DNA from: Asticcacaulis machinosus
Lineage (GTDB): Bacteria; Pseudomonadota; Alphaproteobacteria; Caulobacterales; Caulobacteraceae
DNA: 64,000 nt
Assembly (NCBI RefSeq): GCF_028550435.1
Contig: NZ_JAQQKV010000001.1
Coordinates: 682,001-746,000, forward strand
Reading direction: 5' to 3'
Made by a program: the position numbers and the translations under genes
Shown here: in pieces, positions 1-64,000 of the stretch
How positions within the stretch are numbered: position 1 is the stretch's first letter
Layout of the letters: every line of letters starts with the position of its first letter
Notes under the pieces: generated by a model
What the model was told of the DNA's origin: nothing
The model's database searches: none
What the model saw: the letters and a program-made list of their open reading frames with translations, nothing else

Positions 1-1
1 T

Positions 2-508
2 AGCTCCGAGCGCATCATTGATTGGTCCAAAACGAAGAACAACCGACCTCACGCGATCCCGGTGCCTCCCCTCGCCGCAGAATTGCTTGACGACATAATC
101 CCGAACGAATTCGGCTGGCTATTTCCTTCGCAGTTCGACCCATCGCGCCCTGTGACAGCAGGTACACTTTACAGCTTCACTTGGCGTCAGCGGGAACGTG
201 GTGTCATCCCATATGCGTCGAACCGAGATCTACGACGGACTTGGAAAACCTTGGCAGGGAAAGCGGGCATATCGAAGGAAATTCGGGACCGAATCCAAAA
301 TCACGCTCTCCAGGACGTGAGTTCGAAAAACTACGACCGGTGGACGTACATGCCTGAAAAGCGGAAAGCTATGGACGTCTGGAATGCGTTTGTCGTTGAT
401 ATGCTTAGACAGCCACCTCAGTCGCCTATGGAGCCCCTTGACAATGAGCTTAGCCCAAACATGGTCCAATTGATCGATTTCGACGAAGCGAGGTCCCGCC
501 TTCGGTGA
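2..508 (+). CDS. tyrosine recombinase/integrase, C-terminal part (cut by window start)
   Basis: The reading frame is open from the first bases of the window and ends at a TGA at 506-508, so the 5' part of the gene lies outside. The visible 168 residues look like the catalytic C-terminus of a phage-type site-specific integrase. A segment reading RDLRRTWKTLAGKAG matches the conserved Arg region (HxLRRT-like), followed by a short-helix pattern NHALQDVSSKNYDRW with a His and a plausible tyrosine nucleophile in NYDRW. Such enzymes integrate and excise mobile elements by strand exchange. An excisionase-like gene follows, as is usual at an element edge. The N-terminal domain and the first catalytic residues cannot be checked. 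Confidence 0.8.
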   Translation, partial: SSERIIDWSKTKNNRPHAIPVPPLAAELLDDIIPNEFGWLFPSQFDPSRPVTAGTLYSFTWRQRERGVIPYASNRDLRRTWKTLAGKAGISKEIRDRIQNHALQDVSSKNYDRWTYMPEKRKAMDVWNAFVVDMLRQPPQSPMEPLDNELSPNMVQLIDFDEARSRLR

Positions 509-574
509 CATCTCCACGGTCAAAATAGAGAACCAAGCCACCCATTTTCGGTTCTTTGTCCAGAGGAGTTACCA

Positions 575-919
575 ATGAAAAATTCCACAACCACCGCCCA
601 GCACGACGAAAGAGGCTGCGGTGCTGTTCAGCCTCTCCCCCCAGACCTTCGAAAAATGCGCATAAGCGGTCGCGGCCCGGTCTACTCTAAAGTTTGCAAG
701 CACTTACGCTACAGGCGCGCCGCGCTTGATACGTGGTTCGAGTCAGGATCACGTACCCGTATTTACGAAGATGGAGCCTGGCGTGCGCTAGAGACACTGG
801 AGATTAGAATGCCAGAATATTTGCCGAAGTCAGATAACGTGAAACGTACGGGCATGAAGAAATGGAATTCCTGTGCAACCCGTATGCTGGCAAAAAGAGG
901 AGATCGTCTTGCCGCATAA
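575..919 (+). pseudogene. AlpA/excisionase-like HTH gene with two compensating frameshifts
   Basis: The open frame encodes 114 residues, but only its second half (MRISGRGPVYSKVCKHLRYR onward, ending DTWFESGS) resembles the AlpA/excisionase helix-turn-helix family. The missing first half of the motif is present in the +1 frame at about 600-655, reading TTKEAAVLFSLSPQTFEK, which is what this family shows just before MR.SGRGPVY. The intact homologue at 38718-38954 in this same window has the pattern unbroken (TKQAAFYIGLSPRTLEKMR). One shift lies between 575 and 612 and the second at the A-run near 651-656. The two shifts restore the frame, so the ORF stays open with a scrambled recognition helix. 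It follows the integrase by 66 bases. Sequencing error is possible. Confidence 0.6.
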
Positions 920-1073
920 GAGACCCTATTTCAAAAAATATGTGTGGCAGACGATTCTCGTCGCCTGCCTGATCGGGGGCGCGGTCGTCCCTTTCGTTTC
1001 CAAACCCAATCCATGGTGGCTGTTGTTTGGCGTGGGAGCGATTGTCTTACACTTTCTAGCGCCCAAGAATTAG
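909..1073 (+). CDS. small membrane protein, unknown function
   Basis: A 54-residue protein if read from the TTG at 909, chosen because an AGGAG sits at 898-902 with good spacing; an ATG at 873 in the same frame has no such site. The sequence begins with basic residues (PHKRPYFKKY), then has two hydrophobic stretches (TILVACLIGGAVVPFV and WWLLFGVGAIVLHFL), so a two-helix inner-membrane protein with a short loop is likely. The start overlaps the end of the broken excisionase-like gene by 11 bases, suggesting co-transcription. No family is recognised. Confidence 0.5.
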   Translation: MPHKRPYFKKYVWQTILVACLIGGAVVPFVSKPNPWWLLFGVGAIVLHFLAPKN

Positions 1074-1170
1074 CCGTCGTCGGCGCCGTTGAGACGGACA
1101 ACTGATAACCCGAAAAACGATGGACCCAATCCATAAATGTGTATGATATGGTTGGGATAGGAGAACAGAT

Positions 1171-1434
1171 ATGGCAATCGCGGTTGATATAGCAGACCGG
1201 CTCTACGATTACACTGACGAGGAAAAAGCGGCTGAAGCTGTAGCGTTGTTCCAATTGCAGAACAATTTGGATGACCACGCGTTGATCGCCTTGTGGGAAG
1301 ACGAAAGGAATCCGAAACGCGTAGAATTGGAAAGATCCATTTTCGAGGCGGTCGATACCAATGGATCGGCCAAACGAGCCGAAGAAACCATTCCGGCGGG
1401 CATTTCTCTCGTGATCGAGACGGAGGGTGCCTAA
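1171..1434 (+). CDS. hypothetical protein, 87 aa
   Basis: The ATG at 1171 is preceded by a clear ribosome site (ATAGGAG) at about seven bases, which supports a real gene. The protein is acidic and predicted helical (DIADRLYDYTDEEKAAEAVALFQLQNN...), with no signal peptide or membrane segment and no motif I recognise. It sits downstream of the small membrane protein and converges on the RepB-like gene 37 bases further on. Its size and composition would fit an accessory regulator or antitoxin-like protein, but nothing in the sequence shows that. Confidence 0.55.
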   Translation: MAIAVDIADRLYDYTDEEKAAEAVALFQLQNNLDDHALIALWEDERNPKRVELERSIFEAVDTNGSAKRAEETIPAGISLVIETEGA

Positions 1435-1470
1435 GATCCGACGTCCGCTGGAAATCCTCCCAGGTCACAA

Positions 1471-2412
1471 CTACTTCTGCAAGCCATCGGCCGCAATCGG
1501 CGAAAGCGTGGTCATATCGCTGACCTTCTGAAACTGACGCAGTATCTCCGGCTGGTGCAACCCTAAATATCGCACGATGCGAGCGTTTCCCAGAAGTGTA
1601 CCAAGGTAGCCACGGGCCAGGGTCAGGTTTAGAACGTCCCTTCCATAGGTCTCCTCAACCAACCTGAACTCCCGCTGCAACCCCTCCATCTCGGATTCCA
1701 TACGGGCCATCTGTGCGTCGTCGAGCCCCTTTATTTTCTTTGGTCGGTCAGGATGCACAAGATGCGCCTTCGGCGTGGCGGCGAGCAATGCCTTCGCATA
1801 AGTCGTCGTATATGTGTCGGCGTCATTCATGAGGGTCGCGGTTTCGATCTGACGCAAGGCTGTCATTTTCCTTAGAATGGGAAAGACCTTCGGTGCGACG
1901 AATTTGTCCTTCAGAAGGTCTGCGGCCTCCGGGCAAATACCCATAAGTAGATTTCGGATTTCAGCGATCTTGCGGATATCCAGGTTCAGTACCTCCGAAA
2001 GCTGCTCCTCCGGAACACCTTTGTCGATCGCCCGCCGGATCATCTTATGCTCTTGAATGGCGGGCATACGACTGAGCTGCTTGTTGTAGGTATAGGTTTC
2101 GTCGTCCAGAGCGATCAGGCACGTCACGGATTTCTCACCTAACTCCTTCAGGGCCATAATCCTTAGATGCCCATCCCGGATGAAATACCGGCCCGACTCC
2201 GCCGGACTTACCGCCGGCGGCTCGATCACACCAATAGAGCGGATGGAAGTAACGATCTGACGGTACTTGTGGGTCTTCAAAACCTTCGGATCGACCACTT
2301 TCGTCGGCATCAACTGATCGAGCGTCACGTCAATCGTACTGTCCTCGAAGCTCGCTCGTATTTCACGTGGTGGAAGCTTAGGTGGCTTTGGCGGCTTTCC
2401 TTTAGAAGGCAT
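1471..2412 (-). CDS. RepB-like plasmid partition protein
   Basis: A 313-residue protein resembling the RepB/ParB partition family. Near residues 30-115 there is a ParB/sulfiredoxin-type N-terminal domain with a recognisable YFIRDGHLRIMALKELGE segment (the GHxR box of ParB proteins), followed by a helical DNA-binding region (EEQLSEVLNLDIRKIAEIRNLLMG) and a helical RepB-type C-terminus. Known members bind centromere-like sites or act as CTP switches. The start at 2412 is an ATG with GAGGCGG upstream and an 11-base overlap with the preceding gene; a GTG at 2418 is an alternative. It is the last gene of a three-gene operon with a ParB-like protein and a large serine recombinase, an arrangement I recall from alphaproteobacterial elements. 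No ParA ATPase is present. Confidence 0.75.
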   Translation of the reverse strand: MPSKGKPPKPPKLPPREIRASFEDSTIDVTLDQLMPTKVVDPKVLKTHKYRQIVTSIRSIGVIEPPAVSPAESGRYFIRDGHLRIMALKELGEKSVTCLIALDDETYTYNKQLSRMPAIQEHKMIRRAIDKGVPEEQLSEVLNLDIRKIAEIRNLLMGICPEAADLLKDKFVAPKVFPILRKMTALRQIETATLMNDADTYTTTYAKALLAATPKAHLVHPDRPKKIKGLDDAQMARMESEMEGLQREFRLVEETYGRDVLNLTLARGYLGTLLGNARIVRYLGLHQPEILRQFQKVSDMTTLSPIAADGLQK

Positions 2413-3313
2413 GACCACCGCCTCGCTCGGCCATCAGCGTGGCCAGCGGTTTAGGCAGGGTATCCAACCCCTCCGCCCTCAGTAGGGTGCAGAAATTTTC
2501 ATCCTCCATCAATTCCCGTAGGGCTTCCGTGATGAACATTAACCGCGTGGCGACCAAATCGGCCTTACGAGTCATGACCCTTTTCCGGTCCACTTCCCGC
2601 TGAAACACTTTCATGACGTCCTGAACGGAAAGACTACGAGTACTCTGTTCGCGATTGGGGCGAGGCCCCTTTCGATAGGCCTTGCCCTGGTTTCTTCGCG
2701 TATCGATCAGGCGCTTCGCCATAAGCAGTCGCGTGCCCCGGAGTTGTTGTGTCTCGTAGGCCTCATGTAGGGCGCGCTGCTCATCAGCCGGATTTTCGGC
2801 TATTTTTACTGCCAAATAGACAGGAAGATGCCCGTTTTCGACGGCCGTCAGCAGACGCTCCTCCCCCTTCGACATCAGGTTCAGGACGCCATCTACATAC
2901 TCAATGGAAAGGCCTGTCTTCTTCGCTATTTCCGCAGCCTTGTAACCCTGCCGCGACAGGATTTCGAGGCCTTGAAGCAGGTCGGCCGATCGGTGGTGGC
3001 GCCGAGCGAGATTCTCCACGAGACTCATGACGAGCGACTCCCGCTCGTCGGCTTCGATAATCATCGCCGGAATCTCGGTCTGCCCATAGGCCAGAAACGC
3101 TTCAAGACGCCCCTGCCCGCAGATCAGATCGTAATCTTTGCTCGACACCCCGGAGCGGCACGGTGTGACCATGATGGGCCGCTTCATGCCAACCTCGACC
3201 ATGTTGGCCGCGATCTCATGGAATATTTTTTGATTTCGGCTCCGGGGATTCAAGATGTTTATGCGATCGATCTTTATCTTCGCGATTTGACCTTTCCGAA
3301 TGCCCCGGCTCAT
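2402..3313 (-). CDS. ParB/Spo0J-like protein
   Basis: A 303-residue ParB family protein. The N-terminal domain shows NPRSRNQKIFHEIAANMVEVG and then YDLICGQGRLEAF, the ParB box with G-x-G-R; the HTH region is around ADLLQGLEILSRQGYKAAEIAKKTGLSIEYVDGVLNL. ParB proteins bind specific DNA and spread using CTP. The gene's ATG overlaps the recombinase stop by four bases and its own end overlaps the RepB-like gene, so the three are translationally coupled. Two ParB-type proteins without ParA beside a recombinase suggests a role in recombination control or regulation rather than ordinary segregation; this is inference. Confidence 0.8.
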   Translation of the reverse strand: MSRGIRKGQIAKIKIDRINILNPRSRNQKIFHEIAANMVEVGMKRPIMVTPCRSGVSSKDYDLICGQGRLEAFLAYGQTEIPAMIIEADERESLVMSLVENLARRHHRSADLLQGLEILSRQGYKAAEIAKKTGLSIEYVDGVLNLMSKGEERLLTAVENGHLPVYLAVKIAENPADEQRALHEAYETQQLRGTRLLMAKRLIDTRRNQGKAYRKGPRPNREQSTRSLSVQDVMKVFQREVDRKRVMTRKADLVATRLMFITEALRELMEDENFCTLLRAEGLDTLPKPLATLMAERGGGHAF

Positions 3314-4869
3314 GCCGCCACCGGTAGCTCGGCGCGTTCGGCGAGGCGGAAGAACGGCTCAAGCTCGTCGAATCGATAGGCTTCGAGCGCCAGAGGATTT
3401 CGGTCGGCAAATCTCAGAGCGGGCGCTTCAACGTCAAGGGCCGGGATGAGGTAGTAATCGAGGATATCCCGGTTATTAGCGCATAGACGCGCTACGATGG
3501 TGATGTCGGGCATGAGCCCGGCATCGAACCTGATTTTCCACTGATTGCGCCCGGAGGCGTTCCGACCACATCTTGAAATCACCAACGACGCCTTGATCTC
3601 GTCATTGACGATCAGGAAGTCCGTGCCCTCCTCCACACGGACCGCGCCTCCCAACCCGCGTATGCGCATCAGTACTTCCGCGATCACGTCCGGGTGCATT
3701 AGACGTATGTGCTTATTGTCGTCGATGAATGACAGGTCCCGGCCCGGGTCGTAACCGATCAGCCGATAGGCGCCTACCAGCCCCCCAAACCTGTAGGCGT
3801 AGGCGGCGCTGGACGGCATGCCATCCGTGTCGTCAATCAGAATGCCTGACAGCCAGCCCTGCCGTTCGTGCAACGCCTTTAAGCGATCAAGCATGTCAGC
3901 ATCGCTGAACTTGCGATTCCGCTCCCGTATGATCCCTTGCGCTGTGTAGAAATATCTAGGCTCGACGACGGCCTGAAATACACCGTCGGCCCTCACCCAC
4001 ATTTCCGGACCGTTGGCTACTCGCCGCTTTTTAAGTTTGAATGACCGGCGATTGAAGACATTGTTGCCGATGTACTTTTCGTTCGTCAGAATGCCATGCA
4101 CGACGCCTCGTGTCCACGGGCGTCCAAGGTCAGTGCAAATACTGCGCAGGTTCAGACGTGCCGCGATTTCGGATTCACGCAAGCCCTCTTCTGTGAAGGA
4201 CTGATAGATCCATCTTACGATTTCCACTTCCTCGTCAGGGCCTGCCATAAGTATCACGCGGTCGGTCTGAAGGGATTTGTGCTCACCTCTTTTCAGCAAG
4301 CCCTTTATATTACGCTGTTCGTCCAGAAGGACGCGCCTCAGTCCGAATCCCGCAGGCCCGCCTTGCCGATAGCCCAGCTCGATCAGGCGGCATTGACCAG
4401 CGAACACCTTGCTCGAAAGCTCGCGGCTGTACTCGCCCGCCATGGCGCGCTTGACACCTTTGACGATCGTTGAGACCGGACTGCCGTCGTTCTCGAATTG
4501 CTCGGCGACATAGATGACGTCAATGCCCGCACGGCGACAAATGTACTCGTGAAACGCACTCTCGTCGGCATCCTGAAAGCGTCCCCAGCGCGTGACGTCC
4601 AAGACCAGGATAACATCAAAGCCCGGACTGCCTGCTTGCACGTCCTCTATCATTCGCTTCAGAGCGTCCCGCCCTTCCAGGCTCAGACCGCTTTTTCCCG
4701 CATCCTCGTAGATGCGGACAATGCGAATGCCATGCCGCGACGCGTATTCACGGATAGTATCCGCTTGGTTTTCGGTGGAATATTTTTGGTGATCCGTGGA
4801 CATGCGTACGTACATCGCACCGCGTTTTTCGCCCGCCTCGCCACACTCACTTGTCATCGGGTCGTGCAT
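3310..4869 (-). CDS. large serine recombinase
   Basis: A 519-residue serine site-specific recombinase. The resolvase domain lies at residues 15-160, with the catalytic serine in AMYVRMSTDHQKYSTENQ and the conserved DVTRWGRF segment (normally D..RL.R). It is followed by a Recombinase domain (PAGFGLRRV, then EEVEIVRWIYQSFTEEGLRESEIAARLN and WTRGVVHGILTNEKYIGNNVF) and a long C-terminal part. These enzymes integrate or excise DNA at short att sites without host factors. It is the first gene of an overlapping operon with ParB-like and RepB-like genes and is divergent from the regulator at 4936, with a 66-base spacer. An in-frame ATG at 4857 is an alternative start. Confidence 0.9.
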   Translation of the reverse strand: MHDPMTSECGEAGEKRGAMYVRMSTDHQKYSTENQADTIREYASRHGIRIVRIYEDAGKSGLSLEGRDALKRMIEDVQAGSPGFDVILVLDVTRWGRFQDADESAFHEYICRRAGIDVIYVAEQFENDGSPVSTIVKGVKRAMAGEYSRELSSKVFAGQCRLIELGYRQGGPAGFGLRRVLLDEQRNIKGLLKRGEHKSLQTDRVILMAGPDEEVEIVRWIYQSFTEEGLRESEIAARLNLRSICTDLGRPWTRGVVHGILTNEKYIGNNVFNRRSFKLKKRRVANGPEMWVRADGVFQAVVEPRYFYTAQGIIRERNRKFSDADMLDRLKALHERQGWLSGILIDDTDGMPSSAAYAYRFGGLVGAYRLIGYDPGRDLSFIDDNKHIRLMHPDVIAEVLMRIRGLGGAVRVEEGTDFLIVNDEIKASLVISRCGRNASGRNQWKIRFDAGLMPDITIVARLCANNRDILDYYLIPALDVEAPALRFADRNPLALEAYRFDELEPFFRLAERAELPVAA

Positions 4870-4935
4870 CCTAGGGCTTCCCGTCTCTGACCTTGCCTTC
4901 TTGGCGATGGGGAGTTTAAATCGGAGGTCTCCATT

Positions 4936-5535
4936 TTGTCCCCGTTAAAAACAGGTCGACTTCTGGGCCGGAAAAAAGCCGCTGACGAGGTGCGCCGCAT
5001 CGCCTCGACGGTATCGGATGCCCTCCGAGAGGACTTTGGCGACTCCCCCTCCGCCATCAAGCAAATCGGACGGATCACAGGCGCCAGTCTGAACACCATC
5101 GCGAATTGGTATCGCGCCCGAAACATGCCTTCTTCCAATCACTTATTGGTACTTGCTCGCAGTTCTCCGACCATACTGGTATTTGTCGTCAGAGAGATCG
5201 GCGGGGACGATCTTGTCGATGCCTTCGAAACCTTTTCCCGACGACGCACCTCCACTGAAGTAAGCTCTACACCGCCGTTTGTACGGTCAATCAACGTCTC
5301 AAATAATGGCACATTAAATGGCACAATAAGTCTAAACCGGCGTCAGACTTGGTTCGTGAGCGAACTCAGTAAGGGCCACGCCTGTGACGCAAGGAATATC
5401 GTCAACTACTGGAAAGTCTCTATTCGCACGGCCAGACGGGATCTGGCCGAACTTCTCCGCCATAAACGAATTCGGTACATAGGCGCCAAGCGCAAAGGCA
5501 TGTATGAAATACAGGGGCTTGGTGGCTCTCCCTGA
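4936..5535 (+). CDS. two-domain helix-turn-helix DNA-binding protein
   Basis: A 199-residue protein with two likely DNA-binding units. Near residues 38-75 the stretch IKQIGRITGASLNTIANWYRARNMPSS reads as a helix-turn-helix. Near 145-195 RNIVNYWKVSIRTARRDLAELLRHKRIRYIGAKRKGMYEI reads as a DeoR/winged-helix type unit with a C-terminal wing. The middle is polar and low in complexity. It is divergent from the serine recombinase operon and could regulate it, although no operator is obvious in the short spacer. It lies 27 bases upstream of the Vsr-like gene, so it may instead control the restriction-modification genes. Confidence 0.65.
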   Translation: MSPLKTGRLLGRKKAADEVRRIASTVSDALREDFGDSPSAIKQIGRITGASLNTIANWYRARNMPSSNHLLVLARSSPTILVFVVREIGGDDLVDAFETFSRRRTSTEVSSTPPFVRSINVSNNGTLNGTISLNRRQTWFVSELSKGHACDARNIVNYWKVSIRTARRDLAELLRHKRIRYIGAKRKGMYEIQGLGGSP

Positions 5536-5562
5536 CGGCCGGTCACTACCAGAAAACAGCGC

Positions 5563-5946
5563 ATGTCTGGAATACACAAGCGAGAGATAAAACCGCAGAT
5601 ATACCCCAGACGCCTGCTGGATCGACTTGGCTATTGGTTCAAGCTGAGTTGGTGTGACCTTCCCGGAAGCCCAAATCTGGTCTTAGTGAAGTATAGGGTG
5701 GTGGGTTTTGTTGATGGATGCTTCTGGCATTTACATCCAGCCACGACGTGCCGCCTTGCACGGATGCCTAAATCGCGTATTCAGTTTGGGCAAACCAAAT
5801 TCAAAGCGAATCGGGCGCGTGATGCGCGTGTGATCACTCAACTCGAATATCTTGTTGGGCGGTTATGGGTGATATGGAATGCGAAAGCAGAAATGAGGAG
5901 GAGATGGCGCCAGTCATCAACGCCTTTCTTAAAAAGGAGTGAGTAG
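5563..5946 (+). CDS. vsr: Vsr-like very-short-patch repair endonuclease, probably decayed
   Basis: The 127-residue product follows the Vsr family along its length: NM/MSGI at the start, RRLLDRLGYWFKLSWCDLPGSPNLVLVKYRVVGFVDGCFWH, and KSRIQF..TKFKANRARDARVITQLE near the end. Active Vsr proteins nick T:G mismatches left by deamination of 5-methylcytosine. Several usually conserved positions have changed: the catalytic Asp in GxPD is Asn, the His before GCFWH is Asp, the EFW motif reads QFG, and the VWECE ending reads IWNAKAE. This suggests an inactive or retargeted enzyme. The N-terminus is also short, with a stop codon 30 bases upstream of the ATG. The TAG stop shares one base with the methylase GTG start. 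Expression as a folded protein is uncertain. Confidence 0.75.
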   Translation: MSGIHKREIKPQIYPRRLLDRLGYWFKLSWCDLPGSPNLVLVKYRVVGFVDGCFWHLHPATTCRLARMPKSRIQFGQTKFKANRARDARVITQLEYLVGRLWVIWNAKAEMRRRWRQSSTPFLKRSE

Positions 5947-7124
5947 TGCGAGCGATTGAATTGTTCGCCGGTGCGGGCGGCTTAGGCATGGGCGTCAGCC
6001 TTGCCGGCTTCAAGCCAGAGTTGGTGGTCGAATGGGATCGCTGGTGCTGCGACACGCTTCGTCAAAACCGTAAGCTAGAGAAATCCGTCATCCGATCTTG
6101 GCCTGAACCCATTGAGGGGGATGTCCGACGTGTCGATTTCAAGTCCTTTGAGGGAAAGCTCGATCTGGTTACGGGTGGACCGCCGTGTCAGCCCTTCTCG
6201 ATTGGCGGACGACACATGGCGTATGACGATCATCGTGACATGTGGCCAGAAGCGGTAAGAGCGGTTCGGGAGACCCGCCCTCGCGCGTTCATCTTCGAGA
6301 ACGTGAAGGGGCTCACGCGCGCCTCTTTCGCTACATATCTGGGCTATATCTTGCTTCAGTTACAATATCCTTCTTTGGCTCGCCAAGTAGACGAGAGCTG
6401 GCGAGACCATCAGGACCGCCTCCAACGCCATCACACCTCCGGCGGGCGGATTGAATATCGTGTAGTCCATCAGTTGGTGAATGCCGCAAATTACGGCGTG
6501 CCCCAAAAGCGCGAGCGGGTTGTATTCGTTGGGTTCGCGGAGGGTATTGATGCCAATTGGTGTTTTCCCCGTGAAACGCACTCCCTGGACGCCCTACTTT
6601 ACGATCAATTCAAAACCGGCACCTACTGGGACCGGTTGAAGCTCGCGGTCAAGGATCGTGTGATCAACCCCTCCTTGGAATCACGTGCGGGACGTCTGCG
6701 CGAGCGCCCTGATGAATTGGCTTGGCGCACAGTTAGAGACGCTCTCGAAGGGCTGCCTGATCCCGAGCACGATAAGTCCGCGTCAGCAAAGATACTCAAT
6801 CACCGCTTTCAAGCCGGAGCCCGCTCCTATGTGGGGCACACGGGAAGTTCGTTGGACGAACCTGCTAAAACCTTGAAGGCAGGCGTGCATGGTGTGCCCG
6901 GAGGCGAGAACATGCTTCGCCGCGCCGACGACAGCGTGCGGTATTTCACCATCCGCGAAAGCGCGCGTCTGCAAACCTTTCCGGATAACTTTGTCCTCCA
7001 CGGAGCTTGGAGCGAGGCGATGCGCCAGCTCGGAAACGCGGTGCCGGTAACTTTGGCGGAAGTCGTCGCGCGATCCGTGCGCGATCACCTGCGCGCTCAC
7101 GCGCCTTTTACGGGAAACGCATGA
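5946..7124 (+). CDS. C5 cytosine DNA methyltransferase of a type II R-M system
   Basis: A 392-residue m5C methyltransferase. Motif I (IELFAGAGGLGMG) is at the N-terminus, the catalytic Cys81 is in GGPPCQPFSIGG, ENVKGL is motif VI, and QKRERVVFVG is motif VIII. The variable target-recognition region follows, and RLQTFPDNF and QLGNAVP (motif X) are near the end. It uses SAM to methylate a cytosine in the recognition site. The start is GTG at 5946, with AAGGAG six bases upstream. The nuclease gene begins inside its stop codon (ATGA). The Eco29kI-type partner suggests a GC-rich palindrome such as the CCGCGG cut by Eco29kI, but specificity cannot be read from the sequence. Confidence 0.95.
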   Translation: MRAIELFAGAGGLGMGVSLAGFKPELVVEWDRWCCDTLRQNRKLEKSVIRSWPEPIEGDVRRVDFKSFEGKLDLVTGGPPCQPFSIGGRHMAYDDHRDMWPEAVRAVRETRPRAFIFENVKGLTRASFATYLGYILLQLQYPSLARQVDESWRDHQDRLQRHHTSGGRIEYRVVHQLVNAANYGVPQKRERVVFVGFAEGIDANWCFPRETHSLDALLYDQFKTGTYWDRLKLAVKDRVINPSLESRAGRLRERPDELAWRTVRDALEGLPDPEHDKSASAKILNHRFQAGARSYVGHTGSSLDEPAKTLKAGVHGVPGGENMLRRADDSVRYFTIRESARLQTFPDNFVLHGAWSEAMRQLGNAVPVTLAEVVARSVRDHLRAHAPFTGNA

Positions 7125-7771
7125 CGTCGCCGTACAATCCTCTCGACAAACTCAATCTCGGCAAGTCGGTTGCCGAGGCGCTCCTGAATCAACCAGATCA
7201 TCCGATGGCCGAAATCCCGCCCTTCGAGGGAGCTGGCATATACGTCATCTACTACAAAGGCGCATTTCCACTTTACGCACCCATTCGTGAAGCGAATGAG
7301 GAAGCTCTAAATTGGCCTATTTACATCGGTAAGGCTATTCCCAGCGGCGGTCGGCGTGGCGCGAATGTCTTCGGAACGTCCAAGGGGCGCTGGCTCGCCA
7401 ACCGATTGTCGGAGCACAAAGACAGCATCGCGGCGGCAGAGGTGGGATCGGCTAGCAACATCAAGGTCGAGGACTTCCGGGTGAAGTACCTTATTGTAGA
7501 TGACATCTGGATTCCTTTGGGTGAAAGCCTCCTAATCGCAACCTTCAAGCCCCTGTGGAATCGGGTGTTGGATGGTTTCGGCAACCATGATCCAGGTGCG
7601 GGCCGCTACAACGGCCTCCGCCCTTTGTGGGATGTCCTCCATCCGGGTCGCGGTTGGGCACTGAAATGCCGTGAACGACCAGAGGGGACCGAGGAAATCG
7701 GTCAGCGTGTGTCCGATTTCCTGGAGGAGCATCGGCCGCCCCGAGGGGGACACATGGTTTTTAATCCCTGA
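7121..7771 (+). CDS. Eco29kI-type GIY-YIG restriction endonuclease
   Basis: A 216-residue GIY-YIG nuclease. Gly39-Ile-Tyr41 and Tyr68-Ile-Gly70 form the fold signature, with further candidate catalytic residues Arg95, His99, Glu135 and Asn147. Their spacing closely matches that recalled for Eco29kI (Tyr49, Tyr76, Arg104, His108, Glu142, Asn154). Such enzymes cut double-stranded DNA as homodimers. The ATG at 7121 overlaps the methylase stop by four bases, so expression is coupled; an upstream in-frame start would intrude far into the methylase. The gene converges on the MBL-fold gene with a 22-base gap. Confidence 0.9.
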   Translation: MTSPYNPLDKLNLGKSVAEALLNQPDHPMAEIPPFEGAGIYVIYYKGAFPLYAPIREANEEALNWPIYIGKAIPSGGRRGANVFGTSKGRWLANRLSEHKDSIAAAEVGSASNIKVEDFRVKYLIVDDIWIPLGESLLIATFKPLWNRVLDGFGNHDPGAGRYNGLRPLWDVLHPGRGWALKCRERPEGTEEIGQRVSDFLEEHRPPRGGHMVFNP

Positions 7772-7793
7772 CCATGATGAATAGATCCCTTCC

Positions 7794-9062
7794 TCAGCCA
7801 TGAATCATGACGGTTGTCGTAAAACCTGTGTTTGGGTTTTGATCGACTCTAATAAAATCGATTTGAGGCTTGCCCGCGATGAAGGCTTCGACCTCAACCC
7901 CGGGATGCTTGTAGGTGTTTGGGCCGACGGCAACGATTGTATGTTCGAGGTTTGGATAGGCCTCGACCAGATCAGCATGAAAGCTAGGAGTGGCCCCATG
8001 GTGGGGAAGGCAAAGCTGACCAACCATGCTGCTGTACCGATGATAGTATTTGATCAGGCTATTGCGTCGCTTGGCGACGGACGCGTCATAGTCACCGGTC
8101 GAAATCCACGCCGGATTTAGCGCATTGCCTTCGAAGCTACCCAACTCCGCTGTGCTGAGATGATAGGTCTTGACCGGATGTATCGGGCCTGAGTAAAGTG
8201 CCATTGAATGAAGGTTATTGTCAGCTAGCGTTGCATCATAGCATTCGCGTAATTGCTCCCTGCCTGCAGGGGACCGGGCCAGGCCAGCGATTTCTGTCCG
8301 CGACTTCGTTCCGAACTTCTGGACGAGCTTGGCCTCAAACACTTTCATCTTTGCCTTGGACGGTCGAAAGGCAAACGGCGAGAGAACCCAGTTGACGACA
8401 TTCCCCCCAACAACGATAGCTGCCGTTGCACGTGCCGGGACCTGCCGCGCTACAATCCGGGAGGATGTGCCCTCGGCAATGATCTGCCGTTCAGCAACCT
8501 TCGTTGGCCGCCGAGTCCACTCTAACTGCGCGCTGCCTGCCTTGAGGTCTCGACGTCCTTCACCGGAGGGGCTTGGATCAGTGGGGCCGTCTTCAAAACC
8601 CGGTCCGTCATCATCATCGGACGCGGCAGTCATGTATATGATTTCTTCGGTGCCGCGATCCATGAACCACTGTAGCGGATCACTCACAAGACTGATGAAA
8701 TTGCCCGATATCGCCCCATCGTTAATGCCGCGCCCCAGATAAAACAGCCAGTCGGTGTCACTGAGGTAAGGAAGCACTACCGTCTTCGCCGGCGCCTTTA
8801 AAAGGAGTTCGTCAACGCCAGATACATGGTCCTTATCGAGGTGGGATAAGAAGAGCACATCAAGACGGCTACAGCTTACGGCGTTGATTTCCCTGGTCAG
8901 AGCATCGCTCTGATTCGAGCCACAGTCATATGCCCACGTAAAAATGAAATCGGCTGAGAAAACGTCTTGCGTGGTGTCGCGGGCAATTTCATGTATAGCG
9001 CCGAAATGGAACCCACCTTGACCCACGGGTCGCTGAGACTGCTCGAAGAAAAGGTACTCCAT
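7794..9062 (-). CDS. MBL-fold metallo-hydrolase, ComEC/Rec2-like
   Basis: A 422-residue metallo-beta-lactamase-fold protein. The metal site motif SHLDKDHVSG follows DCG and a beta strand in the N-terminal third. A second metal region (CLPHHGA) and a late VAVGPNTYKHPGVEV, like the C-terminal ComEC MBL signature, complete the site. A polar insert (about residues 150-200, DDDDGPGFEDGP) lies between. The start at 9062 is chosen from three consecutive ATGs because AGGGAG (9069-9074) is best spaced for the third. Soluble ComEC-like MBL proteins hydrolyse phosphodiesters or act in conflict systems. Its neighbour 240 bases upstream is a proteasome-like hydrolase on the same strand. The substrate is unknown. 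Confidence 0.8.
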   Translation of the reverse strand: MEYLFFEQSQRPVGQGGFHFGAIHEIARDTTQDVFSADFIFTWAYDCGSNQSDALTREINAVSCSRLDVLFLSHLDKDHVSGVDELLLKAPAKTVVLPYLSDTDWLFYLGRGINDGAISGNFISLVSDPLQWFMDRGTEEIIYMTAASDDDDGPGFEDGPTDPSPSGEGRRDLKAGSAQLEWTRRPTKVAERQIIAEGTSSRIVARQVPARATAAIVVGGNVVNWVLSPFAFRPSKAKMKVFEAKLVQKFGTKSRTEIAGLARSPAGREQLRECYDATLADNNLHSMALYSGPIHPVKTYHLSTAELGSFEGNALNPAWISTGDYDASVAKRRNSLIKYYHRYSSMVGQLCLPHHGATPSFHADLVEAYPNLEHTIVAVGPNTYKHPGVEVEAFIAGKPQIDFIRVDQNPNTGFTTTVMIHG

Positions 9063-9304
9063 CATCATCTCCCTGATGCCTATTATTTTGCTTTTTGATT
9101 TGCGGACGTGACGATGCCACAGGACTACCAGGCCCCGTGGCAATGACGTAATCATTTTGGGTAGTTTCATCTTAGTCCCGCGACCTCCCCTTTGTCACAG
9201 CTATCCTCCAACGACCTTCTGCCTTTCCTATCCCGCTGCCCTGCCCCTACCACGCGCCCCCCTCATAATTCGAACAGGCAAGGCGGCTATGCGGAGGGGC
9301 TTAA

Positions 9305-10006
9305 TTATGCATCTCGCGCCAAAACAAGCTGAGACAGAATTGACCCCTGGTTGGCAGGTAGCTGGGCTAGCAAAGCTTCCCAATCATCTTCGAAGTGATC
9401 GAACGGGCAGATCAACTGCTGCCCGAAAATAGGGCGACCGCCGTCTACGGCGATGGTGTAAAGCCAAAGTTCGCCGCCGATGCCTACACGTTCCATGCGT
9501 GGACGCTCCCTTTCGATCCTTTGTTGATGCAGGCAATATTCAACGAAGGATTGTATGTCGGCGATTCCTTCAAAGGCGGATGCGTCAGCCGGTGCCGGCT
9601 TCAATGCCATGCCGTAGCCCAGTTCCTCGCTTTCGAAATTCGAGGTGGACCGGTACGCAAAACCTCGAACTCGTCCCGCTTCCTTGTCGAACCCGAAGGT
9701 GTAGATAGTGCTAGTTGCATCAGGATGGAGTTTAGCTTCGTAATCGCTCCAAATCCCCCGCAACCTTTCAGGGGCATATTCAGCCAGGTGCACGATGTCG
9801 CGCGCGACTATATGCTCTTTGGCGGATATGAAAAAATCTGAGATTAGCGGTGCCAGACCGATGCCGGTGATCAGGCCATTTAGATGTGGCAAAACGAAGA
9901 TTTTCGTCATGAAGTTCCGGGGACGCATATCGTCTGCATTCAGAACTAAGGTATCACTAAATATCGCCAGCGACTGCTCTGACATCTCCCAATTTATTAA
10001 GGTCAT
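9305..10006 (-). CDS. proteasome-like Ntn-hydrolase candidate
   Basis: A 233-residue protein whose second residue is Thr. If the initiator Met is removed, Thr1 is followed by Asp17 (LAIFSDTLVLN) and a Lys at 34 (FMTKIFVLPHLNGLITGIG), matching the Thr1/Asp17/Lys33 catalytic layout of proteasome beta-like Ntn-hydrolases, including a GxG strand after the Lys. I therefore infer a self-processed N-terminal nucleophile hydrolase, possibly a self-compartmentalised protease. It is not clearly HslV or Anbu. The ribosome site GAGGGGG stands just upstream of the ATG. The same-strand MBL gene is next downstream. The function is unproven and the fold call rests on a few residues. Confidence 0.55.
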   Translation of the reverse strand: MTLINWEMSEQSLAIFSDTLVLNADDMRPRNFMTKIFVLPHLNGLITGIGLAPLISDFFISAKEHIVARDIVHLAEYAPERLRGIWSDYEAKLHPDATSTIYTFGFDKEAGRVRGFAYRSTSNFESEELGYGMALKPAPADASAFEGIADIQSFVEYCLHQQRIERERPRMERVGIGGELWLYTIAVDGGRPIFGQQLICPFDHFEDDWEALLAQLPANQGSILSQLVLARDA

Positions 10007-10347
10007 CGTCGCCCCCTCTCCCCAAAATTGTGCCGAGGATAACTACACCAATCTGACGCCTCTGGTTTGAGAATGAAAGGCGTAAATCCCTTTGAGGGGG
10101 CTGGTCTGATTTTTGAAACCACAGCCGGGAGAACACGACACTTACATTGATCGCATTTTTCCCACAACCGATACCACTATGGGAACGCCATCACTGGAAG
10201 ATTTAGGTACTCTTTAGATAGGCTTTAGAGGTGATTTAAACGCCATCACAGATTGTAAAATTGCTACGTTGTGAGAGGCGGTTTATCGCAGTGCCCATTC
10301 AATCCCTTTCCGCTATTGATATGATGCACCTAGCGATAAGCAGGCCG
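10007..10347. other. intergenic, no gene seen
   Basis: This 341-base stretch between two minus-strand genes is more AT-rich than its surroundings. It probably carries the promoter of the Ntn-hydrolase-like gene in its lower part. No coding frame with a credible start and ribosome site was seen, and the open plus-strand frame at 10261 runs antisense through the next gene. Confidence 0.5.
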
Positions 10348-11562
10348 CTACCCCGTGACCGTACCGCAATACTCCGTGAACACCTTGACGTTGTCCCGAT
10401 AAGCCCGAGCCCTTGGTCCGGACCCGTTGTAGGCACGGATGGCCTCCCACAGAACACCTTTTTGAGCGATCAGCTTTTTATCCAGCACCATGGTGGCCTT
10501 CCTCAGACACGTATCAAAGCTGCGCCATTCCTTGTTCCGGAAGAACTTTTCATCAGTCTGTATGTGTTGAAGGTCGTATTGAAAGAGTCCATACCCTTTG
10601 TACACCCAAGCCTTGTCGCCATAGCCCTGCATACGGCGGGTCTTGTTTGCTTCCTCAATCAATTCGTTGGTAAACGCATCGCCATAGCGAACTCGGAACG
10701 CGTTGGTATTGACAGGGAACGCCGAACGCGAGGTGTCCGGAAAGTCGCCGCTGGCATCGTAGACCGCACGTTCAACGATCGTCTGAACCGAGTGTCTACC
10801 GATCCAAGGCACCCATTTGTACGCCGTCTCTTGACAGACAATCGCACACAAATGCTTCGCGCCATAAGCCTTGTTCGTCGTCGCCGCTTTGATCTGGTCG
10901 CCGAAATTTTGCATTAACCATTGGGCGCACTTGATTGCGGAACTTTTGGAAATTGGAAGAGATGGTGTTTCCGCCTCCGCTAAGGACGATGCAACAATAG
11001 CTTCTTCCGACGGGAGAATCTCAGCCATCGGCTCACCGATAATTTGAATTTTGGCTGTTCCAATCCGCGACATGACCTCATGCCTAAAGGCTTCGGGGGC
11101 GTGCTGTCGCAACGAATCAAGCATCGCAATTACCCGGTCGCGCGAGTCAAAGAAATTGATGGGATCATCAGGTCCGATTGCGGAGGTCGGATTCAGGCAT
11201 CCAACGCTTGAAAGGTAAAGCTTGGGTGGATGAGCAGGGTGAATAAGGATGGCTGACCGTTTGCCAGTTGCCGCGAGCGCAATTGCCGGCATTGGATTCT
11301 CGCCAGACAAGGTACCATTCGCATACCCCGTCGAACGGTATTTGCCGAACTGCGTCCACAGTGGATAGCTACCGGCCTGAATGCGTTTGCCATTCCCAGG
11401 TTTCGAATTGTCGCCCGGTCCCAATCGTTCGCACATATAACCGCTAAGCCCGGGCACTACTACTCCGTCAATACAGACGTCATATTTTCCGTAAGTCCTG
11501 CTTTTTGTGGCGGTTGCCCTTTGCACACCGATCCGCTCAACGCGAAGCTCCCAGTTCGCCAT
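10348..11562 (-). CDS. DUF5675-like domain fused to lysozyme/transglycosylase-like domain
   Basis: A 404-residue protein with two regions. The N-terminal about 165 residues (GYMCERLGPGDNSKPGNGKRIQAG..., then TGKRSAILIHPAHPPKLYLSSVGCLNP and a Ser-containing search for FFDSRDRV) resemble the DUF5675 family, which has a conserved IHxGN...GC pattern. The C-terminal half has a lysozyme-like layout: CAIVCQETAYKW with the probable catalytic Glu, then YGLFQYD and AIRAYNGSGPRARAYRDNV. No signal peptide is visible, so a cytoplasmic or specially exported protein is implied. The start is the ATG at 11562 with GGGAGAG upstream. It lies 183 bases upstream-to-downstream from the STAND operon on the same strand and may belong to that locus. 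Its role as effector or cell-wall enzyme is inference. Confidence 0.6.
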   Translation of the reverse strand: MANWELRVERIGVQRATATKSRTYGKYDVCIDGVVVPGLSGYMCERLGPGDNSKPGNGKRIQAGSYPLWTQFGKYRSTGYANGTLSGENPMPAIALAATGKRSAILIHPAHPPKLYLSSVGCLNPTSAIGPDDPINFFDSRDRVIAMLDSLRQHAPEAFRHEVMSRIGTAKIQIIGEPMAEILPSEEAIVASSLAEAETPSLPISKSSAIKCAQWLMQNFGDQIKAATTNKAYGAKHLCAIVCQETAYKWVPWIGRHSVQTIVERAVYDASGDFPDTSRSAFPVNTNAFRVRYGDAFTNELIEEANKTRRMQGYGDKAWVYKGYGLFQYDLQHIQTDEKFFRNKEWRSFDTCLRKATMVLDKKLIAQKGVLWEAIRAYNGSGPRARAYRDNVKVFTEYCGTVTG

Positions 11563-11745
11563 CTCCAACTCTCCCTGAATACGGACTCACTGCATGCCAC
11601 CATGATGAGTTCACCTAGAAAACTGCTCAGCGCGTTGAAGCCACTCGCCGATACCGACGATACCACTGCCAGCTTGGGTTGCATATTGGAAAATCCGTCA
11701 CCTCAAGGCATGATGCTGTTTATTGTACGAGAGCATTCTCACACC

Positions 11746-14700
11746 TCAACCAAAAGCTGCCTCCCATTTAACGTAAAATAACCGAATTCGGCGGATGTCT
11801 TTATCCTGCCCGGTCAAGCGTTGCGCTATATCGATTAGCCGAGACATCTGTCCAGTATGATCGGCAAACGAACATAGGGTTCGAAGGGCCTGGCGCGCAC
11901 CTCGCGGGGTGCTGCACTCTTCAGAGAATTTTGACGGCCTGAGATCGTAAGGTTTAATCGGCCAGCACCGCCACATATAATCCGATAAGCGGTACGCAAT
12001 AGTCTGATCCGAAAGGTAAGTTTCCAGAACTGATGCTAAAGGCATAACAAAATCTTCGGACCGTTTGACGATGGCACCACTATCGGCGCTCCAGTACCCT
12101 CTATCGGATTGTTCATTTTCGTGTTCCACAAGCAAAGTCAAAACCTGCTCTGCGCTTAAGTCCCGCGCATCTTTCATCAAGCTCTTGGGCAGGAAGGAGT
12201 ATCCGCCGCGACGCATGACCAGCTCCAGGTCTGATTTAGACACATCACGGTTCTGAAATAGCCGCCGCTGCTGCAACCGGCCCAACACTCTAATCAAGCG
12301 TAAATTATCGGTTGTCTGGCGGTGCGCTTTGCGACTCGATCCCAAGGCCATAAGAAGATCGTACAACTCATCATCTGGTTTGCTTGGGTTATCAAAGCGG
12401 CCGAAAATTGCTCCAAACGCAAGGTACCATTGGTTCACCCTCGAATGGACACCTTCCGCATGCTGCTTCAACTCTTCGGCAATGGTTTTTCCTCTCATAT
12501 CTTGAGCAAGATATGCGGCAAACCATGGTAGATAATACGGTCTAGCGGAACCGAAATTCAGCGCAGGTAAAGTCGGATCGCTTACCAGTGGAGCCGCAAC
12601 CCGAACGCCCATGTGCCATCGACCAGACGCAATAAACGACCGCAAAACCATTCTCGCCATCGTCGGCGTTCGGCCGCGATCCTCCACGGGAAGCCCTCCA
12701 GCGAACTTCAGCCCTTCAACGGGCTCTCGCCGCCGTTCGAAGCCTTTCATTAAATCAACGATCACAGAACTGCGAAGGGCTGAATTCATCTGGCCTAGCA
12801 ATTGTGGGATTTTGTCGGGCTGATCAAACACGCCCATCAGGGCCTGAACCAGGGGTCGAAGGCCTTCTGGAAAATCATAGAGGAGTCCTTGGAGGTCAAC
12901 ACCGTTAGCCCTGAGTTCGCCGGATCTAAGATTTCGCATGCTGCCGCCTAAAGTGGCAGCCGCAACCGCATAGTAGACAACGCCGGTGCGGTGGAATGTC
13001 AGTTCTGTACTGGTCGCTGCAGTTATCTGAGTGCGATGCCAAGCCAATGCAGCGTTGTTGATGCGCAGCGCCTGGCTGCGCGTATCGCCGCTTGTATATA
13101 AATTTTGAAGCATCAATCGCCGCAAGTCCGGCCGGTGCTTCACACGCATAGGAGTTGAACTGGCGACCACATCCACCAGCCATGTTTCGGCCACGAGCTG
13201 AGCAAAAATCTTATCAAATAACGGCTCCGGATGTTTGTTGTACTCTTCCATCCGGATAACCGGCCAAACCACGGCTTTCAACATCTCAGCCGACACCTCA
13301 CGCAGAAGAAGTCCGGCCGTCGCAAACCTAGCCAGTTGATCAGGCAAATGGTTCAGCACGCGACCGTAAAGATACTGCGTTACCGCCTCAGCGTTTACCG
13401 CGTCTTGGATACTTCGAGTGTCTGACGAGGTCAGATCAACGGCACCTTCGCTTACGAGCCTGGTTAGTAGGCTTAAAATTAGCGGCACACCGATAGTCTG
13501 GCGAAAGGCTCTTTCGTCCAGGTGTTCAAAAGATTTCAGAAGTTTCTCGATATTTTCGGAGTTGATAGTCTCACGTTTCTGCAAAAATGCTCTTGCACCC
13601 TCAACTGAGAGGCCTGTGAGTTCACGCAGATGCTCCTCCGGCTCAACAACGGGCGTCCCACCAAAACCTGTCGAGAATGCCCGACGACCGGACGCAATCA
13701 CCACCATCCGCAGCAACGCGTCCCGCCGCAGAGCATGCAACATGTGTACGACATCGTGCTGAGGAACAGGCGCACGTTCCAGGTGTTCGAGTGTGTCGAG
13801 AACAAGCAAGACGGGGCGCTCAATCTTCCCTTTTTGCATGGAAATATGCCGAGACAAGATATTAGACGTCAGATTGCTAGAGGTTCTTTCTGACGTGTAC
13901 TCTCGTGATACTTCGGACGCGCTCGGAGCCAAGCCCGATGGACGGAATCTTCGCAATTCAGTGCGGGCCTCCGCCATTTGCTCAGCCAGATGCGGCAGAG
14001 CCCAACTAAGCTGGCGGCTGATGTCGAGCGCAATCGTTGTGACGTCCTCTGAGCGGATGCGTAGGCGATCGTAATCGATCCAAATCACAATGGCTTCAGG
14101 GTCAATCAACGGCAATCGATCGCGGATAAAACCGGCGACCAAAGTAGATTTACCTATACCTCCCATCCCTTCTAGACAAAATACAGGTAAGGAACTTGGT
14201 GGCAAAGACCAGTTTTGCCTCACGAACGCATGAAGCGCTCTAAGCTCATCTTCGCGACCGACCATGCCGCGGCTGAGGCGTTCGAGTTCTGCATCACGCA
14301 AATTCTGCTCCAGCGTTCCGGTGATTTCAGCGGCACTAGGAAGTGACACGGGCACCGAGATCTCGGTCAACCACCTCGCCACATCTTTCACAACTGGGAG
14401 GGTACTACTGTCCTCCTTCGCAAGCTGTACCCTTGAAGACAACAACCGGGCCAAGGTCTTGCTGTAGACGTCCTGTGCCATCGACTCCGCTGTTTCGTGT
14501 AGAGTACCCGCCTGAGAGAGCTTCTGAAGCTCGGGTAACCTAAACTGGTCTAGCAACATCCAGCGATTAGGGGTTTCGGGATCTACAAAACTCATTCTTC
14601 GGAGACTACCAATCCACTCCAGTGGGGCAGCCCCAAGCGATTGCGACGCAAGGCGCTGCCAAATCACCATAGGGTCGAACCAACCGCTGACGGACGCGTA

Positions 14701-14823
14701 TCTCAGACCATCTTGGACCAGATCCGGACTGGTTTCCTCCACCTTTGCTGTATGTGCCTCTTTGTCAGCAGCGGCAAACAGGGCAGCGAAATCGGCTATT
14801 GTCTCTTCATTCTTCCCGTTCAT
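11746..14823 (-). CDS. STAND P-loop NTPase (NLR-like)
   Basis: A 1025-residue protein with a STAND/AP-ATPase core. Residues 188-195 read VGREDELR, the usual entry to the domain; the Walker A is GMGGIGKST at 219-227; the Walker B is VLLVLDTLEH at 339-347; and a sensor-like IASGRR follows. About 180 residues of unrecognised N-terminal sequence precede it, and a long helical C-terminal half is likely the sensor or repeat part, although no clear TPR periodicity was established. STAND proteins oligomerise after ligand binding and activate partner effectors. The gene is last in a minus-strand operon and its start overlaps the protease stop by four bases. The proteases upstream are the obvious candidate effectors or partners. 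Confidence 0.8.
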   Translation of the reverse strand: MNGKNEETIADFAALFAAADKEAHTAKVEETSPDLVQDGLRYASVSGWFDPMVIWQRLASQSLGAAPLEWIGSLRRMSFVDPETPNRWMLLDQFRLPELQKLSQAGTLHETAESMAQDVYSKTLARLLSSRVQLAKEDSSTLPVVKDVARWLTEISVPVSLPSAAEITGTLEQNLRDAELERLSRGMVGREDELRALHAFVRQNWSLPPSSLPVFCLEGMGGIGKSTLVAGFIRDRLPLIDPEAIVIWIDYDRLRIRSEDVTTIALDISRQLSWALPHLAEQMAEARTELRRFRPSGLAPSASEVSREYTSERTSSNLTSNILSRHISMQKGKIERPVLLVLDTLEHLERAPVPQHDVVHMLHALRRDALLRMVVIASGRRAFSTGFGGTPVVEPEEHLRELTGLSVEGARAFLQKRETINSENIEKLLKSFEHLDERAFRQTIGVPLILSLLTRLVSEGAVDLTSSDTRSIQDAVNAEAVTQYLYGRVLNHLPDQLARFATAGLLLREVSAEMLKAVVWPVIRMEEYNKHPEPLFDKIFAQLVAETWLVDVVASSTPMRVKHRPDLRRLMLQNLYTSGDTRSQALRINNAALAWHRTQITAATSTELTFHRTGVVYYAVAAATLGGSMRNLRSGELRANGVDLQGLLYDFPEGLRPLVQALMGVFDQPDKIPQLLGQMNSALRSSVIVDLMKGFERRREPVEGLKFAGGLPVEDRGRTPTMARMVLRSFIASGRWHMGVRVAAPLVSDPTLPALNFGSARPYYLPWFAAYLAQDMRGKTIAEELKQHAEGVHSRVNQWYLAFGAIFGRFDNPSKPDDELYDLLMALGSSRKAHRQTTDNLRLIRVLGRLQQRRLFQNRDVSKSDLELVMRRGGYSFLPKSLMKDARDLSAEQVLTLLVEHENEQSDRGYWSADSGAIVKRSEDFVMPLASVLETYLSDQTIAYRLSDYMWRCWPIKPYDLRPSKFSEECSTPRGARQALRTLCSFADHTGQMSRLIDIAQRLTGQDKDIRRIRLFYVKWEAAFG

Positions 14824-16835
14824 GACACCGCCTCCAACATCAGTCCCTTGGCATGATATTTAGCGAGAAACGCTATGAGTTCCTCGTAAGGAGTGCGATT
14901 ACTTGCCGCAGCCTGCGATTGAAGATGGTCCAGAAAAAAGTCCGGTTTCTCTAGAAATCCCTCCACAAGCCTTTTAAAAGCCGGGGCGACGCCGCCCGAC
15001 GCCCCCTTCAAAAACCTATGTAGAAAACTACTCAAGTTCTCGGTTGTGAGAGGGTCACCTTCCCAGATCTCTACGCCAATGTCGGATCGATCTTTCAAAA
15101 TGTCGCGGACAACATCGGCAATCGCTCGATCGGAGCCGGTTATTACAAGACGCCCTCGATCGCCGGGCACAGAGAGTGCGGCACGGTAGAGATGGGCAAG
15201 CGCCTCAGACATTTCTCCATCGAGCTTGAGGGTACTGATTTGAACGACCGTCCACACAAGCTTGTTCGACGGTAGGCTGCCGTACCGATCGTTCAAAAGC
15301 GTTTCAAAAGAAAGCGCTCGCTTGATATCAGTTGTAAAATTCTCACCGATATCCCCTTCCAAAGGTGCCGGCGTCACGCGGTCGGCAAGCAGCTTTAGTA
15401 TCTCGCATACGAAACCGGAAGAACCCGGCAGCGCGAAACGCTCAGCGGCAACACGAAACACATCATGAAGAACCGCTCTGTGAATTGGAACAACGATGGC
15501 CTTGTCGGCTGGAAGTGTCTCAGGGAGGGCATCACAGAGAACTCTGGACGCGGTGTGGTTTAGATTAGCCACCCACACCCTTTGCCTTGCGCCTTGGACA
15601 CCGTTGGTCGCTTCGGGTGGGGTTGGTTCTGAGCCCTCGTCCCTCCCTGACATTCTCAGACCAAAATTGGCACCTGCCGCTTCCTGCTCCCTAAGGACTG
15701 CCGACAGAATGCGCTCCATACCGATTATGGGATACCCGGTGCCCGCCCCTCCACTTCTTAAAACCTCCCATACCGGGACCACACCTGTTGGCACGGTTGC
15801 ATGTTCGGCCCCCCATCTCGCCAGCAGTTGTCCCCCTCCAGCAATAAATGTCGCCGGATCTGAACCCAATACCCGCCCATGGTGGACTCCCACTAGTCGG
15901 GCATTTCCGTTCAAAATACCCCCTCCGGAACTTCCCCCGAGGCAGACGCAGGTGTGGTGAAACCTTTGCGGCAGGGTGCGCGGCACCAGTCCAAAACTGG
16001 TTCGCTGGTCACCAGCTAAAGGGTGGCTGAAGCACACGACACTGTTATGCCCCCCCGCTACCGGAGGCTGAGCTCTGGATAGGTCTAACCAGCCACGCCT
16101 GTGTCCAGGTGCCTCGGCCAGCCGCAGAAGCGCCACGTCCTCTTCGCCGATTTGGAGTTGATCGATATCATCGTCAGGCTGTTGCGGAAACGCTCGCGTA
16201 ACGTCGGCGTCAATCAGTGTATCTATTGGGATATAGGGACCTCCACCCTGCGGGTTGCTGCTGAGCACATCGAAGCGCACGCCAATCGGTTTGGTGAACT
16301 CCTCTTTGCCAATGGGTTTGGTGAACGCCTGCCCGTCGAATACATCCTGAATCACATGAGCAGCAGTCAGGACGAGATCGGGTCCGACCAACAGGCCAGT
16401 TCCAAAGGGGGTTCCTTGAGACTCTATTCGGCATATGTAGCGCGGTACATCCCTTAGAATTCCCCAAAGAACGCCCGTGTCAATATTGGGCCCTTCCTGG
16501 CCGTCTCCGGAGTTGGTAACAACCACATGAGGTAAGTAGTTTTCAAAGACGCTAAAATGACGAGCGATGGCGTCAACAAACCGTCGGCTCCGCTCGCCTT
16601 CGTCGTCAATCAGTCGGTCCTGAAATGCACAGTTGAGAAATTTTTTTAGAAACAGGTTCTGATTGGCAAAATGTAGTGCGGCGGCAACGCCGCCCTGGTG
16701 TCGTTCGCTAACTACTTCAGCGATCCCATATTCTAGGTCACGACCGTCCTGCGATCGGCGAAATGTACGGTCCAGGGCCGGTACGGACTGTGGAAAAAAG
16801 GCCTCCAGGGCGTTCAGATCGGCGTCATCCAACAT
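14820..16835 (-). CDS. trypsin-like serine protease with N-terminal effector-associated-type domain
   Basis: A 671-residue protein. Residues 1-100 form a small helical domain like the effector-associated domains of bacterial conflict systems (low certainty). A trypsin-like domain follows at about 130-340 with catalytic His160 (VLTAAHV), Asp233 (EEDVALLRL) and Ser303 (LGGSSGGGIL). The C-terminal 240 residues are unrecognised: they contain LVITGSDR-like strands but no Walker A, so a degenerate nucleotide-binding fold is possible. A short direct repeat, FTKPIG twice near 171-185, is odd. No signal peptide is visible, pointing to cytoplasmic action. The gene is coupled to the STAND NTPase downstream and lies nine bases after another protease gene. 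Confidence 0.8.
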   Translation of the reverse strand: MLDDADLNALEAFFPQSVPALDRTFRRSQDGRDLEYGIAEVVSERHQGGVAAALHFANQNLFLKKFLNCAFQDRLIDDEGERSRRFVDAIARHFSVFENYLPHVVVTNSGDGQEGPNIDTGVLWGILRDVPRYICRIESQGTPFGTGLLVGPDLVLTAAHVIQDVFDGQAFTKPIGKEEFTKPIGVRFDVLSSNPQGGGPYIPIDTLIDADVTRAFPQQPDDDIDQLQIGEEDVALLRLAEAPGHRRGWLDLSRAQPPVAGGHNSVVCFSHPLAGDQRTSFGLVPRTLPQRFHHTCVCLGGSSGGGILNGNARLVGVHHGRVLGSDPATFIAGGGQLLARWGAEHATVPTGVVPVWEVLRSGGAGTGYPIIGMERILSAVLREQEAAGANFGLRMSGRDEGSEPTPPEATNGVQGARQRVWVANLNHTASRVLCDALPETLPADKAIVVPIHRAVLHDVFRVAAERFALPGSSGFVCEILKLLADRVTPAPLEGDIGENFTTDIKRALSFETLLNDRYGSLPSNKLVWTVVQISTLKLDGEMSEALAHLYRAALSVPGDRGRLVITGSDRAIADVVRDILKDRSDIGVEIWEGDPLTTENLSSFLHRFLKGASGGVAPAFKRLVEGFLEKPDFFLDHLQSQAAASNRTPYEELIAFLAKYHAKGLMLEAVS

Positions 16836-16844
16836 AGCCGGCTC

Positions 16845-17942
16845 CTACAGATCAGAAACAATGCTTGAAAGCCATTGCCCGGTATTGCCATCCGTTTCCT
16901 TCCCTCCAAGATGGATAGCACCGACCCGGCCTCCCGCTGCAGTCAGGATGGGACCACCGGAAGCGCCTTGCGTTGTCGTTGCGTTGTGCAAGAACGTCCT
17001 TGCGTCGAGGGTACTGACTTCGGGGCGGTCTGCGGGAGTAAAAATCCGCGCTGGCATCATGCGCTTCACATTCCAGATGCCCTCGAACAGCCTGTACCAT
17101 ACCGAATCTGGATCTAGGTTAGATCTCACGTGTTCCGGTTTCGCTGGATATCCCACGATCGCGATCTGTCCTCCAGCCGAAGGCCTTGGCCGTATGTCGA
17201 TCGAAGCTGGACTGGGAAGCGGCCTTTCTGACAGGGGTGGACCAACTTTCAGCAGGGCATAGTCGAAGGTATCAATCGGAGAAGTGTCGGTGATTTCGTC
17301 AGCAGAGCACTCAAGGATGCCCGTGAGGGTATGAGCGTTCTGTCCGCTCCCTCCGAACTCACCCAAGAAATCAATCGCAGCGTCGGCAAACATGGCGCCT
17401 GACCGATGGGACATAGCCTGAGCGACATGACGGGCCGTCAGGACGCCTTCAAGAGATTGTCCGTTTTTTTCAAGCCGGACAAGCACACCTGTGCCGACAT
17501 GGCGTGCATTTCCGAAAATTCTACCGGTAGCCAATACAGCCTCTTGCGTGCCATCGAGCAGAAAGAAATCCCGCACCCGTGTATCCAGTGCGTTACGGAT
17601 GGACGGCCGCCCATTTAGTAGAAGCGTGGCGGGATTTGAGCCATCCGCTTCAATCAGCGCCTGCAATTCTACGCTGCCAGCAGCGCTTGCAGGCACATCA
17701 CGCGCTCGAATGAGCTCTGCCGCAAACTCTCCCGATCTTTCAAGTTCCTGTTCGAGCCTGAGCCCTTCAATATCTGTGAGTTCGCCCTTTGATTGATCCA
17801 GCATGGCAGCAAGCAGCATCGCCGAACCGTACCATCGGGCGTCTGTAATCCGCCCCCGTTCAGACACTGACTGTCGACTGAGATGCGCCTCGCCTAAAAC
17901 AGGCAAAAGCAAACGATCCATTTTCTCGCGCGCACTTGACAT
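16845..17942 (-). CDS. trypsin-like serine protease
   Basis: A 365-residue protein starting at the ATG at 17942, chosen for a strong GGAGG seven bases upstream. The N-terminal about 130 residues are unrecognised and helical. The protease domain has His172 (LTARHVAQ), Asp227 (DTFDYALLKV) and Ser328 (TTQGASGGPIL), with the GxSGGP motif intact. The absence of a signal peptide suggests intracellular action. It is the first gene of the three-gene operon with the larger protease and the STAND NTPase, and is divergent from the trypsin-nuclease gene. Two different trypsin-like proteases in one operon suggests a relay or a pair with distinct targets, which is inference. Confidence 0.85.
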   Translation of the reverse strand: MSSAREKMDRLLLPVLGEAHLSRQSVSERGRITDARWYGSAMLLAAMLDQSKGELTDIEGLRLEQELERSGEFAAELIRARDVPASAAGSVELQALIEADGSNPATLLLNGRPSIRNALDTRVRDFFLLDGTQEAVLATGRIFGNARHVGTGVLVRLEKNGQSLEGVLTARHVAQAMSHRSGAMFADAAIDFLGEFGGSGQNAHTLTGILECSADEITDTSPIDTFDYALLKVGPPLSERPLPSPASIDIRPRPSAGGQIAIVGYPAKPEHVRSNLDPDSVWYRLFEGIWNVKRMMPARIFTPADRPEVSTLDARTFLHNATTTQGASGGPILTAAGGRVGAIHLGGKETDGNTGQWLSSIVSDL

Positions 17943-17975
17943 TGATACGCCTCCCCGCCGTCGCCGATAATATGC

Positions 17976-18000
17976 GCGCAAAAATTGAAGTCAATTGCGC
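17976..18000. promoter_or_regulatory. imperfect dyad in divergent promoter region
   Basis: Between the two divergent protease transcripts lies an inverted repeat: the left arm GCGCAAAAATTGA and the right arm TCAATTGCGC around a two-base centre, matching except for three extra A residues. Its place roughly in the middle of a 139-base spacer fits a shared operator. A dedicated regulator gene was not identified nearby. Confidence 0.4.
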
Positions 18001-18081
18001 AGAATCTATTTTGACGCGATCAACTTTATCGGTTAGTTTCGTGGTTAATGAGGGGTAAATTCAGCTACGGGGGGAAAATCC

Positions 18082-20037
18082 GTGTCGAACGAAGAAAGCC
18101 TTAGACGTGCATCGCGCATCCTGGAGACTGCGTCAGATTTCGCTGATCGTCTCAAGAACGAGGCCTATGATGGTGACAGCTATACCGGCCAGCTACTGTT
18201 GAGCGCCGGCATCTCACCGGATGATCTCGTAGCGGCGCTAGAAGGCAAGCATGTGACCGCCGGATCGAGGCTGGAGTCAACTGACGACGGACGGAACTTC
18301 GCTCTTGAGGCCATAATCGAGCGGATTGGCCGTCCGAGCTATCTCATTCAAGCTAATGAAATCAACTGGAAATCGGGCGCGCCCTTCCCAGTTAACATCA
18401 AGGAATCTGCATCCGCCTTACAGCCTTTTTTCCGCTCGACCGGGCGGATCAGAGCGATCAACCACCCGACGAAAACGTGGCTTGGGACGGTGTGGCTGGT
18501 TGAGAATGACGACGGCAAACCCTTAGCCATCACCAACCGGCATGTGGCAAATGCGTTCGCTGAAAGACGCGCCGGTGGAGCTGCCGTGTTCAGTCGGCTG
18601 CCGTCCCTCGCCCCACTGGGGGCCGTTGTCGATTTCTGCCAGGAAGAAAGAACTGCGGATGTTTTTGAAGCGTCCGTAAAATCGGTCCGATATCTGGCCG
18701 CCGACACTCACCCCGATATAGCCGTCCTGGAGCTTGAGGACAGTGCGCATTTAGGACCACGTCTTCAGTTAGCTGATCGGGAGGCTCTTCGTGACGAGCT
18801 GATTGCCAGTGTCGGCTACCCCGCCCGGGATTCAAGAAATGATGGATCAGCACAACGCGACATTTTCGGAACGGTGTTTGGGAAGAAACGGATCGCACCG
18901 GGTTACGTGACGCAAGCGGTAGGCAGAAACACCCTCATATCACACGACGCCTCGACGCTCGGTGGTAGTTCGGGCTCGGCAATCGTAGCTCTTGACGGCA
19001 ACGATCAAGGCCGAGTTCTTGGTTTGCACTTTGCCGGCGAGTACCTGGAGACGAATTACGCCGTTTCCGTCGCATCGCTTAGGAATGCTTTAAGAAACAC
19101 CAGTGTGCCGGTAAACCAGCCCATGCCTTCGTCCGCCGACGGGGAAGGCCAATCAGATGGGAAGCACGACGTGGGGCACTTTGACGGACGCGACGGATAT
19201 GACCCCAATTTCCTGAAAACTGAGACTATAGTTTTCGAGCTGCCTTTGCCGAAACCGCCTGGAGACGAATTGGCCGAGTTGATCGGTAAGCCGGGTACGC
19301 ACGAACTCAAATACACCCATTTCAGTGTCTTATATTCCAAAGTTCGTCGCGCCCCTCGCCTGACCGCTGTCAATATCGATGGGCGAAAGTCAGTCAAGAT
19401 AAAGCGGGGCGATGATAAGTGGTTCGCCGATCTGCGGATAGCCGAAGACCTTCAACTCACCCGAAAGGACTTCCCTGGGGATTTCGACAGGGGGCATCTC
19501 GTTCGCCGTGAAGATCCAAACTGGGGTGATCAGGCAACCGCCGAACTCGCGGATACTGACACGTTCCATTACACTAACGCCGCTCTTCAACACGCCCTAC
19601 TGAACCGTAACAAGCAGCGGTGGCTGGGACTTGAAGACTATGTTTTGAATTCAGCTCGGACCTTCGGGTTCCGGGCAACTGTTTTCTGCGGCCCTATTCT
19701 GAAGCCCGACGATCCGGAATTAAAGGAGCGTGACGGCATACAAGTGCCATTGGCCTTCTGGAAAGTCATAGTCATGGTGGCAGCCGATAAAAGGCGGCTG
19801 CACACAACCGGATACGTCCTTGGCCAAGCGGACTTTGTCAGAACCCTTACTGAAAGCTTCGAGTTCGGTGATTTTAACCAGTTTCAGGTTCCGATCGACA
19901 TGATCGAAAAGCACACCGACATCACCTTCGGATTGCCAGTGGATGCCGACCCGCTCAAGAAGAGCGCTCGCAATCTCTCCGAAACCGAATATTTAAGGGT
20001 CGTTCCGATCGGCTCCTACGAAGACCTAATCTTATAG
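18082..20037 (+). CDS. trypsin-like protease fused to DNA/RNA non-specific endonuclease
   Basis: A 651-residue two-enzyme fusion. Residues 1-100 are an unrecognised helical region. The trypsin-like part has His154 (AITNRHVAN), Asp212 (HPDIAVLEL) and Ser297 (LGGSSGSAIV). After a polar linker (about 345-380) comes a NUC1-type beta-beta-alpha-metal nuclease: DRGH at 469-472 with the catalytic His, then FHYTNAALQHALLNRNKQRW with the metal-binding Asn region. NUC1 nucleases degrade DNA and RNA without sequence specificity, often in the periplasm; no signal peptide is present here, so the protease may control or release a toxic nuclease inside the cell. It is divergent from the protease/STAND operon and is followed by an unknown gene 31 bases on. 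Confidence 0.88.
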   Translation: MSNEESLRRASRILETASDFADRLKNEAYDGDSYTGQLLLSAGISPDDLVAALEGKHVTAGSRLESTDDGRNFALEAIIERIGRPSYLIQANEINWKSGAPFPVNIKESASALQPFFRSTGRIRAINHPTKTWLGTVWLVENDDGKPLAITNRHVANAFAERRAGGAAVFSRLPSLAPLGAVVDFCQEERTADVFEASVKSVRYLAADTHPDIAVLELEDSAHLGPRLQLADREALRDELIASVGYPARDSRNDGSAQRDIFGTVFGKKRIAPGYVTQAVGRNTLISHDASTLGGSSGSAIVALDGNDQGRVLGLHFAGEYLETNYAVSVASLRNALRNTSVPVNQPMPSSADGEGQSDGKHDVGHFDGRDGYDPNFLKTETIVFELPLPKPPGDELAELIGKPGTHELKYTHFSVLYSKVRRAPRLTAVNIDGRKSVKIKRGDDKWFADLRIAEDLQLTRKDFPGDFDRGHLVRREDPNWGDQATAELADTDTFHYTNAALQHALLNRNKQRWLGLEDYVLNSARTFGFRATVFCGPILKPDDPELKERDGIQVPLAFWKVIVMVAADKRRLHTTGYVLGQADFVRTLTESFEFGDFNQFQVPIDMIEKHTDITFGLPVDADPLKKSARNLSETEYLRVVPIGSYEDLIL

Positions 20038-20068
20038 TGTCCAAACTCATCAGCTCTGGGTAAGTCCG

Positions 20069-21166
20069 ATGGCAAACCTTTTCAAATGGCTCGCGTCCTG
20101 GGTGGACGGCGACGCAAAGCATCTCACCGCCATTAATCTACTGGACAGAAATGTCATAACCGAGGCACCACAGACGGGTGTGCCGGTTGTCTCCGAACGT
20201 CATTACGTTCGGTTATGGCTGAGCGAGCTTTTTCTTCGCCAGAATAATGTCTGGTTCACAACCCGCTACCCACTTGTCTATTCGCTGGTCCAGACGACCT
20301 ATGCCGACAAGACACAGGAATTTTCCAATGTCTCGGGTAAGAACGCTCTGGAAATTCCCCAGTCCAAAATCAACAAAACCATTCCCTTTAACTACCCGCT
20401 GACTCCACTGATCCCGTTTCGAGGTAATACCATCGGCTTGGATTGCGGACTGGTGTCCATGAAAGCCGACGATCTCGTAAAAGCCTTCGCGGGCGTCTTA
20501 AGTGACATCGCTTCAAAAGCGAGCAGTGCGCCCGCCGGGGAAATGATCAAACTTACCGCATCTGTAGCCGAAGGCATTCAGAACCTCTTAGGCGCGGGCG
20601 CGGCGGTTCCCAAGCTCTATTTCCATCAGAGCTTCACAGCCAGCGGAGGCGCCGCCCCGCTGAAATCAGGCTATATTTTCCTATCCGAGAAGACGGCAGG
20701 TTCAGTGCCGCCCGAAAAGCTCTGGATGACGCCGGACGGGCTGCGTTTCGGAGACACACAAGAGAACTTATCGACCCTCCCACCTCAGGACTACATGGTC
20801 CTACACGTACAATGCGTCGAGAAACGCGACGACTACACGTCCTTCTCCTATATCAAGCAACCTTTTGATGCGGCCCTTGATGCCAAGTACGCCGGTTCGG
20901 AAGAGCAAGCTAAGGCGCTTCTAGGTCAAGCCTTAAAAGCGGTTCGCACCAGCCTGGACTTCACCAACACAGACCGCGCGCGTATCGTAAAGGCCCTAAA
21001 CGACTCCTATGTGGAGGGTGCCCTCCCACTTCCGTCCGAGTTGGAGGACGATTTCACTCCGAAGCTCGTGCGCGAGGGAGTTGCACCGCATAGAGTGCGG
21101 CTTCAAAGTTATCTAGCATCGTTTCCGTTCGACGAGTCATACCCGGAAGAAGAGCTGCAACTTTGA
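20069..21166 (+). CDS. unknown protein linked to the trypsin-nuclease gene
   Basis: A 365-residue protein I do not recognise. It lacks a signal peptide and clear membrane helices. Visible stretches include an aromatic, basic N-terminal third (VRLWLSELFLRQNNVWFTTRYPLVYSLVQ) and a small helical segment (LVKAFAGVLSDIASKASS), with a generally mixed alpha/beta look. It starts 31 bases after the trypsin-nuclease stop and is probably in the same transcript, so it may be an inhibitor, sensor or substrate of that enzyme. Nothing in the sequence decides between these. Confidence 0.6.
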   Translation: MANLFKWLASWVDGDAKHLTAINLLDRNVITEAPQTGVPVVSERHYVRLWLSELFLRQNNVWFTTRYPLVYSLVQTTYADKTQEFSNVSGKNALEIPQSKINKTIPFNYPLTPLIPFRGNTIGLDCGLVSMKADDLVKAFAGVLSDIASKASSAPAGEMIKLTASVAEGIQNLLGAGAAVPKLYFHQSFTASGGAAPLKSGYIFLSEKTAGSVPPEKLWMTPDGLRFGDTQENLSTLPPQDYMVLHVQCVEKRDDYTSFSYIKQPFDAALDAKYAGSEEQAKALLGQALKAVRTSLDFTNTDRARIVKALNDSYVEGALPLPSELEDDFTPKLVREGVAPHRVRLQSYLASFPFDESYPEEELQL

Positions 21167-21209
21167 AGCCCGGCGGCGGCGCTTACCGTCGCTGCGCCTT
21201 CAAAATGAT

Positions 21210-21407
21210 TTAGGTCACCGACTCATTAAATCGTAACCAGATAGGGATGCCTGCGAGCTTGACCGAGGCGAGGTAGTGCTCGGCTCTTTTGCTGTATCTA
21301 GTAGCGATGGCCCTGAAGTGTTTGAGTTTGCTGAAGAAGCGTTCGACGAGATTTCCGTTCCTGTACGAGAACCATCTTATGTGACGCGATTTGGCATGGG
21401 CTTGACG
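21210..21407 (-). pseudogene. IS5-family transposase remnant (C-terminal end)
   Basis: Read on the minus strand, 65 codons ending in a TAA at 21210-21212 encode a clear IS5-type DDE transposase C-terminus: NGNLVERFFSKLKHFRAIAT, followed by RYSKRAEHYLASVKLAGIPIW and LRFNESVT. The conserved E in NLVERFF is the last acidic catalytic residue. A stop codon lies upstream at 21408 and the rest of the transposase is absent, so this is a fragment. It sits between the unknown protein gene and the end of the trb operon, marking an old insertion at the join of two modules. Confidence 0.8.
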
Positions 21408-21464
21408 CTAGCCCAAGCACGGTGACGTTCGCACTGTTCAGATTGGACACGGCGTACCGCACCG

Positions 21465-21677
21465 TTATCGTCGTCCTGGTCTACCTCCGGCTTTGTCGCT
21501 CACCAAGAATGCTTCAAGTATGAAAGGAATTAGCTCTACAACTGGTTCCCTGGCCCCATAAGCTTGGGCATAGCGGTCTGCATAGGCTTTCAAAGCTTCG
21601 TTCAATTCAGAGCCAATAACGATTGTCAGCTTGACCGGCGTGCGATCTGGCAGCTTGGGCAATTTCAGGTCAGCCAT
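21465..21677 (-). CDS. DUF2274 protein at the end of the trb operon
   Basis: A 70-residue protein with the DUF2274 pattern: LKLPKLPDRTPVKLTIVIGSELNEALKAYADRYAQAYG, then VVELIPFILEAFL. Small DUF2274 proteins are regularly found directly after trbI; the fold looks like a ribbon-helix-helix, so a regulatory role is plausible. Its ATG overlaps the trbI stop by eight bases. The C-terminus (GGRPGRR) is short, and the sequence turns unrelated soon after, towards the IS5 remnant. Confidence 0.75.
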   Translation of the reverse strand: MADLKLPKLPDRTPVKLTIVIGSELNEALKAYADRYAQAYGAREPVVELIPFILEAFLVSDKAGGRPGRR

Positions 21678-22752
21678 TGGCTGTTTCCCCTTTCAAGTCG
21701 AATTCAAGAGACAGGGGATTAGTCAAAATGATCCGGACGGGCCAACCCGGACGAACGGTGATCGTGGCCGGTGCGTCGACGGCCTGTTGAACGATCCGCT
21801 GGCCGGTCTGGTTTAGGGTCCGACCAGAAGCCTCGCGAATAGCTCGGGTCAGTTCACCTTCCTCACCGGCGTCACGGCCATCGGCGAGTGCGAGAATGGT
21901 CGACAGACCGACGCCTTTGGCCAATGCGGTGGGATGATAGTCAACTCTATCCTTGAGCCCGACATAGCCCGCCTCATCAGCCGCTAAACTATCAACTAGC
22001 ATCAAGACCCGCCCATCTGGCAGTACCAGCTTGTCCCAACTCACATTGATCCGCTGCTGGCGGGTGCCTGTGGCGCGCTCATATCGACCGATCAGGCGAC
22101 TTCCTACGGGAATGACCATCGTCCGTCCGGTTCGGCTATCGAAAACCGGTTCTGTAGTCTGGGCCAGAGCGACACCCGGCAGGTCGGAATTCAGGCCCGT
22201 GATGAGCGTGGCGGATATGATCGTACCGGCGGCCACTTCAAGATCAGGGGCGTTCCGCATGACCGATACGGGATTTACTGCCCCCAGAACCGTATGGGCC
22301 GGGACAGGCTGTGATACCGATACGAATAGCCCGCTCGTACGCGCCTCAACCGCCGGGCTCGCCGCCGTAACAGGCTGCGGTCGCCCCATTACGTCCGATG
22401 GCTCAGGCACCTGCGGCAGTTTTGCTCGCTGTGCTTCCAGCATCGGGCCACCTAAATCGCCGGGCAACGGCGGCCCCAGTTGCGGCACATCCGCATAGGT
22501 CTTCGGCAGACCGCTCAGGGTTTCCGTTGGTGGGCGCACACGATTTTCGAGGTCTGCGCCTTTCTCCGCCGTCGCTACGGCTTTGATCATGGGCGGTGAC
22601 AGGCCGATCCATGTAACGCCGGCCAAGGCCAGCGCGCCCACGGCACCGGCGCCGATCAGCAGGTTTCGGCGGAACCGGACGGCGCGACGTGGCTTGGCCC
22701 TCAGCACGAGTGTTTCCGGATCTAGCTTTTCTGTGGCTTTGGGCTCAGTCAT
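21670..22752 (-). CDS. trbI: TrbI (VirB10-like) type IV secretion protein
   Basis: A 360-residue TrbI/VirB10 homologue that spans inner membrane to outer-membrane core complex. A transmembrane segment (FRRNLLIGAGAVGALALAGVTWIGL) lies near residues 25-50, followed by a proline-rich periplasmic stretch and a C-terminal beta-barrel domain with VIPVGSRLIGRYERATGTRQQRINVSWDKLVLPDGR and a late NQTGQRIVQQ. The start at 22752 overlaps the trbG stop. Order and coupling with trbG place it in the mating channel. Confidence 0.92.
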   Translation of the reverse strand: MTEPKATEKLDPETLVLRAKPRRAVRFRRNLLIGAGAVGALALAGVTWIGLSPPMIKAVATAEKGADLENRVRPPTETLSGLPKTYADVPQLGPPLPGDLGGPMLEAQRAKLPQVPEPSDVMGRPQPVTAASPAVEARTSGLFVSVSQPVPAHTVLGAVNPVSVMRNAPDLEVAAGTIISATLITGLNSDLPGVALAQTTEPVFDSRTGRTMVIPVGSRLIGRYERATGTRQQRINVSWDKLVLPDGRVLMLVDSLAADEAGYVGLKDRVDYHPTALAKGVGLSTILALADGRDAGEEGELTRAIREASGRTLNQTGQRIVQQAVDAPATITVRPGWPVRIILTNPLSLEFDLKGETANG

Positions 22753-23647
22753 TGCGACGTCCCTTTGAAGCCGGCGCCGGGATATCTGCCCGGCGCAGTC
22801 GCACGACCGTTTGGGGTGCTTTTCCCAGTCGCAGTTCGGCCACCTCAATCAGTCGGTCCACTACATAGTATCCCGGCTCGACGCGGTAATTCACAAGTTG
22901 GGCCTCGCCGGTGGGGGATATCAAAAACAGTGGTGGGGCGGCAGACGTGGTCGATGTGGACGGGAAGACAATGTAGGTTTTACTGCCGTCGTCGAATACC
23001 TGCCGCGGTCGCCATGACGGAGCCGCCCCCTCGATAACGTATTGGAAATTCAGTTTAGCAATATCGAAACCTTGCGGTTTCGTTTCGACCGCAGGTTTTG
23101 GAGTGGCCTCCATCTTCACGATAGGCGGCGTGGGGTAGCGCCACGAGACGGCCGCCATATAGGTCGAGGGCGTGCTTTCAAGCTGGAGGTGGTAGGTGCG
23201 GACGCTCGTCAGCACCACGAGGTTGGTTTTCAGCCCGGAGGTGTGCGGCTTGATCAGGATGTGGGTGCGGGTGGCGGCACCTTCGCCGCTCTTGGTGTCG
23301 CCGATGATCCAACGCGCCGTGTCGCCCGCAGAAATCGCCTGCACGATTTCTCCCGGCTCCAGCATGAGGTCGGTTACGCGATCCGGCGCAGAATAGACGC
23401 GGTAGAGGGCCCCTTCCATATAGGGATAGGTCTGAATCGCATTGAGATAGCTTTCAGTCGCCGGTTCACGGACAGCCGCCCGGTTGGCCGCGTCCACCCG
23501 ACCGGTGGGCGGCAACTTCTCCACGCGAACCGACGCTTCAGACGGCGCGACGGTGTATTTGACCGGGGGCTTCTTTACCGGGCTGGCCACGGCCATTGTC
23601 GTGGCCAAAGACAGGGGCAATAGGCCCCACAGGACAAGCGGCTTCAT
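22745..23647 (-). CDS. trbG: TrbG (VirB9-like) type IV secretion protein
   Basis: A 300-residue periplasmic core-complex protein of the TrbG/VirB9 family. An N-terminal signal sequence (LVLWGLLPLSLATTMAVASP) is visible. The family pattern appears in YRVYSAPDRVTDLMLEPGEIV and in WIIGDTKSG...ILIKPH, with the C-terminal RPRQVFDDGSKTYIVFP motif. It joins VirB7- and VirB10-like proteins in the outer-membrane ring. Its stop overlaps trbI and it follows trbF by 11 bases. Confidence 0.92.
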   Translation of the reverse strand: MKPLVLWGLLPLSLATTMAVASPVKKPPVKYTVAPSEASVRVEKLPPTGRVDAANRAAVREPATESYLNAIQTYPYMEGALYRVYSAPDRVTDLMLEPGEIVQAISAGDTARWIIGDTKSGEGAATRTHILIKPHTSGLKTNLVVLTSVRTYHLQLESTPSTYMAAVSWRYPTPPIVKMEATPKPAVETKPQGFDIAKLNFQYVIEGAAPSWRPRQVFDDGSKTYIVFPSTSTTSAAPPLFLISPTGEAQLVNYRVEPGYYVVDRLIEVAELRLGKAPQTVVRLRRADIPAPASKGRRND

Positions 23648-23658
23648 TGGTCTCTCCT

Positions 23659-24363
23659 TCAGGGATTGGATTTGGACAGTTCGGGGGCGTAGTCGCTCGA
23701 CCAGGCGAGGTCGGTGACGTAAAGGCCGAGTGGATTTTTGCGTAAGGTCTCTTCGCGCGTCGGCGTCTGAACCTTGATGCCGACAATCGCGGTCCAGCGG
23801 CTGGAACGGACAAGCTGACCATTTTCAAAGACCTGTTCTGTCCACTTCACCTGAAACGACGACTTCGAAGCCCGGACGACGTTGGTGATCGCAACGGTGA
23901 TGGATTGGCGGCCCACATTGGCGAAGGGATCGTTCAGCCGGGCGTGCTCGCTGAGAAAGGTCGCCGCTTCACCGCTGGCCATATCGTAGGCGTCCAGCCA
24001 TTGGCTTCTGACCAACACTGGGTCCGTCGGCAGGGAGCGAACCAGGGTAATGAAGCGGCCGAGATGCCAGGCCAGTTGCGCGTCGGTCGGGTTGTAGGCG
24101 GTCGTGACCGGCCCTACCGCCCTCACTGCACCCAGACCATCGACTTCGACGACATAGGGCACTACCCGGCTCTGCGTGGTGCTCCAGATAAGGCCGCCGC
24201 CCAGGCCGAAGCTGAGGCTTAGTGCGCCAAGCGCCAGATGGCGCCAATTGGCGGCTTGCGCGACGGCGGAGCCGATGCGGTTATCCCAGACCTGCGCCGC
24301 CTTTTGGTAGGGTGTGACGGGCTCCGGGGTGACGCCGTAGCGTTGAACGGGACGTTTGAACAT
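23659..24363 (-). CDS. trbF: TrbF (VirB8-like) type IV secretion protein
   Basis: A 234-residue VirB8-type inner-membrane protein. Residues 1-35 are cytoplasmic and basic (FKRPVQRYGVTPEP...), a single membrane helix lies around 40-65 (LALGALSLSFGLGGGLIW), and the periplasmic NTF2-like domain follows, including FITLVRSLPTDPVLVRSQWLDAYDMASGEAA and WTEQVFENGQLV. VirB8 proteins nucleate the channel. It sits three bases after trbL and 11 before trbG. Confidence 0.9.
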   Translation of the reverse strand: MFKRPVQRYGVTPEPVTPYQKAAQVWDNRIGSAVAQAANWRHLALGALSLSFGLGGGLIWSTTQSRVVPYVVEVDGLGAVRAVGPVTTAYNPTDAQLAWHLGRFITLVRSLPTDPVLVRSQWLDAYDMASGEAATFLSEHARLNDPFANVGRQSITVAITNVVRASKSSFQVKWTEQVFENGQLVRSSRWTAIVGIKVQTPTREETLRKNPLGLYVTDLAWSSDYAPELSKSNP

Positions 24364-24366
24364 GGC

Positions 24367-25584
24367 TTAGTCCTTTTGCGAGAGATTGGGGGATGCCGAA
24401 GTGGAAGCCTGATCGCCGGCGAGGATGGCGGCCTGAACCATCTGGATGCGGGCGCGCGTGCGCTGCTCAGATTGCATCTTCTTCGCCCAAGCCGGCGGTG
24501 TCGCTCCATCTGAGAGCGATGCGCTCGTCGGGCTGCTCTCCCCGCCGCCGGATGACGACGGCTGCGGCGGTGGCGGGGGCGGCGACGCCCCAGCGCCACC
24601 CGACGTCCCGCCCGAACCGCCCGAACCGCCGCCAAACTTGGACGCGGCCGAGGAAATCGCCTGCATCCCCCCACCGCCGACTCCGGCCAAAGCGCGGGCT
24701 GCACCCGACACCGCGCCCCCGGCCAGCAGAGCTGCACCCGCCGCCGCGCCGAGCGTACCGGCAACTGAACCCGCACCAAGTTGCGGCGCACCCGACACCA
24801 GACCCGATGCGACGGTCGGACCGAACAGACCGAGGCCCAGAAGGGTCAATGAGGCCAGCACAAGCGTCATGGCCTGCATCAGGTCGGGCTCCGCACCGTC
24901 CAACGCCGTGATGAAGGTGTCGAAAAAGCCTGAGCCGATACCGACGATCACCGCCATGACCATGACCTTGATACCGGAGGTGACCACATTGCCGAGGACG
25001 CGTTCGGCCAGAAACGCTGTCTTGTTCCACAGGGCGAAGGGCACCAGCACGAAGCCCGCCAGCGTCGTCAGCTTGAATTCCAGCACGCAGATGAAAAGCT
25101 GAACGGCCAGCAGGAAGAAGGACAGGATGACCAGAAGCCAGGCGACCAACAGGACGACAATGGTCAGGAGATTACCGAAAAACGTGTCGAGGCCCAGCAG
25201 GTCGGCGATCTGCTCCAACAAGGGGTGCGCGGCCTCGAAGCCCGTAGCCGCCAGTCTCCCCGGCCGCAGGAGGTCGTGGGCTGACACCCCGCCGCCGCCT
25301 GCCCGCAAGCCCAGACCGGCAAACGAGTCGTAGATGACTTCGGCGAGGAAACTGAAGTGGGTGATGATGAAAGCAAAGGCGCCGACATAGAGCACCTTGC
25401 GGATCAGGCGACCGAACAGGTGCGCCTCTTCGTCCATCACCCAGAACAGGGCGGCCAGCGTCACGTCGATGGCAATGAGGATGGCGGCGAGATGTCCGAC
25501 ATCGCCTCTCAGAAGGCCGAATCCGGAGTCCAGATAGGCCAGAAAGGTATCGAGGAAAGTGTCGATAATGTTGAGATCGGCCAT
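24367..25584 (-). CDS. trbL: TrbL (VirB6-like) polytopic membrane protein
   Basis: A 405-residue polytopic inner-membrane protein. At least five hydrophobic segments occupy residues 25-290, including LTIVVLLVAWLLVILSFFLL and LVPFALWNKTAFLAERVLGNVV. The C-terminal 110 residues are soluble and of low complexity (Gly/Ser/Pro runs such as GGGSGGSGGTSGG and PPPPPPQP). VirB6-like proteins form the inner-membrane channel. It lies between trbJ and trbF, as in RP4-type operons. The Pro/Gly tail is typical of the subfamily and varies in length. Confidence 0.9.
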   Translation of the reverse strand: MADLNIIDTFLDTFLAYLDSGFGLLRGDVGHLAAILIAIDVTLAALFWVMDEEAHLFGRLIRKVLYVGAFAFIITHFSFLAEVIYDSFAGLGLRAGGGGVSAHDLLRPGRLAATGFEAAHPLLEQIADLLGLDTFFGNLLTIVVLLVAWLLVILSFFLLAVQLFICVLEFKLTTLAGFVLVPFALWNKTAFLAERVLGNVVTSGIKVMVMAVIVGIGSGFFDTFITALDGAEPDLMQAMTLVLASLTLLGLGLFGPTVASGLVSGAPQLGAGSVAGTLGAAAGAALLAGGAVSGAARALAGVGGGGMQAISSAASKFGGGSGGSGGTSGGAGASPPPPPPQPSSSGGGESSPTSASLSDGATPPAWAKKMQSEQRTRARIQMVQAAILAGDQASTSASPNLSQKD

Positions 25585-25605
25585 GACTGCGCGTCCTGAA
25601 TAAAG

Positions 25606-26325
25606 CTACTGCCCGGCCTTGCCGGACCCGAGAAAACGACGAGTGGCAGCCTTGGCGGCGGCTTCCGCTTCCGCTTTGCGCGCGGCGTCGAGCGCCTCGG
25701 CACGCCCCTGCGCCGCCAGCAGGGACTGAATTTGCATCTGTTGCTTAGCGGTCAGGGCGAGAAGCTGGTTTGACGCCTGTTGCGCCTCCAGCGCGCCGTC
25801 CGAGCTTTCCGCAGCGGAGACAATGTGGTTCAGCGCGGCAGCGTCATCGGCTAGCGTCTCGGAAATCTGGGCCTGTACATTCAGGGTGTGACTGTAGGCA
25901 TCCATGACGGATTTCCAGCGTGTCTCCGCCCCCGACAGAAGATCGCTGAACTTGAGGTCGCGGCCATAGGCACCGGGAAACTGGAGGGAAAAGGCCTGAC
26001 GTGTCGCATCGAGGTTCAAGGCAATGCCCTTGGCCTCCTTCATCAGCGCGTCGATGGCGGCGATGTTCTTGTTTAGGCCGGCGAGCGCGCTGACGTCGAA
26101 TTTTTTCAGGTTCTTCGCCATGTTCTGAAGCATCACCGCCTCGTTTTGCAGGCTAAGGATCTGGTTATTGATCTGCTGCAAGGCGCGGGTGGCCTGAAGG
26201 ACGCTCTGGGCGTAATTACTGGGATCGTAAACCACCATCTGCGCCTGCGCGGGAGCTGTGACGATCACCGCTGGCGCGGCTGTAAGCGCGAAAGCAGATA
26301 AAGCGAATAAGGCACTCTTTTTCAT
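25606..26325 (-). CDS. trbJ: TrbJ (VirB5-like) type IV secretion protein
   Basis: A 239-residue secreted or periplasmic VirB5-type protein. The start at 26325 (MKKSALFAL) is preferred, with a GGAG nine bases upstream; it gives a standard signal peptide cut after APAQA. The mature part is a long alpha-helical protein beginning MVVYDPSNYAQSVLQATRAL and containing the TrbJ pattern NNQILSLQNEAVMLQNMAKNL. VirB5 proteins sit at the pilus tip. The Ala/Glu-rich C-terminus looks like coiled coil. Confidence 0.9.
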   Translation of the reverse strand: MKKSALFALSAFALTAAPAVIVTAPAQAQMVVYDPSNYAQSVLQATRALQQINNQILSLQNEAVMLQNMAKNLKKFDVSALAGLNKNIAAIDALMKEAKGIALNLDATRQAFSLQFPGAYGRDLKFSDLLSGAETRWKSVMDAYSHTLNVQAQISETLADDAAALNHIVSAAESSDGALEAQQASNQLLALTAKQQMQIQSLLAAQGRAEALDAARKAEAEAAAKAATRRFLGSGKAGQ

Positions 26326-26362
26326 AACGAATAGCTCCATTGCTTAAGGTTTTAAATTCGGC

Positions 26363-28795
26363 TCATTGACCCCAAGCCGGCGGGGTTTCTGTGACCGTCA
26401 TCAGGTCCGCCACCCAGGGCAGACCGCGCGCGGCGAGATAGCGGACGCCAAAGGTTTCCGGTGGCCCTTCGGCTAGCACCGCATCGATCAGCCTTTGGTC
26501 GTCCGGGCTCGATGCCGCGCAGACGGCCAGCGCCACTGGCCCCAGGCGTAGGTCGAACAGACGGTTGCCGCGCCGGGATTGCAGGTAGTAGTGGCGCTTG
26601 GGTGTGGCTTGCCCGATGAGGCTGATCTGACGATCGTTCAAACCAAGGCGTTGATAGGCCGCCCGGCTTTGCGGTTCGACGGCGCGCTCATTGGGCAGGA
26701 ACAAACGCTGCGGGCAGGATTCGATCAGCACCGGGGCGATGGGGCTATCGACCACATCAGCAAGGCTCTGGGTGGCGAACAGGACGCTTACATTCTTTTT
26801 GCGAAGGACTTTCAGCCACTCCCGGATGCGGGCGGCAAACAGCGGGTGGTCGAGGAAGACCCAGGCTTCGTCAAGGATCATCAGAGTCGGACGGCCATCG
26901 AAGCGGGCTTCGAGGCGGTGGAAGAGATAGGTCAGGACTGGCGCGACCAGTTGCCGGTCGTTCATCAGGTTTTCCATCTCAAAACCGTGGATCGCCGTCA
27001 GCGCCAGCGTCTCGTGGTCGGCATCGAGGATGTGCCCGTAGGGACCGTCCAACGTAAACGGCCGAAGCGCTACCTTGATGTCGTTGAACGACAGGACCGC
27101 ACAAAGACCCGTGAGCGTGCGCTGTTCGACCGGTGCGCCCGCCAGCGCTTCCAGCGCCGCCCAAAGCGCATCACGTCCTTCCAGCGACAGATCAAAGCCC
27201 TGCTGGTCGAGCAGCGCCGACAGCCAATCGAGCGCCCAGGTCCGCTCGGACACCTCATCGATATGGCGCAGCGGCTGAAAAGCCACCTCCCCGTCCCGGC
27301 CGATCGCGTGATGGCTGCCGCCCAGGGACAGTATCGCGGCCCGGGCGGAACCTCCCTTGTCGAACACAAAGACCTGCGCGTCGGCATAGCGCGGGAACGA
27401 CACCGCCATAAAGGCCAACAGCACGGATTTGCCAGCCCCCGTTGGCCCTAGCACCAGCATATGGCCGACATCGGCGACATGGGTCGAAAACCGGAACGGC
27501 GTCGAGCCCGTGCTGACCGCGTGGAACAGCGCGGGACCGTTGAGATGGGCGTTGCGCTCAGGTCCCGCCCATAGGGTCGACATCGGCGCCAAATGGCCAA
27601 GGTTCAACGTGTGAACCAGGGGTTGGCGCACATTGGCGTAGAGATGCCCCGGCAGGCTGCCGAGCCAGGCTTCCACGGCGTTGAGGCTTTCGGCGATGGC
27701 GGTGAAGCCCAGCCCATTGATGACACGCTCGATCTGACGCAGGCGGTCATTGACCGTCTCACGATCCGGCCCCATGACCGTCAGCGTGGTGGTGAGATAG
27801 CCAAAGCCCACATGATCACCGCCGATGGCTTGCAAGGCGAGATCGACGTCGGCGACTTTATTGTCGGCATCGGTGTCGGTGAGCGCCGAGGCTTCTTTGT
27901 AGAGCACTTCGCGCATGAGCGAGGCGACCGACTTGCGCTTGGCGAACCACTGCTTGCGCAGCTTCGTCAGGGTCTTCACCGCTTCGGGCTTATCAAGCGC
28001 GATAAAGCGCGTGCACCAGCGATAATCGAGATCAAGGTGATTGAGCGCGTCGAGCAAGGCCGGGCGGGTGTGGTTGGGGAAGCCCAAAATCGTCAGTGTG
28101 CGCAGGTGCTGATCACCCAGTCGGGGCTCCAGTCCGCCGGACAAGGAAGTATCGGTCAGGATGGCGTCGAGATAGACCGGGACGTCCGGCACGGCGACGC
28201 GGTGGTCCTTGGTCGAGACGCAGGCGTGCAGGTAGGTCAGTGTCTCCCCATCGTCCAGTGCCCGGATAGACGGGAGGACTGAACCCAGAAGATCGAACAC
28301 CGCATTGGTCCGGTCGACGAATTTGCGCAGGACGTCGTGCCAGTCGCGGCCCGTCACCTTGTCTTCGCGCTCGACGAAGGCTTCGCCCATGCCATCGATC
28401 TGATCGGCCGGGGGCATGAAGACCAGCGTCAGATGATAGCGCGATTCGAAATGTTGCCCTTCCTCGCCCGCGAAGGTCGCTCTACGTTCTTCGTCGATCA
28501 GTCGGGCCAGACCGGTTTCGGCACCCACATCAGGGTAAGCTTGGGCCCGACCGCGCCGCGCCTCAAAGAAGACCGCCCAGCCGGAGCCCAACCGCCGGAA
28601 CACGTTGTTAAGCCGGGCCGACAGCGCCACCAGTTCTTCGGGCGTGGCGCTTTCGACGTCCGGCCCTTCGTAGCTGGCGGTGCGCTGGAAGCTTCCGTCC
28701 TTGTTGAGGACGACGCCGGGGGCCGCCAGCACAGCCCAAGGCAGATGATCGGCCAGACGATCCAGGGTCTGACGGTATTGACGCAGGTTCAGCAT
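26363..28795 (-). CDS. trbE: TrbE (VirB4-like) conjugation ATPase
   Basis: An 810-residue VirB4-type ATPase that powers pilus assembly. The CagE/TrbE/VirB N-terminal domain is followed by the motor domain, with Walker A GPTGAGKSVLLAF near residue 450 and Walker B TLMILDEAWVFLDHP near 640; the switch segment VLFATQSLADV follows. The start at 28795 (MLNLRQYRQTL) overlaps the trbD stop by seven bases; upstream in-frame sequence belongs to trbD in another frame. Confidence 0.95.
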   Translation of the reverse strand: MLNLRQYRQTLDRLADHLPWAVLAAPGVVLNKDGSFQRTASYEGPDVESATPEELVALSARLNNVFRRLGSGWAVFFEARRGRAQAYPDVGAETGLARLIDEERRATFAGEEGQHFESRYHLTLVFMPPADQIDGMGEAFVEREDKVTGRDWHDVLRKFVDRTNAVFDLLGSVLPSIRALDDGETLTYLHACVSTKDHRVAVPDVPVYLDAILTDTSLSGGLEPRLGDQHLRTLTILGFPNHTRPALLDALNHLDLDYRWCTRFIALDKPEAVKTLTKLRKQWFAKRKSVASLMREVLYKEASALTDTDADNKVADVDLALQAIGGDHVGFGYLTTTLTVMGPDRETVNDRLRQIERVINGLGFTAIAESLNAVEAWLGSLPGHLYANVRQPLVHTLNLGHLAPMSTLWAGPERNAHLNGPALFHAVSTGSTPFRFSTHVADVGHMLVLGPTGAGKSVLLAFMAVSFPRYADAQVFVFDKGGSARAAILSLGGSHHAIGRDGEVAFQPLRHIDEVSERTWALDWLSALLDQQGFDLSLEGRDALWAALEALAGAPVEQRTLTGLCAVLSFNDIKVALRPFTLDGPYGHILDADHETLALTAIHGFEMENLMNDRQLVAPVLTYLFHRLEARFDGRPTLMILDEAWVFLDHPLFAARIREWLKVLRKKNVSVLFATQSLADVVDSPIAPVLIESCPQRLFLPNERAVEPQSRAAYQRLGLNDRQISLIGQATPKRHYYLQSRRGNRLFDLRLGPVALAVCAASSPDDQRLIDAVLAEGPPETFGVRYLAARGLPWVADLMTVTETPPAWGQ

Positions 28796-29052
28796 GAGAA
28801 ATAGCCCTTCTGGCGCAGGTGGCGCAGAGTGACGGCGACGCAGTGGGGATCGTGTTTGGCGGCGAAGACCGCGAGGGTGTGACCCGATACCCAAAGGCAA
28901 AGGGCTGGAATCCACATTTGCAGGCCTAGGCCCAGCGCTGCGGCGAGCGTGCCGTTGAGCAAAGCCAGACCCCGGGGCGCGCCGCCCAGAAGCAGGGATT
29001 GGGTGAGCGCCTGATGCAGTGGCACCTCGAAGCCTTCGACCGCCGCGCTCAT
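28789..29052 (-). CDS. trbD: TrbD (VirB3-like) membrane protein
   Basis: An 87-residue VirB3-type protein with the family N-terminus (FEVPLHQALTQSLLLGGAPRGLALLNGTLAAALGLGL). One or two membrane helices form a hairpin, and the end is short and polar (DPHCVAVTLRHLRQKGYF). VirB3 partners VirB4 at the inner membrane. Its ATG shares one base with the trbC stop, and it overlaps trbE by seven bases. Confidence 0.9.
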   Translation of the reverse strand: MSAAVEGFEVPLHQALTQSLLLGGAPRGLALLNGTLAAALGLGLQMWIPALCLWVSGHTLAVFAAKHDPHCVAVTLRHLRQKGYFSC

Positions 29053-29387
29053 CAGATCAACGCCCCGCCGCCAAAGGAGAAGAACGTCAGAAAGAAGCTC
29101 GACGCCGCAAAGGCGATCGAGAGCCCGAGCACGATCTGGATCAGCTTGCGCAAGCCCCCGCTGGTCTCACCGAAGGCCAGGGCCAGGCCGGTGATGACGA
29201 TGGCCAGAACCGCCACGATCTTGGCGACCGGCCCTTGTACGCTGTCGAGGATCTGCTGAAGCGGCGCCTCCCACGGCATACCGGAACCGGCGGCCAGCGC
29301 GCCGGAGGTCGAGAGGGCGAGTGCCAGACCAAGGGCCAGCGGAAGCGCGTAACGCGCCCGGTCCATATTCGAAAAAGATTTATACAT
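29052..29387 (-). CDS. trbC: TrbC (VirB2-like) pilin precursor
   Basis: A 111-residue pilin precursor. The ATG at 29387 is preceded by GGAG eight bases upstream; longer in-frame readings run antisense-like through trbB and are rejected. The leader peptide (ALPLALGLALALSTSGALA) is followed by a mature pilin with two hydrophobic helices (VAKIVAVLAIVITGLALAF and IVLGLSIAFAASSFFLTFF). TrbC pilins are cyclised by a TraF-type peptidase, and such a gene is present at 38182. Confidence 0.9.
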   Translation of the reverse strand: MYKSFSNMDRARYALPLALGLALALSTSGALAAGSGMPWEAPLQQILDSVQGPVAKIVAVLAIVITGLALAFGETSGGLRKLIQIVLGLSIAFAASSFFLTFFSFGGGALI

Positions 29388-29413
29388 CAGATATCTCCAG
29401 GTTGAGGTTGAAG

Positions 29414-30400
29414 TCAGGTCTCCGCCGCCTCTAGCGGTCGAAGTCGGTAATCGCCCTCGGCGATCAGGCCATCGAGCGCCATCACGGCCTCGACCCGACG
29501 CGGCGTGCGGGTAAATGGGTTGTGGTTTTGGATAAAGACGACAACGTCGACGGCATCGGCGATCAGACGGCGCGGTACGTGGACGACCGCTTCCTGAATG
29601 AGTTGCTCCAACCGATAGAGCGCACCGATCGCCGAATTGGCATGAAGCGTGGCGACGCCGCCGGGATGCCCGGTGTTCCAGGCCTTGAGCAGTTCTAAGG
29701 CTTCGCCGCCGCGCACTTCGCCGACGATAATCCGATCGGGCCGCAGGCGGAGCGTCGAGCGCACCAGATCGCTCAACGACGCGACCCCGGCGCGCGTGCG
29801 CAAGGCCACCACATCGCGTGCTGCACATTGCAGTTCGCGCGTATCCTCGATGAGCACGACGCGATCATTCAGGGCCGCGACTTCCGCCAGAAGCGCGTTA
29901 GCGAAGGTGGTCTTGCCCGACGACGTGCCGCCGGCAATCAGGATGTTGCGGCGATCCTGAACGGCCGAGCGCAAAAGGCGCGCCTGAACCGATGACAACA
30001 TGCCGTCACTGACATAGTCCCCCAGGGTGAAGACGCGAGACGCCGGTTTGCGGATGGCGAAACAGGCCCCTTCCACCACGGGCGGCAACAGGCCTTCGAA
30101 GCGTTCTCCCCGGCGGTCCGGCAGAAAGGTCGGGAGTTCCGCCGAGACGATCGGCGCTTCGGCATGCACCTCAACGGCGACGTGGCTGGCCACCAGACGC
30201 ACGATGCGTTCACGGTCGGCGGGCGGCAGGACCACATCGGTCACTACACGTCCCTCGCCGGCCCTATCGAGCCAGACCGTACCGTCGGGATTGACGAGTA
30301 TTTCGATCACCAAGGGGTCATTGAGGGCGGCGTTGATTGCGTCCCCAAAGGCGGTGCGCAGCATTTCGCGCAGGCGGCGCGCGGACGGAGACGGCGTCAT
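29414..30400 (-). CDS. trbB: TrbB (VirB11-like) ATPase
   Basis: A 328-residue hexameric secretion ATPase. An N-terminal domain is followed by the RecA-like domain with Walker A IAGGTSSGKTTFANAL near residue 160, an Asp box (RVVLIEDTRELQC), and Walker B RIIVGEVRGGEAL with the following His box (GHPGGVATLHAN). It energises pilus assembly and DNA transfer with TrbE. Its start overlaps the CopG-like gene by four bases. Confidence 0.95.
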   Translation of the reverse strand: MTPSPSARRLREMLRTAFGDAINAALNDPLVIEILVNPDGTVWLDRAGEGRVVTDVVLPPADRERIVRLVASHVAVEVHAEAPIVSAELPTFLPDRRGERFEGLLPPVVEGACFAIRKPASRVFTLGDYVSDGMLSSVQARLLRSAVQDRRNILIAGGTSSGKTTFANALLAEVAALNDRVVLIEDTRELQCAARDVVALRTRAGVASLSDLVRSTLRLRPDRIIVGEVRGGEALELLKAWNTGHPGGVATLHANSAIGALYRLEQLIQEAVVHVPRRLIADAVDVVVFIQNHNPFTRTPRRVEAVMALDGLIAEGDYRLRPLEAAET

Positions 30401-30804
30401 GACGGTAAGTCCTCTGAGGGGGAGAGGTCGGAGCGGCCTTGAGCCAGCTTGCGGCCGACCTGTTCGATGAAGGCTTCGAACCGCTCGCGGCCCCGGGCGC
30501 GCGCGGCGGGATCGGGGTCCGGGAGATGGGCGTCGCGCTGAAGCGTTTGGCGGATGTAAAGGGCCAGGCTTTCGAGGATGATCTTCTGGTCGCGCTCAAT
30601 GCGATCAAGCTGACGGCTCAAGCGGTTGAGGCGGACAGAGAAGCGTTCATCCAGTTCATTGGCACCTCGCCGCTCGATCCAGGCCAAGATAGCGGCCTCC
30701 AGCACGGCGGATTTAGTGCGCCCGGGCTCGGTGGCCAGCGCATCAAGTTTGCGGCTCAGATCAGCATTGAGATGAAACTGATGGCGAATGCGGTGAGGTT
30801 TCAT
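30397..30804 (-). CDS. CopG/ribbon-helix-helix-like regulator between traG and trbB
   Basis: A 135-residue protein with an N-terminal ribbon-helix-helix pattern (HQFHLNADLSRKLDALATEPGRTKSAVLEAAILAWIERRG) followed by a helical, charged region probably forming a coiled coil (RLNRLSRQLDRIERDQKIILES). Such CopG-like genes regularly lie between traG and trbB and probably repress the transfer operon. The start overlaps the traG stop by four bases and its end overlaps trbB by four. Confidence 0.8.
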   Translation of the reverse strand: MKPHRIRHQFHLNADLSRKLDALATEPGRTKSAVLEAAILAWIERRGANELDERFSVRLNRLSRQLDRIERDQKIILESLALYIRQTLQRDAHLPDPDPAARARGRERFEAFIEQVGRKLAQGRSDLSPSEDLPS

Positions 30805-32825
30805 CGATCCACTCCAAATTCGCGATCGACGTTCAGGGCGGCGGCCCGTTGCACCGGCGTCAAGGTCCGCACGCGGTCCAGTGCCCGCTTGTCCGCCGCC
30901 AGATCGCTGTCGTCTTCAGCCGTGCGCTCCGTGTCGCCCTCGATAGCGGGTTCAGTGGCGTCGGTTTCATCACCCAGACTGGGGTGGCGCTGAAGCTGTA
31001 ATCCGCCCTCGTCTTCCGCCTCTTCGGGCTTGGCTTCCAGCGCCGCAGCGAGCTGGCGGGAAGTGGCGCGTACGCGTCCGTCCCAATCATCGGGGCGCGC
31101 GGCCGGACGATCAGCATAACCAGCCTCGGTCAAGGCAGGGGGCGGCAGGCGACGGCACATGAAATTGGCGTCTTCGAAATAGCGAAGCTTCTTGGCCCGG
31201 ACCGGTGCCAGGCCCGACACCAGTACCAGTTCATCCTGTGGCGGCAATTGCATCACCTCGCCGGGCGTGAGAAGCTGGCGGGCGGTCTCCTGGCGGGACA
31301 CCATGACATGGGCGAGCCAGGGCGACAGCCGATGACCGGCGTAATTCCGCTGCGCGCGCAGTTCCGTGGCGGTGCCCAAAGCGTCGGAGATCCGCTTGGC
31401 GGTGCGCTCGTCATTGGTCGAGAAGGCCACGCGCACATGGCAGTTATCTAGGATCGAGTTGTTTTCGCCGTAGGCCTTGCTGATCTGGTTGAGGCTTTGG
31501 GCGATTAAGAAGGCGCGGACGCCGTATCCGGCCATGAAGGCCAGTGCCGTCTCAAAGAAGTCCAGCCGTCCCAAAGCGGGAAACTCGTCGAGCATCATCA
31601 ACAGTTGATGGCGACGGGATTTGGACGGGTCGCCTTCGAGGCGTTCGGTCAGGCGGCGTCCGATCTGATTGAGGATCAGGCGAACCAAGGGCTTGGTGCG
31701 CGACAGGTCAGACGGCGGAATGACCAGATAAAGAGAAACCGGGTGTTCGGCGTCCATCAGGTCTGAGATACGCCAGTCGCAATGCGAAGTAGTCCGCGAG
31801 ATCACGGGATCGCGGTATAGCCCCAGAAAAGACATGGCCGTCGACAAGACGCCTGAGCGTTCGTTTTCGGACTTGTTGAGAATTTCGCGGGCAGCAGAGG
31901 CCACCACCGGATGGGCTTTGGGATGGGCCTTGTCCCCCAGATGGTTTGTGCTGAGCATGCGGTGCAGGGTGTAATCAAACGTGCGCTGCGGGTCCGACAG
32001 GAAGGTGGCGACCCGCGCGAGGGTCTTTTCCTCCTCGGCGTAAAGCACATGAAGAATGACGCCTACGAGTAAGGAATGACTGGTTTTTTCCCAGTGACTA
32101 CGGTGTTCAATCGACCCTTCCGGATCGACCAGGATATCGGCGATGTTCTGAACATCGCGCACCTCATTGGGGCCCTTGCGCACTTCCAGCAGGGGATTGT
32201 AGCACGCCGAGCGTAAATCGGTCGGATTGAACAGGAGGCAATGTGAGAAGGTCGAACGCCACCCGGCGGTGAGTTCCCAGTTTTCGCCTTTGATATCGTG
32301 GATGACAGCGGAACCGTTCCACGATAGCAGAGTCGGCACCACAAGGCCGACGCCTTTACCGGACCGCGTTGGCGCAAACGCCATGACGTGTTCGGGGCCG
32401 TCATGGCGCAGATAATCGCCGCCGACCCTTCCGAGGAACACGCCCTTATCTCGAAACAGACCTGCGGCTTCGATTTCCTGGCGCGACGCCCAGCGGGCGG
32501 AGCCATAGGTGGTGACCAATTTGGCCTGACGAGCGCGCCAGACCGAACCGGCAATCGCAGCACCGCATGCCAAAAACCCACTGGAGGCCGCCAGCACGCC
32601 TGCGCGGTAGAAAACCTCAGGCGCGTAGGCCTCATAGTGAAACCACCAGATGAAGACTTGCCACGGACGATAGACCGGTACACCCCACCAAACCGCCCAA
32701 GCGGGACCGAGTTGCGGCTGGTAGGCCAGTTGCGCGGCAGCCCATTGCGTCGCCGCCCACGCGCCCAACACGACTATGGCGAGGACGATCAGGATTTGGC
32801 CGAAAAGGATTTTGGTGGGGGTCAT
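30801..32825 (-). CDS. traG: TraG/VirD4 type IV coupling protein
   Basis: A 674-residue coupling ATPase that brings relaxosome DNA to the channel. Two or three N-terminal membrane helices (ILIVLAIVVLGAWAATQWAA and a later FLACGAAIAGSVW) precede Walker A APTRSGKGVGLVVPTL near residue 150 and Walker B LLMMLDEFPALGRLDF, with IAQSLNQI after it. The start at 32825 (MTPTKILFG) is preferred because upstream in-frame sequence adds a Cys/His-rich tail unlike the family. The acidic C-terminal tail is variable. Confidence 0.93.
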   Translation of the reverse strand: MTPTKILFGQILIVLAIVVLGAWAATQWAAAQLAYQPQLGPAWAVWWGVPVYRPWQVFIWWFHYEAYAPEVFYRAGVLAASSGFLACGAAIAGSVWRARQAKLVTTYGSARWASRQEIEAAGLFRDKGVFLGRVGGDYLRHDGPEHVMAFAPTRSGKGVGLVVPTLLSWNGSAVIHDIKGENWELTAGWRSTFSHCLLFNPTDLRSACYNPLLEVRKGPNEVRDVQNIADILVDPEGSIEHRSHWEKTSHSLLVGVILHVLYAEEEKTLARVATFLSDPQRTFDYTLHRMLSTNHLGDKAHPKAHPVVASAAREILNKSENERSGVLSTAMSFLGLYRDPVISRTTSHCDWRISDLMDAEHPVSLYLVIPPSDLSRTKPLVRLILNQIGRRLTERLEGDPSKSRRHQLLMMLDEFPALGRLDFFETALAFMAGYGVRAFLIAQSLNQISKAYGENNSILDNCHVRVAFSTNDERTAKRISDALGTATELRAQRNYAGHRLSPWLAHVMVSRQETARQLLTPGEVMQLPPQDELVLVSGLAPVRAKKLRYFEDANFMCRRLPPPALTEAGYADRPAARPDDWDGRVRATSRQLAAALEAKPEEAEDEGGLQLQRHPSLGDETDATEPAIEGDTERTAEDDSDLAADKRALDRVRTLTPVQRAAALNVDREFGVDR

Positions 32826-33156
32826 TGCGCAGGTCCGAAAACAACTTGCGCGATGATGGCAATATTGACTGAAATCGCAGATAGCCCGTTTGTACCCATT
32901 ACCTCCTTTCTGCACCGGTACATCTCTAAACCCGGAGGTCCGTAGTGAAAAAGTTTCCGCCTCCCCTTGATATCCGTTCTACAGAACAGACCTGCCCAAA
33001 GTAGCCGTCCGGGCTAAGGCCTAGAAAACGAGAAGTCCTGGTTCTTTTGGGGGGCCAGACTGATCTAAGCCAAATACCCGTCAAAGGGGTAAGCGCAGCA
33101 TTTTCGCCACTCATGGAAATGGAATCCGATAGGCAGATTGCGTAGGTTGCAAGACG

Positions 33157-33726
33157 GTGTTTATCTTCAAGGTTTGGGTCGGGGGACTGGACGTGGTCGG
33201 AGTAGTTTTCGGAACTTCTGCAGTACTGTGGGCGTTTGTATCGGCAGGTGCTGCGGTTTTAGCGGGCATCACAGGGATTATCGTGCCGATTGTCACGCAC
33301 AACCAGACGACTAAAGCCAACAAGGCTGGCTTCTATCTGGAATTTACACAGCGTTACAACACTCCTGAGATGCATGATGCACTTCTAAAGCTTACACTTC
33401 TTCACACAGAGCTCGGTGCGAGCCTTCCAGAACGGTTTACCTCTGAATTTGCGCGAGGAACTGAACTTGGCCGTGAACTCGATCGAGCACGCCGAGAGGT
33501 GAATCGGTATTTCGTCAATATTGCGGAAATGCACACAAATGGCTTGATTGATCGAAAACTGGCTTCAATGCTGTGCAACTTTCAAGGATTGAATATTTTT
33601 TACACCGTCGTCATCCCTATGAACGACGCAAAGTACGGCAAGCTGACTCATACACAGCGGCTTTACTCAAAATTAAGACGAATCCGTCCCCAGTATGAAG
33701 ATGGGACATTTGGGTTGAGGCCATGA
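33157..33726 (+). CDS. membrane-anchored protein, DUF4760-like
   Basis: A 189-residue protein with one N-terminal hydrophobic segment (about residues 12-47, VVGVVFGTSAVLWAFVSAGAAVLAGITGIIVPIV) and a helical cytoplasmic part (FYLEFTQRYNTPEMHDALLKL...) resembling DUF4760-type proteins. It has a GTG start at 33157; a GTG at 33193 is another choice. It is the first gene of a plus-strand operon, running against the conjugation genes on either side, and its stop overlaps the next start by four bases. A membrane anchor in an operon ending with a nucleotide-cleaving-fold protein fits a defence module, which is inference. Confidence 0.6.
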   Translation: MFIFKVWVGGLDVVGVVFGTSAVLWAFVSAGAAVLAGITGIIVPIVTHNQTTKANKAGFYLEFTQRYNTPEMHDALLKLTLLHTELGASLPERFTSEFARGTELGRELDRARREVNRYFVNIAEMHTNGLIDRKLASMLCNFQGLNIFYTVVIPMNDAKYGKLTHTQRLYSKLRRIRPQYEDGTFGLRP

Positions 33727-34010
33727 TCCAGCTTAGAGCGGACGACACTCCTCTACAGAACAGCAGTTGGATACAGGCATGTAATTCATATCTGTCTGAT
33801 AACTGCATCGCCCCTTTATTTGACTTGTATCACTATAGACGCAGCGTCGCTCGGCTAGCCGCTGAGCCCTACAGTCGTCTGGTTGATGCGGGCCACCCTT
33901 TAACCATCGACAATTTCAACTTCTGCGCAAGTTCGCACTTTCTACGAATCACGAATCGATTCCTCTTGAGAACACGGATACCTGAATGGAGTATCGAATG
34001 GCTGAACTAG
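33723..34010 (+). CDS. hypothetical protein, 95 aa
   Basis: A 95-residue protein with no recognised domain. It is rich in aromatic residues and cysteine (NSYLSDNCIAPLFDLYHYRRS, CASSHFLRITNRF) and has no signal or membrane segment. It overlaps its upstream neighbour by four bases and its downstream neighbour by 13, so it is probably translated as part of the four-gene cargo operon. Confidence 0.5.
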   Translation: MIQLRADDTPLQNSSWIQACNSYLSDNCIAPLFDLYHYRRSVARLAAEPYSRLVDAGHPLTIDNFNFCASSHFLRITNRFLLRTRIPEWSIEWLN

Positions 34011-34438
34011 TTCGAGTCGCGAGGTACGATTTTTTAAGTAAACTCTCTGAACCTCAGGCCCCTTTTGGCAGGACTGTTTACACCGGCCGGGATTCATCTG
34101 GTCAGGCGATCAGAAGGACCCGGTACATTAAAGTCGTGTTCGACATGCCTTGGCCGGAAAATAAGAAGGCAAATTTAGGGACCGATCTACCGCAGAGCCG
34201 TCGAGGCGTGTTCGGAGCGATTTATCGAGTTAAAAGCCTGTTTCAATCGACCCTCGGTGACGAAGTCGATGTGCTCGACATAGTTGTGGGGTGCGTGACA
34301 GTTCGCTACGGTTTTCCCGATCACGTTCCGGCCGGTCTCGTGGCCATTGCCGCTAAGCGCTTGTGGGAAACCAGGGACATGTTCACCGTGATCGATATAA
34401 AAGCGAACGCCGACGGAAAAGCTATTCGTATAAAATGA
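33998..34438 (+). CDS. hypothetical protein, 146 aa
   Basis: A 146-residue protein with no recognised family. The ATG at 33998 is preferred over 33986 because GGAG stands about seven bases upstream. It has a mixed alpha/beta look: VRYGFPDHVPAGLVAIAAKRLWE and a C-terminal FTVIDIKANADGKAIRIK. It overlaps the previous gene by 13 bases and the phosphorylase-fold gene by four (ATGA), so it is coupled to it. It could be a partner of that enzyme. Confidence 0.55.
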   Translation: MAELVRVARYDFLSKLSEPQAPFGRTVYTGRDSSGQAIRRTRYIKVVFDMPWPENKKANLGTDLPQSRRGVFGAIYRVKSLFQSTLGDEVDVLDIVVGCVTVRYGFPDHVPAGLVAIAAKRLWETRDMFTVIDIKANADGKAIRIK

Positions 34439-35511
34439 AAAATAACTCACGTAGACCAAAGCCGTCGGGAAATACCCCGGCACCACCGCACGGTATCCCT
34501 TACGCAGCCATCATCGTCGTTGTGATAGCGCTGCAAGAAGAAAACAACACCTTTCATTCGGTCCTGAGAGCGCGCGGTAATACGAGATGGAAAAACGTGC
34601 CGCCTTCGCCTCGACGTACCTATACCTGTGATTTCCACTCTGAGGTCGGTCCCGTCCTCATATCTGTGCAGGGCCTGAAGGGGATGGGCAATATCGAGGC
34701 GGTTTTAGGCACAACCGAAGCGACGACTCGCCTCCATCCCGATCTTGTCATTTTGGTGGGCCTTGGTGGCTCTTTGCACCCGGAAAAAGTGCAATTGGGT
34801 GACGTTATTTTATCTAACCAAGCCAAATTGTATATGAGCGACAAGGTCGCGGACATCGGAGCAAAAAAGCAGGGTAAAAACCGCTATAGGTTTAGCGATG
34901 CTCCCGATCAAGGCGCAGCGTTGATTGTTGATAAACGTGACAAATTTATGGACTCTTCGTTTTTTCGCTACGAGCGCCGATTCATCGAGTCCGAGGGGAC
35001 ACATGATTTATTGGGGAAAGCGGAGCATGATTTATGCACCGATCTCACATGGATGAATCGCGTGCCAGACGCGGTCGTGCCTGATAAATACAAGGCAGCC
35101 TACAGTGCCCGGTCAGGCGGCGCTATTCATAGTGGTTGGCTTCTAGCGAGTTCGCAGGTCGTCGACAGCGCGGAATTTCGCGACTATCTACTCGATAAAA
35201 ATACCTCCCTTCATCTTGATATCCACATGCAAACGGCGGAGCCGGATCGATCGCATTGGAAGGCCGGTGAGATTCTGGCGGTTGATATGGAAAGTTACGG
35301 CGTACTAAAAGCGGTCGAAACCCTTCGGGTAAACATTGGCAACACTGTCGGCGGCATTGTGGTCCGTGGTGTGTCAGATCTTTGCGAAGAAAAGGTTGGC
35401 ACCGATGATTTGTCCGGCAATGCAACCCGTTTAGTCGCGGTCCAAAACGCGTCAGAAGCAACACTCCGAATAATAGAGGGTATGGATTTCCTAAGTCTAT
35501 TCGATACCTAG
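34435..35511 (+). CDS. nucleoside phosphorylase/nucleosidase-fold protein
   Basis: A 358-residue protein of the PNP/MTAN superfamily. The fold signatures are IIVVVIALQEENNTF at the N-terminus of the domain, VILVGLGGSLHPEKVQLGDVILS for the Gly-rich nucleoside site, AVDMESYGVLKA with the ribose-binding Met-Glu, and VVRGVSDLCEEK near the end with the usual Asp. Members cleave purine nucleosides or nucleotides; PNP-type effectors in phage defence have been reported to degrade ATP. An insert (about residues 115-230) is unlike metabolic enzymes. It ends a four-gene overlapping operon and overlaps the relaxase stop tail-to-tail by four bases. The substrate is not predictable. Confidence 0.75.
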   Translation: MKNNSRRPKPSGNTPAPPHGIPYAAIIVVVIALQEENNTFHSVLRARGNTRWKNVPPSPRRTYTCDFHSEVGPVLISVQGLKGMGNIEAVLGTTEATTRLHPDLVILVGLGGSLHPEKVQLGDVILSNQAKLYMSDKVADIGAKKQGKNRYRFSDAPDQGAALIVDKRDKFMDSSFFRYERRFIESEGTHDLLGKAEHDLCTDLTWMNRVPDAVVPDKYKAAYSARSGGAIHSGWLLASSQVVDSAEFRDYLLDKNTSLHLDIHMQTAEPDRSHWKAGEILAVDMESYGVLKAVETLRVNIGNTVGGIVVRGVSDLCEEKVGTDDLSGNATRLVAVQNASEATLRIIEGMDFLSLFDT

Positions 35512-37430
35512 TCCACGCCCCTTCCTCGGGAGCGTCCAATTGACCAGTTGATGGTGCCTCTGTCGAATACACCGGCCACACTCTTGCCCACATGCGGCTC
35601 CAGCACCGGCCGCCACGGCACCAGCGTAAAATCCCGCGCGCGCTCGATGACGGCCAGACGTCCTTCGGCGGTGTCGCGATAGCCCAGAAGTTTGCCTTCC
35701 ACGCGCTCACCCTGCCGTGCTGGCACATAGGGCTTCTCGCCGTCCGCCACGACACGCCGGGCGATTGAGTCCCATTCACGCCGCCGAAGGCCCTCGCGCT
35801 CGGCTGGCGACAGTACCTGCTGGCCCTCGACCGGTACGCCCATCCCTTCAGACGCCAACCAGGCTGCACGGGCGATACGGGCCTGCCCGACCCGGCCACC
35901 GAACGCCACGTCGGAGACATCGGGCCCCATTTCCCGGTCAAGCCAGGTCAGCCCCGGATACTGAGCCAGTCGCTCCAAAGGCAAGGACGATAGCCGCTCG
36001 ATCTGCACGGGTTTGAGGCGGGCCTGATGGCGCTCGTAGGCCAGTGCGTTTTCGCCGTAGGAAGGTGAGATTACAAAGCTTCCGCTTTCCAACCGCTCGA
36101 CACCGCCGGTCGCGCGTCGAATGGCTTCCAGACGCCGAATATGGGTCTGGGCAAAAGTATCGGTAGCGGAGGGATCAGCCTTCAGGTGAGCTTCAATATC
36201 ATAAAGGCTGCCATTGGCCGTCGCCACGCGGAAAATAGTGTGGTCGGCAGGCTTCAGTTCTGGCGTCACAGACACCACCCGCACGATCATCCCTGGCTCG
36301 ATGCTGTCGGCCGGTCCCAGTCGACCGATGTCGAACACGTGGTCGCGTCCGTCGGTCGCGGCCACGGCCAGATATTGCCGCTCCCCGAAATCGTCCAGTT
36401 CGCCCCGGCGACGAACCTCACCAATGATGGCAGGTGCCTGCTCGCTGGCATCCAAATGAAGGACGGCGTGACGCAGGTCCGTTCCGTTCATGTCGTAGGT
36501 CAGGGATTTGATGAGATCGCCGCGCTCACCCATCTGTCGTAGGGTCGTCTCCATATCGTTGCTGAGCCGCCACAGGCCGCCGCCCATGTCTTCCGCCAAT
36601 CCGAAAGCTCCCAGGGTCTGGAGGCGGCCCGCGCGAAGGCTATGTTGGAACGCATCACTATGCCTGGCAACGACGGTCTGATCCGCGCCCTTGTCACGCC
36701 AAAGCTGACGGTCAATACGGGTTAGGCGCGGCTGATCGATTTCGCGGCGCAGACTGTCGGCGATTTCGTGGTCGGTTTGTGGCCCGAGATCGAGCGTGAC
36801 CAGGGCCTCCGCCCGCGCACGAATGCCAGTGCTGATATAGTCGCGAGCCATGACCAGATCCTGCCCCTGATCGTCGCGCCCCCGGATGGCGATATGGGTG
36901 TGGGGATGGCCCGTGTTAAAGTGATCGACAGCCACCCAATCGAGCCCCGTGCCCAAGTCCTTTTCCATCTGGGACATGAGGCGTCGGGTCAGTCCCTTCA
37001 GGTCGTCATACTGATCCCCATCCTCGGGGGCCACGATGATCCGAAACAGGTGCCGGTCGTCGGCGCAGGTTTCCAGGAAGGCCTTGCCGTCCGCGCGGTC
37101 ATTGTCGCGATCATACAAGGCCCCGGCCCGCCCGTCGCGTGTGGTACCATCGCGTTGCAGGTATTTGAGGTGGGCGCGGGCGGCTCCCAACCCCTTCCCG
37201 GCCAGCCGGGTGAAACGGGCTTTGATAATGACGTGGCGGCTGCCTTTGGGCCGGATACCGATGACCGCTCGCCCGCGCCCCATACGCGCCTTAGTGACAA
37301 AGCGCACGCCGCCCTTTCGCGTGCCGCCAGCGCGCTGAACGGCGTGCAAAACCTGACCGCGAAAGCTGCCTTCGCCCCTCGCGCGCATCTTTCCGAGCCG
37401 AGGTTTGAACTCATCATCCTTTGAGACCAT
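35508..37430 (-). CDS. relaxase (TraI/VirD2-like, DUF3363)
   Basis: A 640-residue relaxase that nicks the element at oriT. The metal-binding triad motif HFNTGHPHTHIAIRG lies near residue 173. The N-terminal catalytic region begins with a basic stretch (RGEGSFRGQVLHAVQRAGG), and the C-terminal DUF3363 region follows (about residue 290 onward). The tyrosine nucleophile is not certain; YLQRD near residue 95 is a candidate. The start at 37430 has AAAAGG upstream; a GTG nine bases earlier is the alternative. It converges with the phosphorylase-fold gene. Confidence 0.9.
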   Translation of the reverse strand: MVSKDDEFKPRLGKMRARGEGSFRGQVLHAVQRAGGTRKGGVRFVTKARMGRGRAVIGIRPKGSRHVIIKARFTRLAGKGLGAARAHLKYLQRDGTTRDGRAGALYDRDNDRADGKAFLETCADDRHLFRIIVAPEDGDQYDDLKGLTRRLMSQMEKDLGTGLDWVAVDHFNTGHPHTHIAIRGRDDQGQDLVMARDYISTGIRARAEALVTLDLGPQTDHEIADSLRREIDQPRLTRIDRQLWRDKGADQTVVARHSDAFQHSLRAGRLQTLGAFGLAEDMGGGLWRLSNDMETTLRQMGERGDLIKSLTYDMNGTDLRHAVLHLDASEQAPAIIGEVRRRGELDDFGERQYLAVAATDGRDHVFDIGRLGPADSIEPGMIVRVVSVTPELKPADHTIFRVATANGSLYDIEAHLKADPSATDTFAQTHIRRLEAIRRATGGVERLESGSFVISPSYGENALAYERHQARLKPVQIERLSSLPLERLAQYPGLTWLDREMGPDVSDVAFGGRVGQARIARAAWLASEGMGVPVEGQQVLSPAEREGLRRREWDSIARRVVADGEKPYVPARQGERVEGKLLGYRDTAEGRLAVIERARDFTLVPWRPVLEPHVGKSVAGVFDRGTINWSIGRSRGRGVD

Positions 37431-37579
37431 GGAGGCCACCTTTTCTGTTACTTTTCAGTGTTTTAGACCTAAACACCTCCACACGCCCGGCCTTGCCTCC
37501 CTAAAATCCGATGTGCAGACAATGACTTGGCCGACATAGGAGGCCGTGGTTTTATCTTGCCATCCCTTTTCCCTTCTCT
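37431..37579. other. candidate oriT region next to relaxase
   Basis: This short non-coding gap between the relaxase and lytic transglycosylase genes contains TATCTTGC at 37553-37560, close to the YATCCTGY nick-site consensus of RP4/VirD2-type relaxases. GC-rich partly complementary segments (GGCCTTGCCTCC and GGAGGCCG) stand nearby. Position next to the relaxase is usual for oriT. The match is short, so certainty is low. Confidence 0.3.
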
Positions 37580-38185
37580 TCACGGCCCGCCCTCCGGTCG
37601 CGCCATCTGACTCAGCGGCACGAACAAGCCGTTGGCGCCTTCGGGGGGCACCGGCTCAGGGGGCGTGTCCGCTCCGACAAAAATGGCTATGCCCGAGGCC
37701 AGGGTGGGCTCGGCGCGAACAACCGTTCGGAGGTAAAGGCGCGTTTCCAAAGGCAGGGGACGGCCTTTGAGCCAGTCAGCGTACCGTCCGGGCCCGGCGT
37801 TGTAGGCGCCGAACAGACCGGGGTAGCCGAAGCGATCGTACATGGCGCGCAAATAGGCTGTACCGGCCCGGATGTTGTCGCAGGGGGCGTGCGGATCAGG
37901 TCCCAAACCATGTTGGACGCGCATCATGTCGTAGGTGCCGGGCATCAATTGCATCAACCCCATGGCTCCGGCTTTGGAGGTGATCGGCCGACCGTTCAAA
38001 TGCGTCCGTCCCCCACTTTCCGCCTGTATGACGGCGTCGATCCATGGAAAGGGAATAGCGAAATCTGCACTCGCTTGCATAATGCAAGCCCGCCAGAAAC
38101 TTGTCTCAGACTGCGCCCACACCGGCCCGCTTACCAGTCCAAAACCGGTGATTAGGCACGGTAGAAACCGCAACGCCCGCATCAC
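37580..38185 (-). CDS. lytic transglycosylase (VirB1/TrbN-like)
   Basis: A 201-residue SLT-family enzyme that opens peptidoglycan for the transfer channel. A signal peptide (FLPCLITGFGLVSGPVWAQ) precedes the domain. The catalytic Glu is in IDAVIQAESGGRTHLN, and the family signatures AGAMGLMQLMPGTYDMM and YLRAMYDRFGYPGLFGAYNAGPGRY follow. Its ATG overlaps the traF-like stop by four bases, placing it in the transfer operon. Confidence 0.9.
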   Translation of the reverse strand: MMRALRFLPCLITGFGLVSGPVWAQSETSFWRACIMQASADFAIPFPWIDAVIQAESGGRTHLNGRPITSKAGAMGLMQLMPGTYDMMRVQHGLGPDPHAPCDNIRAGTAYLRAMYDRFGYPGLFGAYNAGPGRYADWLKGRPLPLETRLYLRTVVRAEPTLASGIAIFVGADTPPEPVPPEGANGLFVPLSQMARPEGGP

Positions 38186-38718
38186 ATAGGCTCCAGTCGG
38201 CCGCGTACTAAGGCCATGGAAACGGCCCCGAAATAGCGACCATCGAAGGAGTGCGGACTGTTAGGATTGAGCGGCAGAAATTCGCCGGATTGCAGAGATC
38301 GGCAGTCTTGCCACTGTGGCAAAGGACGCCCCTGCCCGTCGCGGGTTTGGCGTGTGGCAATGCTGTGGCCATTGATCAAAATCGTCATCCCAATGGCGCA
38401 TATCTCGTCGCCGGGGAGTGCGGCGACGGTCTTGATCATGGGAACCGATTTGGGGAGATACCGGCGTTTGTCCGCCAGATCTCGGACATTCGCCGGCGTG
38501 GTCATGAGCACCACATCGCCCCGGTGCAGGACCTTTACAGGGTATACACGGTAGAAGCCTTTGGGGACGCTGGCGCTGGCGTTGTAGACGACCATGGGCG
38601 TCTCCCGACCCCACTGATTGAACGCCAGACTGAGGAGCGCGGCCGTGGTGATCCCGGACAAAACCAGGTGGCGACCACGACGGCGGCGCTGGTGCTGGGG
38701 TGACGGGGTTTGCCGCAT
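38182..38718 (-). CDS. traF: TraF-like conjugative signal peptidase (S26)
   Basis: A 178-residue S26 peptidase. An N-terminal membrane anchor (LVLSGITTAALLSLAFNQWG) precedes the Ser region (NASASVPKGFYRVYPV) and the Lys region (PMIKTVAALPGDEIC), with a late PHSFDGRYFGAV. TraF peptidases process and cyclise TrbC pilin, which is present at 29052. The start at 38718 has GGAGG upstream and overlaps the AlpA-like stop codon by one base (TAATG). Confidence 0.9.
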   Translation of the reverse strand: MRQTPSPQHQRRRRGRHLVLSGITTAALLSLAFNQWGRETPMVVYNASASVPKGFYRVYPVKVLHRGDVVLMTTPANVRDLADKRRYLPKSVPMIKTVAALPGDEICAIGMTILINGHSIATRQTRDGQGRPLPQWQDCRSLQSGEFLPLNPNSPHSFDGRYFGAVSMALVRGRLEPM

Positions 38719-38954
38719 TATTTGGCCTCCCCGTTCGACGGAATTTGCACCCCGTGCGCCTGTGACCACGCGTCGAGATCATCGATATGGTAGCGGATAT
38801 GGCGACCATGCTTACGATAGGCCGGACCGCGCTTTTTGGGTCGCATCTTCTCCAGGGTACGCGGCGACAAACCGATGTAAAACGCGGCTTGTTTGGTGTT
38901 GAGAAACGGGCTGCCCTTCTTGGCGGCGGCCGCACGATCTTGTTCATTGGACAT
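38718..38954 (-). CDS. AlpA/excisionase-type HTH DNA-binding protein
   Basis: A 78-residue MerR-superfamily HTH protein: PFLNTKQAAFYIGLSPRTLEK, then MRPKKRGPAYRKHGRHIRYHIDDLDAW. Such proteins act as excisionases or prophage-type activators and are standard next to traF in these elements. The ATG at 38954 has AGAGG upstream. Its family motif is intact, unlike the frameshifted relative at 575-919. Confidence 0.85.
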   Translation of the reverse strand: MSNEQDRAAAAKKGSPFLNTKQAAFYIGLSPRTLEKMRPKKRGPAYRKHGRHIRYHIDDLDAWSQAHGVQIPSNGEAK

Positions 38955-39191
38955 GGAATTCGCCTCTTGTCGGATGGTGGACACCGGCGCGCAATTGAGC
39001 GGGCCTGCCGACAAGACTGGGCGTGAAACACGAGACCCGGCAGGGTCGAAAACGGGGGGATGCGAAAACGTCCGTCCCTCCCGCGCGCTGGCTTTGTCCC
39101 TGTGGCTGTCTGACTATGCTCGACCCGCGAGCCCTGCCGAAGGCAGGGCGAGCCGCCGGACAATGCTCGGGCTGGGGCTCGGTCCGGGCTC

Positions 39192-39230
39192 AAAAAAAGG
39201 AACCCGCGCGGCTTAACCCAACCGCGCGGG
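39192..39230 (-). terminator. rho-independent terminator after the DUF932 gene
   Basis: On the minus strand a nine-base-pair stem CCCGCGCGG/CCGCGCGGG with a ten-base loop is followed by TTCC and a run of seven T. It starts ten bases after the DUF932 stop codon and separates that gene from the AlpA-traF operon. Confidence 0.85.
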
Positions 39231-39239
39231 AAAGGGGTT

Positions 39240-40430
39240 TCAGATGACGGCGGCCATGAGTTTCGTGGCCTTCATTTCGAGGTCGAGGCGGCTGTCTTGG
39301 TGCGGCTTCTGACGTGCTAATGCCGTGATGCCCTGCACGAAATCGAAGACGCTTTCCGGCTTCTTGCCCTCTTCTTTCAGCACGGTGTCGATGATTTTCT
39401 GGGTTTCCGACTTGGTAAATCCGCGCTTGGTGAGGAAGCCTGAGCGCTCGTCATCGGTCTTTGCCACCACGGTTTCGCGCGCGGCTTTGACGCCTTCGAT
39501 AAACGGCGTTGGGGACGAATTGGCGAAGCGGGTCAGGGCGGGGGCAGCCTCATAGGCGAAGCGTCCGGCGGCGAATTTGGAATGCCGGATGGTGATGGAT
39601 TCGAAGTTTTCGACCCCCCAGATATTCCGGTTCTGACAGACGCCACGCAGGTAAAACGACGCAATGCCGAGGCTGCGCGATCCCACCTCAGAGTTCCAGC
39701 AATAGAAGCCCCTGAAATAGACATCGGGGTCGCCATTGGGCAAACGTCCCGCTTCGATGGGGTGCGTATCATCCACCAAAAACAGGAACACGTCCCGGTC
39801 TGAGGCGTAAAGAGTGGTCGTTTCCTTGGTCACGTCCACATAGGGGTTGTGGGTTCGGGTCGTCCAGTCCATCACACCGGGAACTTTCCAGCGGGTTTCG
39901 CCGAGGCCATTCCCGGCGATCTTGCGCACGGCATTGACCAGTTCATGGTCCCAGATGCGGCCATAGTCTGGCCCTGTCACAGCGCGCAATTCGATGCCAC
40001 CATCTGCGGTTTCCAGTGTCTTGATCTGTTCGGCGCGGTGGTTCATCAGACCGTGTTGCAGGTTAATGCCTGACAGGGGCGCGGGCAACTGGCGCAGGTA
40101 TCCCGAAGGGGCACCGACAAGGGTACACAGTTGGCCGAAACTCCAATGGGTCGGGGCAATCGGATCGGGTCTGCCGGGACAAATCAGAGCGAGGCGTTCG
40201 GCGTCTTCTAAGCTGGCTTCCACACGGACTTGATCACTGGGGACGGTGCGGACATGAGCGCTGTCGGCCCGCCCTCTCACAGCGTCATAAAGGTCATTTA
40301 GGTTTAGAAACCGCTCGTCATCGGGGCGGGCAAACCACTGCGAGGACACACGACCATCACGATTGCCGAGGAACGGATTGACGGCGAAGGCTCCGGACAC
40401 GGCGGTCGGATCAGAGGGGATATTGGACAT
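39240..40430 (-). CDS. DUF932 protein
   Basis: A 396-residue DUF932 protein, a family common on plasmids, phages and conjugative elements, with unknown biochemistry (an N-terminal part linked to DNA or recombination functions has been suggested). Visible are VRVEASLEDAERLALICPGRPDPIAPTHWSFGQLCTLVGAPSGYLRQLPA, the central RDVFLFLVDDTHPIEAGRLPNGDPDVYFRGFYCWNSEVGSRSLGIASFYLRGVCQNRNIWG and a helical C-terminus. The ATG at 40430 has AAGGAG eight bases upstream. A structured RNA element sits in its leader at 40469-40641 and a terminator follows the stop. Confidence 0.85.
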   Translation of the reverse strand: MSNIPSDPTAVSGAFAVNPFLGNRDGRVSSQWFARPDDERFLNLNDLYDAVRGRADSAHVRTVPSDQVRVEASLEDAERLALICPGRPDPIAPTHWSFGQLCTLVGAPSGYLRQLPAPLSGINLQHGLMNHRAEQIKTLETADGGIELRAVTGPDYGRIWDHELVNAVRKIAGNGLGETRWKVPGVMDWTTRTHNPYVDVTKETTTLYASDRDVFLFLVDDTHPIEAGRLPNGDPDVYFRGFYCWNSEVGSRSLGIASFYLRGVCQNRNIWGVENFESITIRHSKFAAGRFAYEAAPALTRFANSSPTPFIEGVKAARETVVAKTDDERSGFLTKRGFTKSETQKIIDTVLKEEGKKPESVFDFVQGITALARQKPHQDSRLDLEMKATKLMAAVI

Positions 40431-40468
40431 TTGAAACGCTCCTTTTGGGCTTGGGTTGCAGCGCAAGA

Positions 40469-40641
40469 CCGCGCTGAAACCCTGCCCCTCGGCGAGAGCT
40501 GGGGTAGCAAGGGTCAAGGGCGTTTCCGGCGGAGGGGGATCACCCGGCCTGCACGGAGCCGTTGCGGAGGAAGGCCGGGGAGACCGCCGGAAACGGGACT
40601 GCAGGGACGCTCCCTTGACCCGCGCGAGGGCGGAGCCCTTA
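40469..40641 (-). ncRNA. structured RNA element in DUF932 leader, copy A
   Basis: On the minus strand this 173-nt leader folds into a nested stem. Positions 40612-40621 pair with 40511-40520 (GGGTCAAGGG/CCCTTGACCC), 40584-40594 pair with 40522-40532 (GTTTCCGGCGG/CCGCCGGAAAC), and 40573-40579 pair with 40543-40549 (CCCGGCC/GGCCGGG). A separate hairpin CTC-TCGCC-GAG lies at 40488-40498, and a 5' hairpin AGGGCTCCGCCCT near 40628-40640. A second copy at 44138-44331 has different arms that still pair, which supports RNA structure. The element ends 39 bases upstream of the ATG, so cis-regulation of translation or transcription is likely. It is not a riboswitch or ribozyme class I know. Confidence 0.7.
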
Positions 40642-40997
40642 GCCTTAAATTGTCTTATTCCGATCTCAATTCCGCTGCTTTCGGTGGATATATTGTTCTC
40701 CAGTCGCCGGAACGCCCTAACACGGACTCCGGTGGCTTGCGGACGGTCTCCCAGCCCCCCTGAAGACCGTTCGCCCCCTCTCAAGGCTAAACGACAGACC
40801 CCGCCGTTGCCCCCGGCGAGGTCTCTTTTTTTTACGCTGCAATTCGATTTGCCTCACACCCTTGTGTGTGGCGGCGACAGGGGTCAGGCGATAGGTTCCC
40901 CCATGGTCATCGGGATCATTCCCCCCCCCCCTCGACTCCGATGACCGGAGCGGCTTCGCCCCCCGAAGCCGCTCCCCAACCGCCTCCGCATGCATAC
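40642..40997. other. intergenic, no gene seen
   Basis: This 356-base gap between the RNA element and the DUF736 terminator probably holds the DUF932 promoter near the AT-richer part at 40640-40700. It includes a ten-C tract at about 40921-40930. Apparent reading frames here have no ribosome sites and are low-complexity GC-rich readings. Confidence 0.5.
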
Positions 40998-41028
40998 GAA
41001 AAGACCCCGCAGCGCTGGCCACGGGGTC
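40998..41028 (-). terminator. rho-independent terminator after DUF736 gene
   Basis: On the minus strand GACCCCG and CGGGGTC form a seven-base-pair stem around a 12-base loop, followed by TTTTC. It lies 11 bases beyond the DUF736 stop codon. Confidence 0.75.
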
Positions 41029-41039
41029 GGGTTGAGGCG

Positions 41040-41348
41040 TTATTTCGACTGCGGACGGGTCCACAGCAGATTGTAGGTGTCCGGGTGTTCGTCCTGGAAC
41101 AGGCTGGCATAGATCGGATGCGGGAAGGAGGGGTCGTCGAGCTTGAGGGAGACGTAGTCGCGCCCGTTGTCGGCGGTGCGCTTCCAGCCGGCCCCGATTT
41201 CCGCCGGCCCGGTATAGACACGGTAGTCGGGGGCGTTTTCGGAAGCGGGCTCGCTTTCGACCAGACGGGCCTTGAAGTTCAGGGTCGCGGTCTTGATGGA
41301 GCCAGAGAAGCCGGATTCGGATTTCGAAAAAGTGCCGATAATGGACAT
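41040..41348 (-). CDS. DUF736 protein
   Basis: A 102-residue DUF736 protein: MSIIGTFSKSESGFSGSIKT, followed by ATLNFKARLV and ending in YNLLWTRP. The family is almost always found beside traG-, DUF932- or ParB-type genes of alphaproteobacterial plasmids and elements. It has an OB-like or beta-barrel look, and its function is unknown. The ATG at 41348 has AAAGGAAC upstream; longer readings into the Arg/Pro-rich leader are rejected. It forms its own transcript, with a terminator downstream. Confidence 0.9.
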   Translation of the reverse strand: MSIIGTFSKSESGFSGSIKTATLNFKARLVESEPASENAPDYRVYTGPAEIGAGWKRTADNGRDYVSLKLDDPSFPHPIYASLFQDEHPDTYNLLWTRPQSK

Positions 41349-41963
41349 AGGTTTGTTCCTTTCTGCGCTCGGGCCGCGCCAATCGCGACCTCGATGGGGG
41401 TCGTGCGAACGGGGCCGGACCGCGCGCACCCGCAGGGCCGAAGGACTGGCGGTGGGGGCTTTTTTGCTTCGCGATGCAAAGCGCAAAGCGCGGCGGAAAA
41501 AAGCTCACAGCGCCGGTTGCGCGCTTAGGGCCGGTTGCGTTCAGACCTCTCATCGTCGAGGTCGCGCCAAGGCTTGCGGCTCGGCCAGACAGAGGCGAAC
41601 CGTGCGCCGTCGTCGCCCGCCGGGACATCCGCACCGGGTTCTCTGGCTCCATCGGGATGGGGCTCCGTTCGAATAGCCCTCGGCGGGGCGAAACGTCTGC
41701 GGCCCTCCGAAACAGCCCCCGATGGCCGCGCCCGTATCGGGTCGAAGGGACACGCCAAAAGACGGGAAGCGTACCACCGACGCGGGACGTGAACGCGCGG
41801 TGCAAGATGGGTGAGCCACCTTTTCGGCCTCTGGTCTATGCCCGCCTGTTTCAGGGCAAAGCCCTGCCAAAGGCAATTATGAGAGACCGGCGAGTGGTCG
41901 AAGCCCCCCTCAACCGATCCCGTGTTCCTCGCTGCCGGGTCTTTTCGAGGGCGTTGGGGCGAC
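41349..41963. other. GC-rich non-coding leader, no gene seen
   Basis: About 615 bases lie between the DUF736 start and the terminators of the ParB-like gene. All six frames give Arg/Pro/Gly-rich readings without ribosome sites, including a long plus-strand frame that continues antisense through the ParB-like gene, so I call it non-coding. It presumably carries the DUF736 promoter and a long GC-rich leader. I found no match there to the structured RNA element of the two neighbouring leaders. Confidence 0.5.
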
Positions 41964-42036
41964 AAAAAAAGCCCCGCGCCACCGGCGCGGGACCGTCTAA
42001 AAAGATAAGACCGGGACCGCCCAAGCGGTCCCGGTC
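41964..42036 (-). terminator. tandem terminators after large ParB-like gene
   Basis: Two hairpins follow the ParB-like stop on the minus strand. The first has a perfect 12-base-pair stem (GACCGGGACCGC/GCGGTCCCGGTC, loop TTGG) at 42009-42036, followed by TTATCTTTTT. The second has an eight-base-pair stem (CCCGCGCC/GGCGCGGG) at 41973-41991, followed by GC and seven T. Such a strong double stop insulates the DUF736 gene from read-through. Confidence 0.9.
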
Positions 42037-42040
42037 CCCT

Positions 42041-44095
42041 CTACTCTGCGGCTTCGGGCAGGTCCGGCAGACCGTCCGTCTCCTCCGGCGCGGGCAAGGC
42101 CAGCGCCTCATCCGGCTCATCCGGCTTATCCTGATCCGGCAGCACGGGTGTACGCAGGCACATCGGAAGCCAGCCCGTCGCGGCCACCAGTTGCTCGGCG
42201 GCAGCGGCCATTTCCGGCTTTTTCAGTTTGGTCAGACGGTCGGCGGCGTCATCGCCCACGGCTTGGCGCACGGCGGCGAGAATTTGGCCCTTGGTCACGC
42301 GGCTGAAATAACTGCGCACGGTCGGACGCCAATGCCCCGTCATATCCAGACCGAGGTGCGCCGCCATGTCGATAGACGCGGCATAGGCCGCCTTGGGCAT
42401 GTAGGGCTGGATCACGGCGAAGACGGTCGAGGCCGTGCAATGGGCCATGAGCGCCCCCAAGGTTTCGGCGTCCAGTGTCAGAATATGCGCCCACAGGTCG
42501 CCCGGAAAATCCGGCAAACCTTCGGCCCATGCGTCATGCCGGGTATTGAGCGCCGCCGCCGTGGGCGTCTCGTCCAGGCCGTCGGCGAAGCTGGAAATTG
42601 GTCCGCTGCGGGCGGTGATGTCGAGACAGGTGACGCTGCGCTGCCTATAGAAGGTGTCGAGGGCGAGCTTATGGACGAGGAAGCGTGCGGCCAGTTCCGG
42701 CTGTTCGGCTAAAGCGTAGCGCAGGGCGAGTGTGCGGTGGGTGGTCAGGTCGCGCAGCAGGAGGTCGGACAACGGCACGTCCTCCGCCACGTCTGCCTCC
42801 CCGTCTTCCTCCGCATCCGGGTCTGGGTTGGCTTCGGTGCTGTCGCGGGTAAAGCCGTCCGTTTCCGGTGCGTCCGCCGCTTCGTCTTCCGGTTCGGGCA
42901 CCTCGTCTTCGGGGCGGATCAGGCCCCGTGTGATATTGACCGTGCCGTCATGGGCGAGGCTGACAAAGACACCGCCGCGCGCGATATCGTCCGGTAGATA
43001 GGCCTCTTGCAGCGCTTCAAGGCGCTCGATTTCGGCCTCCAGTTCGCCCGCCCGACGGTCGATGTCATCGGGCAATTCGTCGGCCCCTTCAAAGGGGGCG
43101 ACGAGGTCTTCGAGGGTTTCGTGTGCAAGCGACAAAGCTGCGCGGTCGTCGGCTGACAGGTCTTGCGGCTCCTTGTAAACGCGACCCCATCCGTTGCTAT
43201 AGGGGTAATCCAAAGCGACTTCGGCCCATTTCCAGCCTTCGGCTTGGCGGGTGGTAGCGGCAACCTGCGCCAGATGTTGCATGACCAGTTGGTCCAGCAA
43301 CGCCGCGTCGGTGAAATAGCCACCACCGTCTTCGGTGAACAGGTCGCGCTCGATGACGCCCCCGGCGGTTTCATAGGCGTCAATGCCGATCAGCCTGGCA
43401 CGGCGGTCGGTGTGGGGCACCTGCCCCTCGGTCAGAAGACGTTTGATGTGGTAGGGTTCATTATAAACGCCTTTCAGCCGGTCGAAGGCCGCTTCCTGAC
43501 GGGCGTGGTCTTCGGTGACGGCGTAGGCCATGAGTTGGGACAGGGTCAGCTTTTCGTCGCGGTAGGCCTGCATCAGGACGGGCGACACCGCGCCGAGGCG
43601 CAGCCGTTGCTTGACGGTCTGGTCCGACACGCCGAAGCGGGCGGCGATCTCGGCGGCGTCCATGCCGCGATCAATATTCAAGGCGCGGAACGCCTCATAC
43701 TGATCGGCGGGGGTCATGGCTTCGCGGGTGACGTTTTCGTCCAGACTGACCTCATGGGCGTCATCGGTTTCGCGAATGACGCAGGGCATGGGCGTGTCAC
43801 GGGGGATTTCGCCGTCCTTGGCGCGGGCGATCTGGGCCAGTCTGCGGCCCTCGCCCGCCGTCACGAAATAGAAGCCGGTTTCGGCCCCGGCCTCATCCAC
43901 TTCGGCCTTGACGATCAGGTTTTGCAGGATGCCCTTGGCGGCGATACTGGCGCGCAAACCGGCCAAAGATGCGGCGCTGTGCGGGGTCTTGCGGGCATTG
44001 TCAGGGGATTTGGTCAGGCGATCCAAGGGGATCAGGGTTTGAAAGCCGGACTGAACCAGATCGGTAGAGACGGGCTTGAGAACAAGTTTAGACAT
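42041..44095 (-). CDS. large ParB-like DNA-binding protein
   Basis: A 684-residue ParB/Srx-fold protein typical of these conjugative elements. Residues 17-120 carry the ParB box (SPDNARKTPHSAASLAGLRASIAAKGILQNLIV and FYFVTAGEGRRLAQIARAKDGEIPRDTPMPCVI), then SLDENVTREAMTPADQYEAFRAL and an HTH (DAAEIAARFGVSDQTVKQRLRLGAVSPVLMQAYR). The long C-terminal part includes an acidic linker (about 395-450). Known relatives act in partition, regulation or protection of incoming DNA. Its leader holds the second copy of the structured RNA element, ending 43 bases before the ATG; the stop is followed by two terminators. Confidence 0.88.
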   Translation of the reverse strand: MSKLVLKPVSTDLVQSGFQTLIPLDRLTKSPDNARKTPHSAASLAGLRASIAAKGILQNLIVKAEVDEAGAETGFYFVTAGEGRRLAQIARAKDGEIPRDTPMPCVIRETDDAHEVSLDENVTREAMTPADQYEAFRALNIDRGMDAAEIAARFGVSDQTVKQRLRLGAVSPVLMQAYRDEKLTLSQLMAYAVTEDHARQEAAFDRLKGVYNEPYHIKRLLTEGQVPHTDRRARLIGIDAYETAGGVIERDLFTEDGGGYFTDAALLDQLVMQHLAQVAATTRQAEGWKWAEVALDYPYSNGWGRVYKEPQDLSADDRAALSLAHETLEDLVAPFEGADELPDDIDRRAGELEAEIERLEALQEAYLPDDIARGGVFVSLAHDGTVNITRGLIRPEDEVPEPEDEAADAPETDGFTRDSTEANPDPDAEEDGEADVAEDVPLSDLLLRDLTTHRTLALRYALAEQPELAARFLVHKLALDTFYRQRSVTCLDITARSGPISSFADGLDETPTAAALNTRHDAWAEGLPDFPGDLWAHILTLDAETLGALMAHCTASTVFAVIQPYMPKAAYAASIDMAAHLGLDMTGHWRPTVRSYFSRVTKGQILAAVRQAVGDDAADRLTKLKKPEMAAAAEQLVAATGWLPMCLRTPVLPDQDKPDEPDEALALPAPEETDGLPDLPEAAE

Positions 44096-44137
44096 AGCCA
44101 GTTCCTTTTCTAGGTTAGGGTTTCAGCGGGCAAAAGG

Positions 44138-44331
44138 CCGCGCTGAAACCCTGCCCGTCGGCGAGACCGGGGTAGCAAGCGCAAGGGCGGTCGGGCGGAG
44201 GGGGATCACCCGACCTGCACAAGCGATGACTGGCGTGAAACTAAGTCTGAACTGAGCGCGCGGAAGGCCGGGGAGACCGCCCGGCCGGGCCGGAGGCCCC
44301 TGCCCTTGGGCGCGCGAGGGCGGAGCCCTTA
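44138..44331 (-). ncRNA. structured RNA element in ParB-like leader, copy B
   Basis: A second copy of the element at 40469-40641, on the minus strand and in the same position relative to a start codon. The pairings are conserved while the bases differ: 44302-44313 with 44179-44188 (GCGC..AAGGGC/GCCCTTGCGC), 44277-44286 with 44189-44198 (GGCCGGGCGG/CCGCCCGACC, one mismatch), 44266-44272 with 44209-44215 (with one G-U), and the small hairpin GTC-TCGCC-GAC at 44157-44167, which is CTC-TCGCC-GAG in copy A. The apical loop is about 28 bases longer than in copy A. Conserved single-stranded segments are GTGATCCCCCTCCG and TTGCTACCCC. Confidence 0.7.
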
Positions 44332-44384
44332 GATCTTTTGAAAAGATACATTGCTTGCGGGATCGCTACCTTGCGCAAACAGAC

Positions 44385-44627
44385 ATGGGAGATTTTACGG
44401 AAGTCTGCGTCGCCCTCCATAAGGGTATCGACTACGAACAGACTATCTATCGCCGGGAAGTCACCGGCTATTAAAGCGCTAAACACGCCCTCATCGAGGT
44501 CTACGCGCCGTTCCGCCGCGAGGACCCGACACAGTCATTCTGGGGTGACATCACCATGGATTACGACACGGCGCGTTGGCCAGAGCCCGCCCGCGTCGCC
44601 GAAGCCCTTGAAAACAACAAAATTTAA
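44385..44627 (+). pseudogene. small gene broken by an in-frame stop
   Basis: From the ATG at 44385 an 80-codon frame reads GDFTEVCVALHKGIDYEQTIYRREVTGY, then TAA at 44472-44474, then continues in the same frame with KHALIEVYAPFRREDPTQSFWGDITMDYDTARWPEP to a TAA at 44625. The coherent, acidic protein-like sequence on both sides suggests a single gene interrupted by one nonsense change. No family is recognised. It is divergent from the ParB-like gene and probably not functional. Confidence 0.4.
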
Positions 44628-44723
44628 GTAAGCGCGTCCCTTGAACAGCGCCTACCTGCCCCCTAAATCCAGAAGATTGCATCGTGCCCTTTTTCGGCGC
44701 TGAAGATTGCCGCGGGGGGCCTT

Positions 44724-45303
44724 ATGCACATAGACGTAGAGGGAAAGGCGATCGTTCGCCACAAGGAGACGGGCGAAACCTATAGGTTCGACGCCGATGA
44801 CCTGGACTGGTCTTCCGCTTCGGCTGGAGAGGCGCCTATGGGCGTTCGGATCGAACATAACGCGGAAATTGACCATCCCGCCCTGGGCCCTATCTCGTGG
44901 CGCCTGTGGGAATATCGAGGCGGCGCAACTGGTCGTTGAGACGCTCGCTGACACCGACCTTCTGGAGCCCGAAGTCCACGCCGAATTGGAAGCCGAACGT
45001 GTACCGTTCATTCTCCCCCTGGAAGGGGATCGCGGAACCGGTATCGAGCGCAAATCCTTCCTTCGCTCGGTCTCAAATACACTGTCGACTATCGCCGACA
45101 TGGCAGGGAAGTACATTAAGGCCGTTGGTGGGCGTATGAAGATCGGTCATATGAAAGCTTGGGAGACGCTTGGCGAGAGCACAACGCTCACCCTCTTTAC
45201 GATCGCGATGACGCCGCTTTCCACGCTTGCCGCAGGTTATCCTTATTTTGCTTTCCTCTTGCCCATAATTGCATTCGTCGGTCAGTTTACGGACAAAAAG
45301 TGA
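44724..45303 (+). pseudogene. hypothetical gene split by a frameshift, with C-terminal membrane segment
   Basis: The first frame (44724-44939, 71 codons) gives a soluble N-terminus (MHIDVEGKAIVRHKETGETY, then RFDADDLDW... ISWRLWEYRGGA). From about 44925 the +1 frame continues to 45303 with QLVVETLADTDLLEPEVHAELEAERVPF, then a coiled-coil-like stretch and a C-terminal hydrophobic helix (FTIAMTPLSTLAAGYPYFAFLLPIIAFV). Protein-like sequence without overlap in both frames suggests one gene of about 190 codons with a single shift. No family is recognised. Two real separate genes cannot be excluded. Confidence 0.4.
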
Positions 45304-45654
45304 CCTTCGTCACTTCGCCGCCCCTAAGCCCCCTTTTTCTTATGCGCGCATCCGTTTTACCCAACGGGACATCTCTTTGGGCGGTCGTACTTCGAACTGG
45401 AACACTTTGCTTTCAAAGGCTTGTTAGCACGACCGCCGGAGTAGTTTAGAACAACTCTACACGCAATTGTGACACTTTCGCATCTGTCGAGATTAAGTCC
45501 TTATCGCACTTGCGTTATAATCCAATTATAATCGGCTAACCGCCCAAACCATATTAGATTCAATAGCCTCGGAAGGGCGTTCGGGTATTTGGTTCCTTCA
45601 CAACTCTTGATTTTACCCCCCTCCTCCCACACTCTTTAAATCCCCTGAGACCTG
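45304..45654. other. intergenic region upstream of the lasso cluster regulator
   Basis: This stretch of about 350 bases holds no credible gene. It contains the palindromic operator candidate at 45515-45531 and presumably the promoter of the GntR gene. The extra in-frame sequence upstream of the chosen GntR start also lies just beyond it. Confidence 0.6.
45515..45531. promoter_or_regulatory. operator candidate for GntR regulator, copy 1
   Basis: A perfect inverted repeat TTATAAT-CCA-ATTATAA about 200 bases upstream of the GntR gene. An identical-arm palindrome with a different centre (CGG) stands upstream of the lasso precursor gene at 46393. Two matching palindromes in front of the regulator and of its presumed target fit auto-regulation and control by the GntR protein. 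Confidence 0.6.
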
Positions 45655-45717
45655 ATGGGTGATGCGCCGCCTTCCGGTTTCGCACATTTTATTGGAGCGG
45701 TGGTAGGAGTTTGGCCG

Positions 45718-46347
45718 ATGGTGGGTAAGCCGCTGGCGTATGAAAGGGTGTATGGGATTATCAAACAGGCCATCTTAGAGGGTCTGTTCTGGCCGGGGCA
45801 GCGTATCGACAACGAACGCCTGAAATCGCTTGTGGGCACCAGCCACATCCCTATTCGCGAAGCGCTGAGGCGTCTGTCAGCCGAGGGGCTGGTGGAAGCC
45901 CATCGTCGCGAAGGCTTCACGGTTCCCTACGTGACCGAACCCATCATCCGCGGTCATTATGAATGGTTGCATATGGCCCTTTTATCTTCAGCGCGCAAAG
46001 GCACCCCGCCAGGGGCGGACATCCTCGCCGAGATCGACTTCCCAGAGATGCAGGCCATGTCTATTGCAGATGCCACTGCCCGCTTTTTTCTCGCCGTGGC
46101 CATCGCTGGCGGCAATGACGGCATGGAGGCGACTGTCCGGAGGGCCAACGACGGTTTGCACCTGATCCGGATACTCAAAGAGGACCTCCTGACAGACCGT
46201 CGGTCTGAACTTGATCAACTCATTGCTCTGTGGCGCTTCGGACCACTGATCGAATTTGAGACCGCGCTGGACGCCTACTTTACGCGCCGATATGCGATCT
46301 TACCGGAGATGGTGCGCCTCCTCCACCGCCGTTTTCCCAAGAACTAA
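45718..46347 (+). CDS. GntR-family transcriptional regulator of the lasso cluster
   Basis: A 209-residue GntR regulator. The winged-helix domain (YERVYGIIKQAILEGLFWPGQRIDNERLKSL and SHIPIREALRRLSAEGLVEAHRREGFTVPYV) matches the FadR/FCD type, with a helical ligand domain after it. The ATG at 45718 is preferred because GTAGGAG stands eight to nine bases upstream; an ATG at 45655 lacks a good site. It lies 152 bases upstream of the precursor gene. GntR regulators are recalled beside several Caulobacterales lasso clusters, so local control is likely. Confidence 0.85.
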   Translation: MVGKPLAYERVYGIIKQAILEGLFWPGQRIDNERLKSLVGTSHIPIREALRRLSAEGLVEAHRREGFTVPYVTEPIIRGHYEWLHMALLSSARKGTPPGADILAEIDFPEMQAMSIADATARFFLAVAIAGGNDGMEATVRRANDGLHLIRILKEDLLTDRRSELDQLIALWRFGPLIEFETALDAYFTRRYAILPEMVRLLHRRFPKN

Positions 46348-46392
46348 AAATAAGACGCGCTTGCATCTAATCCGATCCCTAGACCTCGTCCG

Positions 46393-46409
46393 TTATAATC
46401 GGATTATAA
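46393..46409. promoter_or_regulatory. operator candidate upstream of lasso precursor, copy 2
   Basis: A perfect inverted repeat TTATAAT-CGG-ATTATAA, 91 bases before the precursor ATG, with the same arms as the palindrome at 45515. It is followed by a further TTGTATTATAA, and since TATAAT-like steps also suit a -10 element, the operator may overlap the promoter. Confidence 0.6.
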
Positions 46410-46499
46410 TTGTATTATAAAATTCATATAGCCACGCTTCGGCTCTACTCTCGGTTTTGCCATGATCCCCATGGCTTCAACCTTTGATAGGAGCTTTCC

Positions 46500-46646
46500 A
46501 TGAATACCCAAACGGAAAAGACCACTGACTTCGCGCCACTCGTCGAAGATATCATCGAACTGGGCGTCGCCTCTGTGGACACCCTCGGCCCTCCGGGCTC
46601 GGGTGAAGCCAACGGCTTTCAACCTACCGGCATTTCCGAAGACTGA
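46500..46646 (+). CDS. lasso peptide precursor with predicted seven-residue ring
   Basis: A 48-codon gene with AGGAG seven bases before the ATG. The 29-residue leader ends in DTL, with Thr at position -2, the hallmark needed by lasso B proteins. The predicted core is GPPGSGEANGFQPTGISED: Gly1 would join the side chain of Glu7, giving a seven-residue macrolactam like the xanthomonins, while eight- or nine-residue rings are more common. The leader contains FAPL and a Gly six residues before the Thr, where family leaders bind the recognition element. It lies directly upstream of B and C genes and is followed by a hairpin. The C-terminal end may be trimmed in the mature peptide. Antimicrobial activity is unknown. 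Confidence 0.9.
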   Translation: MNTQTEKTTDFAPLVEDIIELGVASVDTLGPPGSGEANGFQPTGISED

Positions 46647-46658
46647 CACGGGCCGGAA

Positions 46659-46682
46659 GGCGTGCGGGCCCGCTCGCACGCC
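46659..46682 (+). promoter_or_regulatory. hairpin between precursor and B gene
   Basis: An eight-base-pair stem GGCGTGCG/CGCACGCC with an eight-base loop begins 12 bases after the precursor stop. No T-run follows, so it is more likely an mRNA-stabilising or attenuating hairpin that raises precursor over enzyme levels than a full terminator. Similar hairpins are known between A and B genes of other lasso clusters. Confidence 0.65.
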
Positions 46683-46703
46683 TGTCCCTAACCGCCATCC
46701 CCC

Positions 46704-47363
46704 ATGTCACAGAGTTATCGCCTCCCTAAAACGCTCACCTATTGCCTTATTGCGGGGCGACCGGTGTTTTTTGACGTTTCCAAAGACCGGTATTTCCATC
46801 TCCCCACCTCACTGGAGGCCCCTTTCGCGGAAGGTCTCGTGCCGGACGACCTCCCCGCACACACGCTTCACGCATTGCAACACCGAGATATTATCGTGCC
46901 ATCTGCGCAGCCGTCCCTCGCGTTCTCACCGGTCGTCCATCCCGTTCCGTCTCACAGCTTGTTGGAAATGGGACAGGGCGAGCCTAGGTGCGGCGTTGGC
47001 GACATTCTCGAAGTCTGCGCGGATGTTGGTCGCCTTCAGAGGCACTTAAGAACCCGGCCCCTCCTCAGCCTTCTGGAAGCGACGGCAGCCCGTCCAAATT
47101 CAGCAACCCGCACCCACCCCGACATTCACTGTCTTGCGCTCAGGCACCGGCGCGCGCGTCGGTACAGCTTCATCGATACCATCTGCCTGCTGGACTCGCT
47201 GGCGTTGCTCGCCTTTCTGCGCCGCCGCGGCCACGCTGCAAAGCTTATCTTCGCCGTTAACCTGACGCCCTTTGGCGCGCACTGCTGGGTGGAACATGAT
47301 GGCATCATTTTGAACGACACGCTCGGCAGCACGCAAACCTTCCAGCCGATTCGGATACAATGA
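46704..47363 (+). CDS. lasso peptide B protein (RRE plus leader peptidase)
   Basis: A 219-residue fused B protein. The N-terminal about 85 residues form a PqqD-like recognition element (YCLIAGRPVFFDVSKDRYFHLP). The C-terminal transglutaminase-like protease has Cys161 (IDTICLLDSLAL), His193 (TPFGAHCWVEHDG) and Asp205 (ILNDT). It removes the leader and hands the core to the C protein. A single fused B protein is the rule in proteobacterial clusters. It ends one base before the C gene start, so the two are coupled. The ribosome site is weak. Confidence 0.92.
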   Translation: MSQSYRLPKTLTYCLIAGRPVFFDVSKDRYFHLPTSLEAPFAEGLVPDDLPAHTLHALQHRDIIVPSAQPSLAFSPVVHPVPSHSLLEMGQGEPRCGVGDILEVCADVGRLQRHLRTRPLLSLLEATAARPNSATRTHPDIHCLALRHRRARRYSFIDTICLLDSLALLAFLRRRGHAAKLIFAVNLTPFGAHCWVEHDGIILNDTLGSTQTFQPIRIQ

Positions 47364-47364
47364 G

Positions 47365-49062
47365 GTGACGGTGTTTGCCCTCAAGTACAATGTTCACGGC
47401 TTGGCACAGAGCCGTGTCGACGCGCCCGCCCCACCACCCCATATTCGATTGGCATGCCAGAACGATGTTCTTTTGTTCGGTGACGTGTATCACCAAGACG
47501 TGTCAGATCGTCTGCGCCTACGAGCCTTGTTGGGCCAGATAACGCCGGAGGACTTGCGGCGGACACTCCTCACCAAGTGTTGGGGAAATTTCGTTTGCGT
47601 GTTCCCGGCCTCGGCCGAACGCCCTTATCTGGAGGTTCTCCGCTCACCGTTCAGCACGCTCGACTGCTTTACGGCGCTTAATGACAATCACCTTTATATT
47701 TTCTCGGATCTGACGCTCGCCCAGGGACTGGGTTTGCCCATCAGGGCCATCGACTGGACGTTCGTGCGTCAGACACTGGTTTATGCCAATCTCGCGGGCG
47801 GCCGCACAGGGCTGACCGGCATCTCGCAAATTCTGCCTGGATTCAGTGGCGTCTGGCAGGCTGGAAGCCTCGTCCAAAAGCCTATCTGGTCGCCGTGGCC
47901 CTTTACGGATCGCAATCGACAATTTCGGACCTTGCCAGAGGCCACTTTCGCCCTTCGGCAAAGCCTCGACCACACCATGTCACGGCTGACCGACGGCCTG
48001 ACGCACGCCTTCATCGAACTCTCCGGCGGGTTGGATTCGTCGATCATCGCAGGCTGTCTGGCTGGACGCGGCTTCCCAATGACGGCCCTCAATCTGATCA
48101 CGCCTGTGCCGGGCGCCGACGAGCGCGTCTACGCGCGTGACGTTTCCGTCCTGTCCAATATCGATACGAGTTATCAGGAACTCGACCTTGAGGCCGTTGA
48201 AGCTATTGTCGAACCGGAGACCTTGCACCCTCTTCCGGGCATGGAGATGCTACAGGCAGCGGTTGATCGCATGTCTGTGACCCACTTTAAGCCAACACGC
48301 ACCGATACCTTGTTCACGGGCGCTGGTGGCGACAGTGTGTTGTGTTACCTGTCAACCGCTGGCAGCGCGGCAGATGCATTACTGACGTTCGGCCCTGGGT
48401 CCCGTTTCTGGACAGCGCTGCATGACCTTTGTTCGCTCTACAATATCACGCTCTGGAAAGGCGCCAGGCTGGTTCTGAAAAAGGTTTTTGCTAAGCCGCA
48501 CCTCGGGTGGAAAGCCGAAAGGCGTTTTTTGAGCGATGAGGCCACCGCCGTCCAACCGTTCGACCATCCCTGGCTGACCCGACCACCCGGCGTACCGCCG
48601 GGTAAGGCGCAACACGCATTGGAGTCTCTTTCCTCGAAGTTCTTTATTGAGGGCATGGGCCGACGCTATACCGCACAGGTTCATCTGCCGCTTTTGTGCC
48701 AACCCGTCGTGGAAACGTGCTTGCGCATCCCAACGTGGATGTGGACCGATCAGGGTCAAAATCGCGCGATCGCCCGGTACGCCTTTGCTGACCGCCTGCC
48801 AGACCGCGTCCGCCTCCGACGCAGCAAAGGCAACTTTGTCGGCTACTATGGCCAGGTATATGAGCGCGCTCGCGATCAATTGCGACCTTACCTGTGCGAA
48901 GGTGAACTGGCCACCGCGGGCCTGATAGATGTTGCGGCATTGAATACCTATCTTAACCAGCCCATCGCCAAACGCGACCGCGAGTTTCAGCGGGTGTTCG
49001 AGCTGGCGCGCATGGAATCGTGGTTACGGTCTACGAAGCGGCGGTTGGGCACCCCGACCTGA
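47365..49062 (+). CDS. lasso peptide C protein (macrolactam synthetase)
   Basis: A 565-residue asparagine-synthetase-like lasso cyclase. The ATP-pyrophosphatase motif SGGLDSS is at 220-226, with GAGGDSV at 319-325. The N-terminal glutaminase-like domain lacks a Cys2 start, as in all lasso C proteins. It adenylates the Glu7 side chain and closes the ring while the tail is threaded. It starts with GTG, one base after the B gene. Its 3' end overlaps that of the convergent isopeptidase gene by 32 bases. Confidence 0.95.
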   Translation: MTVFALKYNVHGLAQSRVDAPAPPPHIRLACQNDVLLFGDVYHQDVSDRLRLRALLGQITPEDLRRTLLTKCWGNFVCVFPASAERPYLEVLRSPFSTLDCFTALNDNHLYIFSDLTLAQGLGLPIRAIDWTFVRQTLVYANLAGGRTGLTGISQILPGFSGVWQAGSLVQKPIWSPWPFTDRNRQFRTLPEATFALRQSLDHTMSRLTDGLTHAFIELSGGLDSSIIAGCLAGRGFPMTALNLITPVPGADERVYARDVSVLSNIDTSYQELDLEAVEAIVEPETLHPLPGMEMLQAAVDRMSVTHFKPTRTDTLFTGAGGDSVLCYLSTAGSAADALLTFGPGSRFWTALHDLCSLYNITLWKGARLVLKKVFAKPHLGWKAERRFLSDEATAVQPFDHPWLTRPPGVPPGKAQHALESLSSKFFIEGMGRRYTAQVHLPLLCQPVVETCLRIPTWMWTDQGQNRAIARYAFADRLPDRVRLRRSKGNFVGYYGQVYERARDQLRPYLCEGELATAGLIDVAALNTYLNQPIAKRDREFQRVFELARMESWLRSTKRRLGTPT

Positions 49063-51175
49063 CGCTTCTTGGCGAAGCCCTGTATGCGTCCCGCATCTTC
49101 GACCAGATCGCGAACTGCTCCGCCTTTTCGTTGGATGGGTCAATCCTGTCAGCCAGCCAGAAGCGAAACCAGTCGATGTTTCGAGTGTAAGCAGCATACT
49201 GATGCCGGGGTTGAAACTTCATATGCGGCTCGTCCGGAAAGACATACATATCAACGGGCGTACCTGCGTGACGCATGGGTACAATAAAGTCGAGCATTTC
49301 CAGATATTCCTGCTCTGGCACCTGAGCCAGCAAGGGAACGCGCAAGCGGTCGATCTGAAGCGCCGGCGAAATCTCCTTCCAGCGTTCTGGTGTCTCTTCG
49401 GGCGCGCCCAGCCCCCAGGTCGCGCGCAGTTCGTCGCGAAACGCCTGATCGCGGAACCCGCGATACCAGTAGTAGCTTGGCGAAATGGCCGTAGAGGTAA
49501 CCGAAGCCGCCGCTAACAGGTCAGAATGCATCATGGTCCAATAGGTGACCTCGCTGCCAAAACTCAGCCCCCCCATGCCGACGCGGCAGCGGTCGATCTG
49601 GCCCTCTTTGCTGAGGCGATTGACGATGGCGCTGATGGCAGACGGTGCGCGATTGTAGCGCGTCAGGGCGTTTCGCGGCGACGGCGGCGGATTATTGATG
49701 CAGAGGCTGGCAACTCCTTGCGCCGCCAGAGCGGCGAACGGCCATTCGTCACCTAAGCCCCCGCGCAGGAACCCCCGGCACGTGTAGTAGTTGACGAAAA
49801 GCGGGGCGGGTCCCGTTCCGTCGGTCGCCGGATAATAGATACCGCTGTAGGCCTGACCCTCGTCACTCACCCAGTTGAGCGTTTCCGCGACAAGGGGCTT
49901 GCCCTCAAAGAGCCCCTGATTTGGGGCATCCAACATGGCCTTCCGGCGCCCCTGGCCATGGAAAGCCACCAATCTCGGCGGCGTGCGGGGATCGGCCTCC
50001 ACGCAGACGAGAACGGAATTGCCGACGGCGCACGGCGCTTCCGGCAAGCGACCGCCATTGAGTAAGCCGTTCGATCGGGCGACCCTGTCTACCCTGCCCG
50101 TATCCGGAAACCATCGGTAGACGCTCTGTGCGTTCGCGCGCGTGTAGTCCCGTGACGCGAAAACAACGGCCCGTCCGTCGGGCGTCCAGACGAGCCATTC
50201 CAGCATTCCTGCCGTACAGGCCACCGCGTCACATGACAAAGACATCCCCCGATTGTCTGTTACGACGAGACTGCGCGTTCGGGAGGACGCCATAACCGTC
50301 TCATTGGTTTGAGCGATAATTGCGGCGCGACGTCCCTGCCGTGATGTCACGGCCATGACTTCACCAGACAGCGCCGTGCTCGCGCTCACAACACCGGCCA
50401 GATCGCCTGAAACCTCGCTCCACGCACCGCTCTGCGTATCCAGACGCCGTACGACCGGCGGCTGATCCGCCAGTAGGGGGGCGCGATCCATCCACGACCC
50501 CGAGTAACGCACCGTCGACGGTTGTCCCGTTGTTAGGTTCGATCGGAATAAGGGCTGACCGATGGGAACGGATGCGTCAAGACGTACGCCTTGCGCATAT
50601 TGACGTGCTTCCTCGCGTGCGATCGCGTCGCGACTTGGGAAGAACGACGCTGTTACCCATCGGCCATCCTCACTCAGGCGGAAGTCCCGGAGATTTGCCC
50701 CCGCCCGTGTGACTTGTTCGCTCCGTGCCGTCGACACCTCGACTCGCCAGAGTTCGATCTCTCCTTTGAAGGCCGCCCGGTAATACAGAAAACGGCCGTC
50801 CGGCGACCACTGCGGGGCCTCAATCATAGACTGCCCCGCGCTATCGCGCAGTGGCCAACCCCCGTCACTCAGAGGGTGCCCTTCACCGCCCGCAACCCGC
50901 GCCACGTACCAGTGTGACTGGATGCTATTATCTTCTATGCGGGCCTGTTCCCGGCGATAGGCGACCCATTGCCCATCGAGGGACAGAGCTAGACCGGACA
51001 GGTCGACGACTTCGACCAAATCGCGTGCGGTTGCGTCCGCCAGAACGGGCCCCGCGCCCATCGCGACTATGGCCATCGCCATCAACGCCCCTGTGCAACA
51101 CTCCCCGCCCCACGCACAGGCGCGCAGGGAGGCATGGGAGCGGCGAACGCCGCTCCCTTTTCTGGCTTTATTCAT
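49031..51175 (-). CDS. lasso peptide isopeptidase (Atxe2-like)
   Basis: A 714-residue prolyl-oligopeptidase-family enzyme that opens the macrolactam of the cognate lasso peptide. A signal peptide (LMAMAIVAMGAGPVLADA) precedes a beta-propeller and the alpha/beta-hydrolase domain. Nucleophile Ser538 is in GMGGLSFGSE, His651 is in FPDEPHMKF, and a Glu at 621 or 623 (VPEQEYLE) stands where Atxe2 uses Glu instead of Asp. It would act in the periplasm after TonB-dependent uptake. It lies directly after the TonB receptor gene on the same strand. Confidence 0.9.
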   Translation of the reverse strand: MNKARKGSGVRRSHASLRACAWGGECCTGALMAMAIVAMGAGPVLADATARDLVEVVDLSGLALSLDGQWVAYRREQARIEDNSIQSHWYVARVAGGEGHPLSDGGWPLRDSAGQSMIEAPQWSPDGRFLYYRAAFKGEIELWRVEVSTARSEQVTRAGANLRDFRLSEDGRWVTASFFPSRDAIAREEARQYAQGVRLDASVPIGQPLFRSNLTTGQPSTVRYSGSWMDRAPLLADQPPVVRRLDTQSGAWSEVSGDLAGVVSASTALSGEVMAVTSRQGRRAAIIAQTNETVMASSRTRSLVVTDNRGMSLSCDAVACTAGMLEWLVWTPDGRAVVFASRDYTRANAQSVYRWFPDTGRVDRVARSNGLLNGGRLPEAPCAVGNSVLVCVEADPRTPPRLVAFHGQGRRKAMLDAPNQGLFEGKPLVAETLNWVSDEGQAYSGIYYPATDGTGPAPLFVNYYTCRGFLRGGLGDEWPFAALAAQGVASLCINNPPPSPRNALTRYNRAPSAISAIVNRLSKEGQIDRCRVGMGGLSFGSEVTYWTMMHSDLLAAASVTSTAISPSYYWYRGFRDQAFRDELRATWGLGAPEETPERWKEISPALQIDRLRVPLLAQVPEQEYLEMLDFIVPMRHAGTPVDMYVFPDEPHMKFQPRHQYAAYTRNIDWFRFWLADRIDPSNEKAEQFAIWSKMRDAYRASPRSVRSGCPTAAS

Positions 51176-51186
51176 GGGAGGCCCTT

Positions 51187-53736
51187 TTAGAAGCGCTTCT
51201 TCAGACTTAGGGCCACGTACCGACCAATGGCCGATGTGTTGGCGCTATCAAAGGCAATGCCCTCCTGCGTCAACGCCGGGCCATAGGCATAGGGTGGGTC
51301 ACGATCCAGCGCATTTTGTATCGAGAGGCTAATATCAACATCCGACAGGGCACGCGTCCCCTCCGGCCGCCAGACCAGTGTCAGGTCGACGGTGGTCCAT
51401 GACCCCACGTCACCATTGGGTGTGACGAAGGTATCGCGCGATCCCGCCACGTAGTTGACGATGGCCGTGGTTGTGAAGGTGCCCACTGACCATGTCGCCC
51501 CGCCCCGCGCGCGCGTTTTTGGCGGATTGAACACCGTTCCGGTCAATGTGCGTTCCGGCATCCCCTCCACCGTGACCTGAACGATATCTAGGCAGGTCGC
51601 ATTGACGAAAACCTCTAAAGTTTGATCGCCAATATCTACAGGTGCGCGGAACGAAAAATCTGTGCCCTCAATTTCCTGGCGACTGACATTGAGTTTCCGG
51701 TTGTCGGCCAGGGCTACAAGGGTGTTGGGATCATAGACCTGACCGCTATAGTTCGACAGGCGGCGCGATATGGCAATGGCATCGGCCTGTTGAGCCGGTG
51801 TCGGCGCCAGCGTCACGAATGGGGCATAGACTGGGTTGGACAATGCCTGCGTATACGGTGTGACCGGTGCCAGAACGCGGTCCGTGTAATCTATGCGGAA
51901 GCGCGACACCGATAAACGGGCACCCGACCACGCCTCTGGCGACCAGTCGGCACCAATGGTCCAGGTCTTGGCGCGCTCAGGCTTCAGATCGACATTGCCG
52001 CCAACGAGCAACATAGCCACCCCCGATGAGGCGGACCCCATAGTCTGCGCGCTGTACAGTAACGCGTTCACAGGACTGGCTAATTCGCTGAGCCCCGGCG
52101 CCTTGAAGGAGGTGCCGATAGAGCCACGAATAGCCAAATCGGGCACCGGGTGATAGCGGAACCCGTATTTGTAGGTCGAGGTCAGATCGTATCGATCGTA
52201 ATCCTCCACGCGGCTGGCCACCGTCAGGTCGAGACGGTTCAAACCGGTCCGATTCTCCGACGGTGCGACAACTGGAATGAGGGCCTCAGCATAGGCAAAC
52301 GAGACCTTGCGACGGAAATGGTCTACGGCTGGGGTGACCCGGCGATAATCCTCGTCACGATAGCCCGCACCTACAGCCAATTTAACAGGCCCACTTGGCA
52401 AGGTCAGAAGTGTGCCGGTCGCCGAGACCTCTCCGGATTTGAGAAGGGAACGGTAATAGTCCGTATATCCCACACCGCCCAGCGGCGCGTAACCATAAGA
52501 CCCGGCTCCGCGCGAAACGGTCACATCAGCCTTCAGGCTCCAGTCACCGCCCAGTCGCACATCGAGACCCGGTGCCAGCATGTAATTTCGGACATCGTTA
52601 AAACCGAGATAGGGGGTGCCCGTACGAGTATATTGGATTGTCGAGCCGGATTTATGCGCGTTGACCAGAGCGTCGACACTCAACTCGATGCGACTGGTAA
52701 GCCTGTAACCGCCATTGAGGAAGACCGATTTACGCTCAATCGGGCGCATCAGCGTATTGTATGGACCGGCATTGGCGGTAACTTTTCGATCCTGGGTCAG
52801 GATTTCGTCCTGATTAGAATAGTCGAGGTGCACGAGGGCATGCCCCCTCTCCCCGACCCGCCCGATGAGCAGCGTGTAGTTTTGCTCGAAGTCGCCGCCT
52901 TGCGTGGCGGCCCCCAGACGTGCCCCAATTTCTGCGCCGTCATAATCTTTGCGTATGATGAAGTTGGCGACACCGGCCACAGCGTCCGAGCCATAGAGGG
53001 CGGACGCCCCATCGGTGACGATTTCCACGCGCGCCAGCGCTGAAAGCGGAATGCCGGTGATATCGCTGCCGCCGTAGGGTCCAACGGCGGCCAGACGGTG
53101 CCCGTTGACCAAGACGAGATTGGCGTCGGTACCGAGCCCGCGCAGATTTATGGTTGAGGCATTGAACGTGTTGTTATTGGTGTCGATTGGACTTTGCATC
53201 ATGCCCGGATTCTGGCCACCGGCGAAGGTCTGCGGCAGGCTGCGGATCAGATCACCGGTCTGGCTGTAACCTGACCGCTCAATGTCCTTGCGTGACACGA
53301 CGTGTACAGGCGAGGTTGGATAGGCGTCCTGAATGCGGGTGCCTGTTACCACAACTTCGGTGGGTTCTTCGACGGCGGCGTCACCGATTGCACTGGCTTG
53401 CCTCTCCGACACCTTTAAATAAATAGCGCTATCGGATTCGGAGGCCACGACGAAGCGGGTATTGGCCAAAAGAAACGCCAGCGCTTCTGCCCGCGTGAAG
53501 TTGCCATTCACCGCTGGCGCCGTGGTTTTGGCCGCCTCGCTGTAATCAAACATGATGGCGACGCCAGACTGACGCGCATATTCATTTAACGCCGACGCCG
53601 TCGATCTGGCTTCGATGTGATAGGCGCGTTTGCCATCGTCGGCTCCCGCGCAAGACGCAGATAGCACAACCATTCCAGCGGCAAGCGCCCAGGCCGAGGT
53701 GCGAGTGGCCCAAAAGGAACGCGATTTTACATACAT
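51187..53736 (-). CDS. TonB-dependent receptor with N-terminal STN signalling domain
   Basis: An 849-residue outer-membrane transducer. A signal peptide (about 1-32) is followed by a Secretin/TonB N-terminal domain (YHIEARSTASALNEYARQSGVAIMFDYS), the TonB box region VVVTGTRI, a plug, and a long beta-barrel ending in the usual aromatic residue (LKKRF). The STN domain would signal to the FecR protein encoded next. In lasso clusters such receptors are believed to re-import the secreted peptide, here passing it to the isopeptidase 11 bases downstream. Confidence 0.93.
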   Translation of the reverse strand: MYVKSRSFWATRTSAWALAAGMVVLSASCAGADDGKRAYHIEARSTASALNEYARQSGVAIMFDYSEAAKTTAPAVNGNFTRAEALAFLLANTRFVVASESDSAIYLKVSERQASAIGDAAVEEPTEVVVTGTRIQDAYPTSPVHVVSRKDIERSGYSQTGDLIRSLPQTFAGGQNPGMMQSPIDTNNNTFNASTINLRGLGTDANLVLVNGHRLAAVGPYGGSDITGIPLSALARVEIVTDGASALYGSDAVAGVANFIIRKDYDGAEIGARLGAATQGGDFEQNYTLLIGRVGERGHALVHLDYSNQDEILTQDRKVTANAGPYNTLMRPIERKSVFLNGGYRLTSRIELSVDALVNAHKSGSTIQYTRTGTPYLGFNDVRNYMLAPGLDVRLGGDWSLKADVTVSRGAGSYGYAPLGGVGYTDYYRSLLKSGEVSATGTLLTLPSGPVKLAVGAGYRDEDYRRVTPAVDHFRRKVSFAYAEALIPVVAPSENRTGLNRLDLTVASRVEDYDRYDLTSTYKYGFRYHPVPDLAIRGSIGTSFKAPGLSELASPVNALLYSAQTMGSASSGVAMLLVGGNVDLKPERAKTWTIGADWSPEAWSGARLSVSRFRIDYTDRVLAPVTPYTQALSNPVYAPFVTLAPTPAQQADAIAISRRLSNYSGQVYDPNTLVALADNRKLNVSRQEIEGTDFSFRAPVDIGDQTLEVFVNATCLDIVQVTVEGMPERTLTGTVFNPPKTRARGGATWSVGTFTTTAIVNYVAGSRDTFVTPNGDVGSWTTVDLTLVWRPEGTRALSDVDISLSIQNALDRDPPYAYGPALTQEGIAFDSANTSAIGRYVALSLKKRF

Positions 53737-53851
53737 GAACTTATCCCCTCAGATGTACGTCACTTTCGTGACAGGCGGCCGTTATGCGAACGGGCGAGCC
53801 TCATCCCTAATTGAGAGAGTAAGATTTAATCCCTAGACGGACAAATACGTT

Positions 53852-54787
53852 TTATCGAGAAAGTATGATGCTGTGGCTTTCATGCGCCACATGGATACCG
53901 AAGGACGCTTCCAAACCGGCGAGAAGTTTTGAGGGATCGTGATTGGCGAACCGCCCCCCCATGGTGATACCGCCCAGCTCTGGGTTGGCGATGATAATTT
54001 TTTTGTCGAGATAGCGATTATACTCCTCAACGACTTCGCTCAGGACCTGACCATTCAGAACCAGCTCGTCGTTTCGCCATCCCGTCAAGAAGTCCATATC
54101 GTTCGACGATACCGGCCGCACCCGCCCCGCCCCATGCGTCACGATCGCGGCCTGCCTCGGTGCAATTTTCACCAGAGGCGTGCCCCCGCCAGCAATCGTC
54201 GCGGTGCCGGACAGACTTATCAAATCCAGAGAGGTGTCGCGCAGTCGGGCGATATATTCCCCAGGAGCCAAATCAGCGGCGTGCTTCCCGGCCTGCAAGC
54301 GTAACGCCTTGGTGTTCGGCGCGATCTGTATGGCGATTTCACCCCGTTTCAGCCACAGATCACGGTGCCCCTCCGTCAGCCGCCACTCCACCTGCGTGTC
54401 GGTATTAAGTTCGAGTAGGCTTCCATCGGGAAACTTCACAGCTTTACGTTCACCCACCACCGTCTCGGCGCGGACGCGACCGCTGCCGAAGTTCACGGCT
54501 ACCGCGCCTAGGGCCACCATGGCGACGACACCTGCGGCGATGCGGCCAGACGTCAAAATCGTTCGACGCGTAGGCTGGGGCAAAGGTTCGACTGGGGCGG
54601 TCAGCCCCCGAAGTTTTTCCAACTGGCGCATGGAGGCATAGACACGGGCGAAGGCAGCGGCGTTGCGCGGATCGGCCGCGCGCCAAGCTTCGAACTCAGC
54701 GTGATCCCCCTCACCGCTGTCCATGCGCGCAAACCACTGCGCGGCGATCTCAGAGAGTTCGTCGATGGTGGAAGCTTCCGATGTCAT
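53852..54787 (-). CDS. fecR: FecR-type anti-sigma factor
   Basis: A 311-residue FecR family inner-membrane regulator. The N-terminal DUF4880 region (EIAAQWFARMDSGEGDHAEFEAWRAADPRNAAAF) binds the sigma factor. A membrane helix (ILTSGRIAAGVVAMVALGAVAVNF) follows at about 75-98, then the FecR domain (AVKFPDGSLLELNTDTQVEWRLTEGHRDLWLKRGE) and a C-terminal STN-like tail (GQVLSEVVEEYNRYLDKKIIIA). It relays receptor occupancy to the ECF sigma factor encoded 76 bases upstream. Confidence 0.92.
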   Translation of the reverse strand: MTSEASTIDELSEIAAQWFARMDSGEGDHAEFEAWRAADPRNAAAFARVYASMRQLEKLRGLTAPVEPLPQPTRRTILTSGRIAAGVVAMVALGAVAVNFGSGRVRAETVVGERKAVKFPDGSLLELNTDTQVEWRLTEGHRDLWLKRGEIAIQIAPNTKALRLQAGKHAADLAPGEYIARLRDTSLDLISLSGTATIAGGGTPLVKIAPRQAAIVTHGAGRVRPVSSNDMDFLTGWRNDELVLNGQVLSEVVEEYNRYLDKKIIIANPELGGITMGGRFANHDPSKLLAGLEASFGIHVAHESHSIILSR

Positions 54788-54863
54788 GCGATTGTCATTC
54801 CGCTCAGCCCAAGGATACGCTTAGGTGTTTCTACCGGAGCATAGTTCAATTTTAAGCGGTAGT

Positions 54864-55547
54864 CTAATCGACGTCTCGAACGATCTTGCGCTTTCCGCCA
54901 CTAAGCGCAAAGCCCCCTCCCCCTAGTGTGTCCACGCCTTCAAAGCCAGCGTCCATCATGGCCTGATTGAAGAGAAACGCCCCTCGAGCGATATGGTAGT
55001 CAACCCCCTTGACCGTCAGGCCCAGTCGGTGGGCAATTTCCTTCACAGACAGCCCATCAAGTCTGCGCATGAGCAGAACGCGCCGCGTCATGTCTGGCAA
55101 GGTGTTGATCGCGTCCAGGCCGGCGCGAACCTGCTCGCGAACGGACACTGCTTCAAATCCATCAAGGCTCTGCGTTGCGAATTCCAGCGTTTCGACATCG
55201 GGTAAGGCCCGCATCGAAACGATTTTGGATCGGCGGATACGGTCGACGCCGCGCGTCAGGACCGCTCGCATCACCCACGTGTGCGGCCTCTTGGTGGACC
55301 GCCACGTCTCACCTGTGAGCAACTCCGCATAGACGTCATGCAGCAGATCGCGAGCTGCCTCCTCTTCGCCCATCAAGCGCTTTGCTAACCAAAGGTACTG
55401 GCGCTCGTACGGCACGACGAAATCGGCAAACCAGCGGTCAACATCACGAATCCAAGGCAATTCCTGAGCCGCAGAACTATAGCGACGCTGCAACACTTGC
55501 ACGAGCCGATCATCTTGAATCGCAGAATTTGGTCCCGGAGGCTTCAC
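54864..55547 (-). CDS. fecI: ECF (FecI-type) RNA polymerase sigma factor
   Basis: A 227-residue ECF sigma factor. Region 2 is visible at YLWLAKRLMGEEEAARDLLHDVYAELL and region 4 at LPDMTRRVLLMRRLDGLSVKEIAHRLGLTVKGVDYHIARG. The C-terminus is extended by about 30 residues. It is first in the sigma-FecR-TonB receptor-isopeptidase order, so its target promoters probably include that of the receptor. It reads away from the XRE regulator genes. Confidence 0.92.
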   Translation of the reverse strand: MKPPGPNSAIQDDRLVQVLQRRYSSAAQELPWIRDVDRWFADFVVPYERQYLWLAKRLMGEEEAARDLLHDVYAELLTGETWRSTKRPHTWVMRAVLTRGVDRIRRSKIVSMRALPDVETLEFATQSLDGFEAVSVREQVRAGLDAINTLPDMTRRVLLMRRLDGLSVKEIAHRLGLTVKGVDYHIARGAFLFNQAMMDAGFEGVDTLGGGGFALSGGKRKIVRDVD

Positions 55548-55681
55548 TTTTTCACTCAGAAACTAAATGCACTTTCTAAAAATGTGACATTTTATCACTG
55601 AATGCGCAATTGATTTCCGCATTATAATTAAGCGAAATTCACTTCAATTTATTTATTTGTGAAATTGAACAACCATGAGGC

Positions 55682-56020
55682 ATGGGAAATGATTTAATGT
55701 CTAGATTTGGAGCTTTACTCGCTGCACATCGCAGGGACAAAGATCTCACGCAGGCTGAACTAGCTGAAAAAGTCGGCTTGACGCGCGAAATGATCGGTTT
55801 AATCGAGACCGGGAAACATGGGACTAACTTCCTAAACATCGAACTTATTTGCTCGAAACTTGAAATTGACTATTCCGAATTGTTTAGTCTCAACGTCTCA
55901 AATCCCGTGGTGGGAGATCCGAAGCTACAATCTATCCTACTGCGGCTAGTCAATTTGCCCGACTCCGATTTGGATTGGGTGGAGAATGTGCTCGAAGTCG
56001 TGTTGACAAGAAGACAGTGA
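55682..56020 (+). CDS. XRE-family regulator, copy 1
   Basis: A 112-residue protein with an N-terminal Cro/CI HTH (FGALLAAHRRDKDLTQAELAEKVGLTREMIGLIETGKHG) and a C-terminal helical part. It is a close paralogue of the gene at 56168, aligning from first to last residue (ending VLTRRQ versus VLTRRT). The ATG at 55682 is chosen because it aligns with the paralogue start. Its upstream region also shares TTCCGCAT(A)AT-rich sequence with that gene. It is somewhat more AT-rich than its neighbours. The targets are unknown. Confidence 0.85.
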   Translation: MGNDLMSRFGALLAAHRRDKDLTQAELAEKVGLTREMIGLIETGKHGTNFLNIELICSKLEIDYSELFSLNVSNPVVGDPKLQSILLRLVNLPDSDLDWVENVLEVVLTRRQ

Positions 56021-56167
56021 AAGGCGTTGCAATCGGCTCTTCAGAAGTGGCATGCGCATTATAAAAATCGACAAATTAAATGCACACGCGCACTCTACTT
56101 CCGCATAATAATTATAAGGAAACCAGATTAATTTCAATGGTTTGATTTTCCGCTTACCCAAGTAGAT

Positions 56168-56506
56168 ATGTCTAGTGAACTTGCGGATAGATTCGGCTCA
56201 TTACTAGCCGCCCATCGGAAACGAAAAGGCATGTCTCAAGCTGAGTTGGCTGAAGCGGCTGGTTTAAGTAGAGATATGATCGGCCGTATGGAAACCGGTA
56301 GGTCGGGTGCGAGATTTCCAAACATAGAACGGCTATGCGCGGCACTAGATATAGATGTCGGTGAACTCTTCAGCATCGCATCCAATAACCCAGTAGTCGA
56401 AAATCCAAAGTTACAGACAATCATGCTTCGCCTTGCAAAGATGTCCGATACGGATCTGGATTGGGTCAGTGGCGTGCTGGATAGCGTTCTTACACGGCGC
56501 ACGTAG
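56168..56506 (+). CDS. XRE-family regulator, copy 2
   Basis: A 112-residue Cro/CI-type regulator (FGSLLAAHRKRKGMSQAELAEAAGLSRDMIGRMETGRSG), paralogous to the preceding gene along its full length, including the conserved ending DPKL/NPKLQ..LRL....DTDLDWV..VL..VLTRR. It lies 147 bases downstream in the same direction, so a tandem duplication with later divergence is likely. The two could form heterodimers. The dimerisation and ligand regions are not recognised. Confidence 0.85.
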   Translation: MSSELADRFGSLLAAHRKRKGMSQAELAEAAGLSRDMIGRMETGRSGARFPNIERLCAALDIDVGELFSIASNNPVVENPKLQTIMLRLAKMSDTDLDWVSGVLDSVLTRRT

Positions 56507-56543
56507 GTTGCGGATTACAAAGACAGCTATCGGGAGGCTTCCC

Positions 56544-57143
56544 TCATTTAATTAAATCGCTGTAGGCCCCGTCAATCATGCTCCGGGAATAGGCGAGCAG
56601 TCGTCGCACCCTTAGCCGCATATAATCCGAACCATCCGCCCACTCGTCCGCAGCGCTTTCTCCGAACAGAGCGATGGCAATATCACGCTGACTGGCACCT
56701 GCGGTGTAACCGTCGTACGCGCGTAAAGCGTGAACCCACCGCTCGGCTTTGGTTTCCATGGGATAGAGCTTCTGCACGAACCTGCCCTGCTGGTGTAACC
56801 CCACCAGTCGACGTAGGCTCATAATCCGGGGTTCCAAGTGCTTGAACCCGGACAGTGCGTAGCGAAGGTATACCGGCCCCGACAAAACCGAACCTTCGAG
56901 AACAAAGAGCTGAAGGTGGCGAACGCCATCGGTCAACAGCACCACCTCAAAGCCTTCTTCGAGTATCAGGACGTTGGCCAAGCCCCCATACTGGTGCAAG
57001 TCAAAAGCATTTTCTGCGCTGTAGGCTGGCAGCGTGCGCACCAAAAGAACCGATCTATCCCAGTCCGGTCGCCAGAACACACGCGCCGTATCACCAAAGG
57101 ACACCTCATCCAATGCGAAAGGATACCCCCCATTGGCCGGCAT
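56544..57143 (-). CDS. DUF2285 protein (3' part of a split gene)
   Basis: A 199-residue DUF2285 protein: VLLVRTLPAYSAENAFDLHQYGGLANVLILEEGFEVVLL, then the DUF2285 pattern RLVGLHQQGRF... RWVHALRAYDGYTAGASQRDIAIALFGE...DYMRLRVRRLLAYSRSMIDGAY. The family is common on alphaproteobacterial elements and may be a DNA-binding regulator or replication accessory. The usual N-terminal DUF6499 region is present just upstream, but in another frame (57106-57348), so the natural gene is probably broken near 57125 or the start at 57143 is a new one. Confidence 0.7.
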   Translation of the reverse strand: MPANGGYPFALDEVSFGDTARVFWRPDWDRSVLLVRTLPAYSAENAFDLHQYGGLANVLILEEGFEVVLLTDGVRHLQLFVLEGSVLSGPVYLRYALSGFKHLEPRIMSLRRLVGLHQQGRFVQKLYPMETKAERWVHALRAYDGYTAGASQRDIAIALFGESAADEWADGSDYMRLRVRRLLAYSRSMIDGAYSDLIK

Positions 57144-57348
57144 CTACGGCCGACCGTGCACGAACTACTCTGACCCCGCGCTGCTGGGGGAAGCTAATGG
57201 GAGGCATCTCGCTTTGCGGTCGTTCCCGATAACGAGGGTTTCGCCTAAGCCATGCCCACGCCCAGCCAACCCTATCCATTTCGACAAGCGGCCGGTAGGC
57301 GGCCCCGTCCCTCCACTGATCAGCGCACGTCATCATCCGCAACTCCAT
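57106..57348 (-). pseudogene. DUF6499-type N-terminal region, out of frame with DUF2285
   Basis: Eighty codons encode the DUF6499 pattern ADQWRDGAAYRPLVEMDRVGWAWAWLRRNPRYR and then run into AGQWGVSFRIG and a stop. In full-length relatives this region joins directly to the DUF2285 part through a WGL/F-like segment; here the same DNA read in the next frame gives that segment (ANGGYPFALDEVSFG). One frameshift near 57110-57140 would unite the two. Error in the sequence cannot be ruled out. Confidence 0.6.
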
Positions 57349-57379
57349 GCCTACTGCGTTGACCGCGTTTAGGTAATTT

Positions 57380-57580
57380 GTTCACCATAAGTATGATAAT
57401 GCCGTTTACGGCATTTAAGAAATGATTTTATCCACAGGTCACGCTGTTATTCACAAACACCCTTAATGTTTGTGACAATGCCACAGTCAGAAATGTACCC
57501 GCGATAGGGGGTGCGGCTGACTGAAAGCCCGAAAAAAGACTCCCGATTTTCGAGATATCGAGATATCGAGATTGGATGAG
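57380..57580. other. origin-like intergenic region with DnaA-box matches
   Basis: Upstream of the DUF6499/DUF2285 gene lies an AT-rich region with a perfect palindrome AATGCCGT-TT-ACGGCATT at 57398-57415, an exact DnaA box TTATCCACA at 57428-57436, and a near match TTATTCACA at 57447-57455, in the same orientation and 19 bases apart. A short direct repeat of GATATCGA follows at about 57555-57572. The combination could be a replication origin or regulator region. No replication initiator gene stands beside it, so function is uncertain. Confidence 0.4.
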
Positions 57581-57722
57581 AACTTCTCAGCAACTTTCTG
57601 TCTAACCACGGATTTCGATCTAGGAAATAGCGCACTTACTGCCATGCGCCAGAAGCAGTCACCAAGCCAAACCGCAAACTCCCATGATCAGACGCCTCGG
57701 CATATGATCCTTCGTGGCCCAG

Positions 57723-58124
57723 TTATGTCGCGGACATGTTCGCGAACACTTCCTTGGCCGCAAACAGCCCGTTGAGCGCCGCTGGGAAACCGGCATAAAC
57801 CGCCATCTGCATGATGATCTCGGTGATTTCGTCCCGTGACAGTCCGACGTTCAGGCCCGCCTCGATATGTACTTTCAGTTGGGGAGCAGCGTTGCCCATG
57901 GCCGTCAGCGCTGCGATGGTAGCAATCTCTCGGGCGCGCAGATCGAGTCCGGGGCGGCTGTAGATATCTCCGAACGGGAACTCGATCAGATAGGTCGCAA
58001 AGTCGGGCGCTATATCTGCAAGCGAGGCGACGACGTTCTCTCCGGCCTGGCCGTCGATATCAGCGAACGCGCGCTGCCCGCGTTCCAGTCGGCTTTCGTC
58101 GGCGCTCTGGTGGTGTTGCGTCAA
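57723..58124 (-). CDS. carboxymuconolactone decarboxylase-like (AhpD-fold) protein
   Basis: A 133-residue CMD family protein: FATYLIEFPFGDIYSRPGLDLRAREIATIAALTAMGNAAPQLKVHIEAGLNVGLSRDEITEIIMQMAVYAGFPAALNGLFAAKEVF. The family includes gamma-carboxymuconolactone decarboxylases and peroxidase-like AhpD enzymes. It lacks the CxxC of AhpD peroxidases, so a decarboxylase/isomerase-like or unknown role is likelier. Its start lies inside the MerR gene (65-base overlap), and the pair is under a MerR-type promoter. Confidence 0.85.
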   Translation of the reverse strand: MTQHHQSADESRLERGQRAFADIDGQAGENVVASLADIAPDFATYLIEFPFGDIYSRPGLDLRAREIATIAALTAMGNAAPQLKVHIEAGLNVGLSRDEITEIIMQMAVYAGFPAALNGLFAAKEVFANMSAT

Positions 58125-58488
58125 AATCTTTCATCCTCTGTTGTTGACCGGCGTACCCGGCGATCTTGCTGTCGAGGACGAGAAGAGAGGCCTGGAGTTC
58201 GGCAGCATGGGTGCGGACGCGCTCACGATGCTGTTCCAGCAATTCTCGCCGCTCTGTCTCTGTACTGACGCCGCTCTCCCGCAGAGCTGCATAACGCAGC
58301 ATGTCCCTGATCGGCATCCCGGTCGTTCGCAGACGCCCAAGGAATTCGATCCAGATCAGGATTGATGCGTCGTAGTCCCGCTGGCTCGACTGGTCCCTGT
58401 CCGCACAGGGAAGTAGCCCGATCCGTTCATAGTAACGGATGGTATGGGCTGACAATCCCGAGCGCTTCGCCAGTTCACCGATCTTCAT
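58060..58488 (-). CDS. MerR-family regulator
   Basis: A 142-residue MerR-type regulator: KIGELAKRSGLSAHTIRYYERIGLLPCADR, then the HTH-associated RDYDASILIWIEFLGRLRTTGMPIRDMLRYAAL and a coiled-coil dimerisation helix (ERRELLEQHRERVRTHAAELQASLLVLDSKIAGYAG). The effector region has no clear metal-binding cysteines. The ATG at 58488 is preferred over the GTG at 58494. It shares a promoter with the CMD-like gene and its own binding site lies upstream, suggesting auto-regulation and a response to an electrophile or aldehyde, by family analogy. Confidence 0.88.
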   Translation of the reverse strand: MKIGELAKRSGLSAHTIRYYERIGLLPCADRDQSSQRDYDASILIWIEFLGRLRTTGMPIRDMLRYAALRESGVSTETERRELLEQHRERVRTHAAELQASLLVLDSKIAGYAGQQQRMKDFDATPPERRRKPTGTRAARVR

Positions 58489-58517
58489 GAGCACCTGTTC
58501 TCGTCACGACGCATCAA

Positions 58518-58548
58518 CAGATACGAGTTAGAGTGCACTCTAAGTCAA
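58518..58548 (-). promoter_or_regulatory. MerR-type promoter and operator
   Basis: On the minus strand a -35 TTGACT and a -10 TATCTG are separated by 19 bases, the long spacer that MerR regulators correct by twisting DNA. Most of the spacer is the palindrome TTAGAGTGCACTCTAA (58527-58542), of the ACTTAGAGT-type operator known for MerR regulators. It reads into the MerR gene 30 bases downstream. Confidence 0.8.
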
Positions 58549-58868
58549 TAGTGTTTTTATGTGAAAAATGGAGGTCTTTAATTTCTGACACCCTTGGACC
58601 ATCTGCGGGATCAGTCTCATTCGCGCCCAAATGTATGGACCGGCTGCCGATCGCAAGTGAGAATATGCAGGGATAGCAGAAGTCGCTTATATGTATTCGG
58701 CCTGTTTGGTCGGCATGCGAGCCGTGGCCTTGATGGATATACGCACACACGTTTGGCCTCATTAGCGGACAGGTCGTTCAATGACCAATTGGGCGCCCAG
58801 GCTCAGGGTGTGTTTATCGATCCGTTCCATGCAGTTGTCTCAATCGCGAACTTGGTAGAGGACGGCGG
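58549..58868. other. intergenic, no gene seen
   Basis: About 320 bases lie between the MerR promoter and the IS110 transposase stop. Open frames on both strands lack ribosome sites and recognisable sequence. The stretch probably contains one end of the IS110-type element, which has no terminal inverted repeats that I could find. Confidence 0.4.
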
Positions 58869-59918
58869 TTAAATCGCCTCGACCTCGATTCTGTGGGTGT
58901 CGAATGCTTTGCCGGTGTTCAGGACGCTCCAGGCAATTCGGGCAAGTTTGTTGGCCAAGGCCGCCGCCAGCTTATTTCGATGCATGCGCGCTGCAGCATT
59001 GGTGAGCCACTCTCCGAAGCTGAACTTCTCCCAGTTTTGAGGTCGCATCAGCAGGACATTGGCCGCCTGTACAAACAGAGTTCGCAGGTATCGGCTGCCA
59101 CGCTTGGAAATGCGCCCCAGTATCGTGCGCCCGCCCGTGCTAAACTGTTTCGGAATCAGACCGAGCCAGGCGCCAAAGTCACGGCCCCTGTCGAAGGCTT
59201 CACCTGTGCCGATAGCCGCAACGACGGCCGTAGAGATCAATGGACCGATACCAGGCACGCTCATCAGGCGCTTGCAGTTAGACTCAGACTGGCTGATCTC
59301 TTCGATCTCGCCGCTAACGGTCTCGATGCGTTCATCGAGCCAGAGCCAATCTTCATAAAGGCCTACGATCAGATCGCTCATGCGTGGTGATATCTCATCC
59401 TGCCTGTTCTTCAGTATCTCAAACAATGAGTTGCGCAAGGCCCGAACGCCAACCCTGACGGTGATGCCCTGTTCGATCAGGAAGGCGCGGATCTGGTTGA
59501 TGGTGGCCGTCCGCCGCGATACCAGCCGGGAGCGAACGCGATGACAAGCCTGAAGGTCGAGCTGATCTTGCGTCTTCTCCGTTACGGTCGACAGGTTCGG
59601 TCGCAGCGCCGCTTCTGCAATAGCCTCTGCGTCATTGTAGTCGTTCTTCTGTCCCTTCAGAAACGGCTTCACATATATCGCTGGGATAATACGCGGATCA
59701 TGACCAAGCCGTCGCAGGGATCGGCTGACGAAGTGGGCACTGAGGCACGCCTCCATGCCGACAATACAAGGCGGTAACGTCTTAAAAGTCTCGACCAAAG
59801 CCAACCGTTTGATTTTACGGCGAAACGCGATCTGGCCGTCTGTACTGAACCCGACAAGGTGAAACACGTCCTTGCCGATATCGATGCCTATCGAGGCTAA
59901 TTGAGGAATGTTGCCCAT
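58869..59918 (-). CDS. IS110-family transposase
   Basis: A 349-residue IS110/IS1111-type transposase. The N-terminal DEDD (RuvC-like) domain begins SIGIDIGKDVFHLVGF, with the second acidic residue in GMEACLSAHFVSR and KNDYNDAEAIAEAALRP. The C-terminal transposase_20 domain has MSVPGIGPLISTAVVAAIGTGEAFDRGRDFGAWLGLIPKQFSTGG with the conserved Ser region RGSRYLRTLFVQAA. The start at 59918 has GGAG upstream, and a 43-codon longer reading is rejected. The gene appears intact, so the element may be active. It separates the MerR/CMD pair from the nuclease/ftsZ pair. Confidence 0.92.
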   Translation of the reverse strand: MGNIPQLASIGIDIGKDVFHLVGFSTDGQIAFRRKIKRLALVETFKTLPPCIVGMEACLSAHFVSRSLRRLGHDPRIIPAIYVKPFLKGQKNDYNDAEAIAEAALRPNLSTVTEKTQDQLDLQACHRVRSRLVSRRTATINQIRAFLIEQGITVRVGVRALRNSLFEILKNRQDEISPRMSDLIVGLYEDWLWLDERIETVSGEIEEISQSESNCKRLMSVPGIGPLISTAVVAAIGTGEAFDRGRDFGAWLGLIPKQFSTGGRTILGRISKRGSRYLRTLFVQAANVLLMRPQNWEKFSFGEWLTNAAARMHRNKLAAALANKLARIAWSVLNTGKAFDTHRIEVEAI

Positions 59919-60297
59919 GGGATGCTTCTCCAAAGTGGAGCGGAGCAGTTTACGCCAACTGTTCCGCAAGGGAAGCAGCCGGTCCATCCCATTACCGGAC
60001 ATTTCCGTTCGACGACACACAAAGTCGCGCGAAGGAAAAGCGGACATTGGGCAAACGAACTCGATGACCTAAATCACAAGTAGCTACTACTCATGAGCTT
60101 GCCTGTGGACTATATTGCTACCCATGGTCGTTTTGCCGAGTTGCGCCGAGTATATCAATTGCTCTAAGTCTCTGAGAAAGCCGCTAGCCCGCTGAAGGAA
60201 CGACAGCTAAATGTGCTCACCCGCAAAGCTATTTTCCATGGCTAGGTTTAAGGCAACTTGTGGTCCGGCCGTCGTTTTCTTCGGAGTAAAACTTTCG
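59919..60297. other. intergenic flank of the IS110 element, no gene seen
   Basis: About 380 bases upstream of the transposase up to the nuclease stop hold the IS110-type left flank (promoter region for the transposase and probably its bridge-RNA-type segment, which was not resolved) and AT-richer sequence near the nuclease gene. No coding frame is supported. Confidence 0.4.
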
Positions 60298-60918
60298 TTA
60301 AAGTTGTAGAGGAATAGCTTTATGTCGGATAAAAAACTCTCTACCAGTAGATTCATGTAGGTGAATTGAACGAAGCGACAAATCGTCTCGATCGCATCCG
60401 GATACTACATCGTTTGGAAACTCTTTTCGTATTCGCTCCAACCATTCGCGCAGCATAATATCAACACGTTTTTCATAGTGATATATTATAAGGTCAGCGT
60501 TTGATTGATTTCTTAATCCTGTACCATATTTGAAATTTAATTGGTGAATCCCTTCAATTAACTTTGAATAGCCTCTGTAAATCTTTGCTTCCGCTATCCA
60601 AAGAAAACTCTCTCGCCCCTCCACAACAATATCGCAATGACCGCCAAATTGCGTATCGTGCGCCGCTCGAAATCCCATAGATCTTAAGCAGGCGACTATA
60701 TAAATTGTTAGCTCGTCTTCTTTCTTTTCCTGGTATGCTTGGCGGTGTCGAACCATGTCTTGTGCTATGTAATCAATTGCGTCTTCAACAGCACGAACTT
60801 GTTCCGCAGAATTTGATGCAAAGGTCATATCCATTAAAATGCGTGCAGGAACTGACTCCGCGAAACGATTGCGTAAGTCAGTTAAAGTCATGAAATTTTC
60901 ATCGCTAATAGAGATCAA
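60298..60918 (-). CDS. PD-(D/E)XK-like nuclease coupled to the chimeric ftsZ
   Basis: A 206-residue protein with a helical N-terminus (1-60) and a likely PD-(D/E)XK nuclease core. Glu69 in [17 protein letters not shown], Asp96 in GHCDIVVEG and Glu110-x-Lys112 in [10 protein letters not shown] fit the fold, with a following Gln in IHQLNFKY. Such enzymes cut DNA, often in defence systems. The coding DNA is very AT-rich, unlike most of the window. Its start overlaps the ftsZ stop by four bases, so it depends on translation of that gene. The target and any immunity mechanism are unknown. Confidence 0.6.
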
Positions 60919-62801
60919 TTGGCTAACCGTCGGAGGAATTCTGGAATACCCGAGTCATCTTCAATTTTTTCAAAAGCGGACCCAACTTCAAAAACGGGAA
61001 TCAAGTACCTCTCAAAATCATCTATTTTGCTGTGGTATACAGGATGCGCAAGACCGCCTGCAGATTTTGCATGACTAATTTCCTTTTGAGAAAGAAGCTT
61101 TCGACATATTTCACCGTCAACAAACAAATACTTAGGGGTAAATATTTGGAAATTTGAATTCGAAATAAAATTAATAGAAGAAAGAAATTTTATGTCAGTC
61201 ATATCCATTCCAATTCCATTGGATAGGTGTTCGTATGTAATGATTGACCCTTCTTCAACATTTGATGTGTAAATGTATTCGATTATATTTCTGCATATTG
61301 CTAATAAATCTGTTCCAGAAAGCTCATGCTTTATCTTTAAAAATAGCATCTCAAGCCGAATTTTTGCCTTATCATTCGTGTCGGCCGTAATCAGAAGACG
61401 TTCGCTGATTTTTAAATCAGAACTGTGCTCAGTATTTCGAGTGGCGTCGTTCGGACTACGCACTTTAGTGGTATATGGCTCACCTTCAGTCTCTACATGC
61501 TTCTGATTAGTCGGAGTTTGTCGAGCAAGTGGGGGATATAGCTCAGCGGATCGCTCGCTTGAAGAATCCTCGCGCTGGCGTGTACGGAAAACACTCCAGA
61601 TCGAATGGCGAGTCTCTTCATCCGACGAATGGCGTCGCGGAGGAGCGTCCGTTGCGCTGGGCGCTGCGTTTGGCCTTGCTGGGCCTGAGCCACTGTTGAG
61701 TGCCGCGCGCGAAATGGCCCGGCCATCGTCATCGACGTTGGGGTCAACAATGCGGCCAACGATGCGCTGCCGAGTCTCAGGTGCTTTTGGAATTGGTGAC
61801 AGGGGAGCGACCGGCGTAAAGCCCCTACGCTCACGAGATGTGGGCGGTGCCTGAGCGACATTGTCCATGCCGGTGGCAACGACGCTGACGCGCAATTTTC
61901 CCTCAAGGGATGGGTCAAACGCGGCCCCAAAGATGATATTGGCGTCGGGATCGACCTCAGACGATATCGCATTGGCCGCTTCGTCGACCTCAAGCAGGGT
62001 CATATCCAGACCGCCGGTCACGTTGACCAGCACAGCCTTGGCACCCTTAAGCGAGGTTTCATCCAGCAGCGGGTTCTGAATGGCGTTTTGCGCCGCCTGC
62101 ATGGCACGGTCATCGCCCGAAGCTTCGCCGGTACCCATCATAGCCTTGCCCATTTCGGACATAACCGAGCGCACATCGGCGAAATCGAGGTTGATCAGGC
62201 CCGGCAGCACCATCAAGTCGGTGATGGAGCGTACGCCCGAATGCAGCACCTGATCCGCCAGCCCAAAGGCTTCGGCAAAGGTGGTGCGCTCATTGGCGAT
62301 GCGGAAAAGGTTCTGATTAGGAATAATGATCAGCGTATCGACATAGCGTTGCAGCTCGGAAATCCCGGCATCGGCCAGACGCATACGGTGGCGGCCCTCG
62401 AACGAGAACGGCTTGGTCACGACCCCGACAGTCAATATGCCGCGTTCACGCGCCGCGCGCGCGATAATGGGCGCCGCGCCCGTGCCCGTGCCGCCGCCCA
62501 TACCGGCGGTGATAAAGACCATGTGCGCGCCTTCGAGGTGTTCGGCGATTTCATGGATGGATTCTTCGGCGGCGGTCATGCCGACTTCGGGATGCGCACC
62601 GGCCCCAAGGCCTTGCGTCACGCCAATGCCAAGCTGCACACGCGCGTCAGTTTTGGAAAACTGCAATTGCTGCGCGTCGGTATTGGCGACGACGAATTCG
62701 ACCCCTTCAAGGCCGGCTTCGATCATGTTGTTGACGGCATTACCCCCAGCGCCACCAACGCCGAACACGATGATCCGCAATCCTACTGGACGATCACTCA
62801 T
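60915..62801 (-). CDS. ftsZ: chimeric FtsZ with an inserted domain before the C-terminal peptide
   Basis: A 628-residue FtsZ. Residues 1-315 form a full GTPase core: [13 protein letters not shown], the tubulin signature [10 protein letters not shown] at 102-111, and the T7 loop [10 protein letters not shown]. The linker then shows [11 protein letters not shown], a motif I recall from Caulobacter FtsZ. Residues about 465-610 are an extra domain, lysine-, isoleucine- and asparagine-rich, with a winged-helix-like stretch ([12 protein letters not shown]...[11 protein letters not shown]). The protein ends [12 protein letters not shown], the conserved FtsZ C-terminal peptide that binds division partners. 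GC content drops sharply from the core (about 65 percent) to the insert (about 25-35 percent). No dcw genes are nearby; a nuclease gene overlaps the stop. It may interfere with, or sense, the cell-division ring. Confidence 0.85.
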
Positions 62802-63105
62802 TTAAGATCCAGAAGCTTTAAGTCTCGCAAAATTTCCCTCAATGATTGTGATAGTTCAAACTTTCATACTTGCCAATAGCTGATAAGCCGAATTCCGGCT
62901 TCGTCAGATCTCAGCTCGCGGCGAAATAGGTTTTCGCGTTTTGGATCCTCCGACCTTGTGATTCTGAGTCCGAGCTCTTGGGCTTGACAAGTTCGCCCGA
63001 TCTAGGCGTGAAATTTTAGTATGGCTTCACTTTGTATAGGTTTGCCTCTTACTTTTTTTAACTAACTCCGCTATCTCAGATTGAAATTAATATTTGGGTG
63101 GTGCC
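62802..63105. other. divergent intergenic region
   Basis: About 300 bases between the divergent ftsZ chimera and the next plus-strand gene contain no credible gene. They presumably hold both promoters, and a TTGACA-type hexamer near 62985 (CTTGACAAG) reads towards the plus-strand gene. Confidence 0.4.
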
Positions 63106-63693
63106 GTGAAATTTGAAGTCGAGATCGATGACGCCCTGATTGCGTCCCTGTCGCCCGTGATCGGCAAGCAGTTGGAAGCCGATGCCGGAAAACGTGCGCA
63201 ACTGGCGGGATTCGCCCTTCAGCAGATGTTGGGCTGGATGAACGGCCAGGTCCGTCACCAGTCTATGACGGAGCAGCACACCGAATGGTTGACAGAACTC
63301 CTGCCGGTCTTTTATCCGGGTGAGGCACCCTCGGCGGAGAAGATCTTCAACAACTTTTCCGTCCCCTATGGCCGCGCCGCCTATATCTCCCGCGTTCTGC
63401 TCGAGAAGCAGCAGACCGAGTGGCGCAAGAAGAGCAAGGCGAACCTGCTGGCGGCGCTCAAGACGAAGAACGCTGAGGCTGAAAAGAACAACAAAGGTGG
63501 CGACGCCTTCAAATATGTCCCGGTATCCATCGACAATGTCAGTTACCGCGAACTGAGCGTCATCCTCGAGGAACTTTACGAGGTAGAGGCTGAACTGCCG
63601 CCGCCGGTCAACAAAAGCACCTCGCCAGGCCGCCGGACCCTAGATGTGCCGTCGATGCTGTTTCCGAAACTGATCGCAAAACTGGAGAACTGA
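63106..63693 (+). CDS. hypothetical protein, 195 aa
   Basis: A 195-residue soluble protein read from the GTG at 63106 (MKFEVEIDDALIASLSPVIG); a TTG at 63094 is the alternative. It is largely helical with many charged residues (EWRKKSKANLLAALKTKNAEAEKNNKGG) and has no recognised domain. Its coding DNA is GC-rich, like host genes and unlike the nuclease region. It is followed three bases on by a membrane-protein gene and is likely co-transcribed with it. Confidence 0.65.
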   Translation: MKFEVEIDDALIASLSPVIGKQLEADAGKRAQLAGFALQQMLGWMNGQVRHQSMTEQHTEWLTELLPVFYPGEAPSAEKIFNNFSVPYGRAAYISRVLLEKQQTEWRKKSKANLLAALKTKNAEAEKNNKGGDAFKYVPVSIDNVSYRELSVILEELYEVEAELPPPVNKSTSPGRRTLDVPSMLFPKLIAKLEN

Positions 63694-63695
63694 TC

Positions 63696-64000
63696 GTGGA
63701 GCCCACAACCCTGACCTCGCTCGCCGGATCGTTGATGAGCCTATTCGGCGTCCTAGTCAGCCTCTTTTCCGTCCACCTCGGCAACTGGCTAGCCAAGCTC
63801 CAGGGCCTGCGGACGAAATGGGACATGAACAACGGGTCGGACGAGAAAGAAATCTCCGCCCGGCGGGAGTGCCGCTATACCATGGCGGAGATATATACCT
63901 GGCAACCGTTCATCATGACGGTCATCATCCTAGGGTTTGCCATCGGCGTCATCTACTTCTTCCATGATGTCAGCTGCCATCTGAAGGTGGTCTTTCCCAG
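63696..64000 (+). CDS. membrane protein, unknown (runs off the window)
   Basis: The frame opens with GTG at 63696, two bases after the stop of the previous gene, and stays open to the window end (101 codons so far). Two hydrophobic segments are visible: LTSLAGSLMSLFGVLVSLFSVHLGNWL near the start, and FIMTVIILGFAIGVIYFF near residues 76-95, with a charged loop between them (KWDMNNGSDEKEISARRECRY). No family is recognised. The start is inferred from spacing and lacks a strong ribosome site. Confidence 0.6.
   Translation, partial: MEPTTLTSLAGSLMSLFGVLVSLFSVHLGNWLAKLQGLRTKWDMNNGSDEKEISARRECRYTMAEIYTWQPFIMTVIILGFAIGVIYFFHDVSCHLKVVFP

Follow-up and report, generated by a model that had tools for sequence, protein, structure and literature searches.

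Two leaders in Asticcacaulis machinosus share a selected secondary structure that may fold on the DNA strand opposite the mRNA

Introduction

Why would the leaders of two different genes carry the same folded element, and which nucleic acid does the folding? The question is raised by a window of 64,000 nt (the whole stretch of DNA analysed) from Asticcacaulis machinosus (GTDB lineage Bacteria; Pseudomonadota; Alphaproteobacteria; Caulobacterales; Caulobacteraceae), assembly GCF_028550435.1, contig NZ_JAQQKV010000001.1, positions 682,001-746,000 of the forward strand. Two related elements of about 170-195 nt lie in it, one preceding a DUF932 gene (copy 1) and the other a large ParB-like gene (copy 2), both on the minus strand. 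A sequence-only reading had taken them for a structured RNA that may coordinate two maintenance genes. Our analysis supports a common selected secondary structure in the two leaders, and suggests that the folding entity is the DNA strand opposite the mRNA, expected first into a new cell, from which the genes might be switched on while it is single-stranded.

Results

Two leaders with one selected structure

The two aligned leaders have a mean column identity of 79%, and the model match ends 43 nt (copy 1) and 47 nt (copy 2) before the start codon; both the shared element and its similar spacing, as first described, are borne out. The covariance model was built from 30 rows, copies 1 and 2 (L001 and L002) among them. 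In the window cmsearch matches these two copies only, with none in the leader of the intervening DUF736 gene (Table 1).

The outer stem, the middle stem and the small hairpin had been said to differ between the copies and still pair, and all three differences are found. The P2 arms are GGGTCAAGGG/CCCTTGACCC in copy 1 versus GCGC..AAGGGC/GCCCTTGCGC in copy 2; those of P3 are GTTTCCGGCGG/CCGCCGGAAAC versus GGCCGGGCGG/CCGCCCGACC, copy 2 having one C-A; P5 has CTC/GAG versus GTC/GAC around the same TCGCC loop. P4 of copy 2 contains one G-U on the sense strand.

Table 1. Element parts and neighbouring genes, in window positions
Feature	Positions	Strand	Remarks
Copy 1, DUF932 leader, whole model match	40474..40644	- (sense); proposed folding strand +	cmsearch 149.9 bits, E 4.2e-24
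P1 hairpin, copy 1	40626..40640	+	loop TCC in sense reading, C(GGA)G in plus-strand reading
P2 sense 5' arm, copy 1	40612..40621	+	structure and covariation
P3 sense 5' arm, copy 1	40584..40594	+	structure and covariation
P4, apical hairpin and conserved CTTCC...GTGCAG internal loop, copy 1	40543..40579	+	
P3 sense 3' arm, copy 1	40522..40532	+	structure and covariation
P2 sense 3' arm, copy 1	40511..40520	+	structure and covariation
Conserved linker TTGCTACCCC, copy 1	40501..40510	-	
P5 small hairpin CTC-TCGCC-GAG, copy 1	40488..40498	-	covarying pairs
P6 hairpin adjoining Shine-Dalgarno, copy 1	40453..40482	-	
Copy 2, ParB-like leader, whole model match	44143..44334	-; proposed folding strand +	cmsearch 134.2 bits, E 2.4e-21
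P1 hairpin, copy 2	44316..44330	+	
P2 sense 5' arm, copy 2	44302..44313	+	
P3 sense 5' arm, copy 2	44277..44286	+	
P4 including a long apical hairpin, copy 2	44209..44272	+	
P3 sense 3' arm, copy 2	44189..44198	+	
P2 sense 3' arm, copy 2	44179..44188	+	
Conserved linker TTGCTACCCC, copy 2	44169..44178	-	
P5 small hairpin GTC-TCGCC-GAC, copy 2	44157..44167	-	
P6 hairpin, copy 2	44118..44151	-	
Large ParB-like gene behind copy 2 (684 aa)	42041..44095	-	start codon 44095; Pfam ParB_N E 1.7e-4, HTH_ParB E 2.8e-4, under curated cut-offs
DUF736 gene between DUF932 and ParB-like genes	41040..41351	-	Pfam E 4.4e-35
DUF932 gene behind copy 1 (396 aa)	39240..40430	-	start codon 40430; Pfam DUF932 E 6.7e-4, under curated cut-off
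HTH_17 gene, rdfS-like by position	38718..39014	-	Pfam HTH_17; gene order as in ICEMlSymR7A (PMC11963761)
Presumed oriT gap, transglycosylase gene / RlxS-like relaxase gene	37440..37579	.	gene order only (PMC11963761)
RlxS-like relaxase gene (Relaxase and DUF3363)	35508..37439	-	Pfam; name from gene order (PMC11963761)

The labels rdfS-like, oriT gap and RlxS-like follow the gene order of ICEMlSymR7A, as given in the cited part of PMC11963761. At 40904-40979 the window also holds a weak 6C-like double hairpin, under the Rfam gathering score.

The sense strands of the two copies fold more strongly than their dinucleotide shuffles (z -4.5 and -4.7; 0 of 200 shuffles each). Among 30 aligned relatives, standard pairs make up 89.1% against a shuffled mean of 74.9%, 131 cells are changed on both sides against 47.5, and covariation is 0.357 against 0.128. 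None of 500 shuffles reaches any of the three values, and slid structures score far lower; the tested structure was partly derived from the same 30-row alignment that was scored. Homologues thus keep the pairings.

A large family in front of anti-restriction genes

The covariance model matches all of the at least 118 genome loci found with a DNA-pattern scan, a tally that, like the other genome tallies, takes in the window's own genome. Hosts among the 80 matches listed are mostly alphaproteobacteria, with some gammaproteobacteria and Bacteroidota. One viral contig (L164) fits the DNA pattern and not the covariance model, and was rejected as a member. Neither the window nor eight homologous loci contain an Rfam 15 match that reaches the gathering score, nor any relevant weaker one, in line with the initial reading of a new element.

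Across 164 distinct downstream ORFs the spacing to the start codon falls in a narrow range (median 43 nt, IQR 38-47), of which the 43 and 47 nt of the two window copies are typical. Of these ORFs, 143 were scanned for Pfam families at E 0.001, the scan leaving aside three shorter than 60 aa, seven near relatives of others and 11 more. ArdC is found 37 times, ParB-like proteins 18, DUF932 14, ArdA 13, DUF3768 11, DNA methylases 6-7 and RadC once. The best of the 14 DUF932 members reaches E 2.3e-46. The element is not specific to two maintenance genes, as first proposed; the genes behind it are of several establishment and anti-restriction types. The family is large, lies outside Rfam 15 and is found ahead of anti-restriction genes in many mobile elements.

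Mispairs and loops point to the opposite strand

An A-C mispair on the mRNA strand is a G-T on the opposite one. In the two central P4 pairs of 198 anchored copies we count 74 and 52 A-C against 0 and 8 G-U (rows without anchors were dropped: four of 122 in a first set and 32 of 230 distinct sequences in a second). Among mispairs flanked by Watson-Crick pairs, A-C exceeds G-U by 44 to 9 in P3, 85 to 8 in P4 and 12 to 0 in the apical hairpin. As cluster-distinct events, P3 and P4 give 59 against 11 and the apex 10 against 0 (pair letters also counted), making 69 A-C and 11 G-U (sign test, 2e-11). The test for a sense RNA, G-U over A-C, came out opposite in these parts; for P5 and P6 it did not speak against RNA.

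Two RNA controls show the reverse: the TPP riboswitch has G-U 8 and A-C 0 (flanked, sense-fold pairs) and radC RNA G-U 26 and A-C 1 (unflanked). Unflanked counts for the element family, on pairs of both folds, are A-C 105 and G-U 28 in the 30-row set, and 33 and 12 with one per cluster. In P2 the asymmetry is slight (A-C 16, G-U 12 cells; 72 copies); it is absent from P1 when the window is loose (37 A-C and 39 G-U events), a tight window giving six A-C and two G-U cells, and absent from P6 (G-U 60, A-C 44; events 30:29). The outer pair of P5 leans the other way (G-U 8, A-C 2). Consensus-fold counts vary with the strand supplying the pairs: sense-fold pairs give A-C 18 and G-U 24 in the 30-row set; among flanked pairs the sense fold gives 2 and 3 (one per cluster, 2 and 5), the antisense fold 13 and 5 (one per cluster, 14 and 5). 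With single cluster representatives, A-C and G-U number 4 and 5 in P3, 12 and 1 in P4. Strand-biased mutation might contribute some of the A-C pairs.

GNA triloops form very stable DNA hairpins. On the template strand they account for 105 of 293 triloops (mean 36, maximum 52 in 1000 shuffles), and on the sense strand we find one. GNRA loops number seven (template) and one (sense), and UUCG loops are absent from both strands. The antisense strand has the lower folding energy in 102 of 111 cases, but we no longer use this as main evidence, since the shuffle control shows it to be mostly base composition: the strand difference is 6.99 kcal/mol versus 5.27 in shuffles, and 4.32 versus 3.55 with DNA parameters.

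Of the "selected RNA structure" originally read from the two leaders, the selected secondary structure stands, while its RNA nature is not supported: the RNA reading is probably wrong, because of the A-C excess in P3, P4 and the apex, the GNA triloops of the template strand and the plasmid orientation described below. As a cis-regulatory leader, P1-P6 would be structures of the 5' UTR through which a common protein or ligand controls translation of several mobile-element genes. We regard this as unlikely, even though the narrow start-codon distance, the covariation, the better-than-shuffled sense fold and the adjacency of P6 to the Shine-Dalgarno sequence all suit it, as does the lack of an antisense signature in P1, P5 and P6. 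radC, too, is an RNA by a similar count, and in four of the six genomes where it was found two or more copies share a strand and a contig. The mispairs of P3, P4 and the apical hairpin speak against such a leader, and so do the loops, with GNA on the other strand and no UUCG. Upstream of the element, sigma70-like -35/-10 pairs exceed the threshold in 0.6-7.1% of 170 copies per bin, none outstanding (matrix scan, without shuffle control), which further disfavours the leader and led us to reject an upstream sigma70 promoter. An mRNA role is possible for the gene-proximal P5 and P6, since these are without strand asymmetry.

Orientation on plasmids

On ten plasmids, 20 of 24 copies are co-directional with mobC or relaxase genes, so that the presumed transferred strand is the template (p 0.0015); counting two related Caulobacter plasmids once leaves 17 of 20 (p 0.0026). 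The plasmids were picked by similarity to the leaders, and oriT sites and transfer direction were assigned from gene order. The presumed oriT gap of the window, 37440..37579, contains no TATCCTG nic-like word; the nic word and the transfer direction follow RP4. Both window copies agree with the plasmid majority, and multi-copy genome loci are co-oriented in 14 of 14 cases. The opposite orientation occurs near mobC (pCB4 at 58912, FWC26 at 10287, pBM151 at 30356) and beyond the relaxase gene (pDE2 at 28303). Coverage was 49.5 of 57 kb for pHAL16, 48.9 of 59.9 for pPBA and 49 of 92.5 for pBM151. pLA6_010 was counted (mobA named, one partial match); L207 (relaxase unnamed) stands outside the count, as do W01, W03, W04, W07, W08, W09 and W14, which have no relaxase or mobC gene in the annotated part covered.

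The same strand evidence would suit a single-strand initiation site, where a hairpin of the transferred strand (T-strand) recruits primase or polymerase and the complementary strand starts beside the genes, giving early double-stranding; several of the plasmids carry annotated toprim-domain and ssb genes. A replication start, however, would not need to lie at a fixed distance from a start codon or to be repeated in front of several genes, and we judge this role improbable. A cis-encoded antisense RNA, folding and regulating the gene from the opposite strand, would account for the wobble strand, but the GNA triloops suit DNA, GNRA and UUCG loops are few, and the orientation relative to mobC and relaxase would be unexpected; we give it little credence. 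Least credible of all is a double-stranded inverted repeat (protein operator or cruciform): the inverted repeats are long and mostly Watson-Crick paired, yet a duplex operator would leave both strands alike, and the strand asymmetry is strong in P3, P4 and the loops.

Discussion

A putative single-strand promoter

We lean, with reserve, towards a promoter of leading-region anti-defence genes that would act on single-stranded DNA, folding on the T-strand; it would be Frpo-like, unrelated to Frpo and devoid of recognisable -35/-10 boxes. As the T-strand enters the recipient, the template segment of the gene would form P2-P3-P4 as one long, imperfect hairpin next to P1. This structure would offer RNA polymerase an entry site, from which anti-restriction and establishment genes could be transcribed ahead of second-strand synthesis; duplex formation would turn the element off. 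P5 and P6 may belong to the transcribed leader, ahead of the Shine-Dalgarno sequence, the putative transcription start lying before them. Of the 170 copies, 0-0.6% per bin have a sigma70-like pair of boxes above threshold inside the element (matrix scan, without shuffle control).

According to the cited parts of PMC11541004 and PMC9849209, Frpo/ssi of F and ColIb-P9 is a transferred-strand hairpin before leading-region genes, present in several copies, the genes being read towards oriT. By gene order (20 of 24 copies), the element family may likewise have its hairpin on the transferred strand and its genes read towards oriT; it stands before leading-region-type genes and comes in several copies; the F leading region holds ssb, a ParB-like gene, DUF932 and an antirestriction gene (F map). 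Unlike Frpo/ssi, it is shorter, G+C-rich and composed of several hairpins, it occurs in alphaproteobacteria and beyond, and its promoter activity is putative. The Frpo stem rebuilds -35/-10 boxes, whereas none stand out here in the matrix scan. Homology to Frpo was rejected: the covariance model gave no match in the F leading region (45-68 kb; the top score was 9.2 bits, with E 1.1), and blastn of copy 1 found nothing in E. coli genomes or phages. On R388 the model had no real match either (best 10.3 bits, E ~1).

The radC RNA motif (RF01754) resembles the family in standing before mobile-element-type genes, with several same-strand copies per contig, and differs in folding as a sense RNA. One element copy, in Thiothrix, also precedes radC; RF01754 has no match there. 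Identity was rejected, as the best RF01754 score in the window's own genome is 14.9 bits, elsewhere than the element (cut-off 40), and the reverse test reached 8.9 bits at best. The STAXI motif (RF01728) also lies near antirestriction genes, together with ssb, and its authors considered single-stranded DNA (cited part of PMC2864571). As described there, it consists of repeated pseudoknots with UUCG loops in Enterobacteriales, unlike the element family; the window and the eight homologous loci have no RF01728 match at gathering score.

Meaning for conjugative elements

The known cases of expression from incoming single strands are mainly Frpo-type elements, the examples in the cited parts of PMC11541004 and PMC9849209 being F, ColIb-P9 and related conjugative elements. 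A wider proposal, which we hold more tentatively than the promoter itself and rather doubt, is that of a widespread class of single-stranded DNA control elements read without -35/-10 boxes, the reader being either the polymerase, guided by DNA shape and conserved internal loops, or a factor of the element; such a class would work across phyla, from Pseudomonadota to Bacteroidota, and give incoming DNA its own immediate-early anti-restriction expression.

Covariation alone cannot separate RNA from DNA, while the mispair spectrum can identify the folding strand. If the promoter reading is true, early anti-defence expression would be general in conjugative elements of alphaproteobacteria and beyond. 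The element would then be a marker, and the genes behind it (DUF932, DUF3768 and unnamed small proteins) would be candidate anti-defence genes.

Two related leaders

The DUF932 gene and the large ParB-like gene each follow one copy of the element, and the sequence-only reading of two leaders with related structure is borne out: both lie on the minus strand and align with 79% mean column identity, each folds more strongly than 200 of 200 shuffles, and the three stem differences named there are all present. Searched with Rfam 15, the window gives zero matches at gathering score, and the weak matches near both copies are chance-like.

Features of the Asticcacaulis window and plasmid-borne copies adjoining mobC
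Feature	Position	Strand	Remark
rdfS-like, traF, transglycosylase, gap, relaxase (RlxS-like)	35508-39014		in this order
DUF932 gene	start 40430	minus	downstream of copy 1
Copy 1	40474-40644	minus
Conserved P5 loop TCGCC (example)	40488-40498 and next GGGCA		two covarying pairings
Double hairpin, C-runs in loops	40904-40979	plus	between DUF736 and DUF932 genes
Large ParB-like gene	start 44095	minus	downstream of copy 2
Copy 2	44143-44334	minus
Plasmid pCB4 copy	58912	plus	opposite to same-plasmid copies
Plasmid FWC26 p2 copy	10287	minus	opposite to same-plasmid copies
Plasmid pBM151 copy	30356	minus	opposite to same-plasmid copies

The P5 loop takes part in GTC/GAC around it and in a pairing of its GCC with a downstream GGC (alignment columns 225-232: CG 24, GC 4 in 30 rows); the two pairings either form together, as a tiny pseudoknot, or exclude each other. 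The double hairpin weakly resembles 6C RNA (33.7 bits, gathering 47), and a similar C-run lies upstream of the DUF932 leader in four other loci (L006-L009).

A dispersed family before establishment genes

With copy 1 as query, blastn matched 32 of 149 related genomes, some over short stretches only, and 69 plasmid records, in three of which the match spans most of copy 1. R1, the covariance model of the family, matches 27/385 genomes of the class and 20/398 of the phylum, own genome included in both, as well as all 14 plasmid records, which were picked by similarity. A DNA pattern built from the P4 loop found at least 118 named-genome stretches, and R1 matches 118/118 of those listed. Among 80 of their titles alphaproteobacteria are the majority; the others include Thiothrix, Competibacter, Pseudomonas veronii, Runella, Dokdonia, one Nostoc contig, and metagenome bins named Bacteroidetes, Saprospiraceae or Acidobacteria, some perhaps misbinned. 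A Nitrosospira plasmid carries a betaproteobacterial copy. The Bacteroidota isolates Runella (112.4 bits) and Dokdonia (97.5 bits) are good R1 matches, followed by small proteins without Pfam match. A 30-row alignment with a six-helix structure shows strong covariation: both partners vary in 20 of the 32 pairs, against 14.6 after shuffling, and both-side-changed cells number 131 vs 47.5 shuffled, with 0/500 shuffles as high.

The model ends a median of 43 nt (IQR 38-47) before the start codon of 164 ORFs, which is ATG in 155; a Shine-Dalgarno-like motif precedes 125/164, by a script that favours such starts. Scanned at E 0.001, 143 downstream ORFs gave the Pfam families ArdC (37), DUF932 (14), HTH_ParB (14), ArdA (13), DUF3768 (11), N6_N4_Mtase (6) and, once each, RadC, DUF736, DUF2958, DUF6876 and a polyvalent-protein domain; NCBIfam gave ParB-like for 18. 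Genes for establishment and anti-restriction predominate among these. The F plasmid has ssb, ParB-like, psiB, DUF932 and antirestriction genes on one strand before traM.

The strand that folds

RNA helices tolerate G-U but not A-C, and an A-C on one strand is a G-T on the other. On the mRNA strand, we counted mispairs in anchor-fixed columns of 198 copies, with both central P4 positions left free by the search pattern. The first of these is GC 85, AC 74, AT 18, G-U 0 (21 others), the second GC 64, AC 47, AT 26, CG 20, TA 20, CA 5, G-U 8 (8 others). P3 mispairs between Watson-Crick neighbours are 44 A-C and 9 G-U, and the apical hairpin has 12 A-C and no G-U. If each cluster contributes only one event per position, P3, P4 and apex together give 69 A-C vs 11 G-U, the clusters here and for the loops being made by k-mers rather than by tree. 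With a single sequence per cluster the bias is kept in P4 (A-C 12, G-U 1) and gone in P3 (4 and 5). Two RNA controls show the opposite of P3/P4: the TPP riboswitch (G-U 8, A-C 0) and radC RNA (G-U 26, A-C 1). Since A-C exceeds G-U, the reverse of these controls, the folding strand is most likely the complement of the mRNA, in P3-P4 at any rate. radC RNA (RF01754), which passes the count as sense RNA, also occurs in at least two copies on one strand of one contig in 4/6 genomes found (L238-L252).

In a cruder consensus-fold count, the 30-row set yields A-C 105, G-U 28 with pairs taken from both folds (33 and 12 at one per cluster), but A-C 18, G-U 24 with sense-fold pairs only. The gene-proximal helices behave differently: G-U 8, A-C 2 in the outer pair of P5, and G-U 60, A-C 44 in P6, whose mispair events differ strongly from those of P3/P4/apex (Fisher 4e-6). 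P1 and P2 have little or no mispair asymmetry, and the folding-energy gap between strands is mostly base composition.

The folded strand could be antisense RNA or single-stranded DNA. Hairpin loops are often three bases long (P1 148/197, P4 apex 61/97). GNA triloops are classical, very stable DNA mini-hairpins; on the template strand they make up 105 of 293 triloops, mostly C-G closed, vs 36 when the loop letters are shuffled (maximum 52), or 39/150 vs 17.7 once per cluster and loop, with a single one on the sense strand. GNRA loops, which are typical of RNA, number 7 (template) and 1 (sense), and UUCG is absent from the element's hairpin loops. This loop repertoire favours single-stranded DNA.

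Orientation and transfer

On ten plasmids whose annotation names mobC or a relaxase, 20/24 copies read the same way as these genes, with transfer direction taken from gene order and the plasmids partly related. The relaxase gene usually enters the recipient last; if so here, the template of those 20 copies is the transferred strand. Three of the four opposite copies adjoin mobC. All 14 multi-copy loci within the pattern set are co-oriented, some copies being cut or weak. The Asticcacaulis transfer genes share their order with the module of ICEMlSymR7A, described with oriT and rlxS downstream of the rdfS operon (PMC11963761, PMC8627217), and both leaders therefore read towards the presumed oriT. 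Sequence, word and repeat inspection identified no nic site in the presumed oriT gap.

Comparison with Frpo and a putative mechanism

In F, T-strand hairpins of the single-stranded promoter Frpo are described as rebuilding -35/-10 boxes, giving early, transient expression of leading genes (PMC9849209, PMC11541004). The element resembles Frpo in place, gene types and multiple copies, and only probably in strand; by R1 it has no homology to the F leading region. No sigma70-like boxes stand out in the element or upstream (170 copies), so that, with only such signals considered, the element itself is by elimination the best promoter candidate. Because P5/P6 lack the mispair signature of P3/P4/apex, we infer that P2-P4 would act as DNA and P5-P6 would be transcribed, with transcription starting near the conserved linker TTGCTACCCC.

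Of the proposed "structured RNA element", then, the structure holds up and is absent from Rfam 15, and the RNA label gives way. Judged from sequence, this is probably a leading-region single-stranded-DNA element, in which the gene-proximal hairpins P5/P6 may have an RNA role.
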